Source: [Clostridium] clostridioforme AGR2157 (GTDB lineage: Bacteria > Bacillota > Clostridia > Lachnospirales > Lachnospiraceae). From it: DNA of 45,835 nt. Both the position numbers and the translations under genes were made by a program. The DNA lies in NCBI RefSeq assembly GCF_000424325.1, contig NZ_AUJR01000039.1, positions 1 through 45,835 on the forward strand, in the 5' to 3' direction. Numbering within the stretch: the stretch's first letter is position 1; each line of letters begins with the position of its first letter. Shown in pieces: positions 1-45,835 of this stretch. The notes beneath the pieces were generated by a model. It saw nothing but the letters and a program-made list of their open reading frames with translations. It did not search any database and was not told the origin of the DNA.

Positions 1-328
1 CATTCCGCTATGACATACGGCGAATACAACCATCCTACACCGCCGGGTCGAGTATCCCGCCTCGGACTGCCCTTAAAGCAGTTTAGCCTTGTTCCTCGTT
101 CACAATGTTGCGTCTTGCCGCTCAGTCGTGGGTAGATGGTTTCCCCAACTTGCGACGTTTCCGGTACGCTATTGTCCCCCTTATGGTTTCCCTCCGGGGT
201 AAACCGGCTGACGCTAAAGCGACGCTTTTTCAGCGTCTTTGATACTTTTCTTTACCGGCTTGCCAAAGCCGGATTCCCAAAATGCCCACGCACCGCCTGT
301 GGATGACAAGCGACGCTTCTGGACGCGC
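1..328 (-). mobile_element. Group II intron, 5' part (second intron)
   Basis: Read on the minus strand from 328, this stretch begins GCGCGTCCAGAAG and matches the start of the complete intron at 1766-4281 (GTGCGCCCAGAAG). The shared pattern continues with a GGCGGTGCGTGG-like segment, a GTAAAGAAAAGTATCAA segment and a GGAGGGAAACC segment. It interrupts the VirB6-like gene after TAT-A, exactly where VirB6 relatives would read Tyr-Ile. The first five bases are GCGCG rather than the usual GUGYG, a mild deviation. The intron-encoded protein, if any, lies beyond the left edge. No coding frame is recognised inside 1-328. Confidence 0.75.
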
Positions 329-875
329 TATACAGCTTGAACATCCGTCCATAAACGGTCAGGATCATAATAAAAGACAATACCGTGATCAGCAGGCTGC
401 CAAGCAGCGTTACGATCCAAAGCGGAATAGAATCCAGCATGCCTACGGATTCCACCTTTTCCACGATCTCCGCTGGCAACTGTGACACTGTCCCGCCAGA
501 CATACTTGCATTGGCTAAAATCGTTGTGACAATGCCCTGTATGATAGAAAAGAGTGCTTTCATCAAGTCCATGCCGTATACCACGGCTCCCTGAGCCAAT
601 GCAAAACGGATGAATGCTTTCAGCACATGCTCCGGCTTTTTCATTTCTGTAAAACTGCCGCAGGTCTTAATGATCCCCATGGCAAAAAATAAAACCAAAA
701 GCCCCAAAGCGATGGCTTTCAAGGCGCCATTGATATTTGTCATCACGCTCCAAATAGCCCCGCCTTTAAAGGATTCCGGATCCTGTGTCAGCAGTGTCCA
801 GATTTCATTTAATTTGTCATTCCAGGTATTTAATGCAGATTGTAGGTTCTGCACGATCCAGTTATCGCTTTCCAT
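329..875 (-). CDS. VirB6/TrbL-like conjugation channel protein, 5' exon
   Basis: This is the first 182 codons of an integral membrane protein of the conjugative type IV secretion apparatus. Hydrophobic stretches lie near residues 50-70, 90-120 and 150-180, and the region around YGRMFKLY is the usual end of the third segment in ICE VirB6-like proteins. The start ATG at 875 follows a strong GGAGG. After Tyr-182 plus one base the sequence turns into group II intron; the later membrane segments must lie on the far side, outside the window. The gene works only if the intron splices. The next upstream gene in the operon is the pilin-like protein at 940. Confidence 0.75.
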
Positions 876-939
876 TTCCTATCTCACCTCCTTCGTGTGA
901 TAAGGGACGGACAGTATTCCTGCCCGCCCGCTGGCATCC

Positions 940-1335
940 TTACGCCATAATCAGGTCGAGGATCTCTTTTGCGAAGGTAATGATGATACCGCCTGCCAGT
1001 GTCAAAAATCCGTTCGCCCTCTGGCTCGGATCATGGCTCTTAAGGCTGAGGCCCACCTGCACGATACCAAATCCCAACAGGATCAGGCCAATGGCGCGGA
1101 TCAGGGAAAAAATGAAAGTCGACAGGTTATTTACAACAGACAGGGGATCCCCTGCCGCATAAGCGTAAGTCGTACACACATTCCCGATAAACATCAGCAC
1201 AGAATAAACAGCAAACAGCTTCTTCTGCACCCTGCTCATCGGCATAGGTGAGGTTTCTTTTTTTACCTCCTGTCTGCCATTTTCCTCCATGCAGCCCTTT
1301 TTCAGTTTCATCTGGTTCAATAAATTACATTTCAT
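940..1335 (-). CDS. VirB2/Maff2-like small membrane protein (T4SS pilin-like)
   Basis: This 131-residue protein has a charged N-terminal 35 residues, a signal-like hydrophobic segment ending in TYAYAAGD, then two further hydrophobic segments (GLILLGFGIVQVGL and FLTLAGGIIITF). This is the layout of VirB2-type pilins and the Maff2 family that sit between VirD4 and VirB6 in Firmicutes ICEs. The ATG at 1335 is preceded by GGAGGG at six bases' spacing, which favours it over ATGs further upstream. The gene lies 16 bases after the virD4 stop. The role as conjugation pilin or channel subunit is inferred from layout and position. Confidence 0.7.
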   Translation of the reverse strand: MKCNLLNQMKLKKGCMEENGRQEVKKETSPMPMSRVQKKLFAVYSVLMFIGNVCTTYAYAAGDPLSVVNNLSTFIFSLIRAIGLILLGFGIVQVGLSLKSHDPSQRANGFLTLAGGIIITFAKEILDLIMA

Positions 1336-1351
1336 CGGCATCCCTCCATTC

Positions 1352-1765
1352 TTAAATAGGAAACTGCCCTCCGATGATATCCTCATCAGAGAGCAGCTCA
1401 TAATCTTCATATCTGCCCGCATCAAACGCAAAGGTATCATGGGCCAGCGGCGCTTTCGCATAGTCATACGCTTCTGCCCCTCCGTCCTCTGTCAGCCTGA
1501 TATTGGGGTGTTTCATCAAATCATATTTTTTGTCCTTCATGGCGCGTTCCCCACGGACAAATAAAAGCGCGTACTGGTTATCCAGCATACGCACTTCATC
1601 CGGCATGAGAAGTTCCCTTCCGCTTTGCTGGAAATTTGTAGAGTAACTTCCTGACCGTCCTTTCGTCTGCCCATACGTGTTGGTATCGATGGTTTCCTTT
1701 CCAAGCAGTTCCGAGATATACTTATGCGTCTCTTTTTCATTGCCGCCAAGGTATAACAGCTCATC
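1352..1765 (-). CDS. virD4: VirD4/TraG coupling protein, 3' exon
   Basis: This exon encodes the C-terminal 137 residues of the coupling protein. It resumes with DELLYLGGNEKETHKYIS and contains TYGQTKGRSGSYS and LLMPDEVRMLDN, typical of the VirD4 C-terminal ATPase half. The 5' exon (4282-5589) ends in a complete codon for Cys after LVGN and this exon starts with the codon for Asp, so excision of the intron restores GNC-DEL in frame and gives a product of about 573 residues. Without splicing the protein stops a few residues into the intron. Confidence 0.85.
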   Translation of the reverse strand, partial: DELLYLGGNEKETHKYISELLGKETIDTNTYGQTKGRSGSYSTNFQQSGRELLMPDEVRMLDNQYALLFVRGERAMKDKKYDLMKHPNIRLTEDGGAEAYDYAKAPLAHDTFAFDAGRYEDYELLSDEDIIGGQFPI

Positions 1766-1815
1766 ATGAGGTAAGGTTCAGCTTGTCCTTTACAGGACTT
1801 GCATCCCCTCCCTCC

Positions 1816-1849
1816 CAAACCGCACGTACACCTCTCGATGTATACGGCT
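1816..1849 (-). ncRNA. Group II intron ribozyme domain V
   Basis: On the minus strand this reads AGCCGTATAC, a GAGA-containing loop, GTGTACGTGCGGTTT. It folds into the roughly 34-nucleotide hairpin with the AGC triad and near-invariant base pattern of the catalytic domain V. Domain VI follows towards 1766. Confidence 0.8.
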
Positions 1850-1872
1850 TTCCGCTTATTATATTTGCGGTA

Positions 1873-3759
1873 TTAAGAATGAATCAGTTTATGACATTCG
1901 GGGCATACCACAAGAGTTTTCCGTCTCCTTTTGCGCATAAGGAGTACCCACTCCGCATTGCCCTTTAAGTCTTTTAGTTTCTTTACTTGATGGATTTCCA
2001 GATTTCTGCAATCCTTTCCACAAAGTTCACAGGTATGGCGTTCCACTCTCTGTTTCAGAGTGTTGGTTTTAGCGTATTTTGAGAACTGCGGAAGTTCGCT
2101 TACATTGTCAAACTTCGTAGCTGATTCTTTTCGCTTAAACCCGTCTCTGTAAAAGGTTGTAGTTTTCCTTCCTGCTCTGGTATCGTATGCGATTGTAAAC
2201 AGTCCTCCAACACAATATCTGCGCTTGATTTCGTGAACATTTGTTTTATACTTACAGGCAAATGTCTTGTACATACTGTACTTCATAAGATTGGCGAATC
2301 TGCCTATCTTAAAAGAATCATTTGCTATGGCATAGTAGTTATAAAGTCCACGAACTTCCGCATTATATCTTGCCAGAATCTCTATATCGCTTTGGTTTAC
2401 CAGTTTTCCCCTGTGTAGGGCTACAAATCTTTCTTTTCCATTTTCGTTAATCTTGATTTTGATTGCATGATATTCCAGTAACTTTCCCACCCATTTTTCT
2501 CTGGGTACAAGTAGTTTCACCACTCCTGCATTGCTCCTGATTTTGTATCCTCCTGCGGATTTCTTTAAATCCTGACTTCTGGATACCGTAATGTCGTAGC
2601 CTAAAAATCTGGCTCTGTCTCCTGTATGTGTAACCTTAGTTTTGGTTTCGGACATTTCCAAATCCAGTTCTTCCCTGAGGAATCTGCCGACATCAGCTTT
2701 AATCTGTTCTGCGTCCGCTTTGCTCCCAATTACCCCAATAATAAAATCATCAGCGTAACGGGTGTACTGAATCCGTTTATACGTCTCATCTAAAGGTTCG
2801 GTAGGAGTTAGTTGTCGTGCTTGCTTTTCAAGCGTTTTCAAATGCTTATTGCGTTCCCAGCGTTCTTCTGGAGATAAATCCGCCCACTTCTTTTTGCCCA
2901 TACATCTGTAATAGGATGCCTTTTTGACAACTTTATTGTAGTCGGAGTTCATTTGTTTCTTCTTTCCTCGGTTATATTTCTGTGCGTATTCTTCCATAAA
3001 TTTGTCTAATTCATGGAGATACACGTTCACAAGCTCTGGACTGACACCAGACCCCTGCGGTACACCGCTATATGTCCGATTGTACGTCCATTGCTCCATA
3101 TATCCTGCTTTTAGGAATTTCCAGATAAGTTGTAGGAACATTTCATCATCAATGCGTTTTCTCAGCAATCTGATGATTGTGTGGTGATTAAAACTGTCGA
3201 AGCAGGCGTGTATATCACCCTCAACAAACCAGTTCGTTCCCGTAAAGGTTTTCTGAATCTGGTATAATGCTGTCTGACAGCTTTTGTTTGGTCTGAACCC
3301 ATGAGATGTTTTCTTAAACACAGGCTCATAAATGCTTTCTAAAATCATTTTCACTACTTCCTGCACCAGTTTGTCATTGCCCGACTGGATTCCCAACGGG
3401 CGCTTTTTATTGCTTTTTTTCTTAGCAATATATTCCCTGCGTGCAGGTTTTGGCAGGTAACTTTTATCTCGCATGGATTCAATAATCCTTTGGATTCTTT
3501 CGTCACTCATGCCATCAATGGTAGTTCCATCTGCACCGGCAGTCATACTGCCTGTGTTTGCATATATGTTTTTATATGCAAGCCAGTAGAACTCTGGATT
3601 GTACAGATTCCGATATAATCTCTGAAACCTGTAAGGTTCATTCTTTGACTTTTCCGTCAAACTACTTAATACTTGGATTGGATTTCTCAATGCCTCTCGC
3701 ACCGTCCTTTCATATCGTATTAGTAAATAAGCTGCTCCCCTTCGCCATGTGAACGTCAT
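1873..3759 (-). CDS. ltrA: Group II intron reverse transcriptase/maturase
   Basis: This 628-residue intron-encoded protein helps the RNA fold and splice and drives retrohoming. The N-terminal part holds RT0-RT4 motifs including GADGTTIDGMS, KKRPLGIQSGNDKLVQ and GVPQGSGVSP; the catalytic YADD is in QYTRYADDFIIG near residue 335. A maturase X region follows. The C-terminus has an HNH endonuclease with cysteine pairs CELCGK and CPECHKLIH around EIHQVKKLKDL. No stop or frameshift interrupts it and every key motif is intact, so mobility is plausible. The start at 3759 is the first ATG in frame; a downstream start near VREALRNP cannot be excluded. Confidence 0.93.
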   Translation of the reverse strand: MTFTWRRGAAYLLIRYERTVREALRNPIQVLSSLTEKSKNEPYRFQRLYRNLYNPEFYWLAYKNIYANTGSMTAGADGTTIDGMSDERIQRIIESMRDKSYLPKPARREYIAKKKSNKKRPLGIQSGNDKLVQEVVKMILESIYEPVFKKTSHGFRPNKSCQTALYQIQKTFTGTNWFVEGDIHACFDSFNHHTIIRLLRKRIDDEMFLQLIWKFLKAGYMEQWTYNRTYSGVPQGSGVSPELVNVYLHELDKFMEEYAQKYNRGKKKQMNSDYNKVVKKASYYRCMGKKKWADLSPEERWERNKHLKTLEKQARQLTPTEPLDETYKRIQYTRYADDFIIGVIGSKADAEQIKADVGRFLREELDLEMSETKTKVTHTGDRARFLGYDITVSRSQDLKKSAGGYKIRSNAGVVKLLVPREKWVGKLLEYHAIKIKINENGKERFVALHRGKLVNQSDIEILARYNAEVRGLYNYYAIANDSFKIGRFANLMKYSMYKTFACKYKTNVHEIKRRYCVGGLFTIAYDTRAGRKTTTFYRDGFKRKESATKFDNVSELPQFSKYAKTNTLKQRVERHTCELCGKDCRNLEIHQVKKLKDLKGNAEWVLLMRKRRRKTLVVCPECHKLIHS

Positions 3760-4281
3760 TAACGTCTCGAACTACTATGGGAGCTGTGTGACCATGCCCG
3801 TTACCGGGTTTAGGTCATCCCCAGTTAGTATTCATAGAATTAGCGTTTCGTGTTGTCGGCACCGACTTTCGCCATTTACCCGCTGTCTTGCGGTTGTCCT
3901 TCCATGAGTATCGCTTGCTTTCATAACTGCGAAATGAAACCAACATGGAATGGCATACGTTTCAATCCTTTTCGTATGCGGAGTGCGGATTCCCCCACTC
4001 TGGCTATCGTTCAGGCAGTTTAGCTTTATACCTCATACACGAATTTTTATTCTTGAATTTTCAGATACACAGGATTAGTACCTTATCATTCAGGCTCTCG
4101 TCTATTGACAAGAGCGACAACATGCTACACTCCCCTTCGGGTTTCCCCTCTCGGATAAGTTGTAGAATAATAGGTTGTGATTTTTCGTCACTTGATACTT
4201 TTACCTACTGCTTGCTAAAGGCAGTATTCCATAAATACCACGCCGCCGAATTTATAATGCGCTGGCGACTTCTGGGCGCAC

Positions 4282-5589
4282 ACAGTTACCCACCAGGCTC
4301 TCCCAGGAGTCCTTAAAAAGTGCCTTGATCTGGCTCATATTCTGCACGATAATGCTGCAGAAAATCGAACGTGAACGGCAGGTACTCAAAATTTTTTCAA
4401 AATCATCCGGCAGGGCAACATTCGGCCACTCATCCATGATGCAGTTTACCGGAATCGGCAGCCTGCCCCCGTATTTGCGGTCAGCCACATAATAAAGTGT
4501 TTGGAAAAGTTGGGTATAGATCATACCCACCAGATAATTAAGGGATGTATCCGCGTCCGGGATACAGCAGAAAAGCGCCACCTTTTTTTCTCCCATGCTG
4601 GCAAGGTCCAGTTCATCATGGCAAGTTAAATTTGCGATCTGCGGCAGGTTAAACGCCGCCAATCGGACACCTACGGAAATCAGGATCGACTTTGCTGTCT
4701 TTCCTGCAGCCTGTTTGTAAATATGATATTGCTTCACGGCAATATTTTCCGGATCGCGCATTTCCAAACGCTCAAACAGGATATCCAGCGGTGACTCGTA
4801 ATCTTCATCATCTTCCTTTACCTGGGCAGATGATAGCATCTCCATAATCATGGCAAAGTTCTGTTCCTCCGGCGGGGCTTCATGCAGAAGGTACAGCATG
4901 AGTGCCTGAAGAAGCGCAGTCTCGCTTTTCTCCCAAAACGGATCCGAGGACTGCGCCCCCTTGGGTGTCGTATTCCGGATCAGGTTTGTGATGAGTTTCA
5001 GCACATCCTTATCATCCTTCACATATTCAAACGGATTATAACCGAAAGAGGTATCCGGATTGATCAGGTCAAATACCCTCACCTCATATCCGGCCTTCTC
5101 CAAAAATCCGCCTGTTTTCCTAAGAAGTTCCCCTTTTGGATCTGTAATTACCAGAGAGCAATTCCCCTGGAGTATATTCGGTAAAGCGTATGTCCTGGAT
5201 TTTCCCGCTCCGCTGCCGCCCACGACAAGGACGTTCAAGTTCCTTTTATGGCGGTAACAGTCAAGCCCCATGCGGAAATTTTGTGTAAACAGGATATTGT
5301 CGGCATAAGGCTTCTCCTGGTACTTTTTACACAACTGGGCGGCACTCCCCCATTTGGCCGACCCGTGTTCCTCACCCCTGCGGTAATTCCTCCGGTTGGC
5401 ATAATAGATGCCGATTCCAAAGGCATACAAAAGGGTGCAGATCAGGATGGACTTCATGGTATATTCCGTATAGTGCAGCGCCAGGGGATGATTCAGCTTC
5501 TCCGTCAGGGCTTCCATCATCTCAAAAAGGTTCCCTCCGGGGATGATGGCATCTGCGATCAATGCCGCCGCCCACCATACAAACGGCAA
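4282..5589 (-). CDS. virD4: VirD4/TraG-type coupling protein, 5' exon
   Basis: This exon encodes 436 residues of the ATPase that brings the relaxase-DNA complex to the secretion channel. Two membrane segments lie near residues 1-15 and 45-65. Walker A is VVGGSGAGKSRTY near residue 125, a VITDPKGEL strand follows, and Walker B is NCIMDEWPNV near residue 385. It is cut after LVGNC by the group II intron; the 3' exon is 1352-1765. The start used is TTG at 5589. The frame is open upstream to a TGA inside the previous gene with no ATG or GTG, so the start may be TTG or an unusual ATT slightly upstream that would complete the first membrane helix. Confidence 0.88.
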
Positions 5590-5630
5590 AGCGGCAAGCC
5601 AGACAATCCACTCTGACTTGCCGCTTTTAC

Positions 5631-5891
5631 TTACCGGGAAGGTTCACCCCGTTCTTTCTTCGGCCGGCTTACTACTTGGAAACTATCCACTTCCGTATTT
5701 AATGCCAGTGATCTTCCATTTTCCCAATTCACATGGATCTGGCCGATGTCATCCACAAAAGATACCGTCCCTAAAAGTCCGGGCGGCATTCCCTTTTCTC
5801 CATCCATGCAGCCCAGGCGGACTTTTGTCCCTTTAGGATACCTTTGCTTAATGCCTTGCGCCTGCCTGCTCAGTCTTTCCCATTCATTCAT
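5631..5891 (-). CDS. DUF4314-family protein
   Basis: This 86-residue protein contains RYPKGTKVRLGCMDGE, a PPGLLGTVSFVDDIG turn and INVNWENG-like IHVNWENGRSLAL, the small SH3-like beta-barrel pattern of DUF4314. Such proteins are common next to virD4 in Firmicutes ICEs; no biochemical role is known to me. The gene sits between a terminator (5912-5936) and virD4. The ATG at 5891 follows AAAGGAGGAATGCC, a good ribosome binding site. Confidence 0.75.
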   Translation of the reverse strand: MNEWERLSRQAQGIKQRYPKGTKVRLGCMDGEKGMPPGLLGTVSFVDDIGQIHVNWENGRSLALNTEVDSFQVVSRPKKERGEPSR

Positions 5892-5911
5892 GGCATTCCT
5901 CCTTTCCGATC

Positions 5912-5936
5912 AAAAAAGACAGGCATCCCGCCTGTC
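5912..5936 (-). terminator. Rho-independent terminator
   Basis: Minus strand reads GACAGGC-GGGAT-GCCTGTC followed by TTTTTT, a perfect 7-bp stem with U tract just after the stop of the gene at 5939. It would partly separate the relaxosome genes from the coupling-protein/channel genes. Confidence 0.8.
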
Positions 5937-5938
5937 CG

Positions 5939-6247
5939 TTACCGTGTCCGATAGGTCCTGTACCTTGCGTTCATGATACGCATTAAAACCGTATCGATCC
6001 CATCGGTATATCTTCCATTCTCAATATAAGTATCTCTGAGCCCATTTAAAGCCTGTACCGCTTTTTTATGTTCTCCTTCTGTCAGATAGAGTTTCTTATC
6101 CTTGTGGCCGGCCAGCCGCAGGATAAGATCCCCCGTCTCTTTTGTGGATGCGCCCGCTTCTTTTTCTTCCCGGAACACATCCCGCAGTGCATGCACCAGC
6201 ATATTGACGGTAATCTCATCTGTTTTTACACATCGTCTCTTTTCCAT
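5939..6247 (-). CDS. Small ICE protein of unknown function
   Basis: A 102-residue soluble protein, mostly helical and charged, beginning MEKRRCVKTDEITVNML and ending NARYRTYRTR. It is not recognised as a named family. The ATG at 6247 was chosen because AAAGGAGG lies just upstream; the longer in-frame extension lacks a binding site. It sits between two terminators, so it may form its own short transcript. Similar short proteins are common between PcfB/ArdC and virD4 in related ICEs (recollection, unverified). Confidence 0.6.
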   Translation of the reverse strand: MEKRRCVKTDEITVNMLVHALRDVFREEKEAGASTKETGDLILRLAGHKDKKLYLTEGEHKKAVQALNGLRDTYIENGRYTDGIDTVLMRIMNARYRTYRTR

Positions 6248-6323
6248 CCTCCGGCCTCCTTTTTTTATTCTTCCTGACCACAACATACCACACTCACCAG
6301 CAGAAAGCTACTTACTTTTCCCC

Positions 6324-6368
6324 AAAAAAAGCACTTTTCCGGACGCCTTTTTTCCAACGGCAAAGTGC
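6324..6368 (-). terminator. Rho-independent terminator
   Basis: On the minus strand GCACTTT and AAAGTGC pair around a 24-base loop and are followed by TTTTTTT. It lies a few bases after the stop of the ArdC-like gene at 6376. Confidence 0.7.
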
Positions 6369-6375
6369 CTGTTTA

Positions 6376-7317
6376 TCAGCGTTCCGGCTGTTTTTTCTCT
6401 TTCCCTGATTTTACTTTTCCATCAGAAACGGCAAACTCATCTGCAACAAATTCCTGTTCCTGCTCTCCGAGGTTGCGGTTCAAATGGTTGCTGATGCCAT
6501 AAGCGGCATTACGGATATCCCCGATAAAGGCACGAAGCTCCTTGGGATCCTTATCGCCGTTGCCCTGCATCTCACACACCTTATCAAAACGGAAGCCGGA
6601 AGTATCCACACCGTATTTCTGTGCAACTATATAAGTGGTGCAGAACGCTTTGGGCGATACCTTCTGGCGGGCATAGCTGCCGTCATGGGCATCCATGACG
6701 GCGCAGGCCAGTTCCCGGTTGATGGCATGGAATGTAGTCACTTCACTCATTCCATTCCTCACATAAATGGTACGCTGTCTTGGGATATATTGCGCCTGCA
6801 CTCCCTCCGGCAGATTGTCCGCAATACGGATCGGCACATCCGGGTTTGTCAAAAGCGCTCCCATGAGCGTTTCCATATCTTTCGGCTCCGGCGGGACTGG
6901 CGGCTTCATGCGGATCTGGCTGATATCATATGCTTTTCCGATATTTGTCCCCTGCATAGTCACGCCGTCTTTTTCATAATCCTGCGTGACCAGAAAACGG
7001 TATCCATGCACTCCCGCACGCAGGGAATAACCTTCCTCTTTCACTTTCTCAAATGTCATGACCTGCCGGATCTCCGGATTCTGGCTGTAGAGCAGAAGCA
7101 GGTTTGGCGTTTTCTGAGGTTTGCACTGTGCCATAAAATCAAGGAATCCTTTTAAGGAATCCCCGTCCTTAAACACATCCTGGGCCTTTGCGTCAATCTC
7201 TGCCCATACTTCTTCGCGCTCCTGCTTCTTTAAGGCGGCATATTCCTCTTTGCTCATACGGGGCTGTTCCTCTGTTACAGGCGGCTCCCCTCCCGATAAA
7301 TATTTTGATAAATCCAT
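6376..7317 (-). CDS. ArdC-like antirestriction/ICE protein
   Basis: This 313-residue protein resembles the N-terminal domain of ArdC-type proteins, which protect incoming DNA from host restriction. Residues 50-110 carry KGFLDFMAQCKPQKTPNLLL and a YSLRAGVHGYRFLV strand typical of that domain. Near residue 200 there is FHAINRELACAV where ArdC relatives have an HEXXH zinc-protease motif; here the glutamate after the first histidine is alanine, so metal-dependent activity is doubtful. The C-terminal 25 residues are charged. It lies five bases after the PcfB gene in the relaxosome operon. The family assignment is moderate; a structural role is the alternative. Confidence 0.6.
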   Translation of the reverse strand: MDLSKYLSGGEPPVTEEQPRMSKEEYAALKKQEREEVWAEIDAKAQDVFKDGDSLKGFLDFMAQCKPQKTPNLLLLYSQNPEIRQVMTFEKVKEEGYSLRAGVHGYRFLVTQDYEKDGVTMQGTNIGKAYDISQIRMKPPVPPEPKDMETLMGALLTNPDVPIRIADNLPEGVQAQYIPRQRTIYVRNGMSEVTTFHAINRELACAVMDAHDGSYARQKVSPKAFCTTYIVAQKYGVDTSGFRFDKVCEMQGNGDKDPKELRAFIGDIRNAAYGISNHLNRNLGEQEQEFVADEFAVSDGKVKSGKEKKQPER

Positions 7318-7322
7318 TTATA

Positions 7323-8135
7323 TCACCTTCCCTTCGTTTTTGCTTTTTTTCTCTTTTTCCTGCCAGCCGAGCGGTTCTGTCTGCGGTTTTTGCTGTTTTC
7401 TTTCTTTTTTGCAGACTCCTGCTTTTCCTGTTTGATCTGGTCCAATTCCGCGCGGACAGACGGTTTCTCCTTTCCTTCTGTCTTTTCCGGCGCATTTAAT
7501 AAATCCTGTTCAGACTTTTCCTGCCCGGTAGAAATATCTTTGCTGCGCGAGGAAGGTTCGGACGGATTCCTTTCTTCCTGCGCCTGCATAAAATTTTCCA
7601 TATCCGGCGCTGGTTCCTCAAACCCAAAATCCTGCTCCATATCCCCAAGTTCAAACTGGATCTCGCCCTCCGGCATCTCCACGGTCTCAGTCGGGGCCTC
7701 TGGCATTTCCTGGTTCCGATCTGCTTCCATTGCCACTTCCTGAACAGCTTCACCGCTTTCAGATTTTAAGAAGTCAAGATTCATTTTATCCATGACACGG
7801 TTGACCTTGGCGGCATCATCCGCAAACACCATAATCTCACACTGGGACGGATTCTTCCTGTCTCGGATGACAACATATAACAGGCCTCTTTTCTTTCCCT
7901 CACGGGCGAATTCTTTTAAACGGTCAGACGGCACGGTAAAAAATTTCAATGGACGGTTCTCCTTCAACATCCGCACCATGCGAGTCTTACCATAAGTTTT
8001 CTTCTGGTCCTTTAACACTGCCGCAAAAAATACAGCAAGATTTTTTGCAAGCGTGCCGGATAAGCGCAGGCTGTAATCGATCCCTTCCAGAGAGTAACGC
8101 ACGACCTGGTCTGCCGCATCTCCACCAAAATTCAT
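7323..8135 (-). CDS. PcfB-family (DUF3801) conjugation accessory protein
   Basis: This 270-residue protein has an N-terminal DUF3801/PcfB domain (residues 1-125, with SGTLAKNLAVFFAAVLKDQ and FARECKKRGLLYVV-like FAREGKKRGLLYVVIRD) and a long, low-complexity, acidic then lysine/arginine-rich tail ending KKRKKAKTKGR. In enterococcal pCF10, PcfB family members are relaxosome proteins that contact the coupling protein. The ATG at 8135 follows GGGAGGTGAGAGCC. It lies five bases after the relaxase gene, in the same operon, which fits a relaxosome role. The basic tail could bind DNA; this is inference. Confidence 0.8.
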   Translation of the reverse strand: MNFGGDAADQVVRYSLEGIDYSLRLSGTLAKNLAVFFAAVLKDQKKTYGKTRMVRMLKENRPLKFFTVPSDRLKEFAREGKKRGLLYVVIRDRKNPSQCEIMVFADDAAKVNRVMDKMNLDFLKSESGEAVQEVAMEADRNQEMPEAPTETVEMPEGEIQFELGDMEQDFGFEEPAPDMENFMQAQEERNPSEPSSRSKDISTGQEKSEQDLLNAPEKTEGKEKPSVRAELDQIKQEKQESAKKKENSKNRRQNRSAGRKKRKKAKTKGR

Positions 8136-8140
8136 GGCTC

Positions 8141-9442
8141 TCACCTCCCTTCTCTCTGTTCCTGATGTTCTTTTCCTGCCTGTTCGCAGGATTCTTGTTT
8201 TTCATGCTCCGATTGTTTCTCCAGTTCCCTCATCCTCTGCTCAATTTCCAGTGAGTGCTGTTCGATCTTTACACACATGCGGATATCTTTCCGCAGCGGC
8301 TTCAGCGTGCCTGTGATCTCCTGGATCCGCACAGACTCCGGTTCTGCCCGGTACAGACGATGGCGTTCTTTCGTAAGGGCCAGAACCTGCTGTTCCAGCG
8401 GTTTCCGATAGTCTTCTAATTCTTCCCTGGTCGTGATCCCATGTTTCTGCAAAAATTCCATCTGGGCGATCCGTTCATCCAGACGCCGGATATCCTGCCG
8501 CACCACATAAGGGACACGCTTTGGTTTCCGCTTGAGAACCCCCATCTGGTAAAGATAAGAATAATAAAGGGCCTGCAGCCCGTGAAGCTTTTTCCGCTTT
8601 GCGGGATTTCCTTTTCCAGCCTGTTGCCCTTGGGGAAGTTTGGGCTGTAAGATCCATCCCCGGATGGCTTCCTCGGTATAATTCTTTCCAAGGCTTTTCA
8701 GCCTCACATACCGCTCCATGCCTGGAGCGCGCAGGGCAATATATTTCCGGTTCAATTTAAAGGAATATCCCTTCTTTTCCATCATGCTGATAAACTGCCG
8801 CCAGCTAAAGCTCTCTGCCACAGTTTCTCTAATATCCATACGGATGGCGGTCCTCCAGGTTGGTTTCCCGTCCTGCTCCGCCTGCCATTCAGCATAAGCC
8901 TTCCCTTTGCCGCCTCCCGGCTGGATAATGGACAGGCCATATTTTTTGCACAATCCATCGGATATCCTCCGCACATCCTCATAATAGCTCCGGCTGTTGC
9001 TGTGGTATTTCCTTCCATCTTCCATGCTGACGGAATTAAACACCAGATGGTTATGGTAATGGCTGGTATTCAGATGCGTGGTAACCACTACCTCATATTT
9101 CCCTTTCAGCAACTGCTCTGCCAGTTCCAGACCGATCAGATGCGCAAGTTCCGGCGATACCTCTCCGGCCGCAAAGCTCTGGATCAGGTGATACCCTTGT
9201 ACGCCATCCACTTTATGGAACCTGCGCTTAGTTGCAAGCATATCCGCAAACGCATCCTCACAGGTACAGCCGATGGCATCTTCAAATACCATGGTTTCTG
9301 TTTTATCCCGGTTCAGGGCATAATCGATGGCTTCCTCCAGCGATCCAGCCGATGCCGCAGGCTTTGTGGTCTTTTCCTTATCTTTGATATAGTTAATGGA
9401 ATTATCCAGACGGTGGACAGGTATGATGCTGGTATATGCCAT
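8141..9442 (-). CDS. mobA: MobA/VirD2-type relaxase
   Basis: This 433-residue relaxase would nick oriT and pilot the transferred strand. It has the relaxase/mobilisation nuclease fold: an N-terminal IIPVHRLDNSINYI segment, a metal-binding histidine triad in HLNTSHYHNHLVFNSV near residues 123-138, and YHSNSRSYYEDVRRISD after it. The C-terminal half is helical, charged and probably a coiled coil. Catalytic tyrosine candidates lie in the first 50 residues (YTS and NYIKD). It directly follows MobC by six bases, a standard pair. All motifs are intact. Confidence 0.92.
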   Translation of the reverse strand: MAYTSIIPVHRLDNSINYIKDKEKTTKPAASAGSLEEAIDYALNRDKTETMVFEDAIGCTCEDAFADMLATKRRFHKVDGVQGYHLIQSFAAGEVSPELAHLIGLELAEQLLKGKYEVVVTTHLNTSHYHNHLVFNSVSMEDGRKYHSNSRSYYEDVRRISDGLCKKYGLSIIQPGGGKGKAYAEWQAEQDGKPTWRTAIRMDIRETVAESFSWRQFISMMEKKGYSFKLNRKYIALRAPGMERYVRLKSLGKNYTEEAIRGWILQPKLPQGQQAGKGNPAKRKKLHGLQALYYSYLYQMGVLKRKPKRVPYVVRQDIRRLDERIAQMEFLQKHGITTREELEDYRKPLEQQVLALTKERHRLYRAEPESVRIQEITGTLKPLRKDIRMCVKIEQHSLEIEQRMRELEKQSEHEKQESCEQAGKEHQEQREGR

Positions 9443-9448
9443 AAGGCA

Positions 9449-9757
9449 TTACCATTCCTCTTTCACGATCTGCCATACTTCTTTTGAAATCCGCAGCATT
9501 TCCCGGACACTCTCCGTTTCCGCACGGCCGGCAGCATTGGCCACATGGGCCAACTGGTTGGCATTGTTGCACAGCCCTGCCACCTTCCGGAGCAGATCCG
9601 CATGATGCTCACAGGGTTTTGCCCGCACCTCTGCCCCCACGATCAGTGAACGGAGGAATTCTTCCCTGGACAGCCCGCTCCGCTTTACCTGCTCATCCAG
9701 CAGGCGCAGCTCCTTTGCATTGAGGCGGACAGGTATCACATGATTTCGTTTTCTCAT
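9449..9757 (-). CDS. mobC: MobC-type relaxosome accessory protein
   Basis: This 102-residue protein begins MRKRNHVIPVRLNAKEL and has a ribbon-helix-helix-like N-terminus followed by the MobC signature GLCNNANQLAHVANAAG near residues 61-77. MobC proteins bind oriT and help the relaxase open the strands. The ATG at 9757 was chosen because it starts the conserved domain and has GGTGAAAGG upstream; a longer in-frame extension overlaps the previous gene. It precedes the relaxase in the same operon. Confidence 0.9.
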   Translation of the reverse strand: MRKRNHVIPVRLNAKELRLLDEQVKRSGLSREEFLRSLIVGAEVRAKPCEHHADLLRKVAGLCNNANQLAHVANAAGRAETESVREMLRISKEVWQIVKEEW

Positions 9758-9761
9758 CCTT

Positions 9762-10214
9762 TCACCTGCTTTCCGTTCTTTCATTCTTCTTTTTCGCTCC
9801 GGCTGCCTGAAAGTATTCCATTGGCAGTGTTGAGGACATGTCTGCCTGCGCCAGCACCTCTTTTCCGGCAAGTTCGATCTTCCGGCAGTCAGGGACGAAT
9901 GCCGCATATCTTGGATACGCATATCCTTCCGCCTCTACCAGAATCCCTTCCCTATACTCGGAAGTCGTCACAAGGATACAATGCATGTTCCGATCTCCCG
10001 GCTCCGTGTACATGACATCCCGGTTATCATATAAAAACCGATAATACCCATACAGTTCACCAGAGAATCTTTCAAATTGTTCCCTGGAAAGCTCCGCAAT
10101 TTTTTCTACTTCAAAGCCACGGCGGAAACTCCCATAATATTGTTCTTTCAAATCACGCATGTTTATGGGTTTCCTTACGAATTCTGCGGTATCATTCTTT
10201 TTTGCATCTTCCAC
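9762..10214 (-). CDS. DUF6329-like ICE protein
   Basis: This 150-residue soluble protein contains PINMRDLKEQYYGSF, a CILVTTSEYREGILVEAEGY segment and YPRYAAFVPDCRKIE, a pattern I associate with DUF6329 proteins found before mobC in Firmicutes ICEs; this is recollection. Start is GTG at 10214, immediately after the stop of the 27-residue membrane peptide, so the two are probably translationally coupled. It overlaps no other gene and is followed four bases later by mobC. Confidence 0.6.
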   Translation of the reverse strand: MEDAKKNDTAEFVRKPINMRDLKEQYYGSFRRGFEVEKIAELSREQFERFSGELYGYYRFLYDNRDVMYTEPGDRNMHCILVTTSEYREGILVEAEGYAYPRYAAFVPDCRKIELAGKEVLAQADMSSTLPMEYFQAAGAKKKNERTESR

Positions 10215-10298
10215 TTACATTTCCCCTTTCTTCTTCAGAATTATGAGGGCAGCAAGCAGCGATACAACGATGGTTCCTGCAATCACTTTCTTTTTCAT
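10215..10298 (-). CDS. Tiny membrane peptide (27 aa)
   Basis: A 27-residue frame begins MKKKVIAGTIVVSL and ends LKKKGEM: one hydrophobic helix flanked by lysines. It has a strong GAAGG ribosome binding site and its stop abuts the GTG of the next gene. A near-duplicate lies at 11408-11497, with an identical 18-base block spanning ribosome binding site and start. Two independent copies with the same leader argue that both are translated. Confidence 0.55.
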   Translation of the reverse strand: MKKKVIAGTIVVSLLAALIILKKKGEM

Positions 10299-10324
10299 GG
10301 CACACCTTCTTTCCAAATTAAATT

Positions 10325-10367
10325 CCGGGCGGAATGAAAATAACTTCGTTTCCCATGAACCGCCCGG
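10325..10367 (-). terminator. Probable terminator after the gene at 10428
   Basis: Minus strand CCGGGCGG and CCGCCCGG form a perfect 8-bp GC stem around a 27-base loop, followed by AATTTAATTT. It lies in the 129-base gap between the gene at 10428 and the tiny peptide. The U tract is imperfect. Confidence 0.55.
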
Positions 10368-10427
10368 TCTGTCTTTTATTTAAATCCATTTATAATCTTC
10401 ACCCCATTCTTCTCTCTATCTGCTGTA

Positions 10428-11417
10428 TTACCGCACCGTCTCGTCTCTGCCCGGACTCTGCTTGGCTTTCGGCTGCAGGTCGCGGGGATGCTCTCCTGAG
10501 AGCGGCCTGATAAAATCAATCCTGCCAGCGGCTGCGATTGCCTGCTGGTTTAGCTGTCTCTGCCATGCACTGGCGCTTGGCGCCCATTTGAACCCATTTC
10601 TGCGAAGTATCTGCCGTTCCTCAGCAGACGGCTTTTCTTCAAAAATAAGCTGCAGGCGGTTCATCTCCTGATTCGCCACAGCCTTTCCCCCAGCAAACTC
10701 CCATCCCCGGAATCCCGTTTCCGCATATTCTTTCAGCTCTGCAATGCGTGATCGAATGCGCCGGATCTCGGCACTGTTATTTGACAAAACATAAGATGCG
10801 AACGGCTTATCTCCCAAATGCCAGGGCTGTGCCATCGATGCCTTGAGTTTTTCTATCTCCGCCGCACTGAGTGCTGTACATCCATCCAGCGTCTTGTGCT
10901 TTCGGTAATATGCATTTACCTCTTTCATCGTCTGTTGGGACTGCTCCAGCCCCTTCAGCTTCTGCTCTAACTGTTCAACCGCATGGGGATGGTCTGCACG
11001 GATGCCTCCCATGCCCGTACTCTTGATCTTATCCAGAATGCCCTGCACCTGCCGCCATTCTTCCATGTTCTGATTGCCGGCTGCGTTCTGCTTTTCTTTT
11101 TTTCCTGCGGGGAAATTTGCAGGGCCGGCAACCATGACAGACGGAACACGGGCATCGATCTCAAATCTGCGGTTCATGTTATCTGCCAGCTTTCTGGCAT
11201 AAGTATCCACAAGCGCATCTATTTTTCCATGGTAAATCGGATCGACTTTTTCTTTCTGGTGTTTTCCAGCTTCCACCGCCTGATCCACGCACCGCCGATA
11301 TTCTGCCGTAGCGGTTCCTTCTATATAGCCAGAAAAACTGTTCATCTCTTTTGCCCTGCGCGCCATATTTTCACGGATTGGGTAATAGATCACCTGAATT
11401 TCCTGTCCTACTGCCAA
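10428..11417 (-). CDS. Coiled-coil ICE protein of unknown function
   Basis: This 329-residue soluble protein is largely helical. The N-terminal 100 residues include YYPIRENMARRAKEMNSF; a coiled coil with VEQLEQKLKGLEQSQQTMK covers about residues 150-185; and the C-terminus has RRNGFKWAPSASAWQRQLN, a short motif I recall from many ICE and phage accessory proteins (often with DUF3560). No catalytic motif is seen. Start is TTG at 11417, inside the end of the tiny peptide gene (10-base overlap), with AAAGGAG upstream. Confidence 0.65.
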   Translation of the reverse strand: MAVGQEIQVIYYPIRENMARRAKEMNSFSGYIEGTATAEYRRCVDQAVEAGKHQKEKVDPIYHGKIDALVDTYARKLADNMNRRFEIDARVPSVMVAGPANFPAGKKEKQNAAGNQNMEEWRQVQGILDKIKSTGMGGIRADHPHAVEQLEQKLKGLEQSQQTMKEVNAYYRKHKTLDGCTALSAAEIEKLKASMAQPWHLGDKPFASYVLSNNSAEIRRIRSRIAELKEYAETGFRGWEFAGGKAVANQEMNRLQLIFEEKPSAEERQILRRNGFKWAPSASAWQRQLNQQAIAAAGRIDFIRPLSGEHPRDLQPKAKQSPGRDETVR

Positions 11418-11497
11418 TTATGCGTCTCCTTTTTCCAAAAAATAAAACCAGCCACAAGGCCGGCTGCGATCATTCCTATGATTATCTTTTTCTTCAT
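11408..11497 (-). CDS. Tiny membrane peptide (29 aa)
   Basis: A 29-residue frame begins MKKKIIIGMIAAGLVAG and ends WKKETHNWQ: a lysine start, one hydrophobic helix and a polar tail. The GAAGG ribosome binding site and start lie in an 18-base block identical to that of the peptide at 10215-10298. It overlaps the next gene's TTG start by ten bases, implying translational coupling. Confidence 0.55.
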   Translation of the reverse strand: MKKKIIIGMIAAGLVAGFIFWKKETHNWQ

Positions 11498-11512
11498 GGC
11501 ACACCTTCTTTC
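11495..11512 (-). repeat. 18-bp leader repeat shared by the two tiny peptide genes
   Basis: CATGGCACACCTTCTTTC on the plus strand occurs here and at 10296-10313, covering the ribosome binding site and start codon of each tiny peptide. The peptides are diverged, so the leader is better conserved than the coding part. Confidence 0.7.
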
Positions 11513-11515
11513 TGT

Positions 11516-11908
11516 TCATTTGGTTATGGCCGGAGAAAACAGGATCCCCCTTATCTGCATCTGAAGGGCAAATTCTGTCATCCGCCACCTCACGCCATTG
11601 ATCTCGGCATGGTCCTGATCCAGATAGCGGCACACTCCTGCCACGGTTTCTCCGTCACCATACATAAGAGTTACGCAGTCCCCATCGGGAATGGTAAACA
11701 ATAGGACGCCCTCCGGATCGGTAAAGCGGATCGTCCTGCCGTCTGTTTTCGGCAGGGCAGTATCCCGCGCCCGCTTATCTCCCGGCTCATAAATGCCATC
11801 CTGCTCATCCGCTCTTTTTGCGGCAACCGCAAGGCAGGTGACAACAACTCCAAAACAACCGCCCACCATGGCTCCTACAAATACACCAATCATTCCCATT
11901 TTCTTCAT
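11516..11908 (-). CDS. Small membrane-anchored ICE protein
   Basis: About 130 residues: one N-terminal transmembrane segment (GMIGVFVGAMVGGCFGVVVTC), then a soluble domain with TIPDGDCVTLMYGDGETVAGVC and MTEFALQM. The soluble part looks like the small beta-rich domain of YodL-type ICE proteins; this is tentative. AAAGGAG lies directly before the ATG at 11908, too close for ideal spacing, so the real start may be the in-frame ATG nine bases downstream. An open extension upstream runs through the palindromes at 11926-11968 and is unlikely to be coding. Confidence 0.6.
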   Translation of the reverse strand: MKKMGMIGVFVGAMVGGCFGVVVTCLAVAAKRADEQDGIYEPGDKRARDTALPKTDGRTIRFTDPEGVLLFTIPDGDCVTLMYGDGETVAGVCRYLDQDHAEINGVRWRMTEFALQMQIRGILFSPAITK

Positions 11909-11925
11909 TCTCCTTTCGTTCACGG

Positions 11926-11990
11926 GGGTTTGGGGTTCTCCCCAAAGTGCGTTTGGATATCCAAACGCTATGCTTGCAAAACCAGTTCCA
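11926..11990. other. Candidate origin of transfer (oriT)
   Basis: In the gap before the gene at 11908 there is a hairpin TTTGGGG-TTCT-CCCCAAA (11932-11946 region), followed at once by GTGCG, then a perfect 20-bp palindrome GCGTTTGGAT/ATCCAAACGC at 11949-11968 and ATGCTTGCAAAACC. An inverted repeat followed by AAGTGCG resembles nic regions of some Gram-positive mobilisation systems. The site is 2.2 kb upstream of mobC/mobA in the same operon. No nick site has been shown; a regulatory palindrome is the alternative. Confidence 0.45.
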
Positions 11991-12023
11991 CCGATTTCCA
12001 TCGACTCCCCCATGCAGGTTCGA

Positions 12024-12350
12024 TTATGATGCCTTTTCTTTGATTTTGATCAATCCATCCAATGTGGTGCAGATGATATGCAATCGGTCTGCATTACTGA
12101 TGTCTGTATTCATCGTTCCGGTGACCTCTTTTCCACAGACCACCACCATCCGACACCTCTTTAAGATCAAGTGGGACATCCGGTTATATGCCTGCTGATC
12201 CTCTGCTTCCCCTTCCTCTAAGAAAGGCAGAAATCCAAATCTCGGACAAATGGGAACATAACCCAGTTCATAAATCTTCCGGCAATATCGCTGCACCTTT
12301 ACTCTGCTTTCTTCTGCCGGACAGCACACATATGCCATCGCCTGTTCCAT
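12024..12350 (-). CDS. DUF4406/DUF7768-like nucleotide-binding protein
   Basis: This 108-residue protein begins MAYVCCPAEESRVKVQRYC and has the short Rossmann-like pattern of the nucleoside 2-deoxyribosyltransferase superfamily: strand-loop YVCCPA, a helix, YVPICPRFGFLPF and CRMVVVCGKEVTGTM. These small proteins are frequent ICE and phage passengers; their substrates are unknown to me. The gene follows the DpnD-like gene by eleven bases and ends before the candidate oriT. Confidence 0.65.
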   Translation of the reverse strand: MEQAMAYVCCPAEESRVKVQRYCRKIYELGYVPICPRFGFLPFLEEGEAEDQQAYNRMSHLILKRCRMVVVCGKEVTGTMNTDISNADRLHIICTTLDGLIKIKEKAS

Positions 12351-12361
12351 CGCCTCACCTC

Positions 12362-12727
12362 CTATCGTACCTGTTCCTTTTTCTTGGCTTTCTCTGTTAT
12401 CACTTCAAAGTTCACATCCATCGTGCGTTCATCAAATTCCCCATCAAAGCCACCGTCCTCATACAGAATCTCTGCCCGTTCTACCGCTTCTTCCCTGGAA
12501 TGTGCAGAGATGGATTTGCGGATAGTATAACTTTTTCGGATTTCAATCTCAAATGTCTTTTCCTGTTTCCGTTCCACGGCTTCATACTGCACAAACTGAA
12601 TGTCATATTCGCTGGTACCGGGGCCATACATACGGCATCCTTTTTCTGCTTCTTCTTTGCTGGATGCTTTCACCGCAACGGTTTTTTCACGCACTTCCCG
12701 GATAGTCACATCATAGACTCTGTCCAT
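12362..12727 (-). CDS. DpnD/PcfM-like protein
   Basis: A 121-residue protein with two similar halves: VYDVTIREVREKTVAVKASSKEEAE at residues 3-30 and FEIEIRKSYTIRKSISAHSREEAVE at about 62-90. Each is the beta-strand/helix unit of DpnD/PcfM-like domains, so it looks like an internal duplication. The ATG at 12727 has AAAGGGGG upstream. It follows the DNA methyltransferase gene and the palindromic gap 12741-12799. DpnD was named from a restriction-modification locus, but no activity is known. Confidence 0.6.
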   Translation of the reverse strand: MDRVYDVTIREVREKTVAVKASSKEEAEKGCRMYGPGTSEYDIQFVQYEAVERKQEKTFEIEIRKSYTIRKSISAHSREEAVERAEILYEDGGFDGEFDERTMDVNFEVITEKAKKKEQVR

Positions 12728-12740
12728 AAGCCCCCTTTCC

Positions 12741-12799
12741 TGCATCCACGTGGATGCACATTTCTTCTTCAGAAAGAAAGTTGGACATCCATGTGGATG
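12741..12799. repeat. Two ATCCAYGTGGAT palindromes
   Basis: TGCATCCACGTGGATGCA is a perfect palindrome at 12741-12758. CATCCATGTGGATG is a second, near-identical one at 12786-12799, 45 bases on. Between them TTTCTTCTTCAGAAAGAAA forms a weaker dyad. They fill the whole gap between the methyltransferase stop and the DpnD-like start, so they may be operators or a processing/termination structure. Confidence 0.65.
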
Positions 12800-12805
12800 C
12801 CCTTG

Positions 12806-13612
12806 CTATTTCCCGTTCTCTTCTGTTTCCTTTGCTTCCAATGCAAACTTCACCCGGTCACTGCCCAGCTTATAATAGGCGTCTGTCACCTCGATACCTA
12901 CTGCCTCATAGCCTTCCTCTACGGCTGCAAGGACAGTCGTTCCGGCTCCGGCAAAGGGATCTAAGATCCTGCCGCCCGGCTCACAGATCTGGATCACGTC
13001 TTTCATCAGCTGTAACGGTTTCTCTGTCACATGGATACGGTTTTGGGGATTTCCATAACGGAATACACCGGGAAGACAAGACACCGGACGGCTGATGGGC
13101 ATGGGGCCGTTGCTGCCCCACACAATATATTCAGCCTGCTGGCGGAAACGCCCTTTCTGCGGACGGGAGTTTCCCTTATCCCACACCGCAGTTCCTCTCC
13201 AGATCCAGCCTGCCCACTGGAGGGCATCTGTAATGGAGGGATACTGTCTCCAGTCAATAAACAAACAGATCGGCGCACCGACTTTGCAGGCTTTCCGCAC
13301 ATCGTAAAGCCACTCTGCCATCCAATGGGTCCAGGAACGCTGGTCCTTGTTATCCCCATCAAAATCCGGCAGGGCATTCTCCGCTTTCATACTGCTGTAC
13401 TTCTGATTGGTGGTACGGTTTCTTTCATTCTGCTTCGTTCCTCCGGACGCATAAGGCGGATCGGTGATCACTGCATCAAAAATTCCCGGCTGGAATGCTT
13501 TCACCAGTTTCAGCGTATCTCCATGCAGAATTGTCCACTTCTCCCCTCCGGTATATTCCTCCGGGTACGTTCCTTCTTTCAACAAGTTCCCTAATTGCAG
13601 GGTATTTTCCAT
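12806..13612 (-). CDS. DNA N4/N6 methyltransferase (beta class)
   Basis: A 268-residue SAM-dependent DNA methyltransferase. Motif IV, the catalytic loop, is ITDPPYASGG near residue 55, and the SAM-binding motif I comes later, as LDPFAGAGTTVLAA near residue 220. This order defines the beta class. Between them are a target-recognition stretch and the PLQLMKDVI helix seen in MboII/RsrI-like enzymes. No restriction enzyme is adjacent, so it is probably an orphan that protects or marks ICE DNA. ATG at 13612 was chosen for AAAGG spacing. SAM could come from the neighbouring metK. Confidence 0.88.
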   Translation of the reverse strand: MENTLQLGNLLKEGTYPEEYTGGEKWTILHGDTLKLVKAFQPGIFDAVITDPPYASGGTKQNERNRTTNQKYSSMKAENALPDFDGDNKDQRSWTHWMAEWLYDVRKACKVGAPICLFIDWRQYPSITDALQWAGWIWRGTAVWDKGNSRPQKGRFRQQAEYIVWGSNGPMPISRPVSCLPGVFRYGNPQNRIHVTEKPLQLMKDVIQICEPGGRILDPFAGAGTTVLAAVEEGYEAVGIEVTDAYYKLGSDRVKFALEAKETEENGK

Positions 13613-13630
13613 AGGCATCATCCTTTCTTA

Positions 13631-14440
13631 TCAGCGCTGTGGCTGTTTTTTACTTTTCTTTTTATTTTTCTGAATACATTCCAAAAGCTGCGATTTTCTT
13701 GCCTGCGATTTTTCATCTGATACACTCAATTCGGTTTCCACATATTCACTGATGATATGCAAAGCCTGATAATAATTACCGGACTGCATCACCCGTTTAT
13801 ACATTTCATTTGCCTGCTGATCCATCCCTTCTTTAATCAACAAACCTGCCGCAGCTCCTAAAATGATAAACACATTTCCATCTCTTCCTAAAAGCTCCAT
13901 CTTCGGTCTTTTCTTTTCCGGTTCTTGATTCTTCTGGATCTCCGGCTTGACCTGTTCAAAAAGATAGTCTTTCGGCTGCCAGAAATGGACGTAGAGTTCT
14001 CCACCATCGACCTGAATTTCCTGCTGTTCAAATCCTTCTCCCCAGCCATCACTGTACTGTCCGGTGAGATATTCACACAGTTCCGATAATTCTTCCGTTT
14101 CCAGATACTCCTTCAGTTCTAAGGTTGTACAGCCATATAACACACCATCCGATTCTTTCACCGATGGAACTGCAGACACTACCTTTTCTTTAATGGCAGC
14201 ACTTCCATCAAAGTAATCCATCAAATTATCAGTCTTATCATCGTCATGTCCGACACGGCTGTATTCTGTAATCTTTTCCTGAATCGCAGTGGCATACTCC
14301 GTTAAATCATCTCCTTCAAAAAACACCTGCTCTTCTTCAAAATCGTTATACCCCTCTTCTTCCCAATCCTGTTCCATCTCATTAGGAATAAAAGTTCCTG
14401 TCAGTGGTGTCAATAATTCTATTCTGATTCTATCTTCCAT
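13631..14440 (-). CDS. ICE protein of unknown function
   Basis: This 269-residue acidic protein has an N-terminal region with LLTPLTGTFIPNEMEQDW and a strongly acidic patch, a middle segment with GWGEGFEQQEI and LYVHFWQPKDY, and a C-terminal helical part GLLIKEGMDQQANEMYKRV followed by a lysine-rich end. I recall similar arrangements in Firmicutes ICEs but no function. The start has GAGGTGAGGTAA upstream. It lies between the Toprim protein and the methyltransferase in one operon. Confidence 0.6.
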   Translation of the reverse strand: MEDRIRIELLTPLTGTFIPNEMEQDWEEEGYNDFEEEQVFFEGDDLTEYATAIQEKITEYSRVGHDDDKTDNLMDYFDGSAAIKEKVVSAVPSVKESDGVLYGCTTLELKEYLETEELSELCEYLTGQYSDGWGEGFEQQEIQVDGGELYVHFWQPKDYLFEQVKPEIQKNQEPEKKRPKMELLGRDGNVFIILGAAAGLLIKEGMDQQANEMYKRVMQSGNYYQALHIISEYVETELSVSDEKSQARKSQLLECIQKNKKKSKKQPQR

Positions 14441-14445
14441 TTACC

Positions 14446-15417
14446 TCACCTCCCTCGTTCCCTTCGCTGTTTCCTCTGTTTTTCCCATGCCTGTTTTGCC
14501 AGGTCTCCATAGTCTGCACCTTCCATCTGTGGTAGGTTACAGACCACCGTATATGTTTCCCCATACTGCTCTTTTAACTGCGCACATGCCCATTGCCCGG
14601 CAAAATCGTTATCGGTGCAGATTTCAATTTCTGTCACCTCCGGATGCTCTTTTAGGAAATGTTCCAATGCATCCGGGCGCTTCATCTTCTTCGTTGATCG
14701 TTCCGCTCCTTCTTTTGGTGCTGCAATGCCCCCTAGAGACAGACGGTACTTATCGGTTCGTCCATCTTCCAGAGTCATATGGGCAAGGGCGTCAATGCAG
14801 GCTTCATATACTGCCACCCGACAGCTATTCCCAAGAGGTGGAACACAAAAGCTGTATTGCTTTTCACTGCCTTCCTGTTCCATCCGGAAGTTCTTTCCAC
14901 GGTTGTCATAGATTCCCCGTAAGAACGCATATTTTGCCTGCCCCTGCTCATCCGTTCCAACAAAAACAGCGTTATGGTATGGGGCGCTCTCATAAAGGAT
15001 TCCGATCTGCAGACAGTAATCCAACACATCATCCCGGATTCCCCGCTGGTTCAAATATCTCCGCACCCGGTAAAAGCTGTCATTGGGTGTTGGCAGAGAA
15101 AAAAGCTTCTTTTTGGGTGCTGGTTCTTCTCTTGAAACATACACTGTCGTCTGCTCACACAAGGCTTTCACTGCTTCTGTATATTCCATGCCATCTACCT
15201 GCATCAAAAACCGCAAGGCAGACATTCCACCAATATCCCTGGACTTCCAATGCCATTTACTGGTAATCTCATTGATTTTGAAACTGTCATGATCTTGAAG
15301 CTGCCATTCATTTCTTGTCCGTGTTTTTTTCAGTCTCCCCGGCTGATATGTCTGCAGATACTCATAGGCTCTCACCTGCTTGGCTACCTGATATTCTTCT
15401 TCGGTAACCCAAGCCAT
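14446..15417 (-). CDS. DUF3991/Toprim primase-like protein
   Basis: A 323-residue protein with an N-terminal DUF3991-type zinc-free primase-like part (residues 15-80, including FKINEITSKWHWKSRDIGG and ALRFLMQV) and a C-terminal Toprim domain: VAVYEACIDALAHMTL supplies the catalytic glutamate and EIEICTDNDFAGQWAC the DxD pair. Such proteins are thought to prime or process ICE DNA after transfer. Its ATG shares one base with the metK stop codon, so the two are translationally coupled. Confidence 0.8.
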   Translation of the reverse strand: MAWVTEEEYQVAKQVRAYEYLQTYQPGRLKKTRTRNEWQLQDHDSFKINEITSKWHWKSRDIGGMSALRFLMQVDGMEYTEAVKALCEQTTVYVSREEPAPKKKLFSLPTPNDSFYRVRRYLNQRGIRDDVLDYCLQIGILYESAPYHNAVFVGTDEQGQAKYAFLRGIYDNRGKNFRMEQEGSEKQYSFCVPPLGNSCRVAVYEACIDALAHMTLEDGRTDKYRLSLGGIAAPKEGAERSTKKMKRPDALEHFLKEHPEVTEIEICTDNDFAGQWACAQLKEQYGETYTVVCNLPQMEGADYGDLAKQAWEKQRKQRRERGR

Positions 15418-16577
15418 CAGATCACCGCATTGCGAAGAGCCTCTGCTTTATCGGTACGCTCCCACGGAAACTCTTTTCTCCCGAAATGCCCAAAGGCTGC
15501 AGTCTGTCGGAAAATCGGACGGGTAAGACGCAGCGTATCCACGATCTGCTTTGGAGTCAGCCCAAACACCAGAGGGATTGCCAGCTCCAGACAATCATCG
15601 GCACACACTTTTCCCGTACCAAACGTGTCCACCTGTACCATGACTGGCTGTGCCACTCCAATTGCATAAGCCAAAGACACCTGACACTTGCTGGCAAGCC
15701 CCGCAGCTACGATATTCTTAGCAATATATCTGGCCATATAAGATCCAGAACGATCCACCTTTGAACAATCTTTCCCGGAAAATGCACCGCCGCCATGAGG
15801 AACCATGCTCCCATAACTGTCTACCATCAGCTTCCTTCCAGTCAGTCCCGTATCCGCGTCTAATCCTCCACAGACAAAACGCCCCGATGGATTGATATAA
15901 ATCTTGGTTTCCTCATCCGGTGGCAGAGGACGAATAGCCGGCAGCAACACCTTTTTTCGGATCTCTGCCTCCAGCCTTTTCAAATCTTTTTCTTCCGTAT
16001 GCTGACAGGACACTACCACACTATCCAGTCGGACAGGTTTCCCGTTTTCATACTCTACGGTCACCTGGGCCTTGCCATCTGGTAGAATCCCTTGAATATA
16101 AGAGCTTTGTCGGCAGGCAGATAATTCCCGGACAATCCGGTTTGCCAACACTACAGGCATAGGCATGAGTTGTTTCGTTTCATCACAGGCATATCCAATC
16201 ATCACACCCTGATCTCCTGCCCCTTGGAACCAGTCCATCTGATTGTCAGACACTCCTTCCCTTCGTTCTTTTGAGGATGCGACTGCCCCTGCGATGTCGG
16301 GACTCTGTCGATGGACAAAGGTATCCATTTCAATTTCTTCACTAGAGTAACCCACATCCGACAATACTTTTCGCACTACTGCAAACACATCCGGTTCATA
16401 GGCACTGGTAATTTCCCCTGCCACAATGATCGTTCCCTTCGTGGCAAGCACTTCACAAGCAACTCTGGATTGTTCATCCTGTTTCAGACACACATCCAAG
16501 ATTGCATCTGCGATCTGGTCACACAATTTGTCCGGATGTCCTTCGGTTACTGCCTCTGCTGTATAAAATTTTCTCAT
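15417..16577 (-). CDS. metK: S-adenosylmethionine synthetase
   Basis: A 386-residue enzyme making SAM from methionine and ATP. Signatures are intact: TEGHPDKLCDQIADA, GAGDQGVMIGYA (usually GAGDQGIMFGYA) and HGGGAFSGKDCSKVDRSG (usually KDPTKVDRS). The small substitutions and the ICE location mark it as a cargo copy distinct from a housekeeping metK. The ATG at 16577 follows AGAGGAAATATAT; an upstream in-frame ATG at 16601 is less likely. It is coupled to the primase-like gene. Two DNA methyltransferases in the ICE use SAM, so supplying it is a reasonable inferred role. Confidence 0.93.
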   Translation of the reverse strand: MRKFYTAEAVTEGHPDKLCDQIADAILDVCLKQDEQSRVACEVLATKGTIIVAGEITSAYEPDVFAVVRKVLSDVGYSSEEIEMDTFVHRQSPDIAGAVASSKERREGVSDNQMDWFQGAGDQGVMIGYACDETKQLMPMPVVLANRIVRELSACRQSSYIQGILPDGKAQVTVEYENGKPVRLDSVVVSCQHTEEKDLKRLEAEIRKKVLLPAIRPLPPDEETKIYINPSGRFVCGGLDADTGLTGRKLMVDSYGSMVPHGGGAFSGKDCSKVDRSGSYMARYIAKNIVAAGLASKCQVSLAYAIGVAQPVMVQVDTFGTGKVCADDCLELAIPLVFGLTPKQIVDTLRLTRPIFRQTAAFGHFGRKEFPWERTDKAEALRNAVI

Positions 16578-16603
16578 ATATATTTCCTCTCTTTCATGCA
16601 AAA

Positions 16604-16643
16604 AGGCAGGATATCTTCCTTTTTACGGAAACACATCCTGCCT
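16604..16643 (-). terminator. Terminator or attenuator before metK
   Basis: Minus strand AGGCAGGAT and ATCCTGCCT form a perfect 9-bp stem around a 22-base loop, followed by TTTTT, 26 bases before the metK start. It separates metK from the sortase/adhesin transcript. I saw no SAM-I riboswitch core nearby. Confidence 0.7.
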
Positions 16644-16714
16644 GATTTCTTCTTTATTTGACTGATTTACTGATGATATAAATTTTGAATAGATTGTAGA
16701 TACCTCCAGATAGT

Positions 16715-17075
16715 TGCAAAAGCACATTCTTTTGAACACTTTCCTGGCACTACACTATGTCACATTTCGCTGCGCATCCCTGTAACTCGGAACACTTTTC
16801 GTTCCATATTGCCACTTTCCAGCTGCAACTTGTCTCACATCCTGCACTTTTCGGGTACTTTCAAACACTTCCCGGCAGGTACCGTTCCAGAAAGTCCCCA
16901 AAGAGCTGGAAAAGCACCCACCTTTGAACACTTTCCCGGAACTACAAGACCACACAAACCGCCACGATCTGTTGCGGCCCCTTAATTTTGAACACTTTTT
17001 GTGTCAGAGCTCCACTTCCCACTTATAGTTTGTCTCACATTCTGCACTTTTGGGGTACTTTTGAACACTTTCTGA
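16715..17075. repeat. Two ~200-bp tandem repeats with GAACACTTT motifs
   Basis: This non-coding stretch between the sortase and metK genes is made of two imperfect tandem copies about 192-200 bp apart. The block TGTCTCACAT-CTGCACTTTT-GGTACTTT-AACACTT occurs at 16831-16870 and again at 17031-17070. The motif GAACACTTT recurs at 16734, 16790, 16926, 16990 and 17063, with a variant at 16862. Related CACTTT words lie between. The spacing resembles iterons or a multi-site operator. No protein frame is conserved across the copies. Confidence 0.75.
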
Positions 17076-17077
17076 CA

Positions 17078-17902
17078 TTACTGACTCCAAAGAGTACTGG
17101 AGATATCCAGAGACTGGAAGAAAGTCCCCATTTTTACTGCCACAAGGATATTCCGGGCTTGCTTCCACTCATAAGAACAAGTCACCAGCGTCAGAGTTTC
17201 CTCACAACCTATGCCATCTACCCCTGTTTCAAACAGCGACAGCTCTTTTGCCTGCTGTACATAAGCCTCCAATTCCTGTGGACTCTGAAAAGATGTCCTC
17301 TGGAAGTCGAACATGGACACATCGACTTTCAAAACTGCCGCTATCCGGTACTCCTCCATCCCTTCCGGTGTCTGAAAGAACACCCTGGGATGTGCTTTCC
17401 AGTAATCATAGGAGGCGTACTGATCCAGATTCCCAAACATTGCCCCGCTGTTCATGTTGTGTCCGTAGATGGTCAGATTCCCGGATTCTCCCAGAATACA
17501 GTCTGCCTGGAGGAACAAACTTCCATTGATGTCGTAGCTTCCCCCGTAATCCCTCCGCAGATAATACTCCGGTTCTTCCGGGCTGCTCTGCAGTACCGGA
17601 TAATCGATGCCACTCTCTGGGATCGTAAGCCAACCCCGAACATCCGGATACTGACTCTGGAGGGAGCGGAGGTCAACGGCAGACACTTCCGGTTTTCTTC
17701 CAGCCTGTTCCTCTTTTTGTGTTGGAGAACCCCCGCCCGGAGGAAATTCCTCCGGGAAGTGGGATTTTAAGTCCTCCACCAGTTCCCGGTTCTGCCGGGG
17801 GATGATAACAAAGTCATAACAAAGCAACGCTACACTCATTATGCAGATGACACACAACATCACCTGCAACATCCACAGACTACTCTTCTTTTTTCGCTTC
17901 AT
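17078..17902 (-). CDS. srtB: Class B sortase
   Basis: A 274-residue membrane-anchored transpeptidase. One N-terminal helix (MLCVICIMSVALLCYDFV), a proline-rich linker, then the sortase domain: GWLTIPESGIDYPV, NLTIYGHNMNSG with the catalytic His, TLVTCSYEWKQAR with the catalytic Cys and Arg. The long insert before TLVTC is typical of class B. Its start lies 23 bases inside the end of the adhesin gene, so the two are coupled; the adhesin with its VPQTGD signal is the obvious substrate. Confidence 0.92.
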   Translation of the reverse strand: MKRKKKSSLWMLQVMLCVICIMSVALLCYDFVIIPRQNRELVEDLKSHFPEEFPPGGGSPTQKEEQAGRKPEVSAVDLRSLQSQYPDVRGWLTIPESGIDYPVLQSSPEEPEYYLRRDYGGSYDINGSLFLQADCILGESGNLTIYGHNMNSGAMFGNLDQYASYDYWKAHPRVFFQTPEGMEEYRIAAVLKVDVSMFDFQRTSFQSPQELEAYVQQAKELSLFETGVDGIGCEETLTLVTCSYEWKQARNILVAVKMGTFFQSLDISSTLWSQ

Positions 17903-20900
17903 CTGTTTTTTCTATTTTCCCATGTTTCTTCTTATAAATCAGAGTTGCTATAAGTCCGATTGCTGATGCTCCCAGAAGAGCAAACAGGAGGATTGGTTTC
18001 CAGCGGTTGTCTCCAGTCTGCGGCACACCCGGAGTTTCCGGTGTCCTTGCATCCTTCATTTCCACCTTCTGAACCTCCATGGTATCTTCCAATGTAAACT
18101 TCACATCTTCTGCAATCTCATACCCTTCCGGGGCTGTGATTTCACGCAGGATCAATTCTTCTCCTACCGGGAGCTTCTCTACCAGATGCGGTTTTCCTTC
18201 TGTTACCCACTCTTCCAGAATCTCACCATCTTTATTTAAGATCTGCAGTTTCGCTCCTTCCAGTTCTTCTCCTGTCGTGATATCTGTCTTGGAGATTTCC
18301 ACCTTGGAATAGGTATCTTTCATCTCTACTTTCGTTACACTTCCATCTTCTTTTACTTCAAACTCAATATCTTCTGCAGATACATAACCCTCTGCGTAAG
18401 GCGGCAGTTCTTCATGAAGAATGTAAGTTCCCTCTGACAAACCATACACTACATGGGGTTCTTTCGTACTGATCCACTCTTCCACAATGTTGCCATCCTT
18501 ATCGATGATCTGCAGTTTTGCTCCTTCCAGTTCTTCCCCAGTTGTAGCATCCGTTTTTGTAAACTGGCTCTCCGTTGGCTGGTTTTCCACCTCTTTGGTC
18601 AGCTGGATTTCAGCAAGGTTCTGGTCCTCGTAAGATGCATCGATTTCCCAGACTTCCTCATTTGGAAGATATCCTGGCTTTCTCACTTCCTCTTTTACAT
18701 AATATTTTCCATGATACAGGTCGCAGTCAAAGGTAAGCTGCCCGTTCTCATCCGTTGCTTTCTTCTCCAACAGCGTATCTTTTTCCACCAAGACTTCACC
18801 CTGCTGGGACAAGATATCCTCTCTTGCATACAGTCCGAAAATCACGCCTTCCAGTTTTTCTTCTGTAACTGCATCTTTTTTCTCTACAGAAATGGAAATC
18901 TTCTGTCTTTCATTTTTATAGGCAACGCCTTCATAAACCACAGCCTGCGTATCATCCTTTGCAGTCAGGGTAAATTCCTTCTGTTCCGGGTTCAATACGA
19001 AATGGTCGCCTGCCACCGTTTCTTTCAGATAATAAGAACCTAGTGGAAGATTGTTCACCACTGCTTTTCCTTCTTTATCTGTCACCAGGGTTGCTACCAG
19101 ATCATCTTTTTCATAGCGGATGACCGGATTGCCCTGTTCATCTTTCGCACCATCCGGAGAGTAAATGGTATCCTTGGCATACAATTCAAAAGTTGCCCCT
19201 TCCACACCGGATTCTTCATATACAAAGTCATGGAACACCCCAGTATCGGTATCCCCTCCGGTCACTGCATCTTTGATCTTTCCAGCCAATCTTTTTGCCT
19301 TTGCAAGCAGGGAATCTCCCTTCACCTCTACTGGCTGTTCCCCGGTTTTCGTTAATGTCAGGCTTCCCACCTGCTCATCGTTTGGCTGCTCGACTTCCAC
19401 AATGACTGCTCCGGTATCCGGATCGATCTGATGGGCAGTATCCGAAGAAACGGTAATCACGATTCCCTCTTTGGCATTTTCTTTGTAATTGCCTTTTTCG
19501 GTCACTTCTAGTGGAGAAATCACCGTTTGCCCTTCATACAAGGACATTTCATACCCCTGTCTTACAAATCCTTCCGGCGCTTTCACTTCTTCAATCCGAT
19601 AGGTAGAACATTTCACTTCTTCCGGTGTGACCAGATAGCCTTCCTCATTGGTCTTGAAAATGCTAATCGTTTCTTTCTTCGGATAGAATACCGTCTGCTC
19701 TACATATTCCTCTTTTTCCATATCAAAGATTTTATAGGAAGCGCCTGCTTTTAAAACCGGATTTCCTGTCTGTGCATCCTTTTTCACAATCTTTAATAAA
19801 AATTCAAACGGACGGTCATCGAACACACGCCACACCATCGGCTCTCTGCTGTCCTCGTCTACCTTCACCAAAAACGGATCGATGGCTTTCAAATTCTCCG
19901 GTACGGTGCTTTCCTCTACTACATAAAGACCATACGGAAGTTCCGGGCTAAGGGCATATCCCTTTTTATCGGTAAGAAGTTCCGGCACCGGGACAGCCTT
20001 GCCATCCACATAGGTCACTGCCACCTCTTCTTTGCTAAAATCATACCCACGGAAATCTTCCGCAGTAAACTGATCTCCATGGGATGGCTGTAGTTCCCCG
20101 CTCTTTACTTTCGACAGGTTGCTGACTAAATACACTTTAAATCCTGCACCTTCCACAAGCTCTGTTTCTGTCTGGTCTCCATCTTCGCTGATCTTGATGA
20201 GCTGGAACGCCTGTTTCTTCACCTGCTCCTGTACAGTCAGATCTCTGGTTACCTCTGCTACTTTCTGACTTTCATAGGTAAGGTCCACGTCATATTCTGT
20301 AGGATCTACCGTATAACCTTCCGGCGGAGTAATCTCTTTCACATACATTTTCCCCAGATACAGTTCAGAAAAATCTAAAGTGCCATCTTCCTTAATCACG
20401 CCCTGTGCGATGAGACTGTCTTTTTTAAACAACACACCCGTCTTTCCATCTGGGTGGACAATATCCTCTCTGGCATACAGACCATACACGGCTCCTGCAA
20501 GGGAGCTGTCTCCCTGTGGGAGAAAGTCCTGCGTCTCCTTATCAATCTTTCTGATATGGACAGCGCCTCGTACCCTCTCATCGGTTGCAGTGATTGTAAC
20601 CGTCTTTCCGGCTTCCACATCCACCTTATGGATCACATCACTCTGTGCATACTTGTCCGGAGCCTTGATTTCCTTCACATATACGGTTTTAATGGCTGCC
20701 TCAAAATAATCACTCACTGCCTTTCCCTCTTCCCCGGTGTCTGGCATTTCCATCAAAAGATGCTCACACTTGCTGTCTGTATAAATGCCATATACTGCAC
20801 CGTCTAAAGGATTCTTGGTATCCGCATCCTGTTTGAAAAGCTCGATCCTTGTCATCTCCAGCCAGTCTACCGTAAAACTTACCGGATTGGCTTTCTCCGA

Positions 20901-22265
20901 TTCAAAGACTCCAATGTCCTGATTGCTGTTTCCTGTGGATAATACCAGCGTTCTCCAGGTTTCCCCTACAGAGCCACGCAGCTCCCCGGAGGAATATTTT
21001 CCGGTATGAAGCATTGGGGCAGTCAGATAAAAGGTATCCCCGCCATAAATCTTCAGCGCACCATTCTCTGCGGAAGTTCCCTTTGTCTTGTTATAAATGG
21101 TAATGTCTTTTGGTACATTGACCGAAATGTAGTTTCGATGATCCCCGGACAATGTGATATCTGGTGTTTTCTGTACGTTTCCATTTCGGACTGCTTTTAC
21201 AGAAGTCTTGGAAAGGGAGATTTCCCCCTTCGGAGGTTCTTCCATGGCAAACAGGTGATCAATATAGGCGATCACGCCTGCGTTTACCAGATCTTCATAC
21301 TTACATCCTGTAAATCCCGCCTCACCTGCATAGGCATAGCTGGCTGCGATGTGGGTATATACATATTTCTCTTCTGCACTTTTCCCGGACAGATAACTGC
21401 CTGTAATATCCCCGGCGCCGCCATAACCATAATACAGCACCTTCTGCAAGTTCTTATTGCTGTCCAGTACCTGTGCCACATAGTCTCCACTGGGCGGTGA
21501 AGAACGATGGGATTCCAGACAGTAAGCAATCTTTCCATTGACCGTAAACCAGCAGGTTAAGTAATTTCCAATATAACTTGGATAGTAAATAGTCTCCCCT
21601 TTTTCCAGATGTACGGTTTCCCTTGCTCGGAAAGTGTTTTCCGCACCGGAAAGCATCATCACTTCCCCATCCTCAATCTTTTCTTCCAATTCCCTTGCTG
21701 CCTGTGCATCTTCCCCGGATACCGTCACTTCCACATCCGGGATCTCCTGCACAGGCGTCTCCGAATCTTCTTCGGAATTCGTATCCTCCTTCTGTTTCTG
21801 ACCGCCATTTTCTTCTGTATGCGCCTGCCCTTCCGTATCCGTCAGGATGATCTTTCTGCTCACAGAATAGCTGTCACGCGCATCCTTTGGCACAACCCAG
21901 TAGGTTGCAATATAAGTGCCTGCCTGGTCAGGGTGGTAGCTCCCTCCATCTTCCGCTTCGATACGTTCCAAGGTAACATCCTCTTGTTCTGAATTGTAAT
22001 GGATGCCTTCCATACAAGTCTCTGCCATAAAATCCTTGTCGGAAATGTCTTTCGTGATATCTTCTGCTGTTACCATATGTTTCGCAGCTTCTGAAACTTT
22101 CTCTGTCTGTTCCGTTTCAGATATTTCTGCGTTCTCCGTCACTAGCTCTGACGGATTTTTTGTTTCTGCCGCATGGACATCCGCTAAGTTCCCAAGCGGA
22201 CTAAGACCCATGAGCAGTGCAAGCCCGAAGGCTACAAGTCTTGTTTTGATATTCCTGCTCTTCAT
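17880..22265 (-). CDS. Thioester/SpaA-domain cell-surface adhesin
   Basis: A 1461-residue wall-anchored protein. A signal peptide of about 32 residues ends VHAAE. A low-complexity acidic linker leads to a thioester-type domain near residues 220-340 with YYPSYIGNYLTCWF and KIAYCLESHRSS, the cysteine probably forming the bond used to attach to host or partner cells. Seven or more SpaA/Cna-B-like beta domains follow, each starting with an (I/E)KxD-type strand; the last two share TGEELEGAKLQI. The sorting signal is VPQTGDNRW, then a hydrophobic helix and KKKHGKIEK. It likely promotes mating-pair contact or gut adhesion; that role is inferred. Confidence 0.9.
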   Translation of the reverse strand: MKSRNIKTRLVAFGLALLMGLSPLGNLADVHAAETKNPSELVTENAEISETEQTEKVSEAAKHMVTAEDITKDISDKDFMAETCMEGIHYNSEQEDVTLERIEAEDGGSYHPDQAGTYIATYWVVPKDARDSYSVSRKIILTDTEGQAHTEENGGQKQKEDTNSEEDSETPVQEIPDVEVTVSGEDAQAARELEEKIEDGEVMMLSGAENTFRARETVHLEKGETIYYPSYIGNYLTCWFTVNGKIAYCLESHRSSPPSGDYVAQVLDSNKNLQKVLYYGYGGAGDITGSYLSGKSAEEKYVYTHIAASYAYAGEAGFTGCKYEDLVNAGVIAYIDHLFAMEEPPKGEISLSKTSVKAVRNGNVQKTPDITLSGDHRNYISVNVPKDITIYNKTKGTSAENGALKIYGGDTFYLTAPMLHTGKYSSGELRGSVGETWRTLVLSTGNSNQDIGVFESEKANPVSFTVDWLEMTRIELFKQDADTKNPLDGAVYGIYTDSKCEHLLMEMPDTGEEGKAVSDYFEAAIKTVYVKEIKAPDKYAQSDVIHKVDVEAGKTVTITATDERVRGAVHIRKIDKETQDFLPQGDSSLAGAVYGLYAREDIVHPDGKTGVLFKKDSLIAQGVIKEDGTLDFSELYLGKMYVKEITPPEGYTVDPTEYDVDLTYESQKVAEVTRDLTVQEQVKKQAFQLIKISEDGDQTETELVEGAGFKVYLVSNLSKVKSGELQPSHGDQFTAEDFRGYDFSKEEVAVTYVDGKAVPVPELLTDKKGYALSPELPYGLYVVEESTVPENLKAIDPFLVKVDEDSREPMVWRVFDDRPFEFLLKIVKKDAQTGNPVLKAGASYKIFDMEKEEYVEQTVFYPKKETISIFKTNEEGYLVTPEEVKCSTYRIEEVKAPEGFVRQGYEMSLYEGQTVISPLEVTEKGNYKENAKEGIVITVSSDTAHQIDPDTGAVIVEVEQPNDEQVGSLTLTKTGEQPVEVKGDSLLAKAKRLAGKIKDAVTGGDTDTGVFHDFVYEESGVEGATFELYAKDTIYSPDGAKDEQGNPVIRYEKDDLVATLVTDKEGKAVVNNLPLGSYYLKETVAGDHFVLNPEQKEFTLTAKDDTQAVVYEGVAYKNERQKISISVEKKDAVTEEKLEGVIFGLYAREDILSQQGEVLVEKDTLLEKKATDENGQLTFDCDLYHGKYYVKEEVRKPGYLPNEEVWEIDASYEDQNLAEIQLTKEVENQPTESQFTKTDATTGEELEGAKLQIIDKDGNIVEEWISTKEPHVVYGLSEGTYILHEELPPYAEGYVSAEDIEFEVKEDGSVTKVEMKDTYSKVEISKTDITTGEELEGAKLQILNKDGEILEEWVTEGKPHLVEKLPVGEELILREITAPEGYEIAEDVKFTLEDTMEVQKVEMKDARTPETPGVPQTGDNRWKPILLFALLGASAIGLIATLIYKKKHGKIEKTDEAKKEE

Positions 22266-22282
22266 TGCACTCTCCTTTTTTT

Positions 22283-22315
22283 CGTTAAAAATACCGCAGA
22301 GACTTTCCCCTGCGG
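22283..22315 (-). terminator. Rho-independent terminator
   Basis: Minus strand CCGCA-GGGGAAAGTCTC-TGCGG followed by TATTTTT, just after the cyclotransferase stop and just before the adhesin start. It separates the amidoligase pair from the adhesin/sortase pair. Confidence 0.7.
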
Positions 22316-22320
22316 CTTTG

Positions 22321-22818
22321 TTATCTGCTGACTTCTGTTTTCTTGTGACTGGGTTTCTCTCTGCCTACTTCCTGTCTTGTACGCTTTAGCGCATCGGTTA
22401 TAGATCGGCTGGAAATCCCATTCTGATGGCAGCCTTCCACGATCCCCATAAAATAAAGATCCGAGGGGATGGCAGGCTGATCCTTATAGGGGGCATTCAT
22501 GGTATATGCCATGACTTCCCGCTTCACACCATCCTTTCCCTGAACAAGAACAGGCTCCTTCCCATACAGATGGGGATATCCTTCATAAAAGTCCAGGCTT
22601 TTTTCACACTCCGGTGTGATCTTCCAAAGCACCCCTTCCACTTGGCTGCCCTCTTCCGGCAAAATGGTGGCAACACCGCTTCCCTTCCCTCTGCCACAAA
22701 AGGTCAGGCGGTATCCATCCAGCCAGACATTCTCCACTACGGAAGCTGCCGGACAGCGGTAGGCCATCTGGTCTAAGTTCATGTTACTGCCATAGGCAAA
22801 ATAATATGTTTCTTTCAT
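22321..22818 (-). CDS. Gamma-glutamylcyclotransferase-like protein (AIG2 family)
   Basis: A 165-residue protein with the family's glycine loop YYFAYGSNMNLDQM at the N-terminus and the catalytic glutamate in LDFYEGYPHLYGKE near residue 80. These enzymes cleave gamma-glutamyl amides by cyclising the glutamate. It follows the amidoligase gene by nine bases. Amidoligase-cyclotransferase pairs were described by comparative genomics (Iyer and colleagues) as making and breaking isopeptide or gamma-glutamyl bonds. The C-terminal 40 residues are basic. The substrate here is unknown. Confidence 0.85.
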   Translation of the reverse strand: MKETYYFAYGSNMNLDQMAYRCPAASVVENVWLDGYRLTFCGRGKGSGVATILPEEGSQVEGVLWKITPECEKSLDFYEGYPHLYGKEPVLVQGKDGVKREVMAYTMNAPYKDQPAIPSDLYFMGIVEGCHQNGISSRSITDALKRTRQEVGREKPSHKKTEVSR

Positions 22819-22827
22819 CTCTACCTC

Positions 22828-23787
22828 CTATCGGACATCCTCTGCCCGATGATTTCTATTCAAACATTCATACTGACTGCGGTCATATCTCCACGCCCGA
22901 TCCCCTTCCAGGTTGGCAAGCAGATGTTCCCGGACATTTTTATATTCCGGTCCGATAAGCCCCAACCGCAGTAAAAAGGTACGGAATGTAAACGCAGGAT
23001 TCTCGGTAATCTCTGTTTTCCGCATCTGGGTACATTTCTGATTGATGGCCTGAGCGGAAATGGCAAGAGCCAGCGTGATATTTGCCCGTACTTTTCCTGC
23101 ATGGAGAGTGCTTTCAAAACACCGCCATTCCAGCGTTCCCTTCGAAAACACCGCATGAAGATTTAAGGCATAATATCGGCTACTGTCATAATGATTATGA
23201 CTTCCATCCCTGCCTCCATACCAGATCTGTTTCAGTTTTTCCATGGAAATGGTGTTGTTTGGCATTCTGCGGATTTTTTCTAACACAATTGGACGCACTT
23301 TCTGACAATAGTTGCTTTCTCTGGAAGTCTGCACTTTCAATGCCTTAAACAGAATATCCTCTTTGGAATACATGATAGTCATAGCATTTTTGAGGCTTCT
23401 TGGGGTGTGGTTGGAAGCGTCCACATGAACATGCTGCCCGCAGGACTCATTTACCTTTGCCCCATGGTGTCTCAAACACCTCACTACTTCCTGCAGCTTC
23501 CCCATCTCTCTATAGGAAAGTTTGGGACTGACCATTTCGGTACTGTATTCACTTCCGGCACGAACCATGCGTCCACGCTCCCTGCGTTCCGTATAGATAC
23601 TGCCATCATACATAAACTTCCACTTCTTCCCTTCCTGATCTGTCACAGACCAGACGCCATAATACCCACCATCACAAACTGCCCGTGTTCCAAACATCTC
23701 CGCGACTACCTCCGCAGCCCTCTGCCTGGTAATGCCTGTCATCTCAATCTCTGTGCCGAAATACTGATCCTGAATTCCAATTGCCAT
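22828..23787 (-). CDS. Putative amidoligase
   Basis: A 319-residue protein of the COOH-NH2 ligase (glutamine-synthetase-like) family. The metal/ATP-binding GTEIEMTG is near residues 11-18, an arginine-rich strand RERGRMVRAGSEYSTEMVSP follows, CGQHVHVDAS is near residue 115, and KGTLEWRCFEST supplies the later Glu and Arg. All core residues look intact. It lies between the C5 methyltransferase and the cyclotransferase, in one operon. Expected activity is ATP-dependent amide bond formation on a peptide or protein; the target is not evident. Confidence 0.85.
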   Translation of the reverse strand: MAIGIQDQYFGTEIEMTGITRQRAAEVVAEMFGTRAVCDGGYYGVWSVTDQEGKKWKFMYDGSIYTERRERGRMVRAGSEYSTEMVSPKLSYREMGKLQEVVRCLRHHGAKVNESCGQHVHVDASNHTPRSLKNAMTIMYSKEDILFKALKVQTSRESNYCQKVRPIVLEKIRRMPNNTISMEKLKQIWYGGRDGSHNHYDSSRYYALNLHAVFSKGTLEWRCFESTLHAGKVRANITLALAISAQAINQKCTQMRKTEITENPAFTFRTFLLRLGLIGPEYKNVREHLLANLEGDRAWRYDRSQYECLNRNHRAEDVR

Positions 23788-23793
23788 ACTGCC

Positions 23794-25083
23794 TTACCTC
23801 TTTGTCTTTTCATCCTCTGCCCGGATTTCTTCATCTGCCTGCCGAAGAAGCGTTCCGATGGCTTCGATCACGTTGACGGTCACTCCATTTCCGGCCTGTT
23901 TATAAAGCTGGCTGTCCGAAGTATCCTGTTCTATGCGGTCAATCTGCCAGTCATAAAAACCCTGCAGCCGCAGACACTCCCTCGGCACCAGCCTCCGGAT
24001 TCTGCCCCGATAGGCAACTCCATGCCGGTCTGTGGCAGTAATGGTGAACATCGGCTCTTCCGGCTCCTTCATCCTCCGGCCATTCTGCCGGGTTTCTTCC
24101 CTTCCCGGAGTCAGCACTGCCCTGGCACCTTCCTCTTTTAAGACACCGGAGCATTCCCCTTTATGATTATGGATGCCGGACTGTCTGGTATTCAGACACC
24201 TGCACTGCTCTGTGACAAGAGGCGGCACAGACAGATCCACAAAATGAAGCGTTCCCTGCTGGATTCCTGTGGTAAGGGTATGGGCAATCTGATGCCCCAC
24301 ACGCCCTCTTCTGGTATTCATGCCTGCATATCCTAAGTCAATGCTATCTCCCGGATACGCCATCTTATATCCCTGCTTGGTATTCTCCTTGATGGGAACA
24401 CCCATCTCATACAATCCAGTTTTTCCACCCATACCGCCTGCCAGCGATGTCAAAGTACAGCTTAATCCTTCCGGACTGTACACTCTTTTCCCTTGGCTGC
24501 CTGTTCGGATTTGTATAAGAGACGTTCCATTTGCTGCTGGGAAAGGTAATATTTTTCCGGCACATCTTCGATCAAGATATCCGACAAGATACACCCGTTT
24601 TCTGGATTGGGGGACTCCAAAATCCTTGCTGTTAAGCACTTTCCATTCCACACCGTACCCCAGCTCAGATAACGTACTGAGGATGGTGTGAAACGTCCTG
24701 CCTTTGTCATGCGAAAGCAGTCCGGGAACATTTTCAAGGATGAAATACGCAGGTCGCTTGTCTGCAACCAGTCTGGCAATCTCAAAGAACAGAGTTCCTC
24801 TGGCATCTGCAAATCCTCCCCTCTTTCCGGCGATAGAGAATGCCTGGCAAGGAAATCCTGCACACAAAAGATCAAAGTCTGGCATTCGTTCAATTTCGAT
24901 TGTTCTTGCGTCATTGCAAAACCACTCCCCTTCTGTGTCGAACAGCAATCGGTAGTTCTTATCCGCATAAGCATCCACCTCGCAGTGTCCCACACAGGTA
25001 AAACCGCCTGCACGTCTTAACCCTTCCCGGAATCCCCCGATCCCGCTGAATAAATCAAAAAATCGAATGGTTGCGGCTATCAA
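23794..25083 (-). CDS. dcm: DNA C5-cytosine methyltransferase
   Basis: About 429 residues. All main motifs are visible: I FFDLFSGIGGFREG, IV AGFPCQAFSIAG with the catalytic Cys, VI FILENVPGLLSH, VIII VPQSRKRVYLVG, a variable target-recognition region, and X YKQAGNGVTVNV. An upstream ATG at 25113 lies inside a terminator hairpin and before the AAAGGAGG at 25084-25091, so the true start must be after it. Only TTG (25083), ATA or ATT (25068) are available, which is unusual. It is followed six bases later by the amidoligase. No partner endonuclease is seen. Confidence 0.9.
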   Translation of the reverse strand: MIAATIRFFDLFSGIGGFREGLRRAGGFTCVGHCEVDAYADKNYRLLFDTEGEWFCNDARTIEIERMPDFDLLCAGFPCQAFSIAGKRGGFADARGTLFFEIARLVADKRPAYFILENVPGLLSHDKGRTFHTILSTLSELGYGVEWKVLNSKDFGVPQSRKRVYLVGYLDRRCAGKILPFPAANGTSLIQIRTGSQGKRVYSPEGLSCTLTSLAGGMGGKTGLYEMGVPIKENTKQGYKMAYPGDSIDLGYAGMNTRRGRVGHQIAHTLTTGIQQGTLHFVDLSVPPLVTEQCRCLNTRQSGIHNHKGECSGVLKEEGARAVLTPGREETRQNGRRMKEPEEPMFTITATDRHGVAYRGRIRRLVPRECLRLQGFYDWQIDRIEQDTSDSQLYKQAGNGVTVNVIEAIGTLLRQADEEIRAEDEKTKR

Positions 25084-25097
25084 CCTCCTTTGCTGAG

Positions 25098-25136
25098 AAA
25101 AAGCAGGCGGCATGGTTTCTTTTCCACACCGCCTGC
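25098..25136 (-). terminator. Rho-independent terminator
   Basis: Minus strand GCAGGCGGTGTGG pairs with CCATGCCGCCTGC (8 perfect outer pairs) and is followed by TTTTTC. It ends the acidic-protein transcript and overlaps the spurious upstream ATG of the methyltransferase gene. Confidence 0.8.
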
Positions 25137-25163
25137 AAGTTTTATAGTTCTATTTCTTTGGCA

Positions 25164-25724
25164 TTATACGATTTCTCCGGTTTCTTCCTCGACTTCTGGA
25201 AGTTCCTCTTCTTCATCTGCATCTTCAAAAAATTCTGTATCCGCTTCTTCCTCTTCCAGTTCTGTGGATTCTTCGAAGTTCTCATCATCTGGTTCTTCCT
25301 CCACATCTTCCATCTCTTCGATTTCCTCTTCGGTAATCTCTTCCTCATCAGTCTCTTCTATAGACTCTTCCGCCTCTTCCATTCTGTCTGTTTCTGCGGT
25401 TTCTTCCGGCTGCTCTAGCTCCTGCCATTTGGCTTCTACCTCTTCCACCGCTTTCTCGATGATGCGGATAATAAAATCTTTCTGTTTGATGCCTTCCTTC
25501 GCAACTACCCATTTGACTCTCTGGAATAATTCCTCTGTGACCTGTACTGCTAATGTTCTTTTTTCCATGCTCTCTTCTCCTTTTCCTTCCAGTCTGTTAA
25601 AGTGTTCTTCAATCACCTGCCGGATGAATATCTGTGTACTTGTTTCCTTCTCTTCGATCTCGGCTCGTACCTTCTCATGTAATTCCACCGGGATCTTTCC
25701 GCATATGTTCTTCATCTCTGCCAT
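25164..25724 (-). CDS. Ribbon-helix-helix-like protein with acidic tail
   Basis: A 186-residue protein in two parts. Residues 1-95 hold two similar units, KIPVELHEKVRAEIEEKETS and AVQVTEELFQRVKWVVAKEG, each a strand followed by helices as in ribbon-helix-helix DNA-binding proteins. Residues 96-186 are almost entirely Glu/Asp with few hydrophobics. The ATG at 25724 has AAAGGGG upstream; the longer frame starts in non-coding DNA. It is next to ParM, so it may be a segregation or DNA-packaging factor, or a DNA mimic; this is inference. Confidence 0.65.
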   Translation of the reverse strand: MAEMKNICGKIPVELHEKVRAEIEEKETSTQIFIRQVIEEHFNRLEGKGEESMEKRTLAVQVTEELFQRVKWVVAKEGIKQKDFIIRIIEKAVEEVEAKWQELEQPEETAETDRMEEAEESIEETDEEEITEEEIEEMEDVEEEPDDENFEESTELEEEEADTEFFEDADEEEELPEVEEETGEIV

Positions 25725-25797
25725 AAGCGTTTTCCCCTTTCGTTTTGTTATACACAACATACTCCAAAGTTTGAAAGAAAGCTATTCACAATACCCA

Positions 25798-25866
25798 CTA
25801 AAGAATCCATGTCAAATGCATGTAAAACCCAAGCATATCCAACAATGCCATACTTTCCTTGTCCAT
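25798..25866 (-). CDS. Possible 22-residue peptide
   Basis: In the gap between the ParR-like and acidic-protein genes a short frame begins MDKESMALLDMLGFYM and ends with TAG at 25798. GGGGGTGAGG lies four bases before its ATG. It may be a leader peptide. There is no homology evidence. Confidence 0.3.
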   Translation of the reverse strand: MDKESMALLDMLGFYMHLTWIL

Positions 25867-25880
25867 AGGCCTCACCCCCT

Positions 25881-26156
25881 TTACTCCTGTTCCATCTGAA
25901 ATAAAAAATCCAGCATCTGATCTGGAATTTCTTCCTTTTCACATGCTGGCAATCGTTCCATACTGCCACTTTTCAATTCTTCCCGAACCGTCTCCTGAAT
26001 CAGTTTCCGCAAAGTTTCCCGCTCTTCTTTTTCCAAAATCACATCCACCAGATACTGATTCCTCTGTCCTTTTGGAACTTCCATTAAAATCTGCCACGCT
26101 TTTTCATGCTCCGGGTTCTTAAGGTTTGGGCGAAAGGAAAAGACCGGGCGGCTCAC
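25881..26156 (-). CDS. ParR-like small partner of ParM
   Basis: A 91-residue protein: SFRPNLKNPEHEKAWQIL, then KGQRNQYLVDVILEKEERE, a strand-helix-helix arrangement like the ribbon-helix-helix of ParR-type centromere-binding proteins, and an acidic amphipathic C-terminus LDFLFQMEQE that could contact the filament. Its GTG start overlaps the ParM stop (GTGA), a standard coupled arrangement. The assignment rests on position and pattern. Confidence 0.6.
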   Translation of the reverse strand: MSRPVFSFRPNLKNPEHEKAWQILMEVPKGQRNQYLVDVILEKEERETLRKLIQETVREELKSGSMERLPACEKEEIPDQMLDFLFQMEQE

Positions 26157-27061
26157 AGTGTCCTCATCTGCCCCACAATCCGTTCATATCCGGCTGCGTT
26201 GGCATGGACGTCTGTGAGGTAAATCGGACGACACAGGCGGTCCTGGGGGCTTACACGGTGCTGGAAAATGGAAGCTCCGCCTCCCATGAAAACAGATGGG
26301 ACTGCCCGCAGATCAAAGCCTGCCTCGGTGATCGCAGACAGTATTTTTTCAATGTAAAGCCTGCCCTGTTTCTCGATCAAAGACACGACTTCTGCAGGCA
26401 TACTACAGGGCTTTCCATTCAAAACACGCTCGATCTGTATCTCCGTTACGGACAGCCCGGTGTTTCTGCGCACCTGTTCTAAAATCTCATCCATACAACG
26501 GATGACACCAAGTTCCAGACTGCGGCAAGTAGCTGCATTGGGAACCGCATTATCAAGACGCATCAAATCTACCGTCCAGCCTCCGATATCCACAAGAAGC
26601 ACAGAGGGTTCATCTTTTAAGTATTCCGGATAAAGAGCTAGTGCTGAGTACCCCTGTGGGAACAGTTTCACATCCTCAATCTGGATTTCATAGCGTTCCC
26701 CTTCGTAAAAAAAGCGGACAGGCTGTTCCTTCCGAAACAGATATTCCTTAAATTTCTGTTTTTCCCTTCCAAATCCGGTAAGGGGAAGTCCGGCTGCAAG
26801 AACAACCTTGGCAGTTCTCTCCCCTTTTCGCTTCCGAATCTCCTGTGCCAGTGCAGCCAACGTCAAAAGATAATAATTATCATTGGCAGTCTTGTCCTTC
26901 ACTAAAGTCTGCCGCCCTGTCCCACACACATAATAAGCACCGCCGTATTGGAGAACATTCTGCATGGTATAAGGTTCATAGGTGTATCGCATCAACCCTG
27001 TTGGAAAACACACCTGTTTTGTTTTAATGGCATAATATCCGTGGTCGATTCCAATGATCAT
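26153..27061 (-). CDS. parM: ParM/StbA-like actin homologue
   Basis: A 302-residue actin-fold ATPase. Phosphate-1 loop IIGIDHGYYAIK at the N-terminus, phosphate-2 VLLVDIGGWTVDLM near residue 160, and the adenosine loop SVFMGGGASIF near residue 255 are all present. ParM filaments push sister DNA copies apart; in ICEs they are thought to stabilise the excised circular form. It is coupled to the ParR-like gene. Start ATG at 27061 has a GGGAGTGG-type site upstream. Confidence 0.88.
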   Translation of the reverse strand: MIIGIDHGYYAIKTKQVCFPTGLMRYTYEPYTMQNVLQYGGAYYVCGTGRQTLVKDKTANDNYYLLTLAALAQEIRKRKGERTAKVVLAAGLPLTGFGREKQKFKEYLFRKEQPVRFFYEGERYEIQIEDVKLFPQGYSALALYPEYLKDEPSVLLVDIGGWTVDLMRLDNAVPNAATCRSLELGVIRCMDEILEQVRRNTGLSVTEIQIERVLNGKPCSMPAEVVSLIEKQGRLYIEKILSAITEAGFDLRAVPSVFMGGGASIFQHRVSPQDRLCRPIYLTDVHANAAGYERIVGQMRTL

Positions 27062-27103
27062 CGCTTACCACTCCCTTCTTTCTCGTTCTATAAAAATTTC
27101 CGG

Positions 27104-27127
27104 TAAAAGAGCTCCCGGACTCGGAGC
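27104..27127 (-). terminator. Weak terminator candidate
   Basis: Minus strand GCTCC-GAGTCCG-GGAGC followed by TCTTTTACC, between the gene at 27172 and parM. The stem is only 5 bp. Confidence 0.35.
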
Positions 27128-27171
27128 CATGCTCCTGCAAAGACTTTTTCTTTTCCAGCCTGTTAAGCTTC

Positions 27172-27489
27172 CTACTCCCGGTCCCGGACAAATGCCAGGG
27201 CTGGAAGATAATGCAGCGTTCCCTCTAAAACAAGCGCCTGCTTTTGAAATCGCAGGACTCCCTGATTCTGCAGATCGATCAGTTCACGGTACGCTTCCTT
27301 TGTCAGGAAATAGCGATGATACTCTCCCTTTTTCCCGAACCATTCCTTTTGCTCCAACAACAAAAACTCCACCATATATCGGGTATCCGTTGCAAAGCGT
27401 TTCTCACATAGTATGGCGTCACCCTTAACTGCCTTCACACCTTCCGATTCCCTGGCTACTGCCAGTAACTCATGGATACTGATACTCAC
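27172..27489 (-). CDS. Small ICE protein of unknown function
   Basis: About 105 residues, starting (V)SISIHELLAVARESEGV and ending LPALAFVRDRE. It has alternating helices and strands with KKGEYHRYFLTKEAYREL, faintly like a winged-helix protein, but I do not recognise a family. GGGAGG upstream favours the GTG at 27489 over the GTG at 27501, which overlaps the binding site. It is the second gene of the ICE operon, following the gene at 27550 after a terminator. Confidence 0.55.
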   Translation of the reverse strand: MSISIHELLAVARESEGVKAVKGDAILCEKRFATDTRYMVEFLLLEQKEWFGKKGEYHRYFLTKEAYRELIDLQNQGVLRFQKQALVLEGTLHYLPALAFVRDRE

Positions 27490-27533
27490 GTTTCCTATCA
27501 CCTCCCTTCAAAATCTTTTCCTAATTTTCTGTG

Positions 27534-27566
27534 AAAAAAAGACAGGCACCTACACGATGTCTGTCT
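27534..27566 (-). terminator. Rho-independent terminator overlapping a stop codon
   Basis: Minus strand AGACAG and CTGTCT flank a 15-base loop and TTTTTTT follows. The stem begins in the last codons of the gene at 27550, so the first ICE transcript may end or be attenuated here. Confidence 0.65.
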
Positions 27567-27951
27567 CTGTGGGATCTACCATCCCTTGTTCCTGATATTG
27601 TTGTTTTATAATTTGTTCCAGCTGTTTCCGAATTTCCTTATCCGGTACCTGGATGCAAAATTCACGGATCCATCGCTCATGCAGATGCTCATCTGCTTCT
27701 GTCGACTCCCAGGACACGATGCTGCAAGTCTCATCATATAACAATTCCAACTGCCGAAACTGTTCGCCAAACTGTCCTGCATACTTATTCCAGATTTCCA
27801 GGTTATACAAGTTTAGCCCTAAAAAATCTGTCACATACGTCAGCCTGTCTAAATCTGAAAACGTCATCTTTTCTTTTCCCAATAAGATTTCCCTGTCACG
27901 CTTCCCACATAAAAACAGGAAAGCAAACCGTTCCATATCCTTTTGGTGCAT
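27550..27951 (-). CDS. First gene of the ICE operon, unknown function
   Basis: A 133-residue protein with MERFAFLFLCGKRDREIL, KMTFSDLDRLTYVTDFLGLN and a helical, glutamine-rich C-terminus. I do not recognise the family. A longer frame would start at 27993, but that ATG is inside the -10 box, so the start is set at 27951, eight bases after GAAGGG (27957 is the alternative). Being first after a regulated promoter, it could be a regulator or early protein. Confidence 0.55.
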   Translation of the reverse strand: MHQKDMERFAFLFLCGKRDREILLGKEKMTFSDLDRLTYVTDFLGLNLYNLEIWNKYAGQFGEQFRQLELLYDETCSIVSWESTEADEHLHERWIREFCIQVPDKEIRKQLEQIIKQQYQEQGMVDPTETDIV

Positions 27952-27979
27952 ACCCATCACCCTTCTTGTAAATAATTCC

Positions 27980-28051
27980 TTATCACGAAACATTATAAAA
28001 AGTGAAAACAGTAAAATCAATATAAAATTTCTTTATTACGAAACATTATAA
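27980..28051. promoter_or_regulatory. Paired 19-bp operator repeats
   Basis: TTATCACGAAACATTATAA at 27980-27998 and TTATTACGAAACATTATAA at 28033-28051 differ at one base and are 53 bp apart (about five helical turns), in the same orientation. They flank the divergent promoters of the ICE operon and the XRE regulator gene and are probably its binding sites. Confidence 0.75.
27992..28020 (-). promoter_or_regulatory. Main ICE operon promoter
   Basis: Minus strand -35 TTGATT (28015-28020), 17-base spacer, -10 TATAAT (27992-27997). The -10 lies inside the first 19-bp operator-like repeat, so a protein bound there would block it. Confidence 0.75.
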
Positions 28052-28069
28052 GAATGAAAGGACTTCAAC

Positions 28070-28306
28070 ATGCAAAAAATCAGACCAGATATGGATATCG
28101 GTAAAAATATACAATCCATCCGTTATGCGAATAAACTGACCCAGGATCAGGTCATTGCAAAATTGAACCTGATGGGAATTTCCATGTCCAAAAGTACCTA
28201 TGCCAAGCTGGAAACCAACCGCATGAACATCAAGGTATCGGAACTTGTTGCCCTTGCTAAAATCTTCCACACCGATATCAATGCGTTCTTTTCCGGACTT
28301 CTCTAA
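28070..28306 (+). CDS. XRE-family helix-turn-helix regulator
   Basis: A 78-residue DNA-binding protein: DIGKNIQSIRYANKLTQDQVIAKLN forms helices 1-2, and GISMSKSTYAKLETNRMNIKVSEL the recognition helix and the rest of a Cro/C1-type domain. There is no extra effector domain. It is divergent from the ICE operon with two direct repeats between them, the arrangement of an ICE repressor. AGAATGAAAGG precedes the ATG. It ends four bases into the convergent gene at 28303. Confidence 0.88.
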   Translation: MQKIRPDMDIGKNIQSIRYANKLTQDQVIAKLNLMGISMSKSTYAKLETNRMNIKVSELVALAKIFHTDINAFFSGLL

Positions 28307-29115
28307 TTCTTAAAATCAATTTTTTTATCATCATTTAGTAAATGAATAATATATTTTCCACGCAATTCAATAAGAAACTTTATTCGTTTATCCATTTCTA
28401 AAATACTTTCTTTATTCTCAAACAACTTATTGAATGATATCAACGTATCGGTTTTTTCAATTTTTTCCCTATCTAACTCATGAATTAGTTCTTCCCAATT
28501 CCTTCCCTCAATATATAGTTTATATACTTTATCAAATATCCTAGTAAAATATATTTGTTGACAAGTATAGGTCATATATTCTCTAAAAGACATTAGCTTA
28601 TCTATTTCCGTGGGAAACTCTTTCCAATTATCTTGTAAAAATTTTAAAAACCAAGGCCATAGTTCATTTAAATCTTTATGAATATGCTGTAAATTAGGGC
28701 CATAATTTTTTGAAACTATTGTCTTAGGTACTGGAGCCATATTGCCAATTGTATGATATATTTTTTCAAATCCCAGTTTACCATAAGCATAAAGCTGTGC
28801 TTGCTCATGAGGTTGACAACTTTTAGGGTTATGCATAATATCAAACAAAAAGTCTTTTTTTATATTTTTATCTTCAATACTAATTGCTCTTCCGCCTTCC
28901 ACCATTTCTATATTTGTGAATTTAATTATTTTTCCAAATAATCTAATAAATATTAGTTGTGAAAGAACTGACTGTTCACAATCTACCATTGAATATTCTG
29001 AATCAAAACTATACTTCCAAGCGTTTTCGCTTTTCAAATATTCAGAGCATCCTTTTTCCCATGCTATCATTTCCTTTTTGCTTCTAGCATATTTTTTATG
29101 CTTGCAGTAACACAT
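28303..29115 (-). CDS. AT-rich cargo protein of unknown function
   Basis: A 270-residue soluble protein beginning MCYCKHKKYARSKKEM, a C-x-C start resembling a degenerate SEC-C zinc motif, with FRLFGKIIKFTN-like strands and a long helical, charged C-terminus. I recognise no catalytic motif. GGAG lies nine bases before the ATG. Base composition is far more AT-rich than the ICE backbone, as in its neighbours up to 34.4 kb, pointing to a separately acquired island. It is downstream of the HNH-like gene on the same strand and may work with it. Confidence 0.6.
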   Translation of the reverse strand: MCYCKHKKYARSKKEMIAWEKGCSEYLKSENAWKYSFDSEYSMVDCEQSVLSQLIFIRLFGKIIKFTNIEMVEGGRAISIEDKNIKKDFLFDIMHNPKSCQPHEQAQLYAYGKLGFEKIYHTIGNMAPVPKTIVSKNYGPNLQHIHKDLNELWPWFLKFLQDNWKEFPTEIDKLMSFREYMTYTCQQIYFTRIFDKVYKLYIEGRNWEELIHELDREKIEKTDTLISFNKLFENKESILEMDKRIKFLIELRGKYIIHLLNDDKKIDFKN

Positions 29116-29155
29116 ATATTATTATCTCCATTCGCTTTTAATTCATATTAAAATA

Positions 29156-30265
29156 TTATTTTCCTGAAGATTTCTTCTGCAATAATTGTTGAACAGAATA
29201 TTCTTCTGATAATATTGAAGGTAGATTCTGTTTCCAATTTTGATTTTCAAAATCCGCTAAATTCATAGTAAAATTTCCCATTTTAACAGCTGTATCTTCA
29301 ATACTACACACACCTCTAATATTTTCATCCATCAAAACGTCCTTTATTAAAGGTGAGAAAAAGTAATTTGATGCTTTGTATCTAATCAGCAAATAAAATA
29401 TTTCCCTTAGTTTTTCTTCTTCGCTTAATTTTTGGAATTGCTTAGCATATTTTTTCATTAGTCGATCACCTGTTTTATAAAAAACAGTAATTACTGATTT
29501 CTTTTTCAATGGGAAAATACATATCAACAAATCTTCCAGTGTTTTATGATTTAATACATTCACATTTTGCAACTTCGTAAAATCAACATTATGCGATATA
29601 GGTATTGAAACCTGTGCAGCAATGGGCACCGTATAATCTAAAATATTATGATAAATAATTTTATAATTTCCATATCCGTTCTCAAAACTTCTTTTAGCAA
29701 AATCTAAATTTTCTTGAAAATCTCTTATATCAACTTCAACGGTTGGTTCCTCTGTATTCCCAATACTATCAAAAAAAGAAACTATTATCTGATCATCTGT
29801 TAACTCTGAATGATTTAAAGTATTTTTGAAACTTCTCAATCTTGAATTAAAAAGTTCATTCAAGTATATTTTTAGCGCCAAAGAATCCACTATCTCTTCC
29901 GGTTTCATAGTTAATAGTGCTTTTTCACTTTCATAAATATTAAACTTTTCTTGATCACATTTTGAACATATTGAATAAAATACACCTGCTTTATTCGTTC
30001 CGACATATTCTTTATCAGAGAAAGGGGTCCTTAAACCTATATATTCCGCTTTCAAAACATTATAATTTTTTTTATAAAGTCCCTTTATATTTTCAAGACA
30101 AAAAAATGGCACTGTATGTGATTTATGAAAAGATCTAGATTGATTCTTTAATTCCTTTCCACATAAGGCACAGCTTATTTGATCTCGCTGATTATTAAAT
30201 CTTTGATTGATCTTTGATTTAACAATGCTTATTTCTTTATTATTTGGTATTCTAACTTCGTTCAT
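29156..30265 (-). CDS. HNH-endonuclease-like cargo protein
   Basis: A 369-residue protein. Residues 30-120 carry CALCGKELKNQSRSFHKSHTVP and, further on, YSICSKCDQEKFN: two Cys pairs around a His-containing loop, the layout of HNH nucleases, where the HKSHTVP part matches the His-x-x-x-Pro segment. The remaining 250 residues are an uncharacterised helical/beta region. ATG at 30265 has GAGGG five bases upstream. It has its own promoter (30300-30328) and is divergent from the PRTase/DprA pair. It could be a defence effector; unproven. Confidence 0.6.
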   Translation of the reverse strand: MNEVRIPNNKEISIVKSKINQRFNNQRDQISCALCGKELKNQSRSFHKSHTVPFFCLENIKGLYKKNYNVLKAEYIGLRTPFSDKEYVGTNKAGVFYSICSKCDQEKFNIYESEKALLTMKPEEIVDSLALKIYLNELFNSRLRSFKNTLNHSELTDDQIIVSFFDSIGNTEEPTVEVDIRDFQENLDFAKRSFENGYGNYKIIYHNILDYTVPIAAQVSIPISHNVDFTKLQNVNVLNHKTLEDLLICIFPLKKKSVITVFYKTGDRLMKKYAKQFQKLSEEEKLREIFYLLIRYKASNYFFSPLIKDVLMDENIRGVCSIEDTAVKMGNFTMNLADFENQNWKQNLPSILSEEYSVQQLLQKKSSGK

Positions 30266-30299
30266 TTTTCCCTCTTCCAATTTTAAACTTATTAAACCA

Positions 30300-30328
30300 A
30301 TTATACTATAGTTCAAATTTCCTAACAA
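30300..30328 (-). promoter_or_regulatory. Promoter of the HNH-like gene
   Basis: Minus strand -35 TTGTTA (30323-30328), 17-base spacer, -10 TATAAT (30300-30305), 35 bases before the ATG at 30265. Confidence 0.65.
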
Positions 30329-30393
30329 TTGAATTCAAACAAATATGTACCTCTTTTCCAGTAGAAATATAAGCTTCTCTGTGATCTACATAA

Positions 30394-30423
30394 TTGCCAT
30401 TTTCAAATCCCATTGTTTATGAT
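30394..30423 (+). promoter_or_regulatory. Candidate promoter of the PRTase/DprA pair
   Basis: -35 TTGCCA (30394-30399), 18-base spacer, -10 TATGAT (30418-30423), then GGAGG before the ATG at 30460. Other AT-rich choices exist nearby. Confidence 0.45.
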
Positions 30424-30459
30424 AATATAAAATTACTTATTATTGCTCGGAGGAACACT

Positions 30460-31668
30460 ATGGAAAAGATACTGTTTTGTAATCTCGATTTATTAAAAAA
30501 AACTTTTGACGGAAATGATAATGCAGCTCTTCATAGAACACGTAATCAATTTTTAAATTATGCAAATGATTTATCTTCAGACGAGGAAAATCATATCTAT
30601 TTTATTAGCCGTGACCAGAAATTACTCGATTCTGCTAAAGAATACTTTTCTCCTCAAAAAGGATATCCAAATTTCAAGTTCCGGTTACGTGAAAAGGCGC
30701 GTGACTTCGTCATGCAAAATCGTCATCATAATAATTTATTTGTATTTATAGGCGGTAAAGAAGTAGACTTTCACATGGCTGTACATACACGCTCACTTTT
30801 TATTGTTCCTACATGGATACCCGTAGAAGAAAAAGCTGAATTTTACGGTGTACATGTTGATACCCCAGAACAACTTTTCAAATTTATACGCGCACTAAAT
30901 AACCACGAAAACTGGTATGCACAAGTAGAAATAGAACCAAATGTGACTGCTTTGTCACTAATGGATGGTAGATATAAATATAAAGCAAAGACAGAAAATG
31001 AACGTGACATGGTAGAGCATTTTGAACAATTATTAAAATTTGGTCAAAGTAGAAATTACTACGATATCCTCTTGTACCATTTTCTTGCGGGAATGACGAA
31101 TAGTAAATTATTTGATGATATTGAATTATTTGGAATGATACCTTCCTCTGATTGCTCTTTAAATAAAGATATCTTTAGTTTTATGCGTCAAACAAGAATT
31201 ATAAAAGGAAAACATATTCCTCGCAAACTAACATACGGCGAAAACTTATTATTAAGAAAAAATCCAAAACAGAAGGCCCACTTATCATATTCGACTGAGC
31301 AACGTGTTATAATGGGCGCTGTAGAAGAATTCAAAACTCTATGTATCAATCCTGATTTCAAAAATAAAATCAATACTTTACGGAAATCAGGAAAATTTAA
31401 TGTTTGTATATTCGATGACTATATGACACATGGAAACTCTTTTAACGCCGTCCGAAATTTACTGAAACAGTTAGGGGCTAATAAAATCATCTTTGTTTCT
31501 TTAGGAAACTTCGGAAAACCTTTTCAAAAAAAAGATTATGCAATTAACGGAGATGTCTATAATGTTGGTTATACTTACAATATGACTAATTCCAGTATTA
31601 AATCTCTTAATTATAATGATACGGCTAAAGACGAAGTGTCAGAATTATATGAAATTTTTAATTCATAA
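30460..31668 (+). CDS. HAD-like/phosphoribosyltransferase fusion protein
   Basis: A 402-residue protein. The N-terminal half looks like a HAD-type Rossmann domain: KILFCNLDLL, IYFISRDQKLLDSAKEYF and NLFVFIGGKEVDFHMA. The C-terminal half holds a type I phosphoribosyltransferase loop, VCIFDDYMTHGNSFNAV near residue 325, the PRPP-binding DDxxTxGxS. The ATG at 30460 has GGAGG seven bases upstream; an in-frame extension lacks a site. It is 28 bases before a DprA/Smf gene. HAD and PRTase enzymes occur together in stress operons (for example those described with Ter proteins), where they are predicted to make nucleotide-like molecules. Confidence 0.7.
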   Translation: MEKILFCNLDLLKKTFDGNDNAALHRTRNQFLNYANDLSSDEENHIYFISRDQKLLDSAKEYFSPQKGYPNFKFRLREKARDFVMQNRHHNNLFVFIGGKEVDFHMAVHTRSLFIVPTWIPVEEKAEFYGVHVDTPEQLFKFIRALNNHENWYAQVEIEPNVTALSLMDGRYKYKAKTENERDMVEHFEQLLKFGQSRNYYDILLYHFLAGMTNSKLFDDIELFGMIPSSDCSLNKDIFSFMRQTRIIKGKHIPRKLTYGENLLLRKNPKQKAHLSYSTEQRVIMGAVEEFKTLCINPDFKNKINTLRKSGKFNVCIFDDYMTHGNSFNAVRNLLKQLGANKIIFVSLGNFGKPFQKKDYAINGDVYNVGYTYNMTNSSIKSLNYNDTAKDEVSELYEIFNS

Positions 31669-31696
31669 TATTATATTAGAATAGGAAGTATTAACT

Positions 31697-32857
31697 GTGG
31701 AAAAATATTATATTGCTCTATATAAATTAGGTATTAAAAATGAATTACTTCTAAAAGCAATAACTGAATATGACTCTGATTTTATAATCCATTTATTTGA
31801 GGGGAATACCGATATTTTTCTTACTAATATAGAATGGTTAGAATACAAAAATATCTTTGAAGATCATTCTTCCCTTCTTAATGCATTAGAAGCAGCCGAA
31901 ACTATTTTACAAATTAATAAGCAAAATGAAATCCATACTGCCTTATATGCAACAATTAATTATCCTCATAATCTTATGAGCATGGATAATCCTCCTGCTA
32001 TTGTATATTATAAGGGTGCAAATCCTAATAGAAATTTCGAAAAGGCTATCGCTTGCATTGGAACAAGAAAACCTACCCGGTTTGGCTTTAATGCTATTAA
32101 TTATTTAATACCTCAATGGGTAAATGAAGGATTTGCAATTATATCTGGTTTAGCTGCTGGAGTTGATCGACTAGCACATATATCTTGTTTAACTGAGGGA
32201 GGCAAAACAATTGCTGTTCTTGCCCATGGTCTAGATATGATTTATCCTGCCTCTAATAGAAAATTGGCTGAAAAAATATTGCTATGTAATGGAACATTAC
32301 TTTCTGAATACCCTGTTGGGACAAAACCTGATAAGTTTAGATTCATCAATAGAAATCGTCTCATTGTAGGACTTTCCAAAGTAACTGTGGCAATGGAATG
32401 CGAAAGAAAAAGCGGATCTATGCATACAATTGAGTTCGCCCAAAAGCAAAATTGTCCTATTTTCTGTCCCGATCCTGGAGACACTCCAAAAGAAACTCAA
32501 TCAGGATTAAAATATATATTAGACAATAACATTGGATCTCTAATAAAAAATGGATTAGATTACCAAAATGTTGTTATTTCTGCTGGATATAATATTGAAC
32601 AACCTTCAATGAATGCTAAATATATAAAAGAACAATATTTGAAATCATTAATTGCTAGTATAGAGGACGATTTCATAATCAAATCTATTTTTGAAAAAAT
32701 AGGTTTAAATTATACTTCCGATTGTTCTTGTCTAATTAATTTAAATAACTATTTATTGGATTTCATTCAAAATACCGGTTACCCTATCCAAACAATAATT
32801 GATTTATTTATAGAAAGCATCATTTCAACATATACACCAAGCGAGAAAGAGAGCTAA
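31697..32857 (+). CDS. DprA/Smf-family protein
   Basis: A 386-residue protein with a complete DprA Rossmann domain: IACIGTRKPTRFGF, IISGLAAGVDRLAHISCL, GGKTIAVLAHGLDMIYP, SEYPVGTKPDKFRFINRNRLIVGLS and ECERKSGSMHT. DprA loads RecA on single-stranded DNA in competence, and the Smf/LOG fold can bind nucleotides. Here it sits in an AT-rich ICE island paired with the PRTase protein, not in a competence locus, so a defence or nucleotide-sensing role is more likely. The C-terminal 100 residues are not the usual winged-helix domain that I can recognise. Start GTG at 31697 (AGGAAG upstream). Confidence 0.88.
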   Translation: MEKYYIALYKLGIKNELLLKAITEYDSDFIIHLFEGNTDIFLTNIEWLEYKNIFEDHSSLLNALEAAETILQINKQNEIHTALYATINYPHNLMSMDNPPAIVYYKGANPNRNFEKAIACIGTRKPTRFGFNAINYLIPQWVNEGFAIISGLAAGVDRLAHISCLTEGGKTIAVLAHGLDMIYPASNRKLAEKILLCNGTLLSEYPVGTKPDKFRFINRNRLIVGLSKVTVAMECERKSGSMHTIEFAQKQNCPIFCPDPGDTPKETQSGLKYILDNNIGSLIKNGLDYQNVVISAGYNIEQPSMNAKYIKEQYLKSLIASIEDDFIIKSIFEKIGLNYTSDCSCLINLNNYLLDFIQNTGYPIQTIIDLFIESIISTYTPSEKES

Positions 32858-32872
32858 CGCCCTCTCTTTCTC
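32843..32872 (+). terminator. Hairpin terminator after the DprA-like gene
   Basis: GAGAAAGAGAG and CTCTCTTTCTC form a perfect 11-bp stem with an 8-base loop that contains the stop codon. There is no clear U tract, so efficiency is uncertain. Confidence 0.55.
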
Positions 32873-32959
32873 TATGCTATGCAGACATTATATGTTTAAA
32901 AATCTTTTCATTTATATACACCTGTTTCGTATCGCCATTTCAGATATATGAAACTTTTC

Positions 32960-33427
32960 TCAAAAATCTTTGGCTATCCATTTTGTCCTCAATATCGCAC
33001 CCTGAGGAACCTTATTATCCACTTTTTCATAATTGTAATAATATTTTCCTTTTGACAAAGAAAAAACAGAACCTCTTTGTGATTGATTATTCCAGACAAA
33101 AGTAGGAACAACACACACCTCTGAATCCATATAGCCATATTTGCCTACTCCAAATGCGATACACGGAATAAAATCTCCAGCGATTTCTGATGTTCTTTTT
33201 TCTAATTTTTCCACAGCACGTTCATTTGCGGAAATCATAGTCGTTTCTTTTTCTTTTTTATTAGATAAGCAACGACCTACAGAATAAATAAGCAAATCAG
33301 GAATTTCAATATCATTTGTATAAGCTCTGATATACCCTTCACTATCCATCTGCACCTCATATCCTTTGGTTTCTAATGCTACCGCTGTTAGTGCCTCAAA
33401 AAAATTTTTTGTAATTTTTTTTCTCAT
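32960..33427 (-). CDS. Cargo protein of unknown function
   Basis: A 155-residue protein beginning MRKKITKNFFEALTAVAL. Residues 20-50 read GYEVQMDSEGYIRAYTNDIEIPDLLIYSV, with acidic residues spaced somewhat like PD-(D/E)xK nuclease folds, but no firm motif. FIPCIAFGVGKYGYMD and VVPTFVWNN follow. AAGGAGATATTCAAA precedes the ATG. It is convergent with the DprA-like gene and is as AT-rich as its neighbours. Confidence 0.55.
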   Translation of the reverse strand: MRKKITKNFFEALTAVALETKGYEVQMDSEGYIRAYTNDIEIPDLLIYSVGRCLSNKKEKETTMISANERAVEKLEKRTSEIAGDFIPCIAFGVGKYGYMDSEVCVVPTFVWNNQSQRGSVFSLSKGKYYYNYEKVDNKVPQGAILRTKWIAKDF

Positions 33428-33554
33428 TTTGAATATCTCCTTGTAATTCAGAGATTATTTTTTATTTTAATCTCTTTTTCAGGAATATACTATCACTCTT
33501 TTCACCTTTTGTCCAGAGTTTATTTTTGTTTTTTTACTCTAAAAGTTTTGATAA

Positions 33555-33974
33555 TTAACATAAGGGAACTCCTCTCAGAGGCATTATCATTTTATTATTA
33601 GAACTATTCATATCGACATTCTTTTTTACAAACTCAAATCCCAATTCTTTGTAAATCTTATATAATAATTCATTCTTAATATACGTTTCACCCTCATATA
33701 GCTCAGAGTGTGGATATACACTTAAACTTGTACCACCATCTTTAATCACTTCTTGTACCATTTTATCCATAAGCTTTTTACCTATACCTTGATGCCTTAC
33801 CGCCTCTCTTACTCGAAAATATTTTATTTCGTATTCGCCCTCTACTGCCATTCCTATTCTTCCAATTTCCTTCTTTCGAAAAAAATCTTTATACGCTACT
33901 GCTTCAGCCCATCCTCTATTTATGCCTACTACATTAATTCTCACCTTTATATCTTTCATTTTTCCAGACATCAT
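33555..33974 (-). CDS. GNAT-family N-acetyltransferase
   Basis: A 139-residue acetyltransferase-like protein with the acetyl-CoA-binding motif A FRVREAVRHQGIGKKLMDKMV (the RHQGIG turn near residue 63) and a later IYKELGFEFV strand typical of motif B. Substrates cannot be told from the sequence. It sits alone in the AT-rich island, with short unknown genes either side. The start at 33974 has AAAGAG upstream; the in-frame ATG at 33959 is an alternative. Confidence 0.82.
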   Translation of the reverse strand: MMSGKMKDIKVRINVVGINRGWAEAVAYKDFFRKKEIGRIGMAVEGEYEIKYFRVREAVRHQGIGKKLMDKMVQEVIKDGGTSLSVYPHSELYEGETYIKNELLYKIYKELGFEFVKKNVDMNSSNNKMIMPLRGVPLC

Positions 33975-34106
33975 ACCACTCTTTCTTTATAAACAATATT
34001 TTCATATTGTATCATGACCTACTTCAAATAAAAAGATTTGTTCCGAAATATTCCAATGTACTAACATAACTATTTTAAGCATTTTTTTATATTTATTTTG
34101 AATAAT

Positions 34107-34394
34107 CTATCTCGTTATTAATTCTAATTTGAATTTACAATACGAATATAAATTCCACAAATTAGCTTTAAACGGGAAATCTTTTCTATAAATAAATTGT
34201 GTCTTAAATGGAATATTATGGCAATGACACCATTCCTGTATTTGTTTCATTCTTACACTTTCCCCTGTATCAATCCTATTTACCAAACATTGTATCTTGA
34301 AATCATCTATCCCTAACCTAAAAAACAAATAAAACAATACATTATAATATCTAATCAATACAACTTCTTTTGTTGCTTTTTCCTCTGACCTCAT
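34107..34394 (-). CDS. Last ICE gene, unknown function
   Basis: A 95-residue basic protein starting MRSEEKATKEVVLIRYY, with a hydrophobic segment NVLFYLFFRLGI, then CLVNRIDTGESVRM and WCHCHNIPFKTQFIYR. It is not recognised. The ATG at 34394 has AGGTGG nine bases upstream. It is the gene nearest the ICE end, about 50 bases from the cut pilin gene. Confidence 0.5.
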   Translation of the reverse strand: MRSEEKATKEVVLIRYYNVLFYLFFRLGIDDFKIQCLVNRIDTGESVRMKQIQEWCHCHNIPFKTQFIYRKDFPFKANLWNLYSYCKFKLELITR

Positions 34395-34445
34395 ACACAC
34401 TTTCCACCTTTCACTGTATATCCAGTTCTATTTATCCACATATTT

Positions 34446-34574
34446 TTACTCTATACACCTTATACCCACCCCATAATAGGGGGTTAATATTCCCACCAAT
34501 ACCAACACCAGCTCAATCACCCCCACTCCCTGTTCATCCTTACAGAACTCCCTTAATTCCTTTCCTAACTCCAT
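34446..34574 (-). pseudogene. flp: Flp pilin gene cut by ICE insertion
   Basis: A 42-codon frame starts at 34574 after GGAGGAGAGCG. Residues 1-27 are a normal Flp prepilin start, MELGKELREFC then KDEQG-VGVIELVLVLV, where cleavage after QG leaves the conserved Glu at +5. After that the sequence becomes GILTPYYGVGIRCIE and stops, unlike any Flp tail. The tad genes on the right are in place, so the rest of flp and any TadE/TadF genes should lie at the other end of the ICE. Confidence 0.8.
34475..34500. other. Probable ICE-chromosome junction
   Basis: The Flp frame is lost at about 34490-34495 (minus strand GTATTGGTGG then GAATATTAACC). This is the best estimate of the right attachment site. The exact core cannot be fixed without the other end. 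Confidence 0.6.
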
Positions 34575-34592
34575 CGCTCTCCTCCTTATGCT

Positions 34593-35855
34593 TTACTTGA
34601 ATTCCATCAGCGCAGGAACAGCTATCATGACCATGACCACTGACAGGAGTATGAACAGCGGAAGCAGCAGTTTTGTTCCTGCTTCCTCCCCCAGGCGCCT
34701 TGCCTGGTGTTTTCTCTGTTCAAATGCATCTGTCATCTCTGTACGCAGCAGATTCCTGAGATTCTTTGAACCGTTTTTACGGTTTTGCTCCAGCAGACCT
34801 CCTAACTTCATATAAGACTGGAGCCCGCACCGCCTTCCAAACTCCTCAAATGCCCTGCCCTCCGGCACTCCCCCCTTCATCTGGCAGCTGGTCTCATACA
34901 TTTCTTCATAGACATACCGTTTCCTGCGCCTTCCCTGCTCCACCATCATTTTATATTCCAGGGCAATCTTATCCCAGGCTGTCCGGATACTCATACCGGC
35001 GCCGAGAAAGATGGTCAGCCTGGACAATACCTCCGGGTAATCCAGTGCCAGCTGGCGTTTTCTCGCCTCTGCCCTGTTTTGCTGTTCGGCCCGGTCCTTT
35101 AGAAAACATAAGACGGCTCCTGCCGCTCCCAATCCCATCACAGGAACAAAGACAGATTCTTCCGGCAGACTGTATTTCAGGCTCCGTCCCTGATATTCCT
35201 TCGGAAGCTTCATATAAGCTGTGGAGGACTGCAGTTCATCCTCCCTCTTAAGAAATTCAGCAAACGCTTCCTCCGTCTGTTCCTGTTCCGTAATCACCGG
35301 CGGCTTCACACACACAGACAGTTCATATTCCTCCGGCCAGTTTCCCTCTGTCATGCGCACATGCAGGTTGATTTTGATTCCCTGTTCGTCAATCCCCCTC
35401 TGTTTCATCTCCCGCACATGCAGTTCACCAAAGGAATCCAGAAGCTCCGGCTCATCTGATTCCCACCTGAGCCTTATTCCATAGCTGTCCAGGTATGTAA
35501 GCAGGTTCAGATCCTGCCTTACATCCTCAAGAGACGGATTATTTCCCAATATAAGTTTCGGAAGCTGTACCATCACGGCCTCGTATGCCTTATGGGCCTC
35601 CTGTTTCGTATATACCCGTTCTGACAGGACCATTTCCACAGGAACCGCCTTCTCCCCAAGACCCTCCACCATCAGGCTGTATGTCTGATCCCCCTGTCCG
35701 TAGCTTCCCCTGGCCAGGGTATTGCCTTCCAAAAGATCACTGTCTGTGCGCTGCCACAGCTGTGCCGCCATTCCCATGAAAAGGCCAGCTGCCAGGCATA
35801 TGATCTGTTTCCGCCCAATCCAGGCCTGAAGCCTTCCCCCAGGTCTGTTTCTCAT
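34593..35855 (-). CDS. tadC: TadC-like pilus assembly membrane protein
   Basis: About 420 residues, a GspF/TadC-type inner-membrane protein of the Flp pilus machine. An N-terminal hydrophobic segment and a long periplasmic-like insert (residues 20-215) are followed by a hydrophobic helix VPVMGLGAAGAVLCFL, the T2SSF domain with LSRLTIFLGAGMSIRTAWDKI and LGGLLEQNRKNGSKNL, and a C-terminal helix LLLPLFILLSVVMVMIAVP. The ATG at 35855 follows AGGTGGAG; an open extension overlaps tadB. It sits directly upstream of the cut flp. Confidence 0.85.
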   Translation of the reverse strand: MRNRPGGRLQAWIGRKQIICLAAGLFMGMAAQLWQRTDSDLLEGNTLARGSYGQGDQTYSLMVEGLGEKAVPVEMVLSERVYTKQEAHKAYEAVMVQLPKLILGNNPSLEDVRQDLNLLTYLDSYGIRLRWESDEPELLDSFGELHVREMKQRGIDEQGIKINLHVRMTEGNWPEEYELSVCVKPPVITEQEQTEEAFAEFLKREDELQSSTAYMKLPKEYQGRSLKYSLPEESVFVPVMGLGAAGAVLCFLKDRAEQQNRAEARKRQLALDYPEVLSRLTIFLGAGMSIRTAWDKIALEYKMMVEQGRRRKRYVYEEMYETSCQMKGGVPEGRAFEEFGRRCGLQSYMKLGGLLEQNRKNGSKNLRNLLRTEMTDAFEQRKHQARRLGEEAGTKLLLPLFILLSVVMVMIAVPALMEFK

Positions 35856-35880
35856 CTTTATCGTCCGCTCCACCTGCCTT

Positions 35881-36774
35881 TCACACCTCAATGTCCAGTA
35901 TCTTCCCGGCCATAACCAACGCGCCCGCATAGGCTGCCAGGCACATGGTCATCACCCCCCGGCCAATCCAGGTGCCGTACATCACGCTGAAAAATCCAGG
36001 GGATGTAAGGTCAATGTAGAGCACAATCAAAAACGGTATCAGATTCATAATTTTCTGTTCAAATATCCTGGAGGCAAGCATGGTATGTATCTCCTCCTTA
36101 ACCTGCACCTTATCCCTGATAATTCCCGCTGTCTGGCGGATGACTTCCACCAGCTCACCTCCGCTTCGTTTAGCCGCGGACAGGACCTGGGCAAAATTGT
36201 CCACATCCTCCAGTGCGCTGCGCCGGCCAAAATCCATAAACAGTTCTTCTGCCGGACGGTTCATCCTGATTCCATCGGACAGGATCCGGAACTCCTCTGT
36301 AATCATCTCCCGCCTCCCAAACAGTACTTCCAGCTCCTTTATGCTAAGGGTGAGTCCATTTTCCAAAGAATACCCTGCGCTGAGAAAGGAGGACAGCACC
36401 TGGATTCCCTCCTTAAACTGCAATTCCAGCCGCCTGGCCCTCTCCTTCTTCAAATCCTCCCTCCTGTATAAAGGATAACAGGCTCCAAAGGGCATCAGAA
36501 TCAGGAACACCGCCGCACTGCGATAAAATACATAGGATGCCAGCCCGCAGACTCCCACCCCGCAGACTCCGTATAACAGCCACTCCCTGGCTGTAAGCCG
36601 GTAGGTACCGTAATCCACCCTGTCGGGAGGCCGGGCCCTGGGAGCCCTCTTTTCCGGTTTACTCCTGGCAATCTCCTGCCTAACAAGGTCCCGCCTGTGT
36701 CCCGGCCCCTTTCTGACGAAGCCGGTCCTCCTTCCCGTCATATTCAAACAATGGTTCCAGTTCCACCTCTCCAT
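35881..36774 (-). CDS. tadB: TadB-like pilus assembly membrane protein
   Basis: A 297-residue T2SSF-type membrane protein: helices near residues 65-100, the cytoplasmic domain with GIQVLSSFLSAGYSLENGL and QVLSAAKRSGGELVEVIRQ, and C-terminal helices IMNLIPFLIVLYIDL and MTMCLAAYAGALVM. It partners TadC. A strong AGGAGG lies eight bases before the ATG at 36774, so its first 95 bases overlap the end of cpaF. Confidence 0.88.
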   Translation of the reverse strand: MERWNWNHCLNMTGRRTGFVRKGPGHRRDLVRQEIARSKPEKRAPRARPPDRVDYGTYRLTAREWLLYGVCGVGVCGLASYVFYRSAAVFLILMPFGACYPLYRREDLKKERARRLELQFKEGIQVLSSFLSAGYSLENGLTLSIKELEVLFGRREMITEEFRILSDGIRMNRPAEELFMDFGRRSALEDVDNFAQVLSAAKRSGGELVEVIRQTAGIIRDKVQVKEEIHTMLASRIFEQKIMNLIPFLIVLYIDLTSPGFFSVMYGTWIGRGVMTMCLAAYAGALVMAGKILDIEV

Positions 36775-37879
36775 TCTGCAAACCTCCTATTCTCATAATG
36801 GATAAAACTCTTCTCTTTCCATCCTTCAGTCGTCCCAGATGGACCATGATGTCCAGAGCTGACACAATCTGGCTCCTGATTGCTGCCAGCGGAAGGTCCG
36901 CCGCCATCAGCACCATGGTCTCCAGCCTGCTTATCATGTCCCGCGGGCTGTTTCCATGACCCGTGGAAAGACTGCCGGGATGGCCTGTGTTCATGGCCTG
37001 GAGCATGTCCAGGGCCTCCTTCCCCCTCACCTCGCCCACTACGATACGGTTGGGATTCATGCGCAGGGCCGCCTTGATAAGCTGGCTCATGGTAATTTCC
37101 CCTTCCCCCTCCGTATTGGCGTTCCTTGTCTCCAGGCGCACGAGATTTGGAACCTGTGTTATCTGCAGTTCAGCTGAATCTTCAATGGTAATTACCCTCT
37201 CACCGGAGGGTATGAAGGATGACAATGCATTTAGGAATGTGGTTTTCCCGGAGTTTGTCCCTCCGCTGATGAACATGTTGCATCCATCCTCCACCAGCTG
37301 CTCCAGAAAACCGGCAGCCTCCGTGCTTATGGCTCCGAAACGAATCAGCTTTTCCATGGTAATCGGGTCCGGAAATTTCCTTATAGTTACAACCGGACCA
37401 TCCAGGGCCACAGGCGGAAGCACCACATGGACCCTGGAGCCGTCCTCCAGCCTGGCATCCACCATGGGGGAGGATACATTCACCACACGGTTGACCCTGC
37501 TTACAATCTGCTGTATGATATCCTCCAGCTGTTCCGGCTTCTCAAAATTCCTGTCCCACAATTCCATCCTTCCGTTTTTCTCCATAAATATCTTTCCTGC
37601 CCCATTAACCATGATTTCCGATACGGAGCTGTCGTCAATAAGCTCCTGCAGGATATCCAGACGGCGGAAGCTGTCAAAGAGGCTTCCCCGCAGCCAGAGC
37701 CGTTCCTTTAACGGCAGGAACATTTCCTGCCCCATCTCGCCTATGGCCCTGTCAATCATCTCCAGCAGTTCCCCGTCGTCCATATGGTGTCTTTCCTGCA
37801 GTTCTTCCATGATGCGCTCCCTTATGACCCGCCGCACACCATCACGGCTCCTCCTCCTTGTACTCTCCCTCTCTTCCAT
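36680..37879 (-). CDS. tadA: CpaF/TadA pilus secretion ATPase
   Basis: A 399-residue motor ATPase of the Flp pilus. The N-terminal region has SEIMVNGAGKIFMEKNGRM; Walker A is FISGGTNSGKTTFLNAL near residue 215; the Asp box is RVITIEDSAELQI; Walker B is PNRIVVGEVRGKEALDML; and the His box is MNTGHPGSLSTGHGNS. All are intact. It lies between tadZ and tadB. Confidence 0.93.
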   Translation of the reverse strand: MEERESTRRRSRDGVRRVIRERIMEELQERHHMDDGELLEMIDRAIGEMGQEMFLPLKERLWLRGSLFDSFRRLDILQELIDDSSVSEIMVNGAGKIFMEKNGRMELWDRNFEKPEQLEDIIQQIVSRVNRVVNVSSPMVDARLEDGSRVHVVLPPVALDGPVVTIRKFPDPITMEKLIRFGAISTEAAGFLEQLVEDGCNMFISGGTNSGKTTFLNALSSFIPSGERVITIEDSAELQITQVPNLVRLETRNANTEGEGEITMSQLIKAALRMNPNRIVVGEVRGKEALDMLQAMNTGHPGSLSTGHGNSPRDMISRLETMVLMAADLPLAAIRSQIVSALDIMVHLGRLKDGKRRVLSIMRIGGLQNGEVELEPLFEYDGKEDRLRQKGAGTQAGPC

Positions 37880-37938
37880 GGCTCACTCTTCCTTTTGTTT
37901 GCTTTCCCTGGCCTTTATTCCTGCTTCTCCTCCATCCC

Positions 37939-38943
37939 CTACCTCTCCGGCTGCTTCCCGTCCAAAAGCTGCCTCACATAATCCCCCATCTCCCCCCATA
38001 TCAGCTGTTCCAGGTACCCCTCCCGTTTCACAATACACGTATGCTTGGGCAGTCTCAGTTTCTGAATCCTGTCCCTGACCCCGGCATCGTCTGCTTCCTC
38101 CAGGTACTCCTCGAATTCCTCTATCTTGGCAGCTGAGATATAGTCCTCCCTGACCGGCATATACACCACATCACACATGGAGAGAATGGGCAGAGCTCCC
38201 CTTCCCATCTGGCCCACGTCCAACACCAGCCTGTCATAGCCGCTCTCCCTTGCAATCCTGTCTATGAGCTGCGCCATGTCCTCCGGCGCCACCTGGCTTA
38301 AGTCCTCCGCATATCGCACCGGAGGTATATAATCCATATTTCCCCAGTTGCTGATCATAGACTTTAGCTTCATCCAGTTATACCCTCCCTGTCGGTACAA
38401 ATACAGCACATCCGATAAATCAGCCTTGTACTCACTGTTAATCAGCCTGGAAAATCCTGAGTATTCCTCCAGGTTCAGATACAGCACCGCCTCCTTTTTT
38501 GCCATCACCTGCCCTATGGTCAGGGCCAGCGAGGACTTAAAGCACCGGTTAACAGGGGAATATATTCCCATGACCAAGGCCCTGGCCCCAAGAAGGGCCA
38601 GCGCCGGCTCCACAGGGCGGCTGCAGTAGGAAGCCAGCACCTCACGCATGATACAGTCCCCGGACTGGTACTTGTAGATGGACGGAAATACATCCAGCCC
38701 ATCCACCAGCTCCCCGTCACACAGCACCATGATCTGCTTTGCCTTCACATCCCCCACCAGCGTCCGGGAGCACTCATCTACCAGCAGGATTTCTATGGGA
38801 TGTTCTTCCCCATATTCTCTGAGCCTGTCCAGGCTGGAAAATGCCATGGCTGTAAACGGAATCTTTTCCTTCTGATTCACATAATCTGCCAGCCGTTCCC
38901 CAAAGGCGGGGTCAGCGTCATAGACTGCCAGAATCTTTACCAT
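37939..38943 (-). CDS. tadZ: TadZ/CpaE-like localisation ATPase
   Basis: About 334 residues. The N-terminal third is receiver-like (KILAVYDADPAFGERL, PIEILLVDECS). The rest is a ParA/MinD-type fold with a degenerate deviant Walker A, MGIYSPVNRCFKSSLALTIG, lacking the standard GGxGK, and YDRLVLDVGQMGRGALP as Walker B-like. TadZ proteins place the pilus machine at the pole. ATG at 38943 was chosen over GTG at 38958 by spacing from GAGGTG. Confidence 0.8.
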   Translation of the reverse strand: MVKILAVYDADPAFGERLADYVNQKEKIPFTAMAFSSLDRLREYGEEHPIEILLVDECSRTLVGDVKAKQIMVLCDGELVDGLDVFPSIYKYQSGDCIMREVLASYCSRPVEPALALLGARALVMGIYSPVNRCFKSSLALTIGQVMAKKEAVLYLNLEEYSGFSRLINSEYKADLSDVLYLYRQGGYNWMKLKSMISNWGNMDYIPPVRYAEDLSQVAPEDMAQLIDRIARESGYDRLVLDVGQMGRGALPILSMCDVVYMPVREDYISAAKIEEFEEYLEEADDAGVRDRIQKLRLPKHTCIVKREGYLEQLIWGEMGDYVRQLLDGKQPER

Positions 38944-38999
38944 ATATTCACTTCTCACCTCGTTTCTGCCTGGTGCACAAGCACCTTAACACCCATCAC

Positions 39000-39584
39000 T
39001 CATCCATTCCACAACGCTGTAATAAGAATCCCTGCAAAAAAACAGGCTCCCAATGGAATTACGCACTTATACCCATCCCGCTCCGGGCAGTAATACGCCT
39101 CTATTTCTTTACTCTGAATCAAACGCCTGATATAGGCAGCCAAATACAAGAATCTTTGACAGACGCTGCCCTCTCGCAGCATCTTTCCAAGAGCCAGAAC
39201 AGCTCCCAGACACAAACCAATTACCACGGACCAAAATCCTCTTTCCAGGCCAAAACAGCCTGCCACAAGGGCCATGAACTTAATATCCCCGGCTCCCACC
39301 ATCCGCAGCAGGAAAAATGGAAAACCGGCTGCGGCCGCCAACGCCAGCCGAATTATAAAAACAGCAACACACTCTGCCGCGGCTGCCCAAAAGCCCGTGT
39401 CTGCCGCCCAAAAACCAACGCTTCCTGATCCGGACATGCAGGCCCCCGCCGAAGCAGCCAGCCCTGCCGCCGCCACGGCTGCCAGGGCCCTGTTAGGTAT
39501 CCGGTAATACCTGATATCCATAAGGGCGCAATAGGCCATCATGCCATATAATGCATATGACATAAAACAATGTAAAATTAATAC
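39000..39584 (-). CDS. tadV: A24-family prepilin peptidase (TadV/CpaA)
   Basis: About 194 residues with six hydrophobic segments. The two catalytic aspartates are in CALMDIRYYRIPN near the N-terminus and VGAGDIKFMALV near residue 105, the GxGD motif of the family. It would cleave the Flp prepilin. It is the first gene of the tad operon after the promoter at 39728. The AGGAGG at about 39588 puts the start near GTG 39584; an in-frame start at 39614 has no binding site. Confidence 0.85.
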   Translation of the reverse strand, partial: VLILHCFMSYALYGMMAYCALMDIRYYRIPNRALAAVAAAGLAASAGACMSGSGSVGFWAADTGFWAAAAECVAVFIIRLALAAAAGFPFFLLRMVGAGDIKFMALVAGCFGLERGFWSVVIGLCLGAVLALGKMLREGSVCQRFLYLAAYIRRLIQSKEIEAYYCPERDGYKCVIPLGACFFAGILITALWNG

Positions 39585-39727
39585 ACTACCTCCTCTCTCC
39601 GTTCCATCTGTCACTTTTTTCTGAGGAAATTTCTGCCTGAGCCAGGCAACGCAAAACTATTGATGTAAATACAACCATTGAAATTAATCAGACTGTCATG
39701 AAATAGACTGTGTTGAATGTTGTTCCA

Positions 39728-39756
39728 TTATGAAGGATTTTCCGGCAAATGTCAAG
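39728..39756 (-). promoter_or_regulatory. tad operon promoter
   Basis: Minus strand -35 TTGACA (39751-39756), 17-base spacer, -10 CATAAT (39728-39733), about 145 bases before the prepilin peptidase start. It is divergent from the arsR promoter about 30 bases away. The 39615-39857 gap holds only these promoters and the operator. Confidence 0.75.
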
Positions 39757-39787
39757 GGTGAATTTTATCATTTCATCCCCGATTTCC

Positions 39788-39816
39788 TTGACCTTCCTCC
39801 CTATACATGGTAAAAT
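39788..39816 (+). promoter_or_regulatory. Promoter of the ArsR-family gene
   Basis: -35 TTGACC (39788-39793), 17-base spacer, -10 TAAAAT (39811-39816), with the operator immediately downstream. Confidence 0.75.
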
Positions 39817-39822
39817 AAAGTT

Positions 39823-39840
39823 GGTTCAAATTTTTAAACC
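39823..39840. promoter_or_regulatory. Candidate ArsR operator
   Basis: GGTTCAAATTTTTAAACC is an imperfect 18-bp palindrome at the expected transcription start and just before the AAAGGAGG of the regulator gene, as for autoregulation. Confidence 0.6.
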
Positions 39841-39857
39841 AAAGGAGGAAGTGGCAG

Positions 39858-40211
39858 ATGACAACTGCCCAGGAATTACAGAAACGCTTTCATGCCTGTA
39901 TGCCGCTGTTCATTGCCCTGGGCGATGAGATGCGTCTGTCCATCATAGAGGTACTGACAGAGGAAGCCCTTGACAGCAGGAATACACCCGGCCCCACCCA
40001 GTTTGAGCAATACGGCCTCAATGTAAATGAAATCACCAGGCGGACCAGCCTTTCCCGCCCGGCCATATCCCATCACCTCAAGATATTAAAGGATGCGGGC
40101 ATCGTGGGCGTACGCCAGGAAGGCACGGCCAACTATTATTACCTCACTCTGAGGGAATCCAACCGCCGGCTGATGGAGCTGGGATACAGACTGGAGGAAT
40201 TCCTGTACTGA
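39858..40211 (+). CDS. ArsR-family winged-helix regulator
   Basis: A 117-residue regulator: ALGDEMRLSIIEVLTEEAL, then LNVNEITRRTSLSRPAISHHLKILK as the recognition helix, and GIVGVRQEGTANYYYLT as the wing. No cysteine-rich metal site such as CxC is visible, so its signal is unlikely to be a soft metal. The ATG is preceded by AAAGGAGG. Divergent from the tad operon, which it may also control. Confidence 0.9.
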   Translation: MTTAQELQKRFHACMPLFIALGDEMRLSIIEVLTEEALDSRNTPGPTQFEQYGLNVNEITRRTSLSRPAISHHLKILKDAGIVGVRQEGTANYYYLTLRESNRRLMELGYRLEEFLY

Positions 40212-40305
40212 CAGCCTGCATTAAAATTTAATTCCGCCGGCCCGCATGCATAAGATGGCATTTTCCAGATATACTATTTCTATCAATATCTGGGAGATGA
40301 AGCAT

Positions 40306-40560
40306 ATGTTTGACATCATGAAAGCAGTCAGGGAGACAGCTGCCGCCAGGTCCGCCGTGACCAGGGCGCGGCGTCCCAGACCTGAACTCATCCGCCTGCG
40401 CGTGGAAATCGAGCGCACAAAATGTGCCATCGAAGCCGCCAGGAACCACTTTGAGCAGGCCGTGGACCCTACCCTGATAGACTGCTATATCTACGAACTG
40501 AACGCGGCGCAGCTGCGCTACCAGTTCCTGCTGCGTAAATTTAAAAGCCAGGAGGATTAG
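40306..40560 (+). CDS. DUF2508-family protein
   Basis: An 84-residue protein with RLRVEIERTKCAIEAARNHF, VDPTLIDCYIYELNAAQLRYQ and FLLRKFK, the helical pattern of the DUF2508/YaaL family of Firmicutes. The function is unknown to me. ATG at 40306 has GGGAG nine bases upstream; longer starts at 40246 or 40297 fit less well. Confidence 0.8.
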   Translation: MFDIMKAVRETAAARSAVTRARRPRPELIRLRVEIERTKCAIEAARNHFEQAVDPTLIDCYIYELNAAQLRYQFLLRKFKSQED

Positions 40561-40628
40561 TACTCACAGTACTATCCCCCTCCGGGCGCTGTAACATATG
40601 ACTACATAAAGATTGCGAGGAAAACAAC

Positions 40629-41969
40629 ATGAGCACCTGGTATGAGCGGGGAGTGTTCTATCACATGTATCCCCTGGGGATGACTGGAGCTCCCAAACAC
40701 AATGATGCAACCGAAGTAACCAACCGTTTTGAAGAATTAGACAAGTGGATTTCCCACATCCGGTCCCTGGGCTGCAACGCCGTCTACATAGGCCCGCTTT
40801 TTGAATCTACCAGTCATGGATACGATACCAGGGATTATAAACTGGTAGACCGGCGTCTGGGCGATAACGATTCTTTCAGAAAATTTGTGGACCAATGCCA
40901 CCAGGAGGGCATAAAGGTGGTTGTGGACGGCGTATTCAATCACACGGGACGTGAATTTTTTGCCTTTAAGGATATACAGGAAAAGCGCTGGGATTCCCCC
41001 TATAAGGACTGGTATAAGGGAGTGAACTTTGACTGGCAGAGCCCCTGCGGCGATTCCTTTGGATACGAAGCCTGGCAGGGACATTTTGAACTGCCCTGCC
41101 TGAACCTCTTTAACCCGGATGTAAGATCCTATCTCTTTGATGTCATCCGGTTTTGGATTGATGAGTTTGACATTGACGGAATACGCCTGGACTGCGCCAA
41201 TGTGCTGGACTTCAACTTCATGAAGGAAATGCGCAGCAAGACAGAGTCCATGAAGGAAGATTTCTGGCTTATGGGAGAGGTGATTCACGGGGACTACAGC
41301 CGCTGGGTTAACAGTGAGATGCTTCACTCCCTCACCAATTACGAACTTCACAAAAGCCTTTACTCCGGCTTCAATGACCACAACTTCTTTGAAATTGCCC
41401 ACAACGTAAGACGGCTGGAGGCCATCGGACGCCAGCTTTACACCTTTGTGGACAATCATGACGAGGACAGGATTGCCACAAAGCTTAAGCTCAGGGAGCA
41501 CCTGTTCCCCATATACCTCTGCCTCTTCACACTGCCCGGCATCCCATCCGTCTATTACGGCGGCGAATGGGGCGTTGAGGGAAAACGCACCAACACCAGC
41601 GATGAGGCGCTGCGTCCCGCCATCTCCATAGACCAGGAAGGTGAACTTCACTGTGAGCTTACGGACCTGATTGCACAGCTGGGACAGATTCACAGGCGGC
41701 AGGAGGCGCTTCACACGGGCCGTTACCAGGAACTGCTGCTGACCAACCGCCAGTATGCATTTGCTAGACACGGTGAGGACTCTGTCATTATCGCCGCGGT
41801 AAACAATGACGATGAGCCGGCCTCGCTGGCCATCCCTGTTCCGATTCAGGCCAGCGAGGCAGTCAATCTTCTGGAACCCGGAGACCGCCTCCCCATTTCA
41901 GACGGGAAGGTCCACATAAAATTAAAGGGCAACTGGGGAGCTGTCCTGAAACTCAAGGGAGAGAACTGA
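40629..41969 (+). CDS. GH13 alpha-amylase-family glycosidase
   Basis: A 446-residue (beta/alpha)8 enzyme. Conserved region I is VVVDGVFNHTG, region II DGIRLDCAN with the nucleophile Asp near residue 187, region III WLMGEVIHGD with the acid/base Glu, and region IV FVDNHDEDR. A small C-terminal beta domain follows. It lacks the N-terminal domain of neopullulanases and is shorter than most. It is one base from the glgB start, so it probably trims or processes glycogen or maltodextrin. The ATG follows GCGAGGAAAACAAC. Confidence 0.92.
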   Translation: MSTWYERGVFYHMYPLGMTGAPKHNDATEVTNRFEELDKWISHIRSLGCNAVYIGPLFESTSHGYDTRDYKLVDRRLGDNDSFRKFVDQCHQEGIKVVVDGVFNHTGREFFAFKDIQEKRWDSPYKDWYKGVNFDWQSPCGDSFGYEAWQGHFELPCLNLFNPDVRSYLFDVIRFWIDEFDIDGIRLDCANVLDFNFMKEMRSKTESMKEDFWLMGEVIHGDYSRWVNSEMLHSLTNYELHKSLYSGFNDHNFFEIAHNVRRLEAIGRQLYTFVDNHDEDRIATKLKLREHLFPIYLCLFTLPGIPSVYYGGEWGVEGKRTNTSDEALRPAISIDQEGELHCELTDLIAQLGQIHRRQEALHTGRYQELLLTNRQYAFARHGEDSVIIAAVNNDDEPASLAIPVPIQASEAVNLLEPGDRLPISDGKVHIKLKGNWGAVLKLKGEN

Positions 41970-41970
41970 T

Positions 41971-43899
41971 ATGGTAGCTAAAAAACGCACTGCAGCATCT
42001 TCAAAGAAAAAGGCTTCTGCCACAGGTTTCATATCTGACCTGGACTGCTATCTGTTCGGGGCAGGCACACACTATGAAATTTACCAGAAATTAGGGGCAC
42101 ATCCCAAGACATACAAGGGAAAGGAAGGCATCTACTTCGCTGTTTGGGCCCCTCATGCAAGAGAGGTCCATCTGGTAGGCGATTTTAACAACTGGAATCC
42201 GGAGGCCAACCCCATGGAACGAATCTCCGAATCCGGCATCTGGGAGATTTTTAATCCGGGCATGAAGCTGGGAGAGCTCTATAAATTTGCCATTACCACC
42301 CAGTCCGGCAGGATTCTCTACAAGGCAGATCCCTTTGCCTTCAGCGCGGAATACCGTCCGGGCACAGCCTCTGTCACAGCCGATATCCAGGGCTTTTCCT
42401 GGACTGACAGCGCATGGATCGAGAAGAGGACCCAGGCGGATGTACAAAAGCTGCCCATGAGCATTTACGAAGTGCATCTGGGTTCCTGGCGCAAACGGGA
42501 CAGGCCTGAAAAGGACGGCTTTTATACATACACAGAGGCTGCCCATGAGCTGGCAGCTTATGTAAAGGAGATGGGCTATACCCATGTAGAGCTGATGGGC
42601 ATTGCAGAACACCCATTTGACGGCTCCTGGGGATATCAGGTGACGGGATACTTTGCCCCTACCTCCCGCTATGGCACACCGGCGCAGTTCATGTATTTTG
42701 TCAACTACCTGCATAAGAACGGCATAGGCGTCATACTGGACTGGGTTCCGGCCCACTTTCCCAAGGATGCCCATGGCCTGGCTGACTTTGACGGAGAACC
42801 CCTTTTTGAATATGCGGACCCCAGGAAGGGTGAGCATCCGGACTGGGGCACCAAGGTATTTGATTACGGCAAGAACGAGGTCAAGGACTTCCTCATCAGC
42901 AATGCACTCTACTGGGTGGAGCAGTACCACGTGGACGGCCTCAGGGTGGACGCGGTGGCGTCCATGCTGTACCTGGACTATGGACGCCAGGAGGGCCAGT
43001 GGGTCCCCAACAAACACGGCGGCAACCAGAACCTGGAAGCAATAGAGTTCTTCAAACATCTGAACACAGTGGTCCAGGGGCGCAACCACGGAGCCCTTGT
43101 CATTGCCGAGGAATCCACCGCCTGGCCCAAGGTGACGGAGCATCCCGAACAGGACGGACTGGGCTTTACCTTCAAGTGGAACATGGGTTGGATGCATGAT
43201 TTCCTGGAATACATGAAGTTAGACCCCTATTTCCGCAAATATAACCATCACCGCATGACCTTCGGACTCACCTATTTTACAAGTGAGAACTATATCCTGG
43301 TCCTTTCCCACGATGAGGTGGTTCACCTGAAATGCTCCATGATTAACAAGATGCCCGGCCTTGGCAGGGACAAGTTTTCCAATCTGAAGGCCGGTTACAC
43401 CTTCATGATGGGCCATCCCGGCAAGAAGCTCATGTTCATGGGTCAGGATTTCGGCCAGCTCCATGAATGGGATGAAAAGGTTTCCCTGGACTGGTACCTC
43501 ACGGACGAGGTTGACCACAGGGAGCTTCAGAACTATGTGAAGGACCTGCTCCATCTGTACAAAAAGTATCCTTCCCTTTACCGCCAGGACAATGACTGGA
43601 ACGGTTTCCAGTGGATTAATGCCAATGACGGCGACAGAAGCATCTTCAGCTTCATCCGGCGGGATGAGACGGGTAAGAAAAACCTGATGTTCATTATAAA
43701 CTTTACTCCGGTGGAGAGACCGGATTACCGTGTAGGTGTTCCAAAGCGCGGCAGGTACACCCTGCTCCTGGATAATCACGGTGCTTACAAGGCAGCAGAA
43801 GCTCCGTGCTTCTCATCCTCAAAAAGCGAATGCGACGGACAGCCCTACTCATTCTCCTATCCTCTTCCTGCATACGGAACAGCTATCTTTCGTTTTTAA
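41971..43899 (+). CDS. glgB: 1,4-alpha-glucan branching enzyme
   Basis: A 642-residue GH13 enzyme that makes alpha-1,6 branches in glycogen. A CBM48 domain covers about residues 45-135 (GIYFAVWAPHAREVHLVGDFNNW). Catalytic regions are GVILDWVPAHFP, DGLRVDAVASMLYLD (nucleophile Asp near 327), LVIAEESTAWP (acid/base Glu near 380) and LSHDEVVH near 446. The C-terminal beta domain ends YGTAIFRF. It is coupled to the amylase-like gene. No glgC/glgD/glgA is in the window. Confidence 0.95.
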   Translation: MVAKKRTAASSKKKASATGFISDLDCYLFGAGTHYEIYQKLGAHPKTYKGKEGIYFAVWAPHAREVHLVGDFNNWNPEANPMERISESGIWEIFNPGMKLGELYKFAITTQSGRILYKADPFAFSAEYRPGTASVTADIQGFSWTDSAWIEKRTQADVQKLPMSIYEVHLGSWRKRDRPEKDGFYTYTEAAHELAAYVKEMGYTHVELMGIAEHPFDGSWGYQVTGYFAPTSRYGTPAQFMYFVNYLHKNGIGVILDWVPAHFPKDAHGLADFDGEPLFEYADPRKGEHPDWGTKVFDYGKNEVKDFLISNALYWVEQYHVDGLRVDAVASMLYLDYGRQEGQWVPNKHGGNQNLEAIEFFKHLNTVVQGRNHGALVIAEESTAWPKVTEHPEQDGLGFTFKWNMGWMHDFLEYMKLDPYFRKYNHHRMTFGLTYFTSENYILVLSHDEVVHLKCSMINKMPGLGRDKFSNLKAGYTFMMGHPGKKLMFMGQDFGQLHEWDEKVSLDWYLTDEVDHRELQNYVKDLLHLYKKYPSLYRQDNDWNGFQWINANDGDRSIFSFIRRDETGKKNLMFIINFTPVERPDYRVGVPKRGRYTLLLDNHGAYKAAEAPCFSSSKSECDGQPYSFSYPLPAYGTAIFRF

Positions 43900-43922
43900 G
43901 AAATATTATCCCTTTAGGGCCT

Positions 43923-43963
43923 AAAAGTACGTTAAAAATTTATCAAATTGGGTATGTACTTTT
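43923..43963. promoter_or_regulatory. Inverted repeat after glgB
   Basis: AAAAGTAC (43923-43930) and GTACTTTT (43956-43963) form a perfect 8-bp inverted repeat around 25 bases. It may terminate glgB or regulate the next gene; no clear U tract or -10/-35 pair decides. Confidence 0.4.
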
Positions 43964-44047
43964 CAGTCATGTTGTAGTAGAATAAAGGCAGTGCGATGGA
44001 TTACCTGTCGCAGCACCGTTTATAATGTGTGGAAGGAGAGTATAATT

Positions 44048-44797
44048 ATGGCAAAACAATTAATTTCCAGTAGCGAAACAAAATCCGTTTACCGTGACGG
44101 AAGCACTGCCATCAAGGAATTCTGCGAAGGCTTCCCAAAAGCCGAGGTTCTCAATGAAGCCCTGTGCAACGCACGTGTGGAAACCATTGAAGCCCTGAAT
44201 GTTCCTAAGGTTCTGGGGGTATCTGTAATCGATGGCAAATGGTCTATTACCAGGGAATTTGTGGAGGGCAAGACCCTTCAGCAGCTGATGGAAGAAAATC
44301 CTGACAAGACAGGGGAGTATCTGGAGCAGATGGTTGATTTACACCTGTTGATTTTTGCCCAGGCCTGCCCACTGTTAAACAAGCTGAAGGAAAAGACCAT
44401 CCGCGCCCTTAAATCCGAGGAACAGCTGGATGAAAACCTGCGCTACGAGCTGCTTACAAGGCTGGACGGCATGCCAAAGCACACCAAGCTGTGCCACGGC
44501 GATTTCTGCCCATCTAATATCATCGTAGGCGACGACGGCAAATGGTACCTGGTTGACTGGGTACATGCTTCCCAGGGCAACGCAAGTGCCGATGTAGCCA
44601 GAACCTATCTGCTTCTGAGCCTGAAGGATAAGAAGATAGCTGATATGTACATGGATCTGTTCTGTGTTAAAACGGGCACAGAAAAGCGCTATGTACAGGG
44701 CTGGCTTCCCATTGTGGCAGCTGCCCAGCTGGCTTACAATCGTCCTGAGGAAAAGGAACTGCTGGAAAGCTGGATTAACGTATTTGATTATCAGTAA
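44048..44797 (+). CDS. APH-like phosphotransferase
   Basis: A 249-residue small-molecule kinase of the aminoglycoside/choline kinase fold. YRDGSTAIKEFCEGFPKAE supplies the ATP-binding lysine strand, and the catalytic loop is LCHGDFCPSNIIVGDDGKW with the metal-binding LVDWVHASQG. It resembles the small family of APH-like proteins common in Clostridia; the substrate is unknown and there is no evidence of antibiotic resistance. ATG at 44048 has GGAAGGAG upstream. Confidence 0.85.
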   Translation: MAKQLISSSETKSVYRDGSTAIKEFCEGFPKAEVLNEALCNARVETIEALNVPKVLGVSVIDGKWSITREFVEGKTLQQLMEENPDKTGEYLEQMVDLHLLIFAQACPLLNKLKEKTIRALKSEEQLDENLRYELLTRLDGMPKHTKLCHGDFCPSNIIVGDDGKWYLVDWVHASQGNASADVARTYLLLSLKDKKIADMYMDLFCVKTGTEKRYVQGWLPIVAAAQLAYNRPEEKELLESWINVFDYQ

Positions 44798-44814
44798 AAT
44801 CCGCCTGCACATGG

Positions 44815-44849
44815 AAAAAAGAGGCGCCGGAAGATATCTTCCGGCGCCT
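44815..44849 (-). terminator. Terminator of the gene at 44856
   Basis: A perfect 28-bp palindrome AGGCGCCGGAAGAT/ATCTTCCGGCGCCT at 44822-44849, with TTTTTT after it on the minus strand. It can also stop plus-strand transcription from the kinase gene, though less clearly. Confidence 0.75.
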
Positions 44850-44855
44850 GTGACT

Positions 44856-45119
44856 TTAGCAAATTAATACGGCGTTTCTCACAGTCAAGGTATCATATTT
44901 TACGATATTTGTGATACCGGCTGAGAGACTGCTTATCTGCTCCACAAACAAAGCCATCAAGCTCTTGATAGCAGTGGTCAGCTCCATGTCCTGTATATCT
45001 TCACAGAACATGAAAAACAGCTCTCCATAAGTTTTCTGGCCGTTCTGGTTCCGGCGAGCCATCATAAGTGGTTGCAAAGAGTCTTTGAATGGTATATACT
45101 GTTTTCTATAAGACATCAT
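44856..45119 (-). CDS. Small protein of unknown function
   Basis: An 87-residue protein starting MSYRKQYIPFKDSLQPLMMARR and ending TLTVRNAVLIC. The middle has TYGELFFMFCEDIQDMEL and a helix AIKSLMALFVEQISSL. It is not recognised. AAAGGATG overlaps the start region, so the second ATG may be used. It has its own terminator. Confidence 0.55.
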   Translation of the reverse strand: MMSYRKQYIPFKDSLQPLMMARRNQNGQKTYGELFFMFCEDIQDMELTTAIKSLMALFVEQISSLSAGITNIVKYDTLTVRNAVLIC

Positions 45120-45542
45120 CCTTTGTAGGTTATTTGTTTCTTGACAAAAACAGTATTCTGCTCATTTTATGAGTCGTTGACCTAAGCAACCTGGTCCGGG
45201 ATTATTATTATTTGCATCTTTTTTTGAATCGAATTTGTCATTATGTAGTTTGCTTATATTCATATTTGTGCTATCGGCTTTCGAGAGAATACGTCTCTTG
45301 TGCTTCTTTTATTTTTGAGACAGCGAGGTTTCTCGACAGAGGGTCGGCATGGATGATCTTGAAAGGCTTCCAGCCAAAACATAAATCACCGCCGAATGGA
45401 TTGACAGACTTTCTAAGAGGTTTTGCCATCTGGAGCTTGTTCCCAAGGAGGAAACGTCAATGAGATCGGACTTTGTAACTATTAACCTGTAGTCCCTATC
45501 GACTACACCATTATTATACTAGTATAACTCGATTTTAATAAG
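45120..45542. other. No recognised gene
   Basis: Apart from an 83-codon plus-strand frame at 45212-45463 with low-complexity, poorly structured product and no binding site, I see no gene, RNA or clear repeat. A remnant of an earlier insertion is possible. Confidence 0.5.
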
Positions 45543-45571
45543 TTTACATTATTATCCTGAAATGGTATAAT
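45543..45571 (+). promoter_or_regulatory. Promoter of the IS630-type transposase
   Basis: -35 TTTACA (45543-45548), 17-base spacer, -10 TATAAT (45566-45571). Confidence 0.75.
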
Positions 45572-45590
45572 ACTTATAGACCATTTCAGG
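45556..45590. repeat. Inverted repeat over the transposase promoter
   Basis: CCTGAAATGGT (45556-45566) and ACCATTTCAGG (45580-45590) form a perfect 11-bp inverted repeat around the -10 box. It may be an operator, a protective hairpin, or part of the IS terminal region. Confidence 0.65.
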
Positions 45591-45600
45591 AGGTAAAATG

Positions 45601-45835
45601 ATGCCAAAGAGTGCTACGCCTATTTTTCTTTCCAATGATGATAAGTCATATTTAAAGTCCATTCTACAGAAGGGGACTGTTGAAGCCAGAGTCCACAGGA
45701 GAGCCAAAATCCTCTTATTAAAATCAGATGGCATGGCAGATGAAGCCATTGCTGACAAACTCGATATTTCGAGACCGACGGTAAAGCTCTGCCTGAAAAA
45801 ATATATGGAATCAGGCGTGAAAGCTGCCATGGAAG
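45601..45835 (+). CDS. IS630-family transposase, N-terminal part
   Basis: A frame open to the window edge: MPKSATPIFLSNDDKSYLKS, VEARVHRRAKILLLKSDG, then ADKLDISRPTVKLCLKKYME, the paired helix-turn-helix N-terminus of IS630-family (Tc1/mariner-like) transposases. The catalytic DDE domain lies beyond the edge. AGGAGG at 45588-45593 is seven bases before the ATG at 45601; the ATG at 45598 is too close. Confidence 0.82.
   Translation, partial: MPKSATPIFLSNDDKSYLKSILQKGTVEARVHRRAKILLLKSDGMADEAIADKLDISRPTVKLCLKKYMESGVKAAME

Follow-up and report, generated by a model that had tools for sequence, protein, structure and literature searches.

A gene pair probably representing a divergent ShosTA system on an integrated conjugative-type element of a probable Lachnospiraceae

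The gene pair and its flanking signals

Two open reading frames separated by 28 bases are located on the forward strand of the window, i.e. the whole stretch of 45,835 nucleotides that was analysed. The first (30460-31668) encodes 402 amino acids counted from the ATG at 30460, with a frame that is already open from 30394, and the second (31697-32857) encodes 386 amino acids and begins with GTG. The first gene was designated shosT on the basis of PADLOC, a profile match to PDB chains and the PRPP loop of its product, a putative toxin with a degenerate HAD-like N-terminal region and a C-terminal phosphoribosyltransferase (PRTase). PADLOC, a PDB profile match and a tree led to the designation shosA for the second gene; its product is a putative DprA-like antitoxin with a C-terminal region of its own (residues 290-386, approximately). 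Both reading frames and the spacing agreed with the original prediction of a two-gene module. This prediction also described the pair as AT-rich relative to the backbone of the element, which was confirmed by the GC content per kilobase of 0.28-0.32 over the AT-rich stretch at 28-34 kb that includes both genes, versus mostly 0.43-0.54 elsewhere in the window (0.39 and 0.40 in two further kilobases).

A candidate promoter, TTGCCA-18-TATGAT, agreeing with the consensus at 10 of 12 positions, was found on the forward strand at 30394-30423, and a likely ribosome-binding site (GGAGGA, 30449-30454, same strand) precedes the ATG at 30460. The sequence TTTATGATAA is also present upstream of shosT in three closely related loci (L002, L003 and L004). 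The proposed promoter of the pair is well placed, but the region as a whole contained no excess of promoter-like sites (24 found versus 20.8 expected from shuffled sequences, standard deviation 4.6). At the other end of the pair, a hairpin spans the stop codon of shosA (32843-32872, forward strand). It is stable, with a z of -4.06 and none of 200 shuffles equally stable, and similar inverted repeats were seen by eye 3' of shosA in L003 and L004. All three hairpins lack a T-run, and the terminator scan made no call at the hairpin of the window. Hence, the predicted hairpin exists and is a possible 3' end signal, but lacking a T-run it does not qualify as a standard intrinsic terminator.

The host element

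The window encodes a relaxase, a MobC/NikA-like protein, a TraG-type coupling protein, an ArdC-like protein and a plasmid-type actin. The element is of conjugative type and may be conjugative or only mobilizable. The original prediction was right insofar as the pair is accessory cargo of a mobile element.

A Tad pilus locus and amylase/branching-enzyme genes are located at the right side of the window. Three genomes of the same genus (G779, G786 and G781) begin to match the window at 34493-34495, inside a pilin-like ORF of the Tad locus, and the right end of the element was placed there; one short match of G776 starts 6 bases earlier. The small Flp/TadE-like pilin ORF is uninterrupted in G779 and G786, and its other half was detected on contig C20 of the window's own genome (L070, at about 784). 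The element is inserted into this pilin ORF. From the junction mapping it follows that the gene pair is cargo lying about 1.6 kb inside the right end. The inner ends of the element show a short inverted similarity by eye (TTAGCCCCCTAT versus TTAACCCCCTAT).

Near the left junction, contig C20 carries a protein kinase gene with a further C-terminal part (L070: 1086-2639), which directly follows the left boundary of the element, and three tyrosine recombinases in a row with a DUF6262 protein (L070: 3219-8282). Such a set is an arrangement of Tn554-type transposons; here it is accompanied by relaxase and coupling-protein genes.

Several further genes of the window were recorded. A group II intron-type reverse transcriptase/maturase with an HNH domain is encoded on the reverse strand (1876-3759) near the coupling-protein gene. 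An S-adenosylmethionine synthetase and DNA methylases of the N6/N4 and the C5-cytosine type are borne by the element at 12809-16601 and 23797-25113. A sortase adjoins a surface protein of 1461 amino acids with a thioester domain and eight SpaA stretches (17081-22265), and within the element an amidoligase adjoins a gamma-glutamyl cyclotransferase-like (AIG2) gene (22324-23787).

Assignment to ShosTA and distribution of the pair

For both proteins a search of a defence database, which had been suggested with the original prediction, was carried out. PADLOC named the first protein ShosT (6.7e-42) and the second ShosA (2.3e-79). Thus, the immunity-type module that had been supposed, then without a name, corresponds to a described system. 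The PADLOC ShosT model (PDLC03962) also finds matches, most of them in short frames, in 394 of the 397 family genomes sampled and in 13 of 14 controls, so lone matches of this model are unfit as proof of ShosT. The score of the window protein was 142 bits versus 69.5 bits for the best match listed outside the window pair and its relative in G138. The ShosA model is loose, too: the canonical DprA of the same genome reached 187.5 bits, versus 264.8 bits for the window protein. The PsyrA model matches the second protein as well (2.6e-19), and both results count against the assignment.

Profiles built from the window proteins and their relatives were compared with the PDB. The ShosT profile matched the solved ShosT chains 8zvb, 8zvc, 8zvd, 9w2p and 9w2q (1.1e-15), with one stretch of similarity in the N-terminal region and another in the PRTase. 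Solved ShosA (9vzo and 8zva, the latter recorded under the title DNA processing protein DprA) was matched by the ShosA profile at 3.9e-47. Searches with single sequences were less favourable to this identity: window ShosT matched PDB ShosT weakly with phmmer (3.4e-06), and the best PDB match of window ShosA was the canonical DprA 3uqz (1.1e-29), with ShosA at 1.6e-27. The low identity to ShosT of P2, 29 of 154 aligned residues in the N-terminal region and 29 of 138 in the PRTase region, likewise counts against it. The PADLOC match of ShosT being insufficient by itself, the case for ShosTA is made by three results together: the difference in score, the profile match to PDB chains and the pairing of the genes.

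The crystallised pair is that of the P2-like phage P2_4C9 (LR595883; L071), with the P2 ShosTA chains 8zvb, 8zva, 9vzo, 9w2p and 9w2q: its ShosT is identical to 8zvb over 424 residues and its ShosA to 9vzo from residue 23. Like the window pair it combines a HAD-like and PRTase toxin with an adjacent DprA-like antitoxin; the DD-x-x-T-x-G loop is present and the HAD nucleophile is lost in both. In contrast, the gene for ShosA comes first in P2_4C9, ShosT is only 19% identical, and window ShosA has an additional C-terminal region. The Pseudomonas filamentous (Pf) phage PfAC02a (OR790968; L072) possesses both genes in the order of the window, ShosT then ShosA. They are annotated as 'HAD family hydrolase/phosphoribosyltransferase (ShosT)' and 'DprA (ShosA)', an architecture which is the same as in the window, but in its ShosT the aspartates of both HAD motifs, I and IV, are retained, and zinc ribbons are present at the C-terminus.

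RqlHI and PsyrTA (SyrTA) are similar insofar as a PRTase toxin domain is held by a DprA-like partner, as described in PMC4670107; in these systems, unlike in the window, PRTase and RecQ-like helicase form a fusion protein. The window protein of 402 amino acids gave no match to a helicase family, and an identity with RqlHI/PsyrTA was rejected for this reason. With ComF the window protein shares a PRTase region; it reached 17.6 bits against a cut-off of 233.55 bits and has an additional N-terminal region.

The co-occurrence of both genes in other genomes was checked, too. A DprA gene was found beside ShosT in all 15 other loci that were opened (L002-L007, L038-L041, L044, L046, L047, L071 and L072; L045 is a duplicate of L006), so the lack of conserved pairing that would have spoken against a module was not observed. 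L071 and L072 are not independent for this count, since they were found through ShosA. The two genes are directly adjacent in 14 of the 15 loci. In L002 the DprA gene is cut by the contig end, and in L005 the DprA gene and ShosT are separated by a second PRTase gene. Both gene orders occur. Locus L005 (3471-7206, Porcincola intestinalis) encodes a DprA with an N-terminal HTH_17, the second PRTase with a zinc ribbon and a weak match to PsyrT, and then ShosT. In a Lacrimispora prophage (L006: 5998-7202, by its translations the same as L045: 3001-4205) the ShosT frame is split in two and ShosA is open, as expected if loss of the toxin is tolerated.

The pair is rare among relatives of the host. 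It was detected in two of 397 sampled genomes of the family, the window's own included, and in one of 391 sampled genomes of the class, which was the window's own, at E 1e-20. Five loci were obtained in a pattern scan that covered a single genome of each species and is limited to close relatives. Relatives of ShosT were found in 13 of 72,556 plasmid records, four of which were opened for pairing, and in four viral contigs. The two window proteins are matched, over the greater part of their length, by families of phage proteins (phrog_27844 and phrog_30500). Among 50,697 phage records no match was obtained with window ShosT at 1e-5 or with L047 ShosT at 0.01.

By homology, the window pair is inferred to function as a ShosTA toxin-antitoxin and anti-phage module carried as cargo by the integrated conjugative-type element; we consider this reading to be correct with a probability of about 85%. 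As such it is a divergent member of an already described system, and the finding is sound and largely ordinary. ShosTA is thereby extended to an integrated conjugative-type element of a probable Lachnospiraceae, with relatives on plasmids and viral contigs.

Domain features and possible function

The PRPP loop of window ShosT reads F-D-D-Y-M-T-H-G-N (residues 318-326) and shares the DD-x-x-T-x-G pattern with solved ShosT. D319, D320, T323 and G325 are kept in all 12 rows of the ShosT alignment and are also invariant in an alignment of 10 rows. The 12-row alignment omits L002, L004 and likewise L005, as near copies or a different locus, all three of which are included in the 10-row alignment; the split ShosT of L006 was left outside all ShosT alignments, its ShosA being used. 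Pfam hardly detected the PRTase of the window protein (0.17, below the cut-off).

For the HAD-like region Pfam gave no HAD match in window ShosT up to E 1. In the alignment this region corresponds to the HAD domain of ShosT from the Pf phage, in which Pfam HAD_2 was detected at 3.9e-23; ShosT of P2 gave 0.00029 with a HAD family, below the cut-off. In HAD enzymes motif I holds the nucleophile and motif IV the acids. The window protein has N-L-D in place of D-x-D as motif I and G-G-K-x-x-D in place of G-D-x-x-x-D as motif IV, so that N8 and G99 occupy the positions of the two aspartates. Of the 12 ShosT rows, 11 lack both catalytic aspartates, including the window and solved P2, and the Pf phage protein is the single row with both. 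Because both residues are missing, the HAD-like domain is probably no working HAD phosphatase. Of the predicted combination of HAD-like and PRTase domains, the PRTase was thus supported by its loop, and the HAD part stood by alignment only, without a Pfam match and without the catalytic aspartates. Furthermore, ShosT is reported to act as a pyrophosphatase, and a HAD nucleophile is an unlikely source of this activity, since the solved P2 ShosT lacks it as well; this is a testable point which arises from the alignment.

ShosA of the window is a DprA/Smf protein (PF02481, 5e-58) in which the Rossmann core of DprA is kept. The predicted lack of a recognisable winged helix was confirmed: no Pfam match to DprA_WH (PF17782) was detected up to E 1, and hhalign of the C-terminal region against eight canonical winged helices gave no significant similarity, with a probability of 1.6% (P 0.032, 31 columns) versus 98.6% for the winged-helix control. 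Seven of nine ShosA rows entered this comparison; L002, cut by the contig end, and the shorter L047 were left out. The C-terminal region comprises about 95 residues and is common to L003, L004, L006, L007, L044 and L046. It differs from that of solved ShosA, and other ShosA rows have little or nothing at the position of the canonical winged helix or of this region.

In a tree of 24 DprA-type proteins, 15 ShosA rows including the window were separated from eight canonical rows with a branch support of 99/96. However, the rows of P2 and L041 ShosA are long and that of PfAC02a is weakly placed, which counts against the grouping. The DprA encoded in L005, the locus with three genes, clusters with the canonical proteins. 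Thus, window ShosA shares the Rossmann domain with canonical DprA but lacks the winged helix and is placed outside the canonical group.

The C-terminal region of ShosA which is specific to a clade, and the division of ShosT into HAD-intact and HAD-degenerate forms, are mildly new. We tentatively propose a ShosTA clade defined by this region and by a catalytically dead HAD-like domain in ShosT. The latter might be structural or ligand-sensing, the ShosA region might set the trigger or hold the toxin, and a HAD-active type (Pf phage) and a HAD-dead type (P2 and the window clade) might differ in their chemistry. This proposal is possible but doubtful.

Toxicity, antitoxin action, trigger and the route via purines and DNA damage are taken from published work on ShosTA. 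In PMC9122126 a DprA and PRTase pair of the P2 hotspot was reported to protect against T7 and lambda, and DprA homologues were described as antitoxins in shosTA, syrTA and rqlHI. According to PMC12593503, ShosT acts both as a phosphoribosyl transferase and as a pyrophosphatase; purine metabolism is disturbed, and the result is DNA duplication, filamentation and cell death. ShosA is described there as a DNA-binding protein that probably stimulates recombination, and T7 Gp0.7 as a trigger (with reference to Pu et al. 2025, Nat Commun 16:3141). PMC10732053 lists ShosTA among the systems activated by phage single-stranded-DNA-binding protein. For RqlHI, PMC4670107 states that one mutation in the PRPP pocket removes most of the toxicity.

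In the window we observed the gene pair, its homology to solved ShosTA, an intact PRPP loop, the conserved pairing and the mobile context. If the pair acts as published for ShosTA, ShosT would bind PRPP via its PRTase domain, and unrestrained toxin would disturb the purine nucleotide pool, resulting in DNA damage and growth arrest or death. In the uninfected cell the DprA-like, DNA-binding ShosA would hold ShosT in check. When a phage disturbs replication or transcription, ShosA would release the toxin or fail to offset it, and the infection would be abortive.

Alternatively, the pair could serve for addiction only, stabilising the mobile element with no anti-phage role in its host. It is located on an integrated mobile element and has homologues on plasmids, and shosTA, syrTA and rqlHI are toxin-antitoxin systems with DprA-like antitoxins according to PMC9122126 and PMC4670107. 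In addition, PMC12409345 reports no detectable protection by PsyrTA in one native E. coli strain, which also counts against a role in defence. Nevertheless, we regard mere addiction as rather unlikely: the P2-hotspot pair protects against phages (PMC9122126), and viral contigs as well as phage protein families repeatedly contain homologues. Addiction and defence are, moreover, not mutually exclusive.

The original prediction suggested that the two proteins could make and sense a nucleotide signal during phage or plasmid entry. In such a system, comparable to Thoeris, the PRTase/HAD enzyme would be the producer and a SLOG-type DprA the sensor. An SMF/DprA-LOG (SLOG) domain does occur in Thoeris ThsA, which is activated by cyclic ADP-ribose isomers (PMC11204291), and the PRPP loop of ShosT is intact. 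However, the HAD catalytic aspartates are missing, and PMC12593503 describes ShosTA as a toxin and a DNA-binding antitoxin. The nucleotide-signal system was rejected for these reasons and is very unlikely. A housekeeping or competence role, in which a second DprA and a salvage PRTase would serve DNA uptake, is consistent with the family-level homology to DprA and weakly to ComF, but it is most improbable and was rejected as well, given the scattered occurrence of the pair, rare in the family and within a mobile element, the tree, and the separate canonical DprA on contig C10 with its winged helix (DprA_WH, 6.5e-13); as originally predicted, no competence genes were seen among the window genes scanned, a subset of the ORFs.

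Apart from the ShosTA pair, two genes are located on the reverse strand at 28306-30265, divergent from shosT (28306-29115 and 29159-30265). Neither belongs significantly to a Pfam, PADLOC or PHROG family. The product of 29159-30265 contains CxxC and histidine motifs that are by eye reminiscent of HNH proteins, and it is perhaps a second defence gene. Its distant relatives were found on plasmids of Paraclostridium, Niallia and Lactococcus (12 records) and in two of 299 family genomes, the window's own included.
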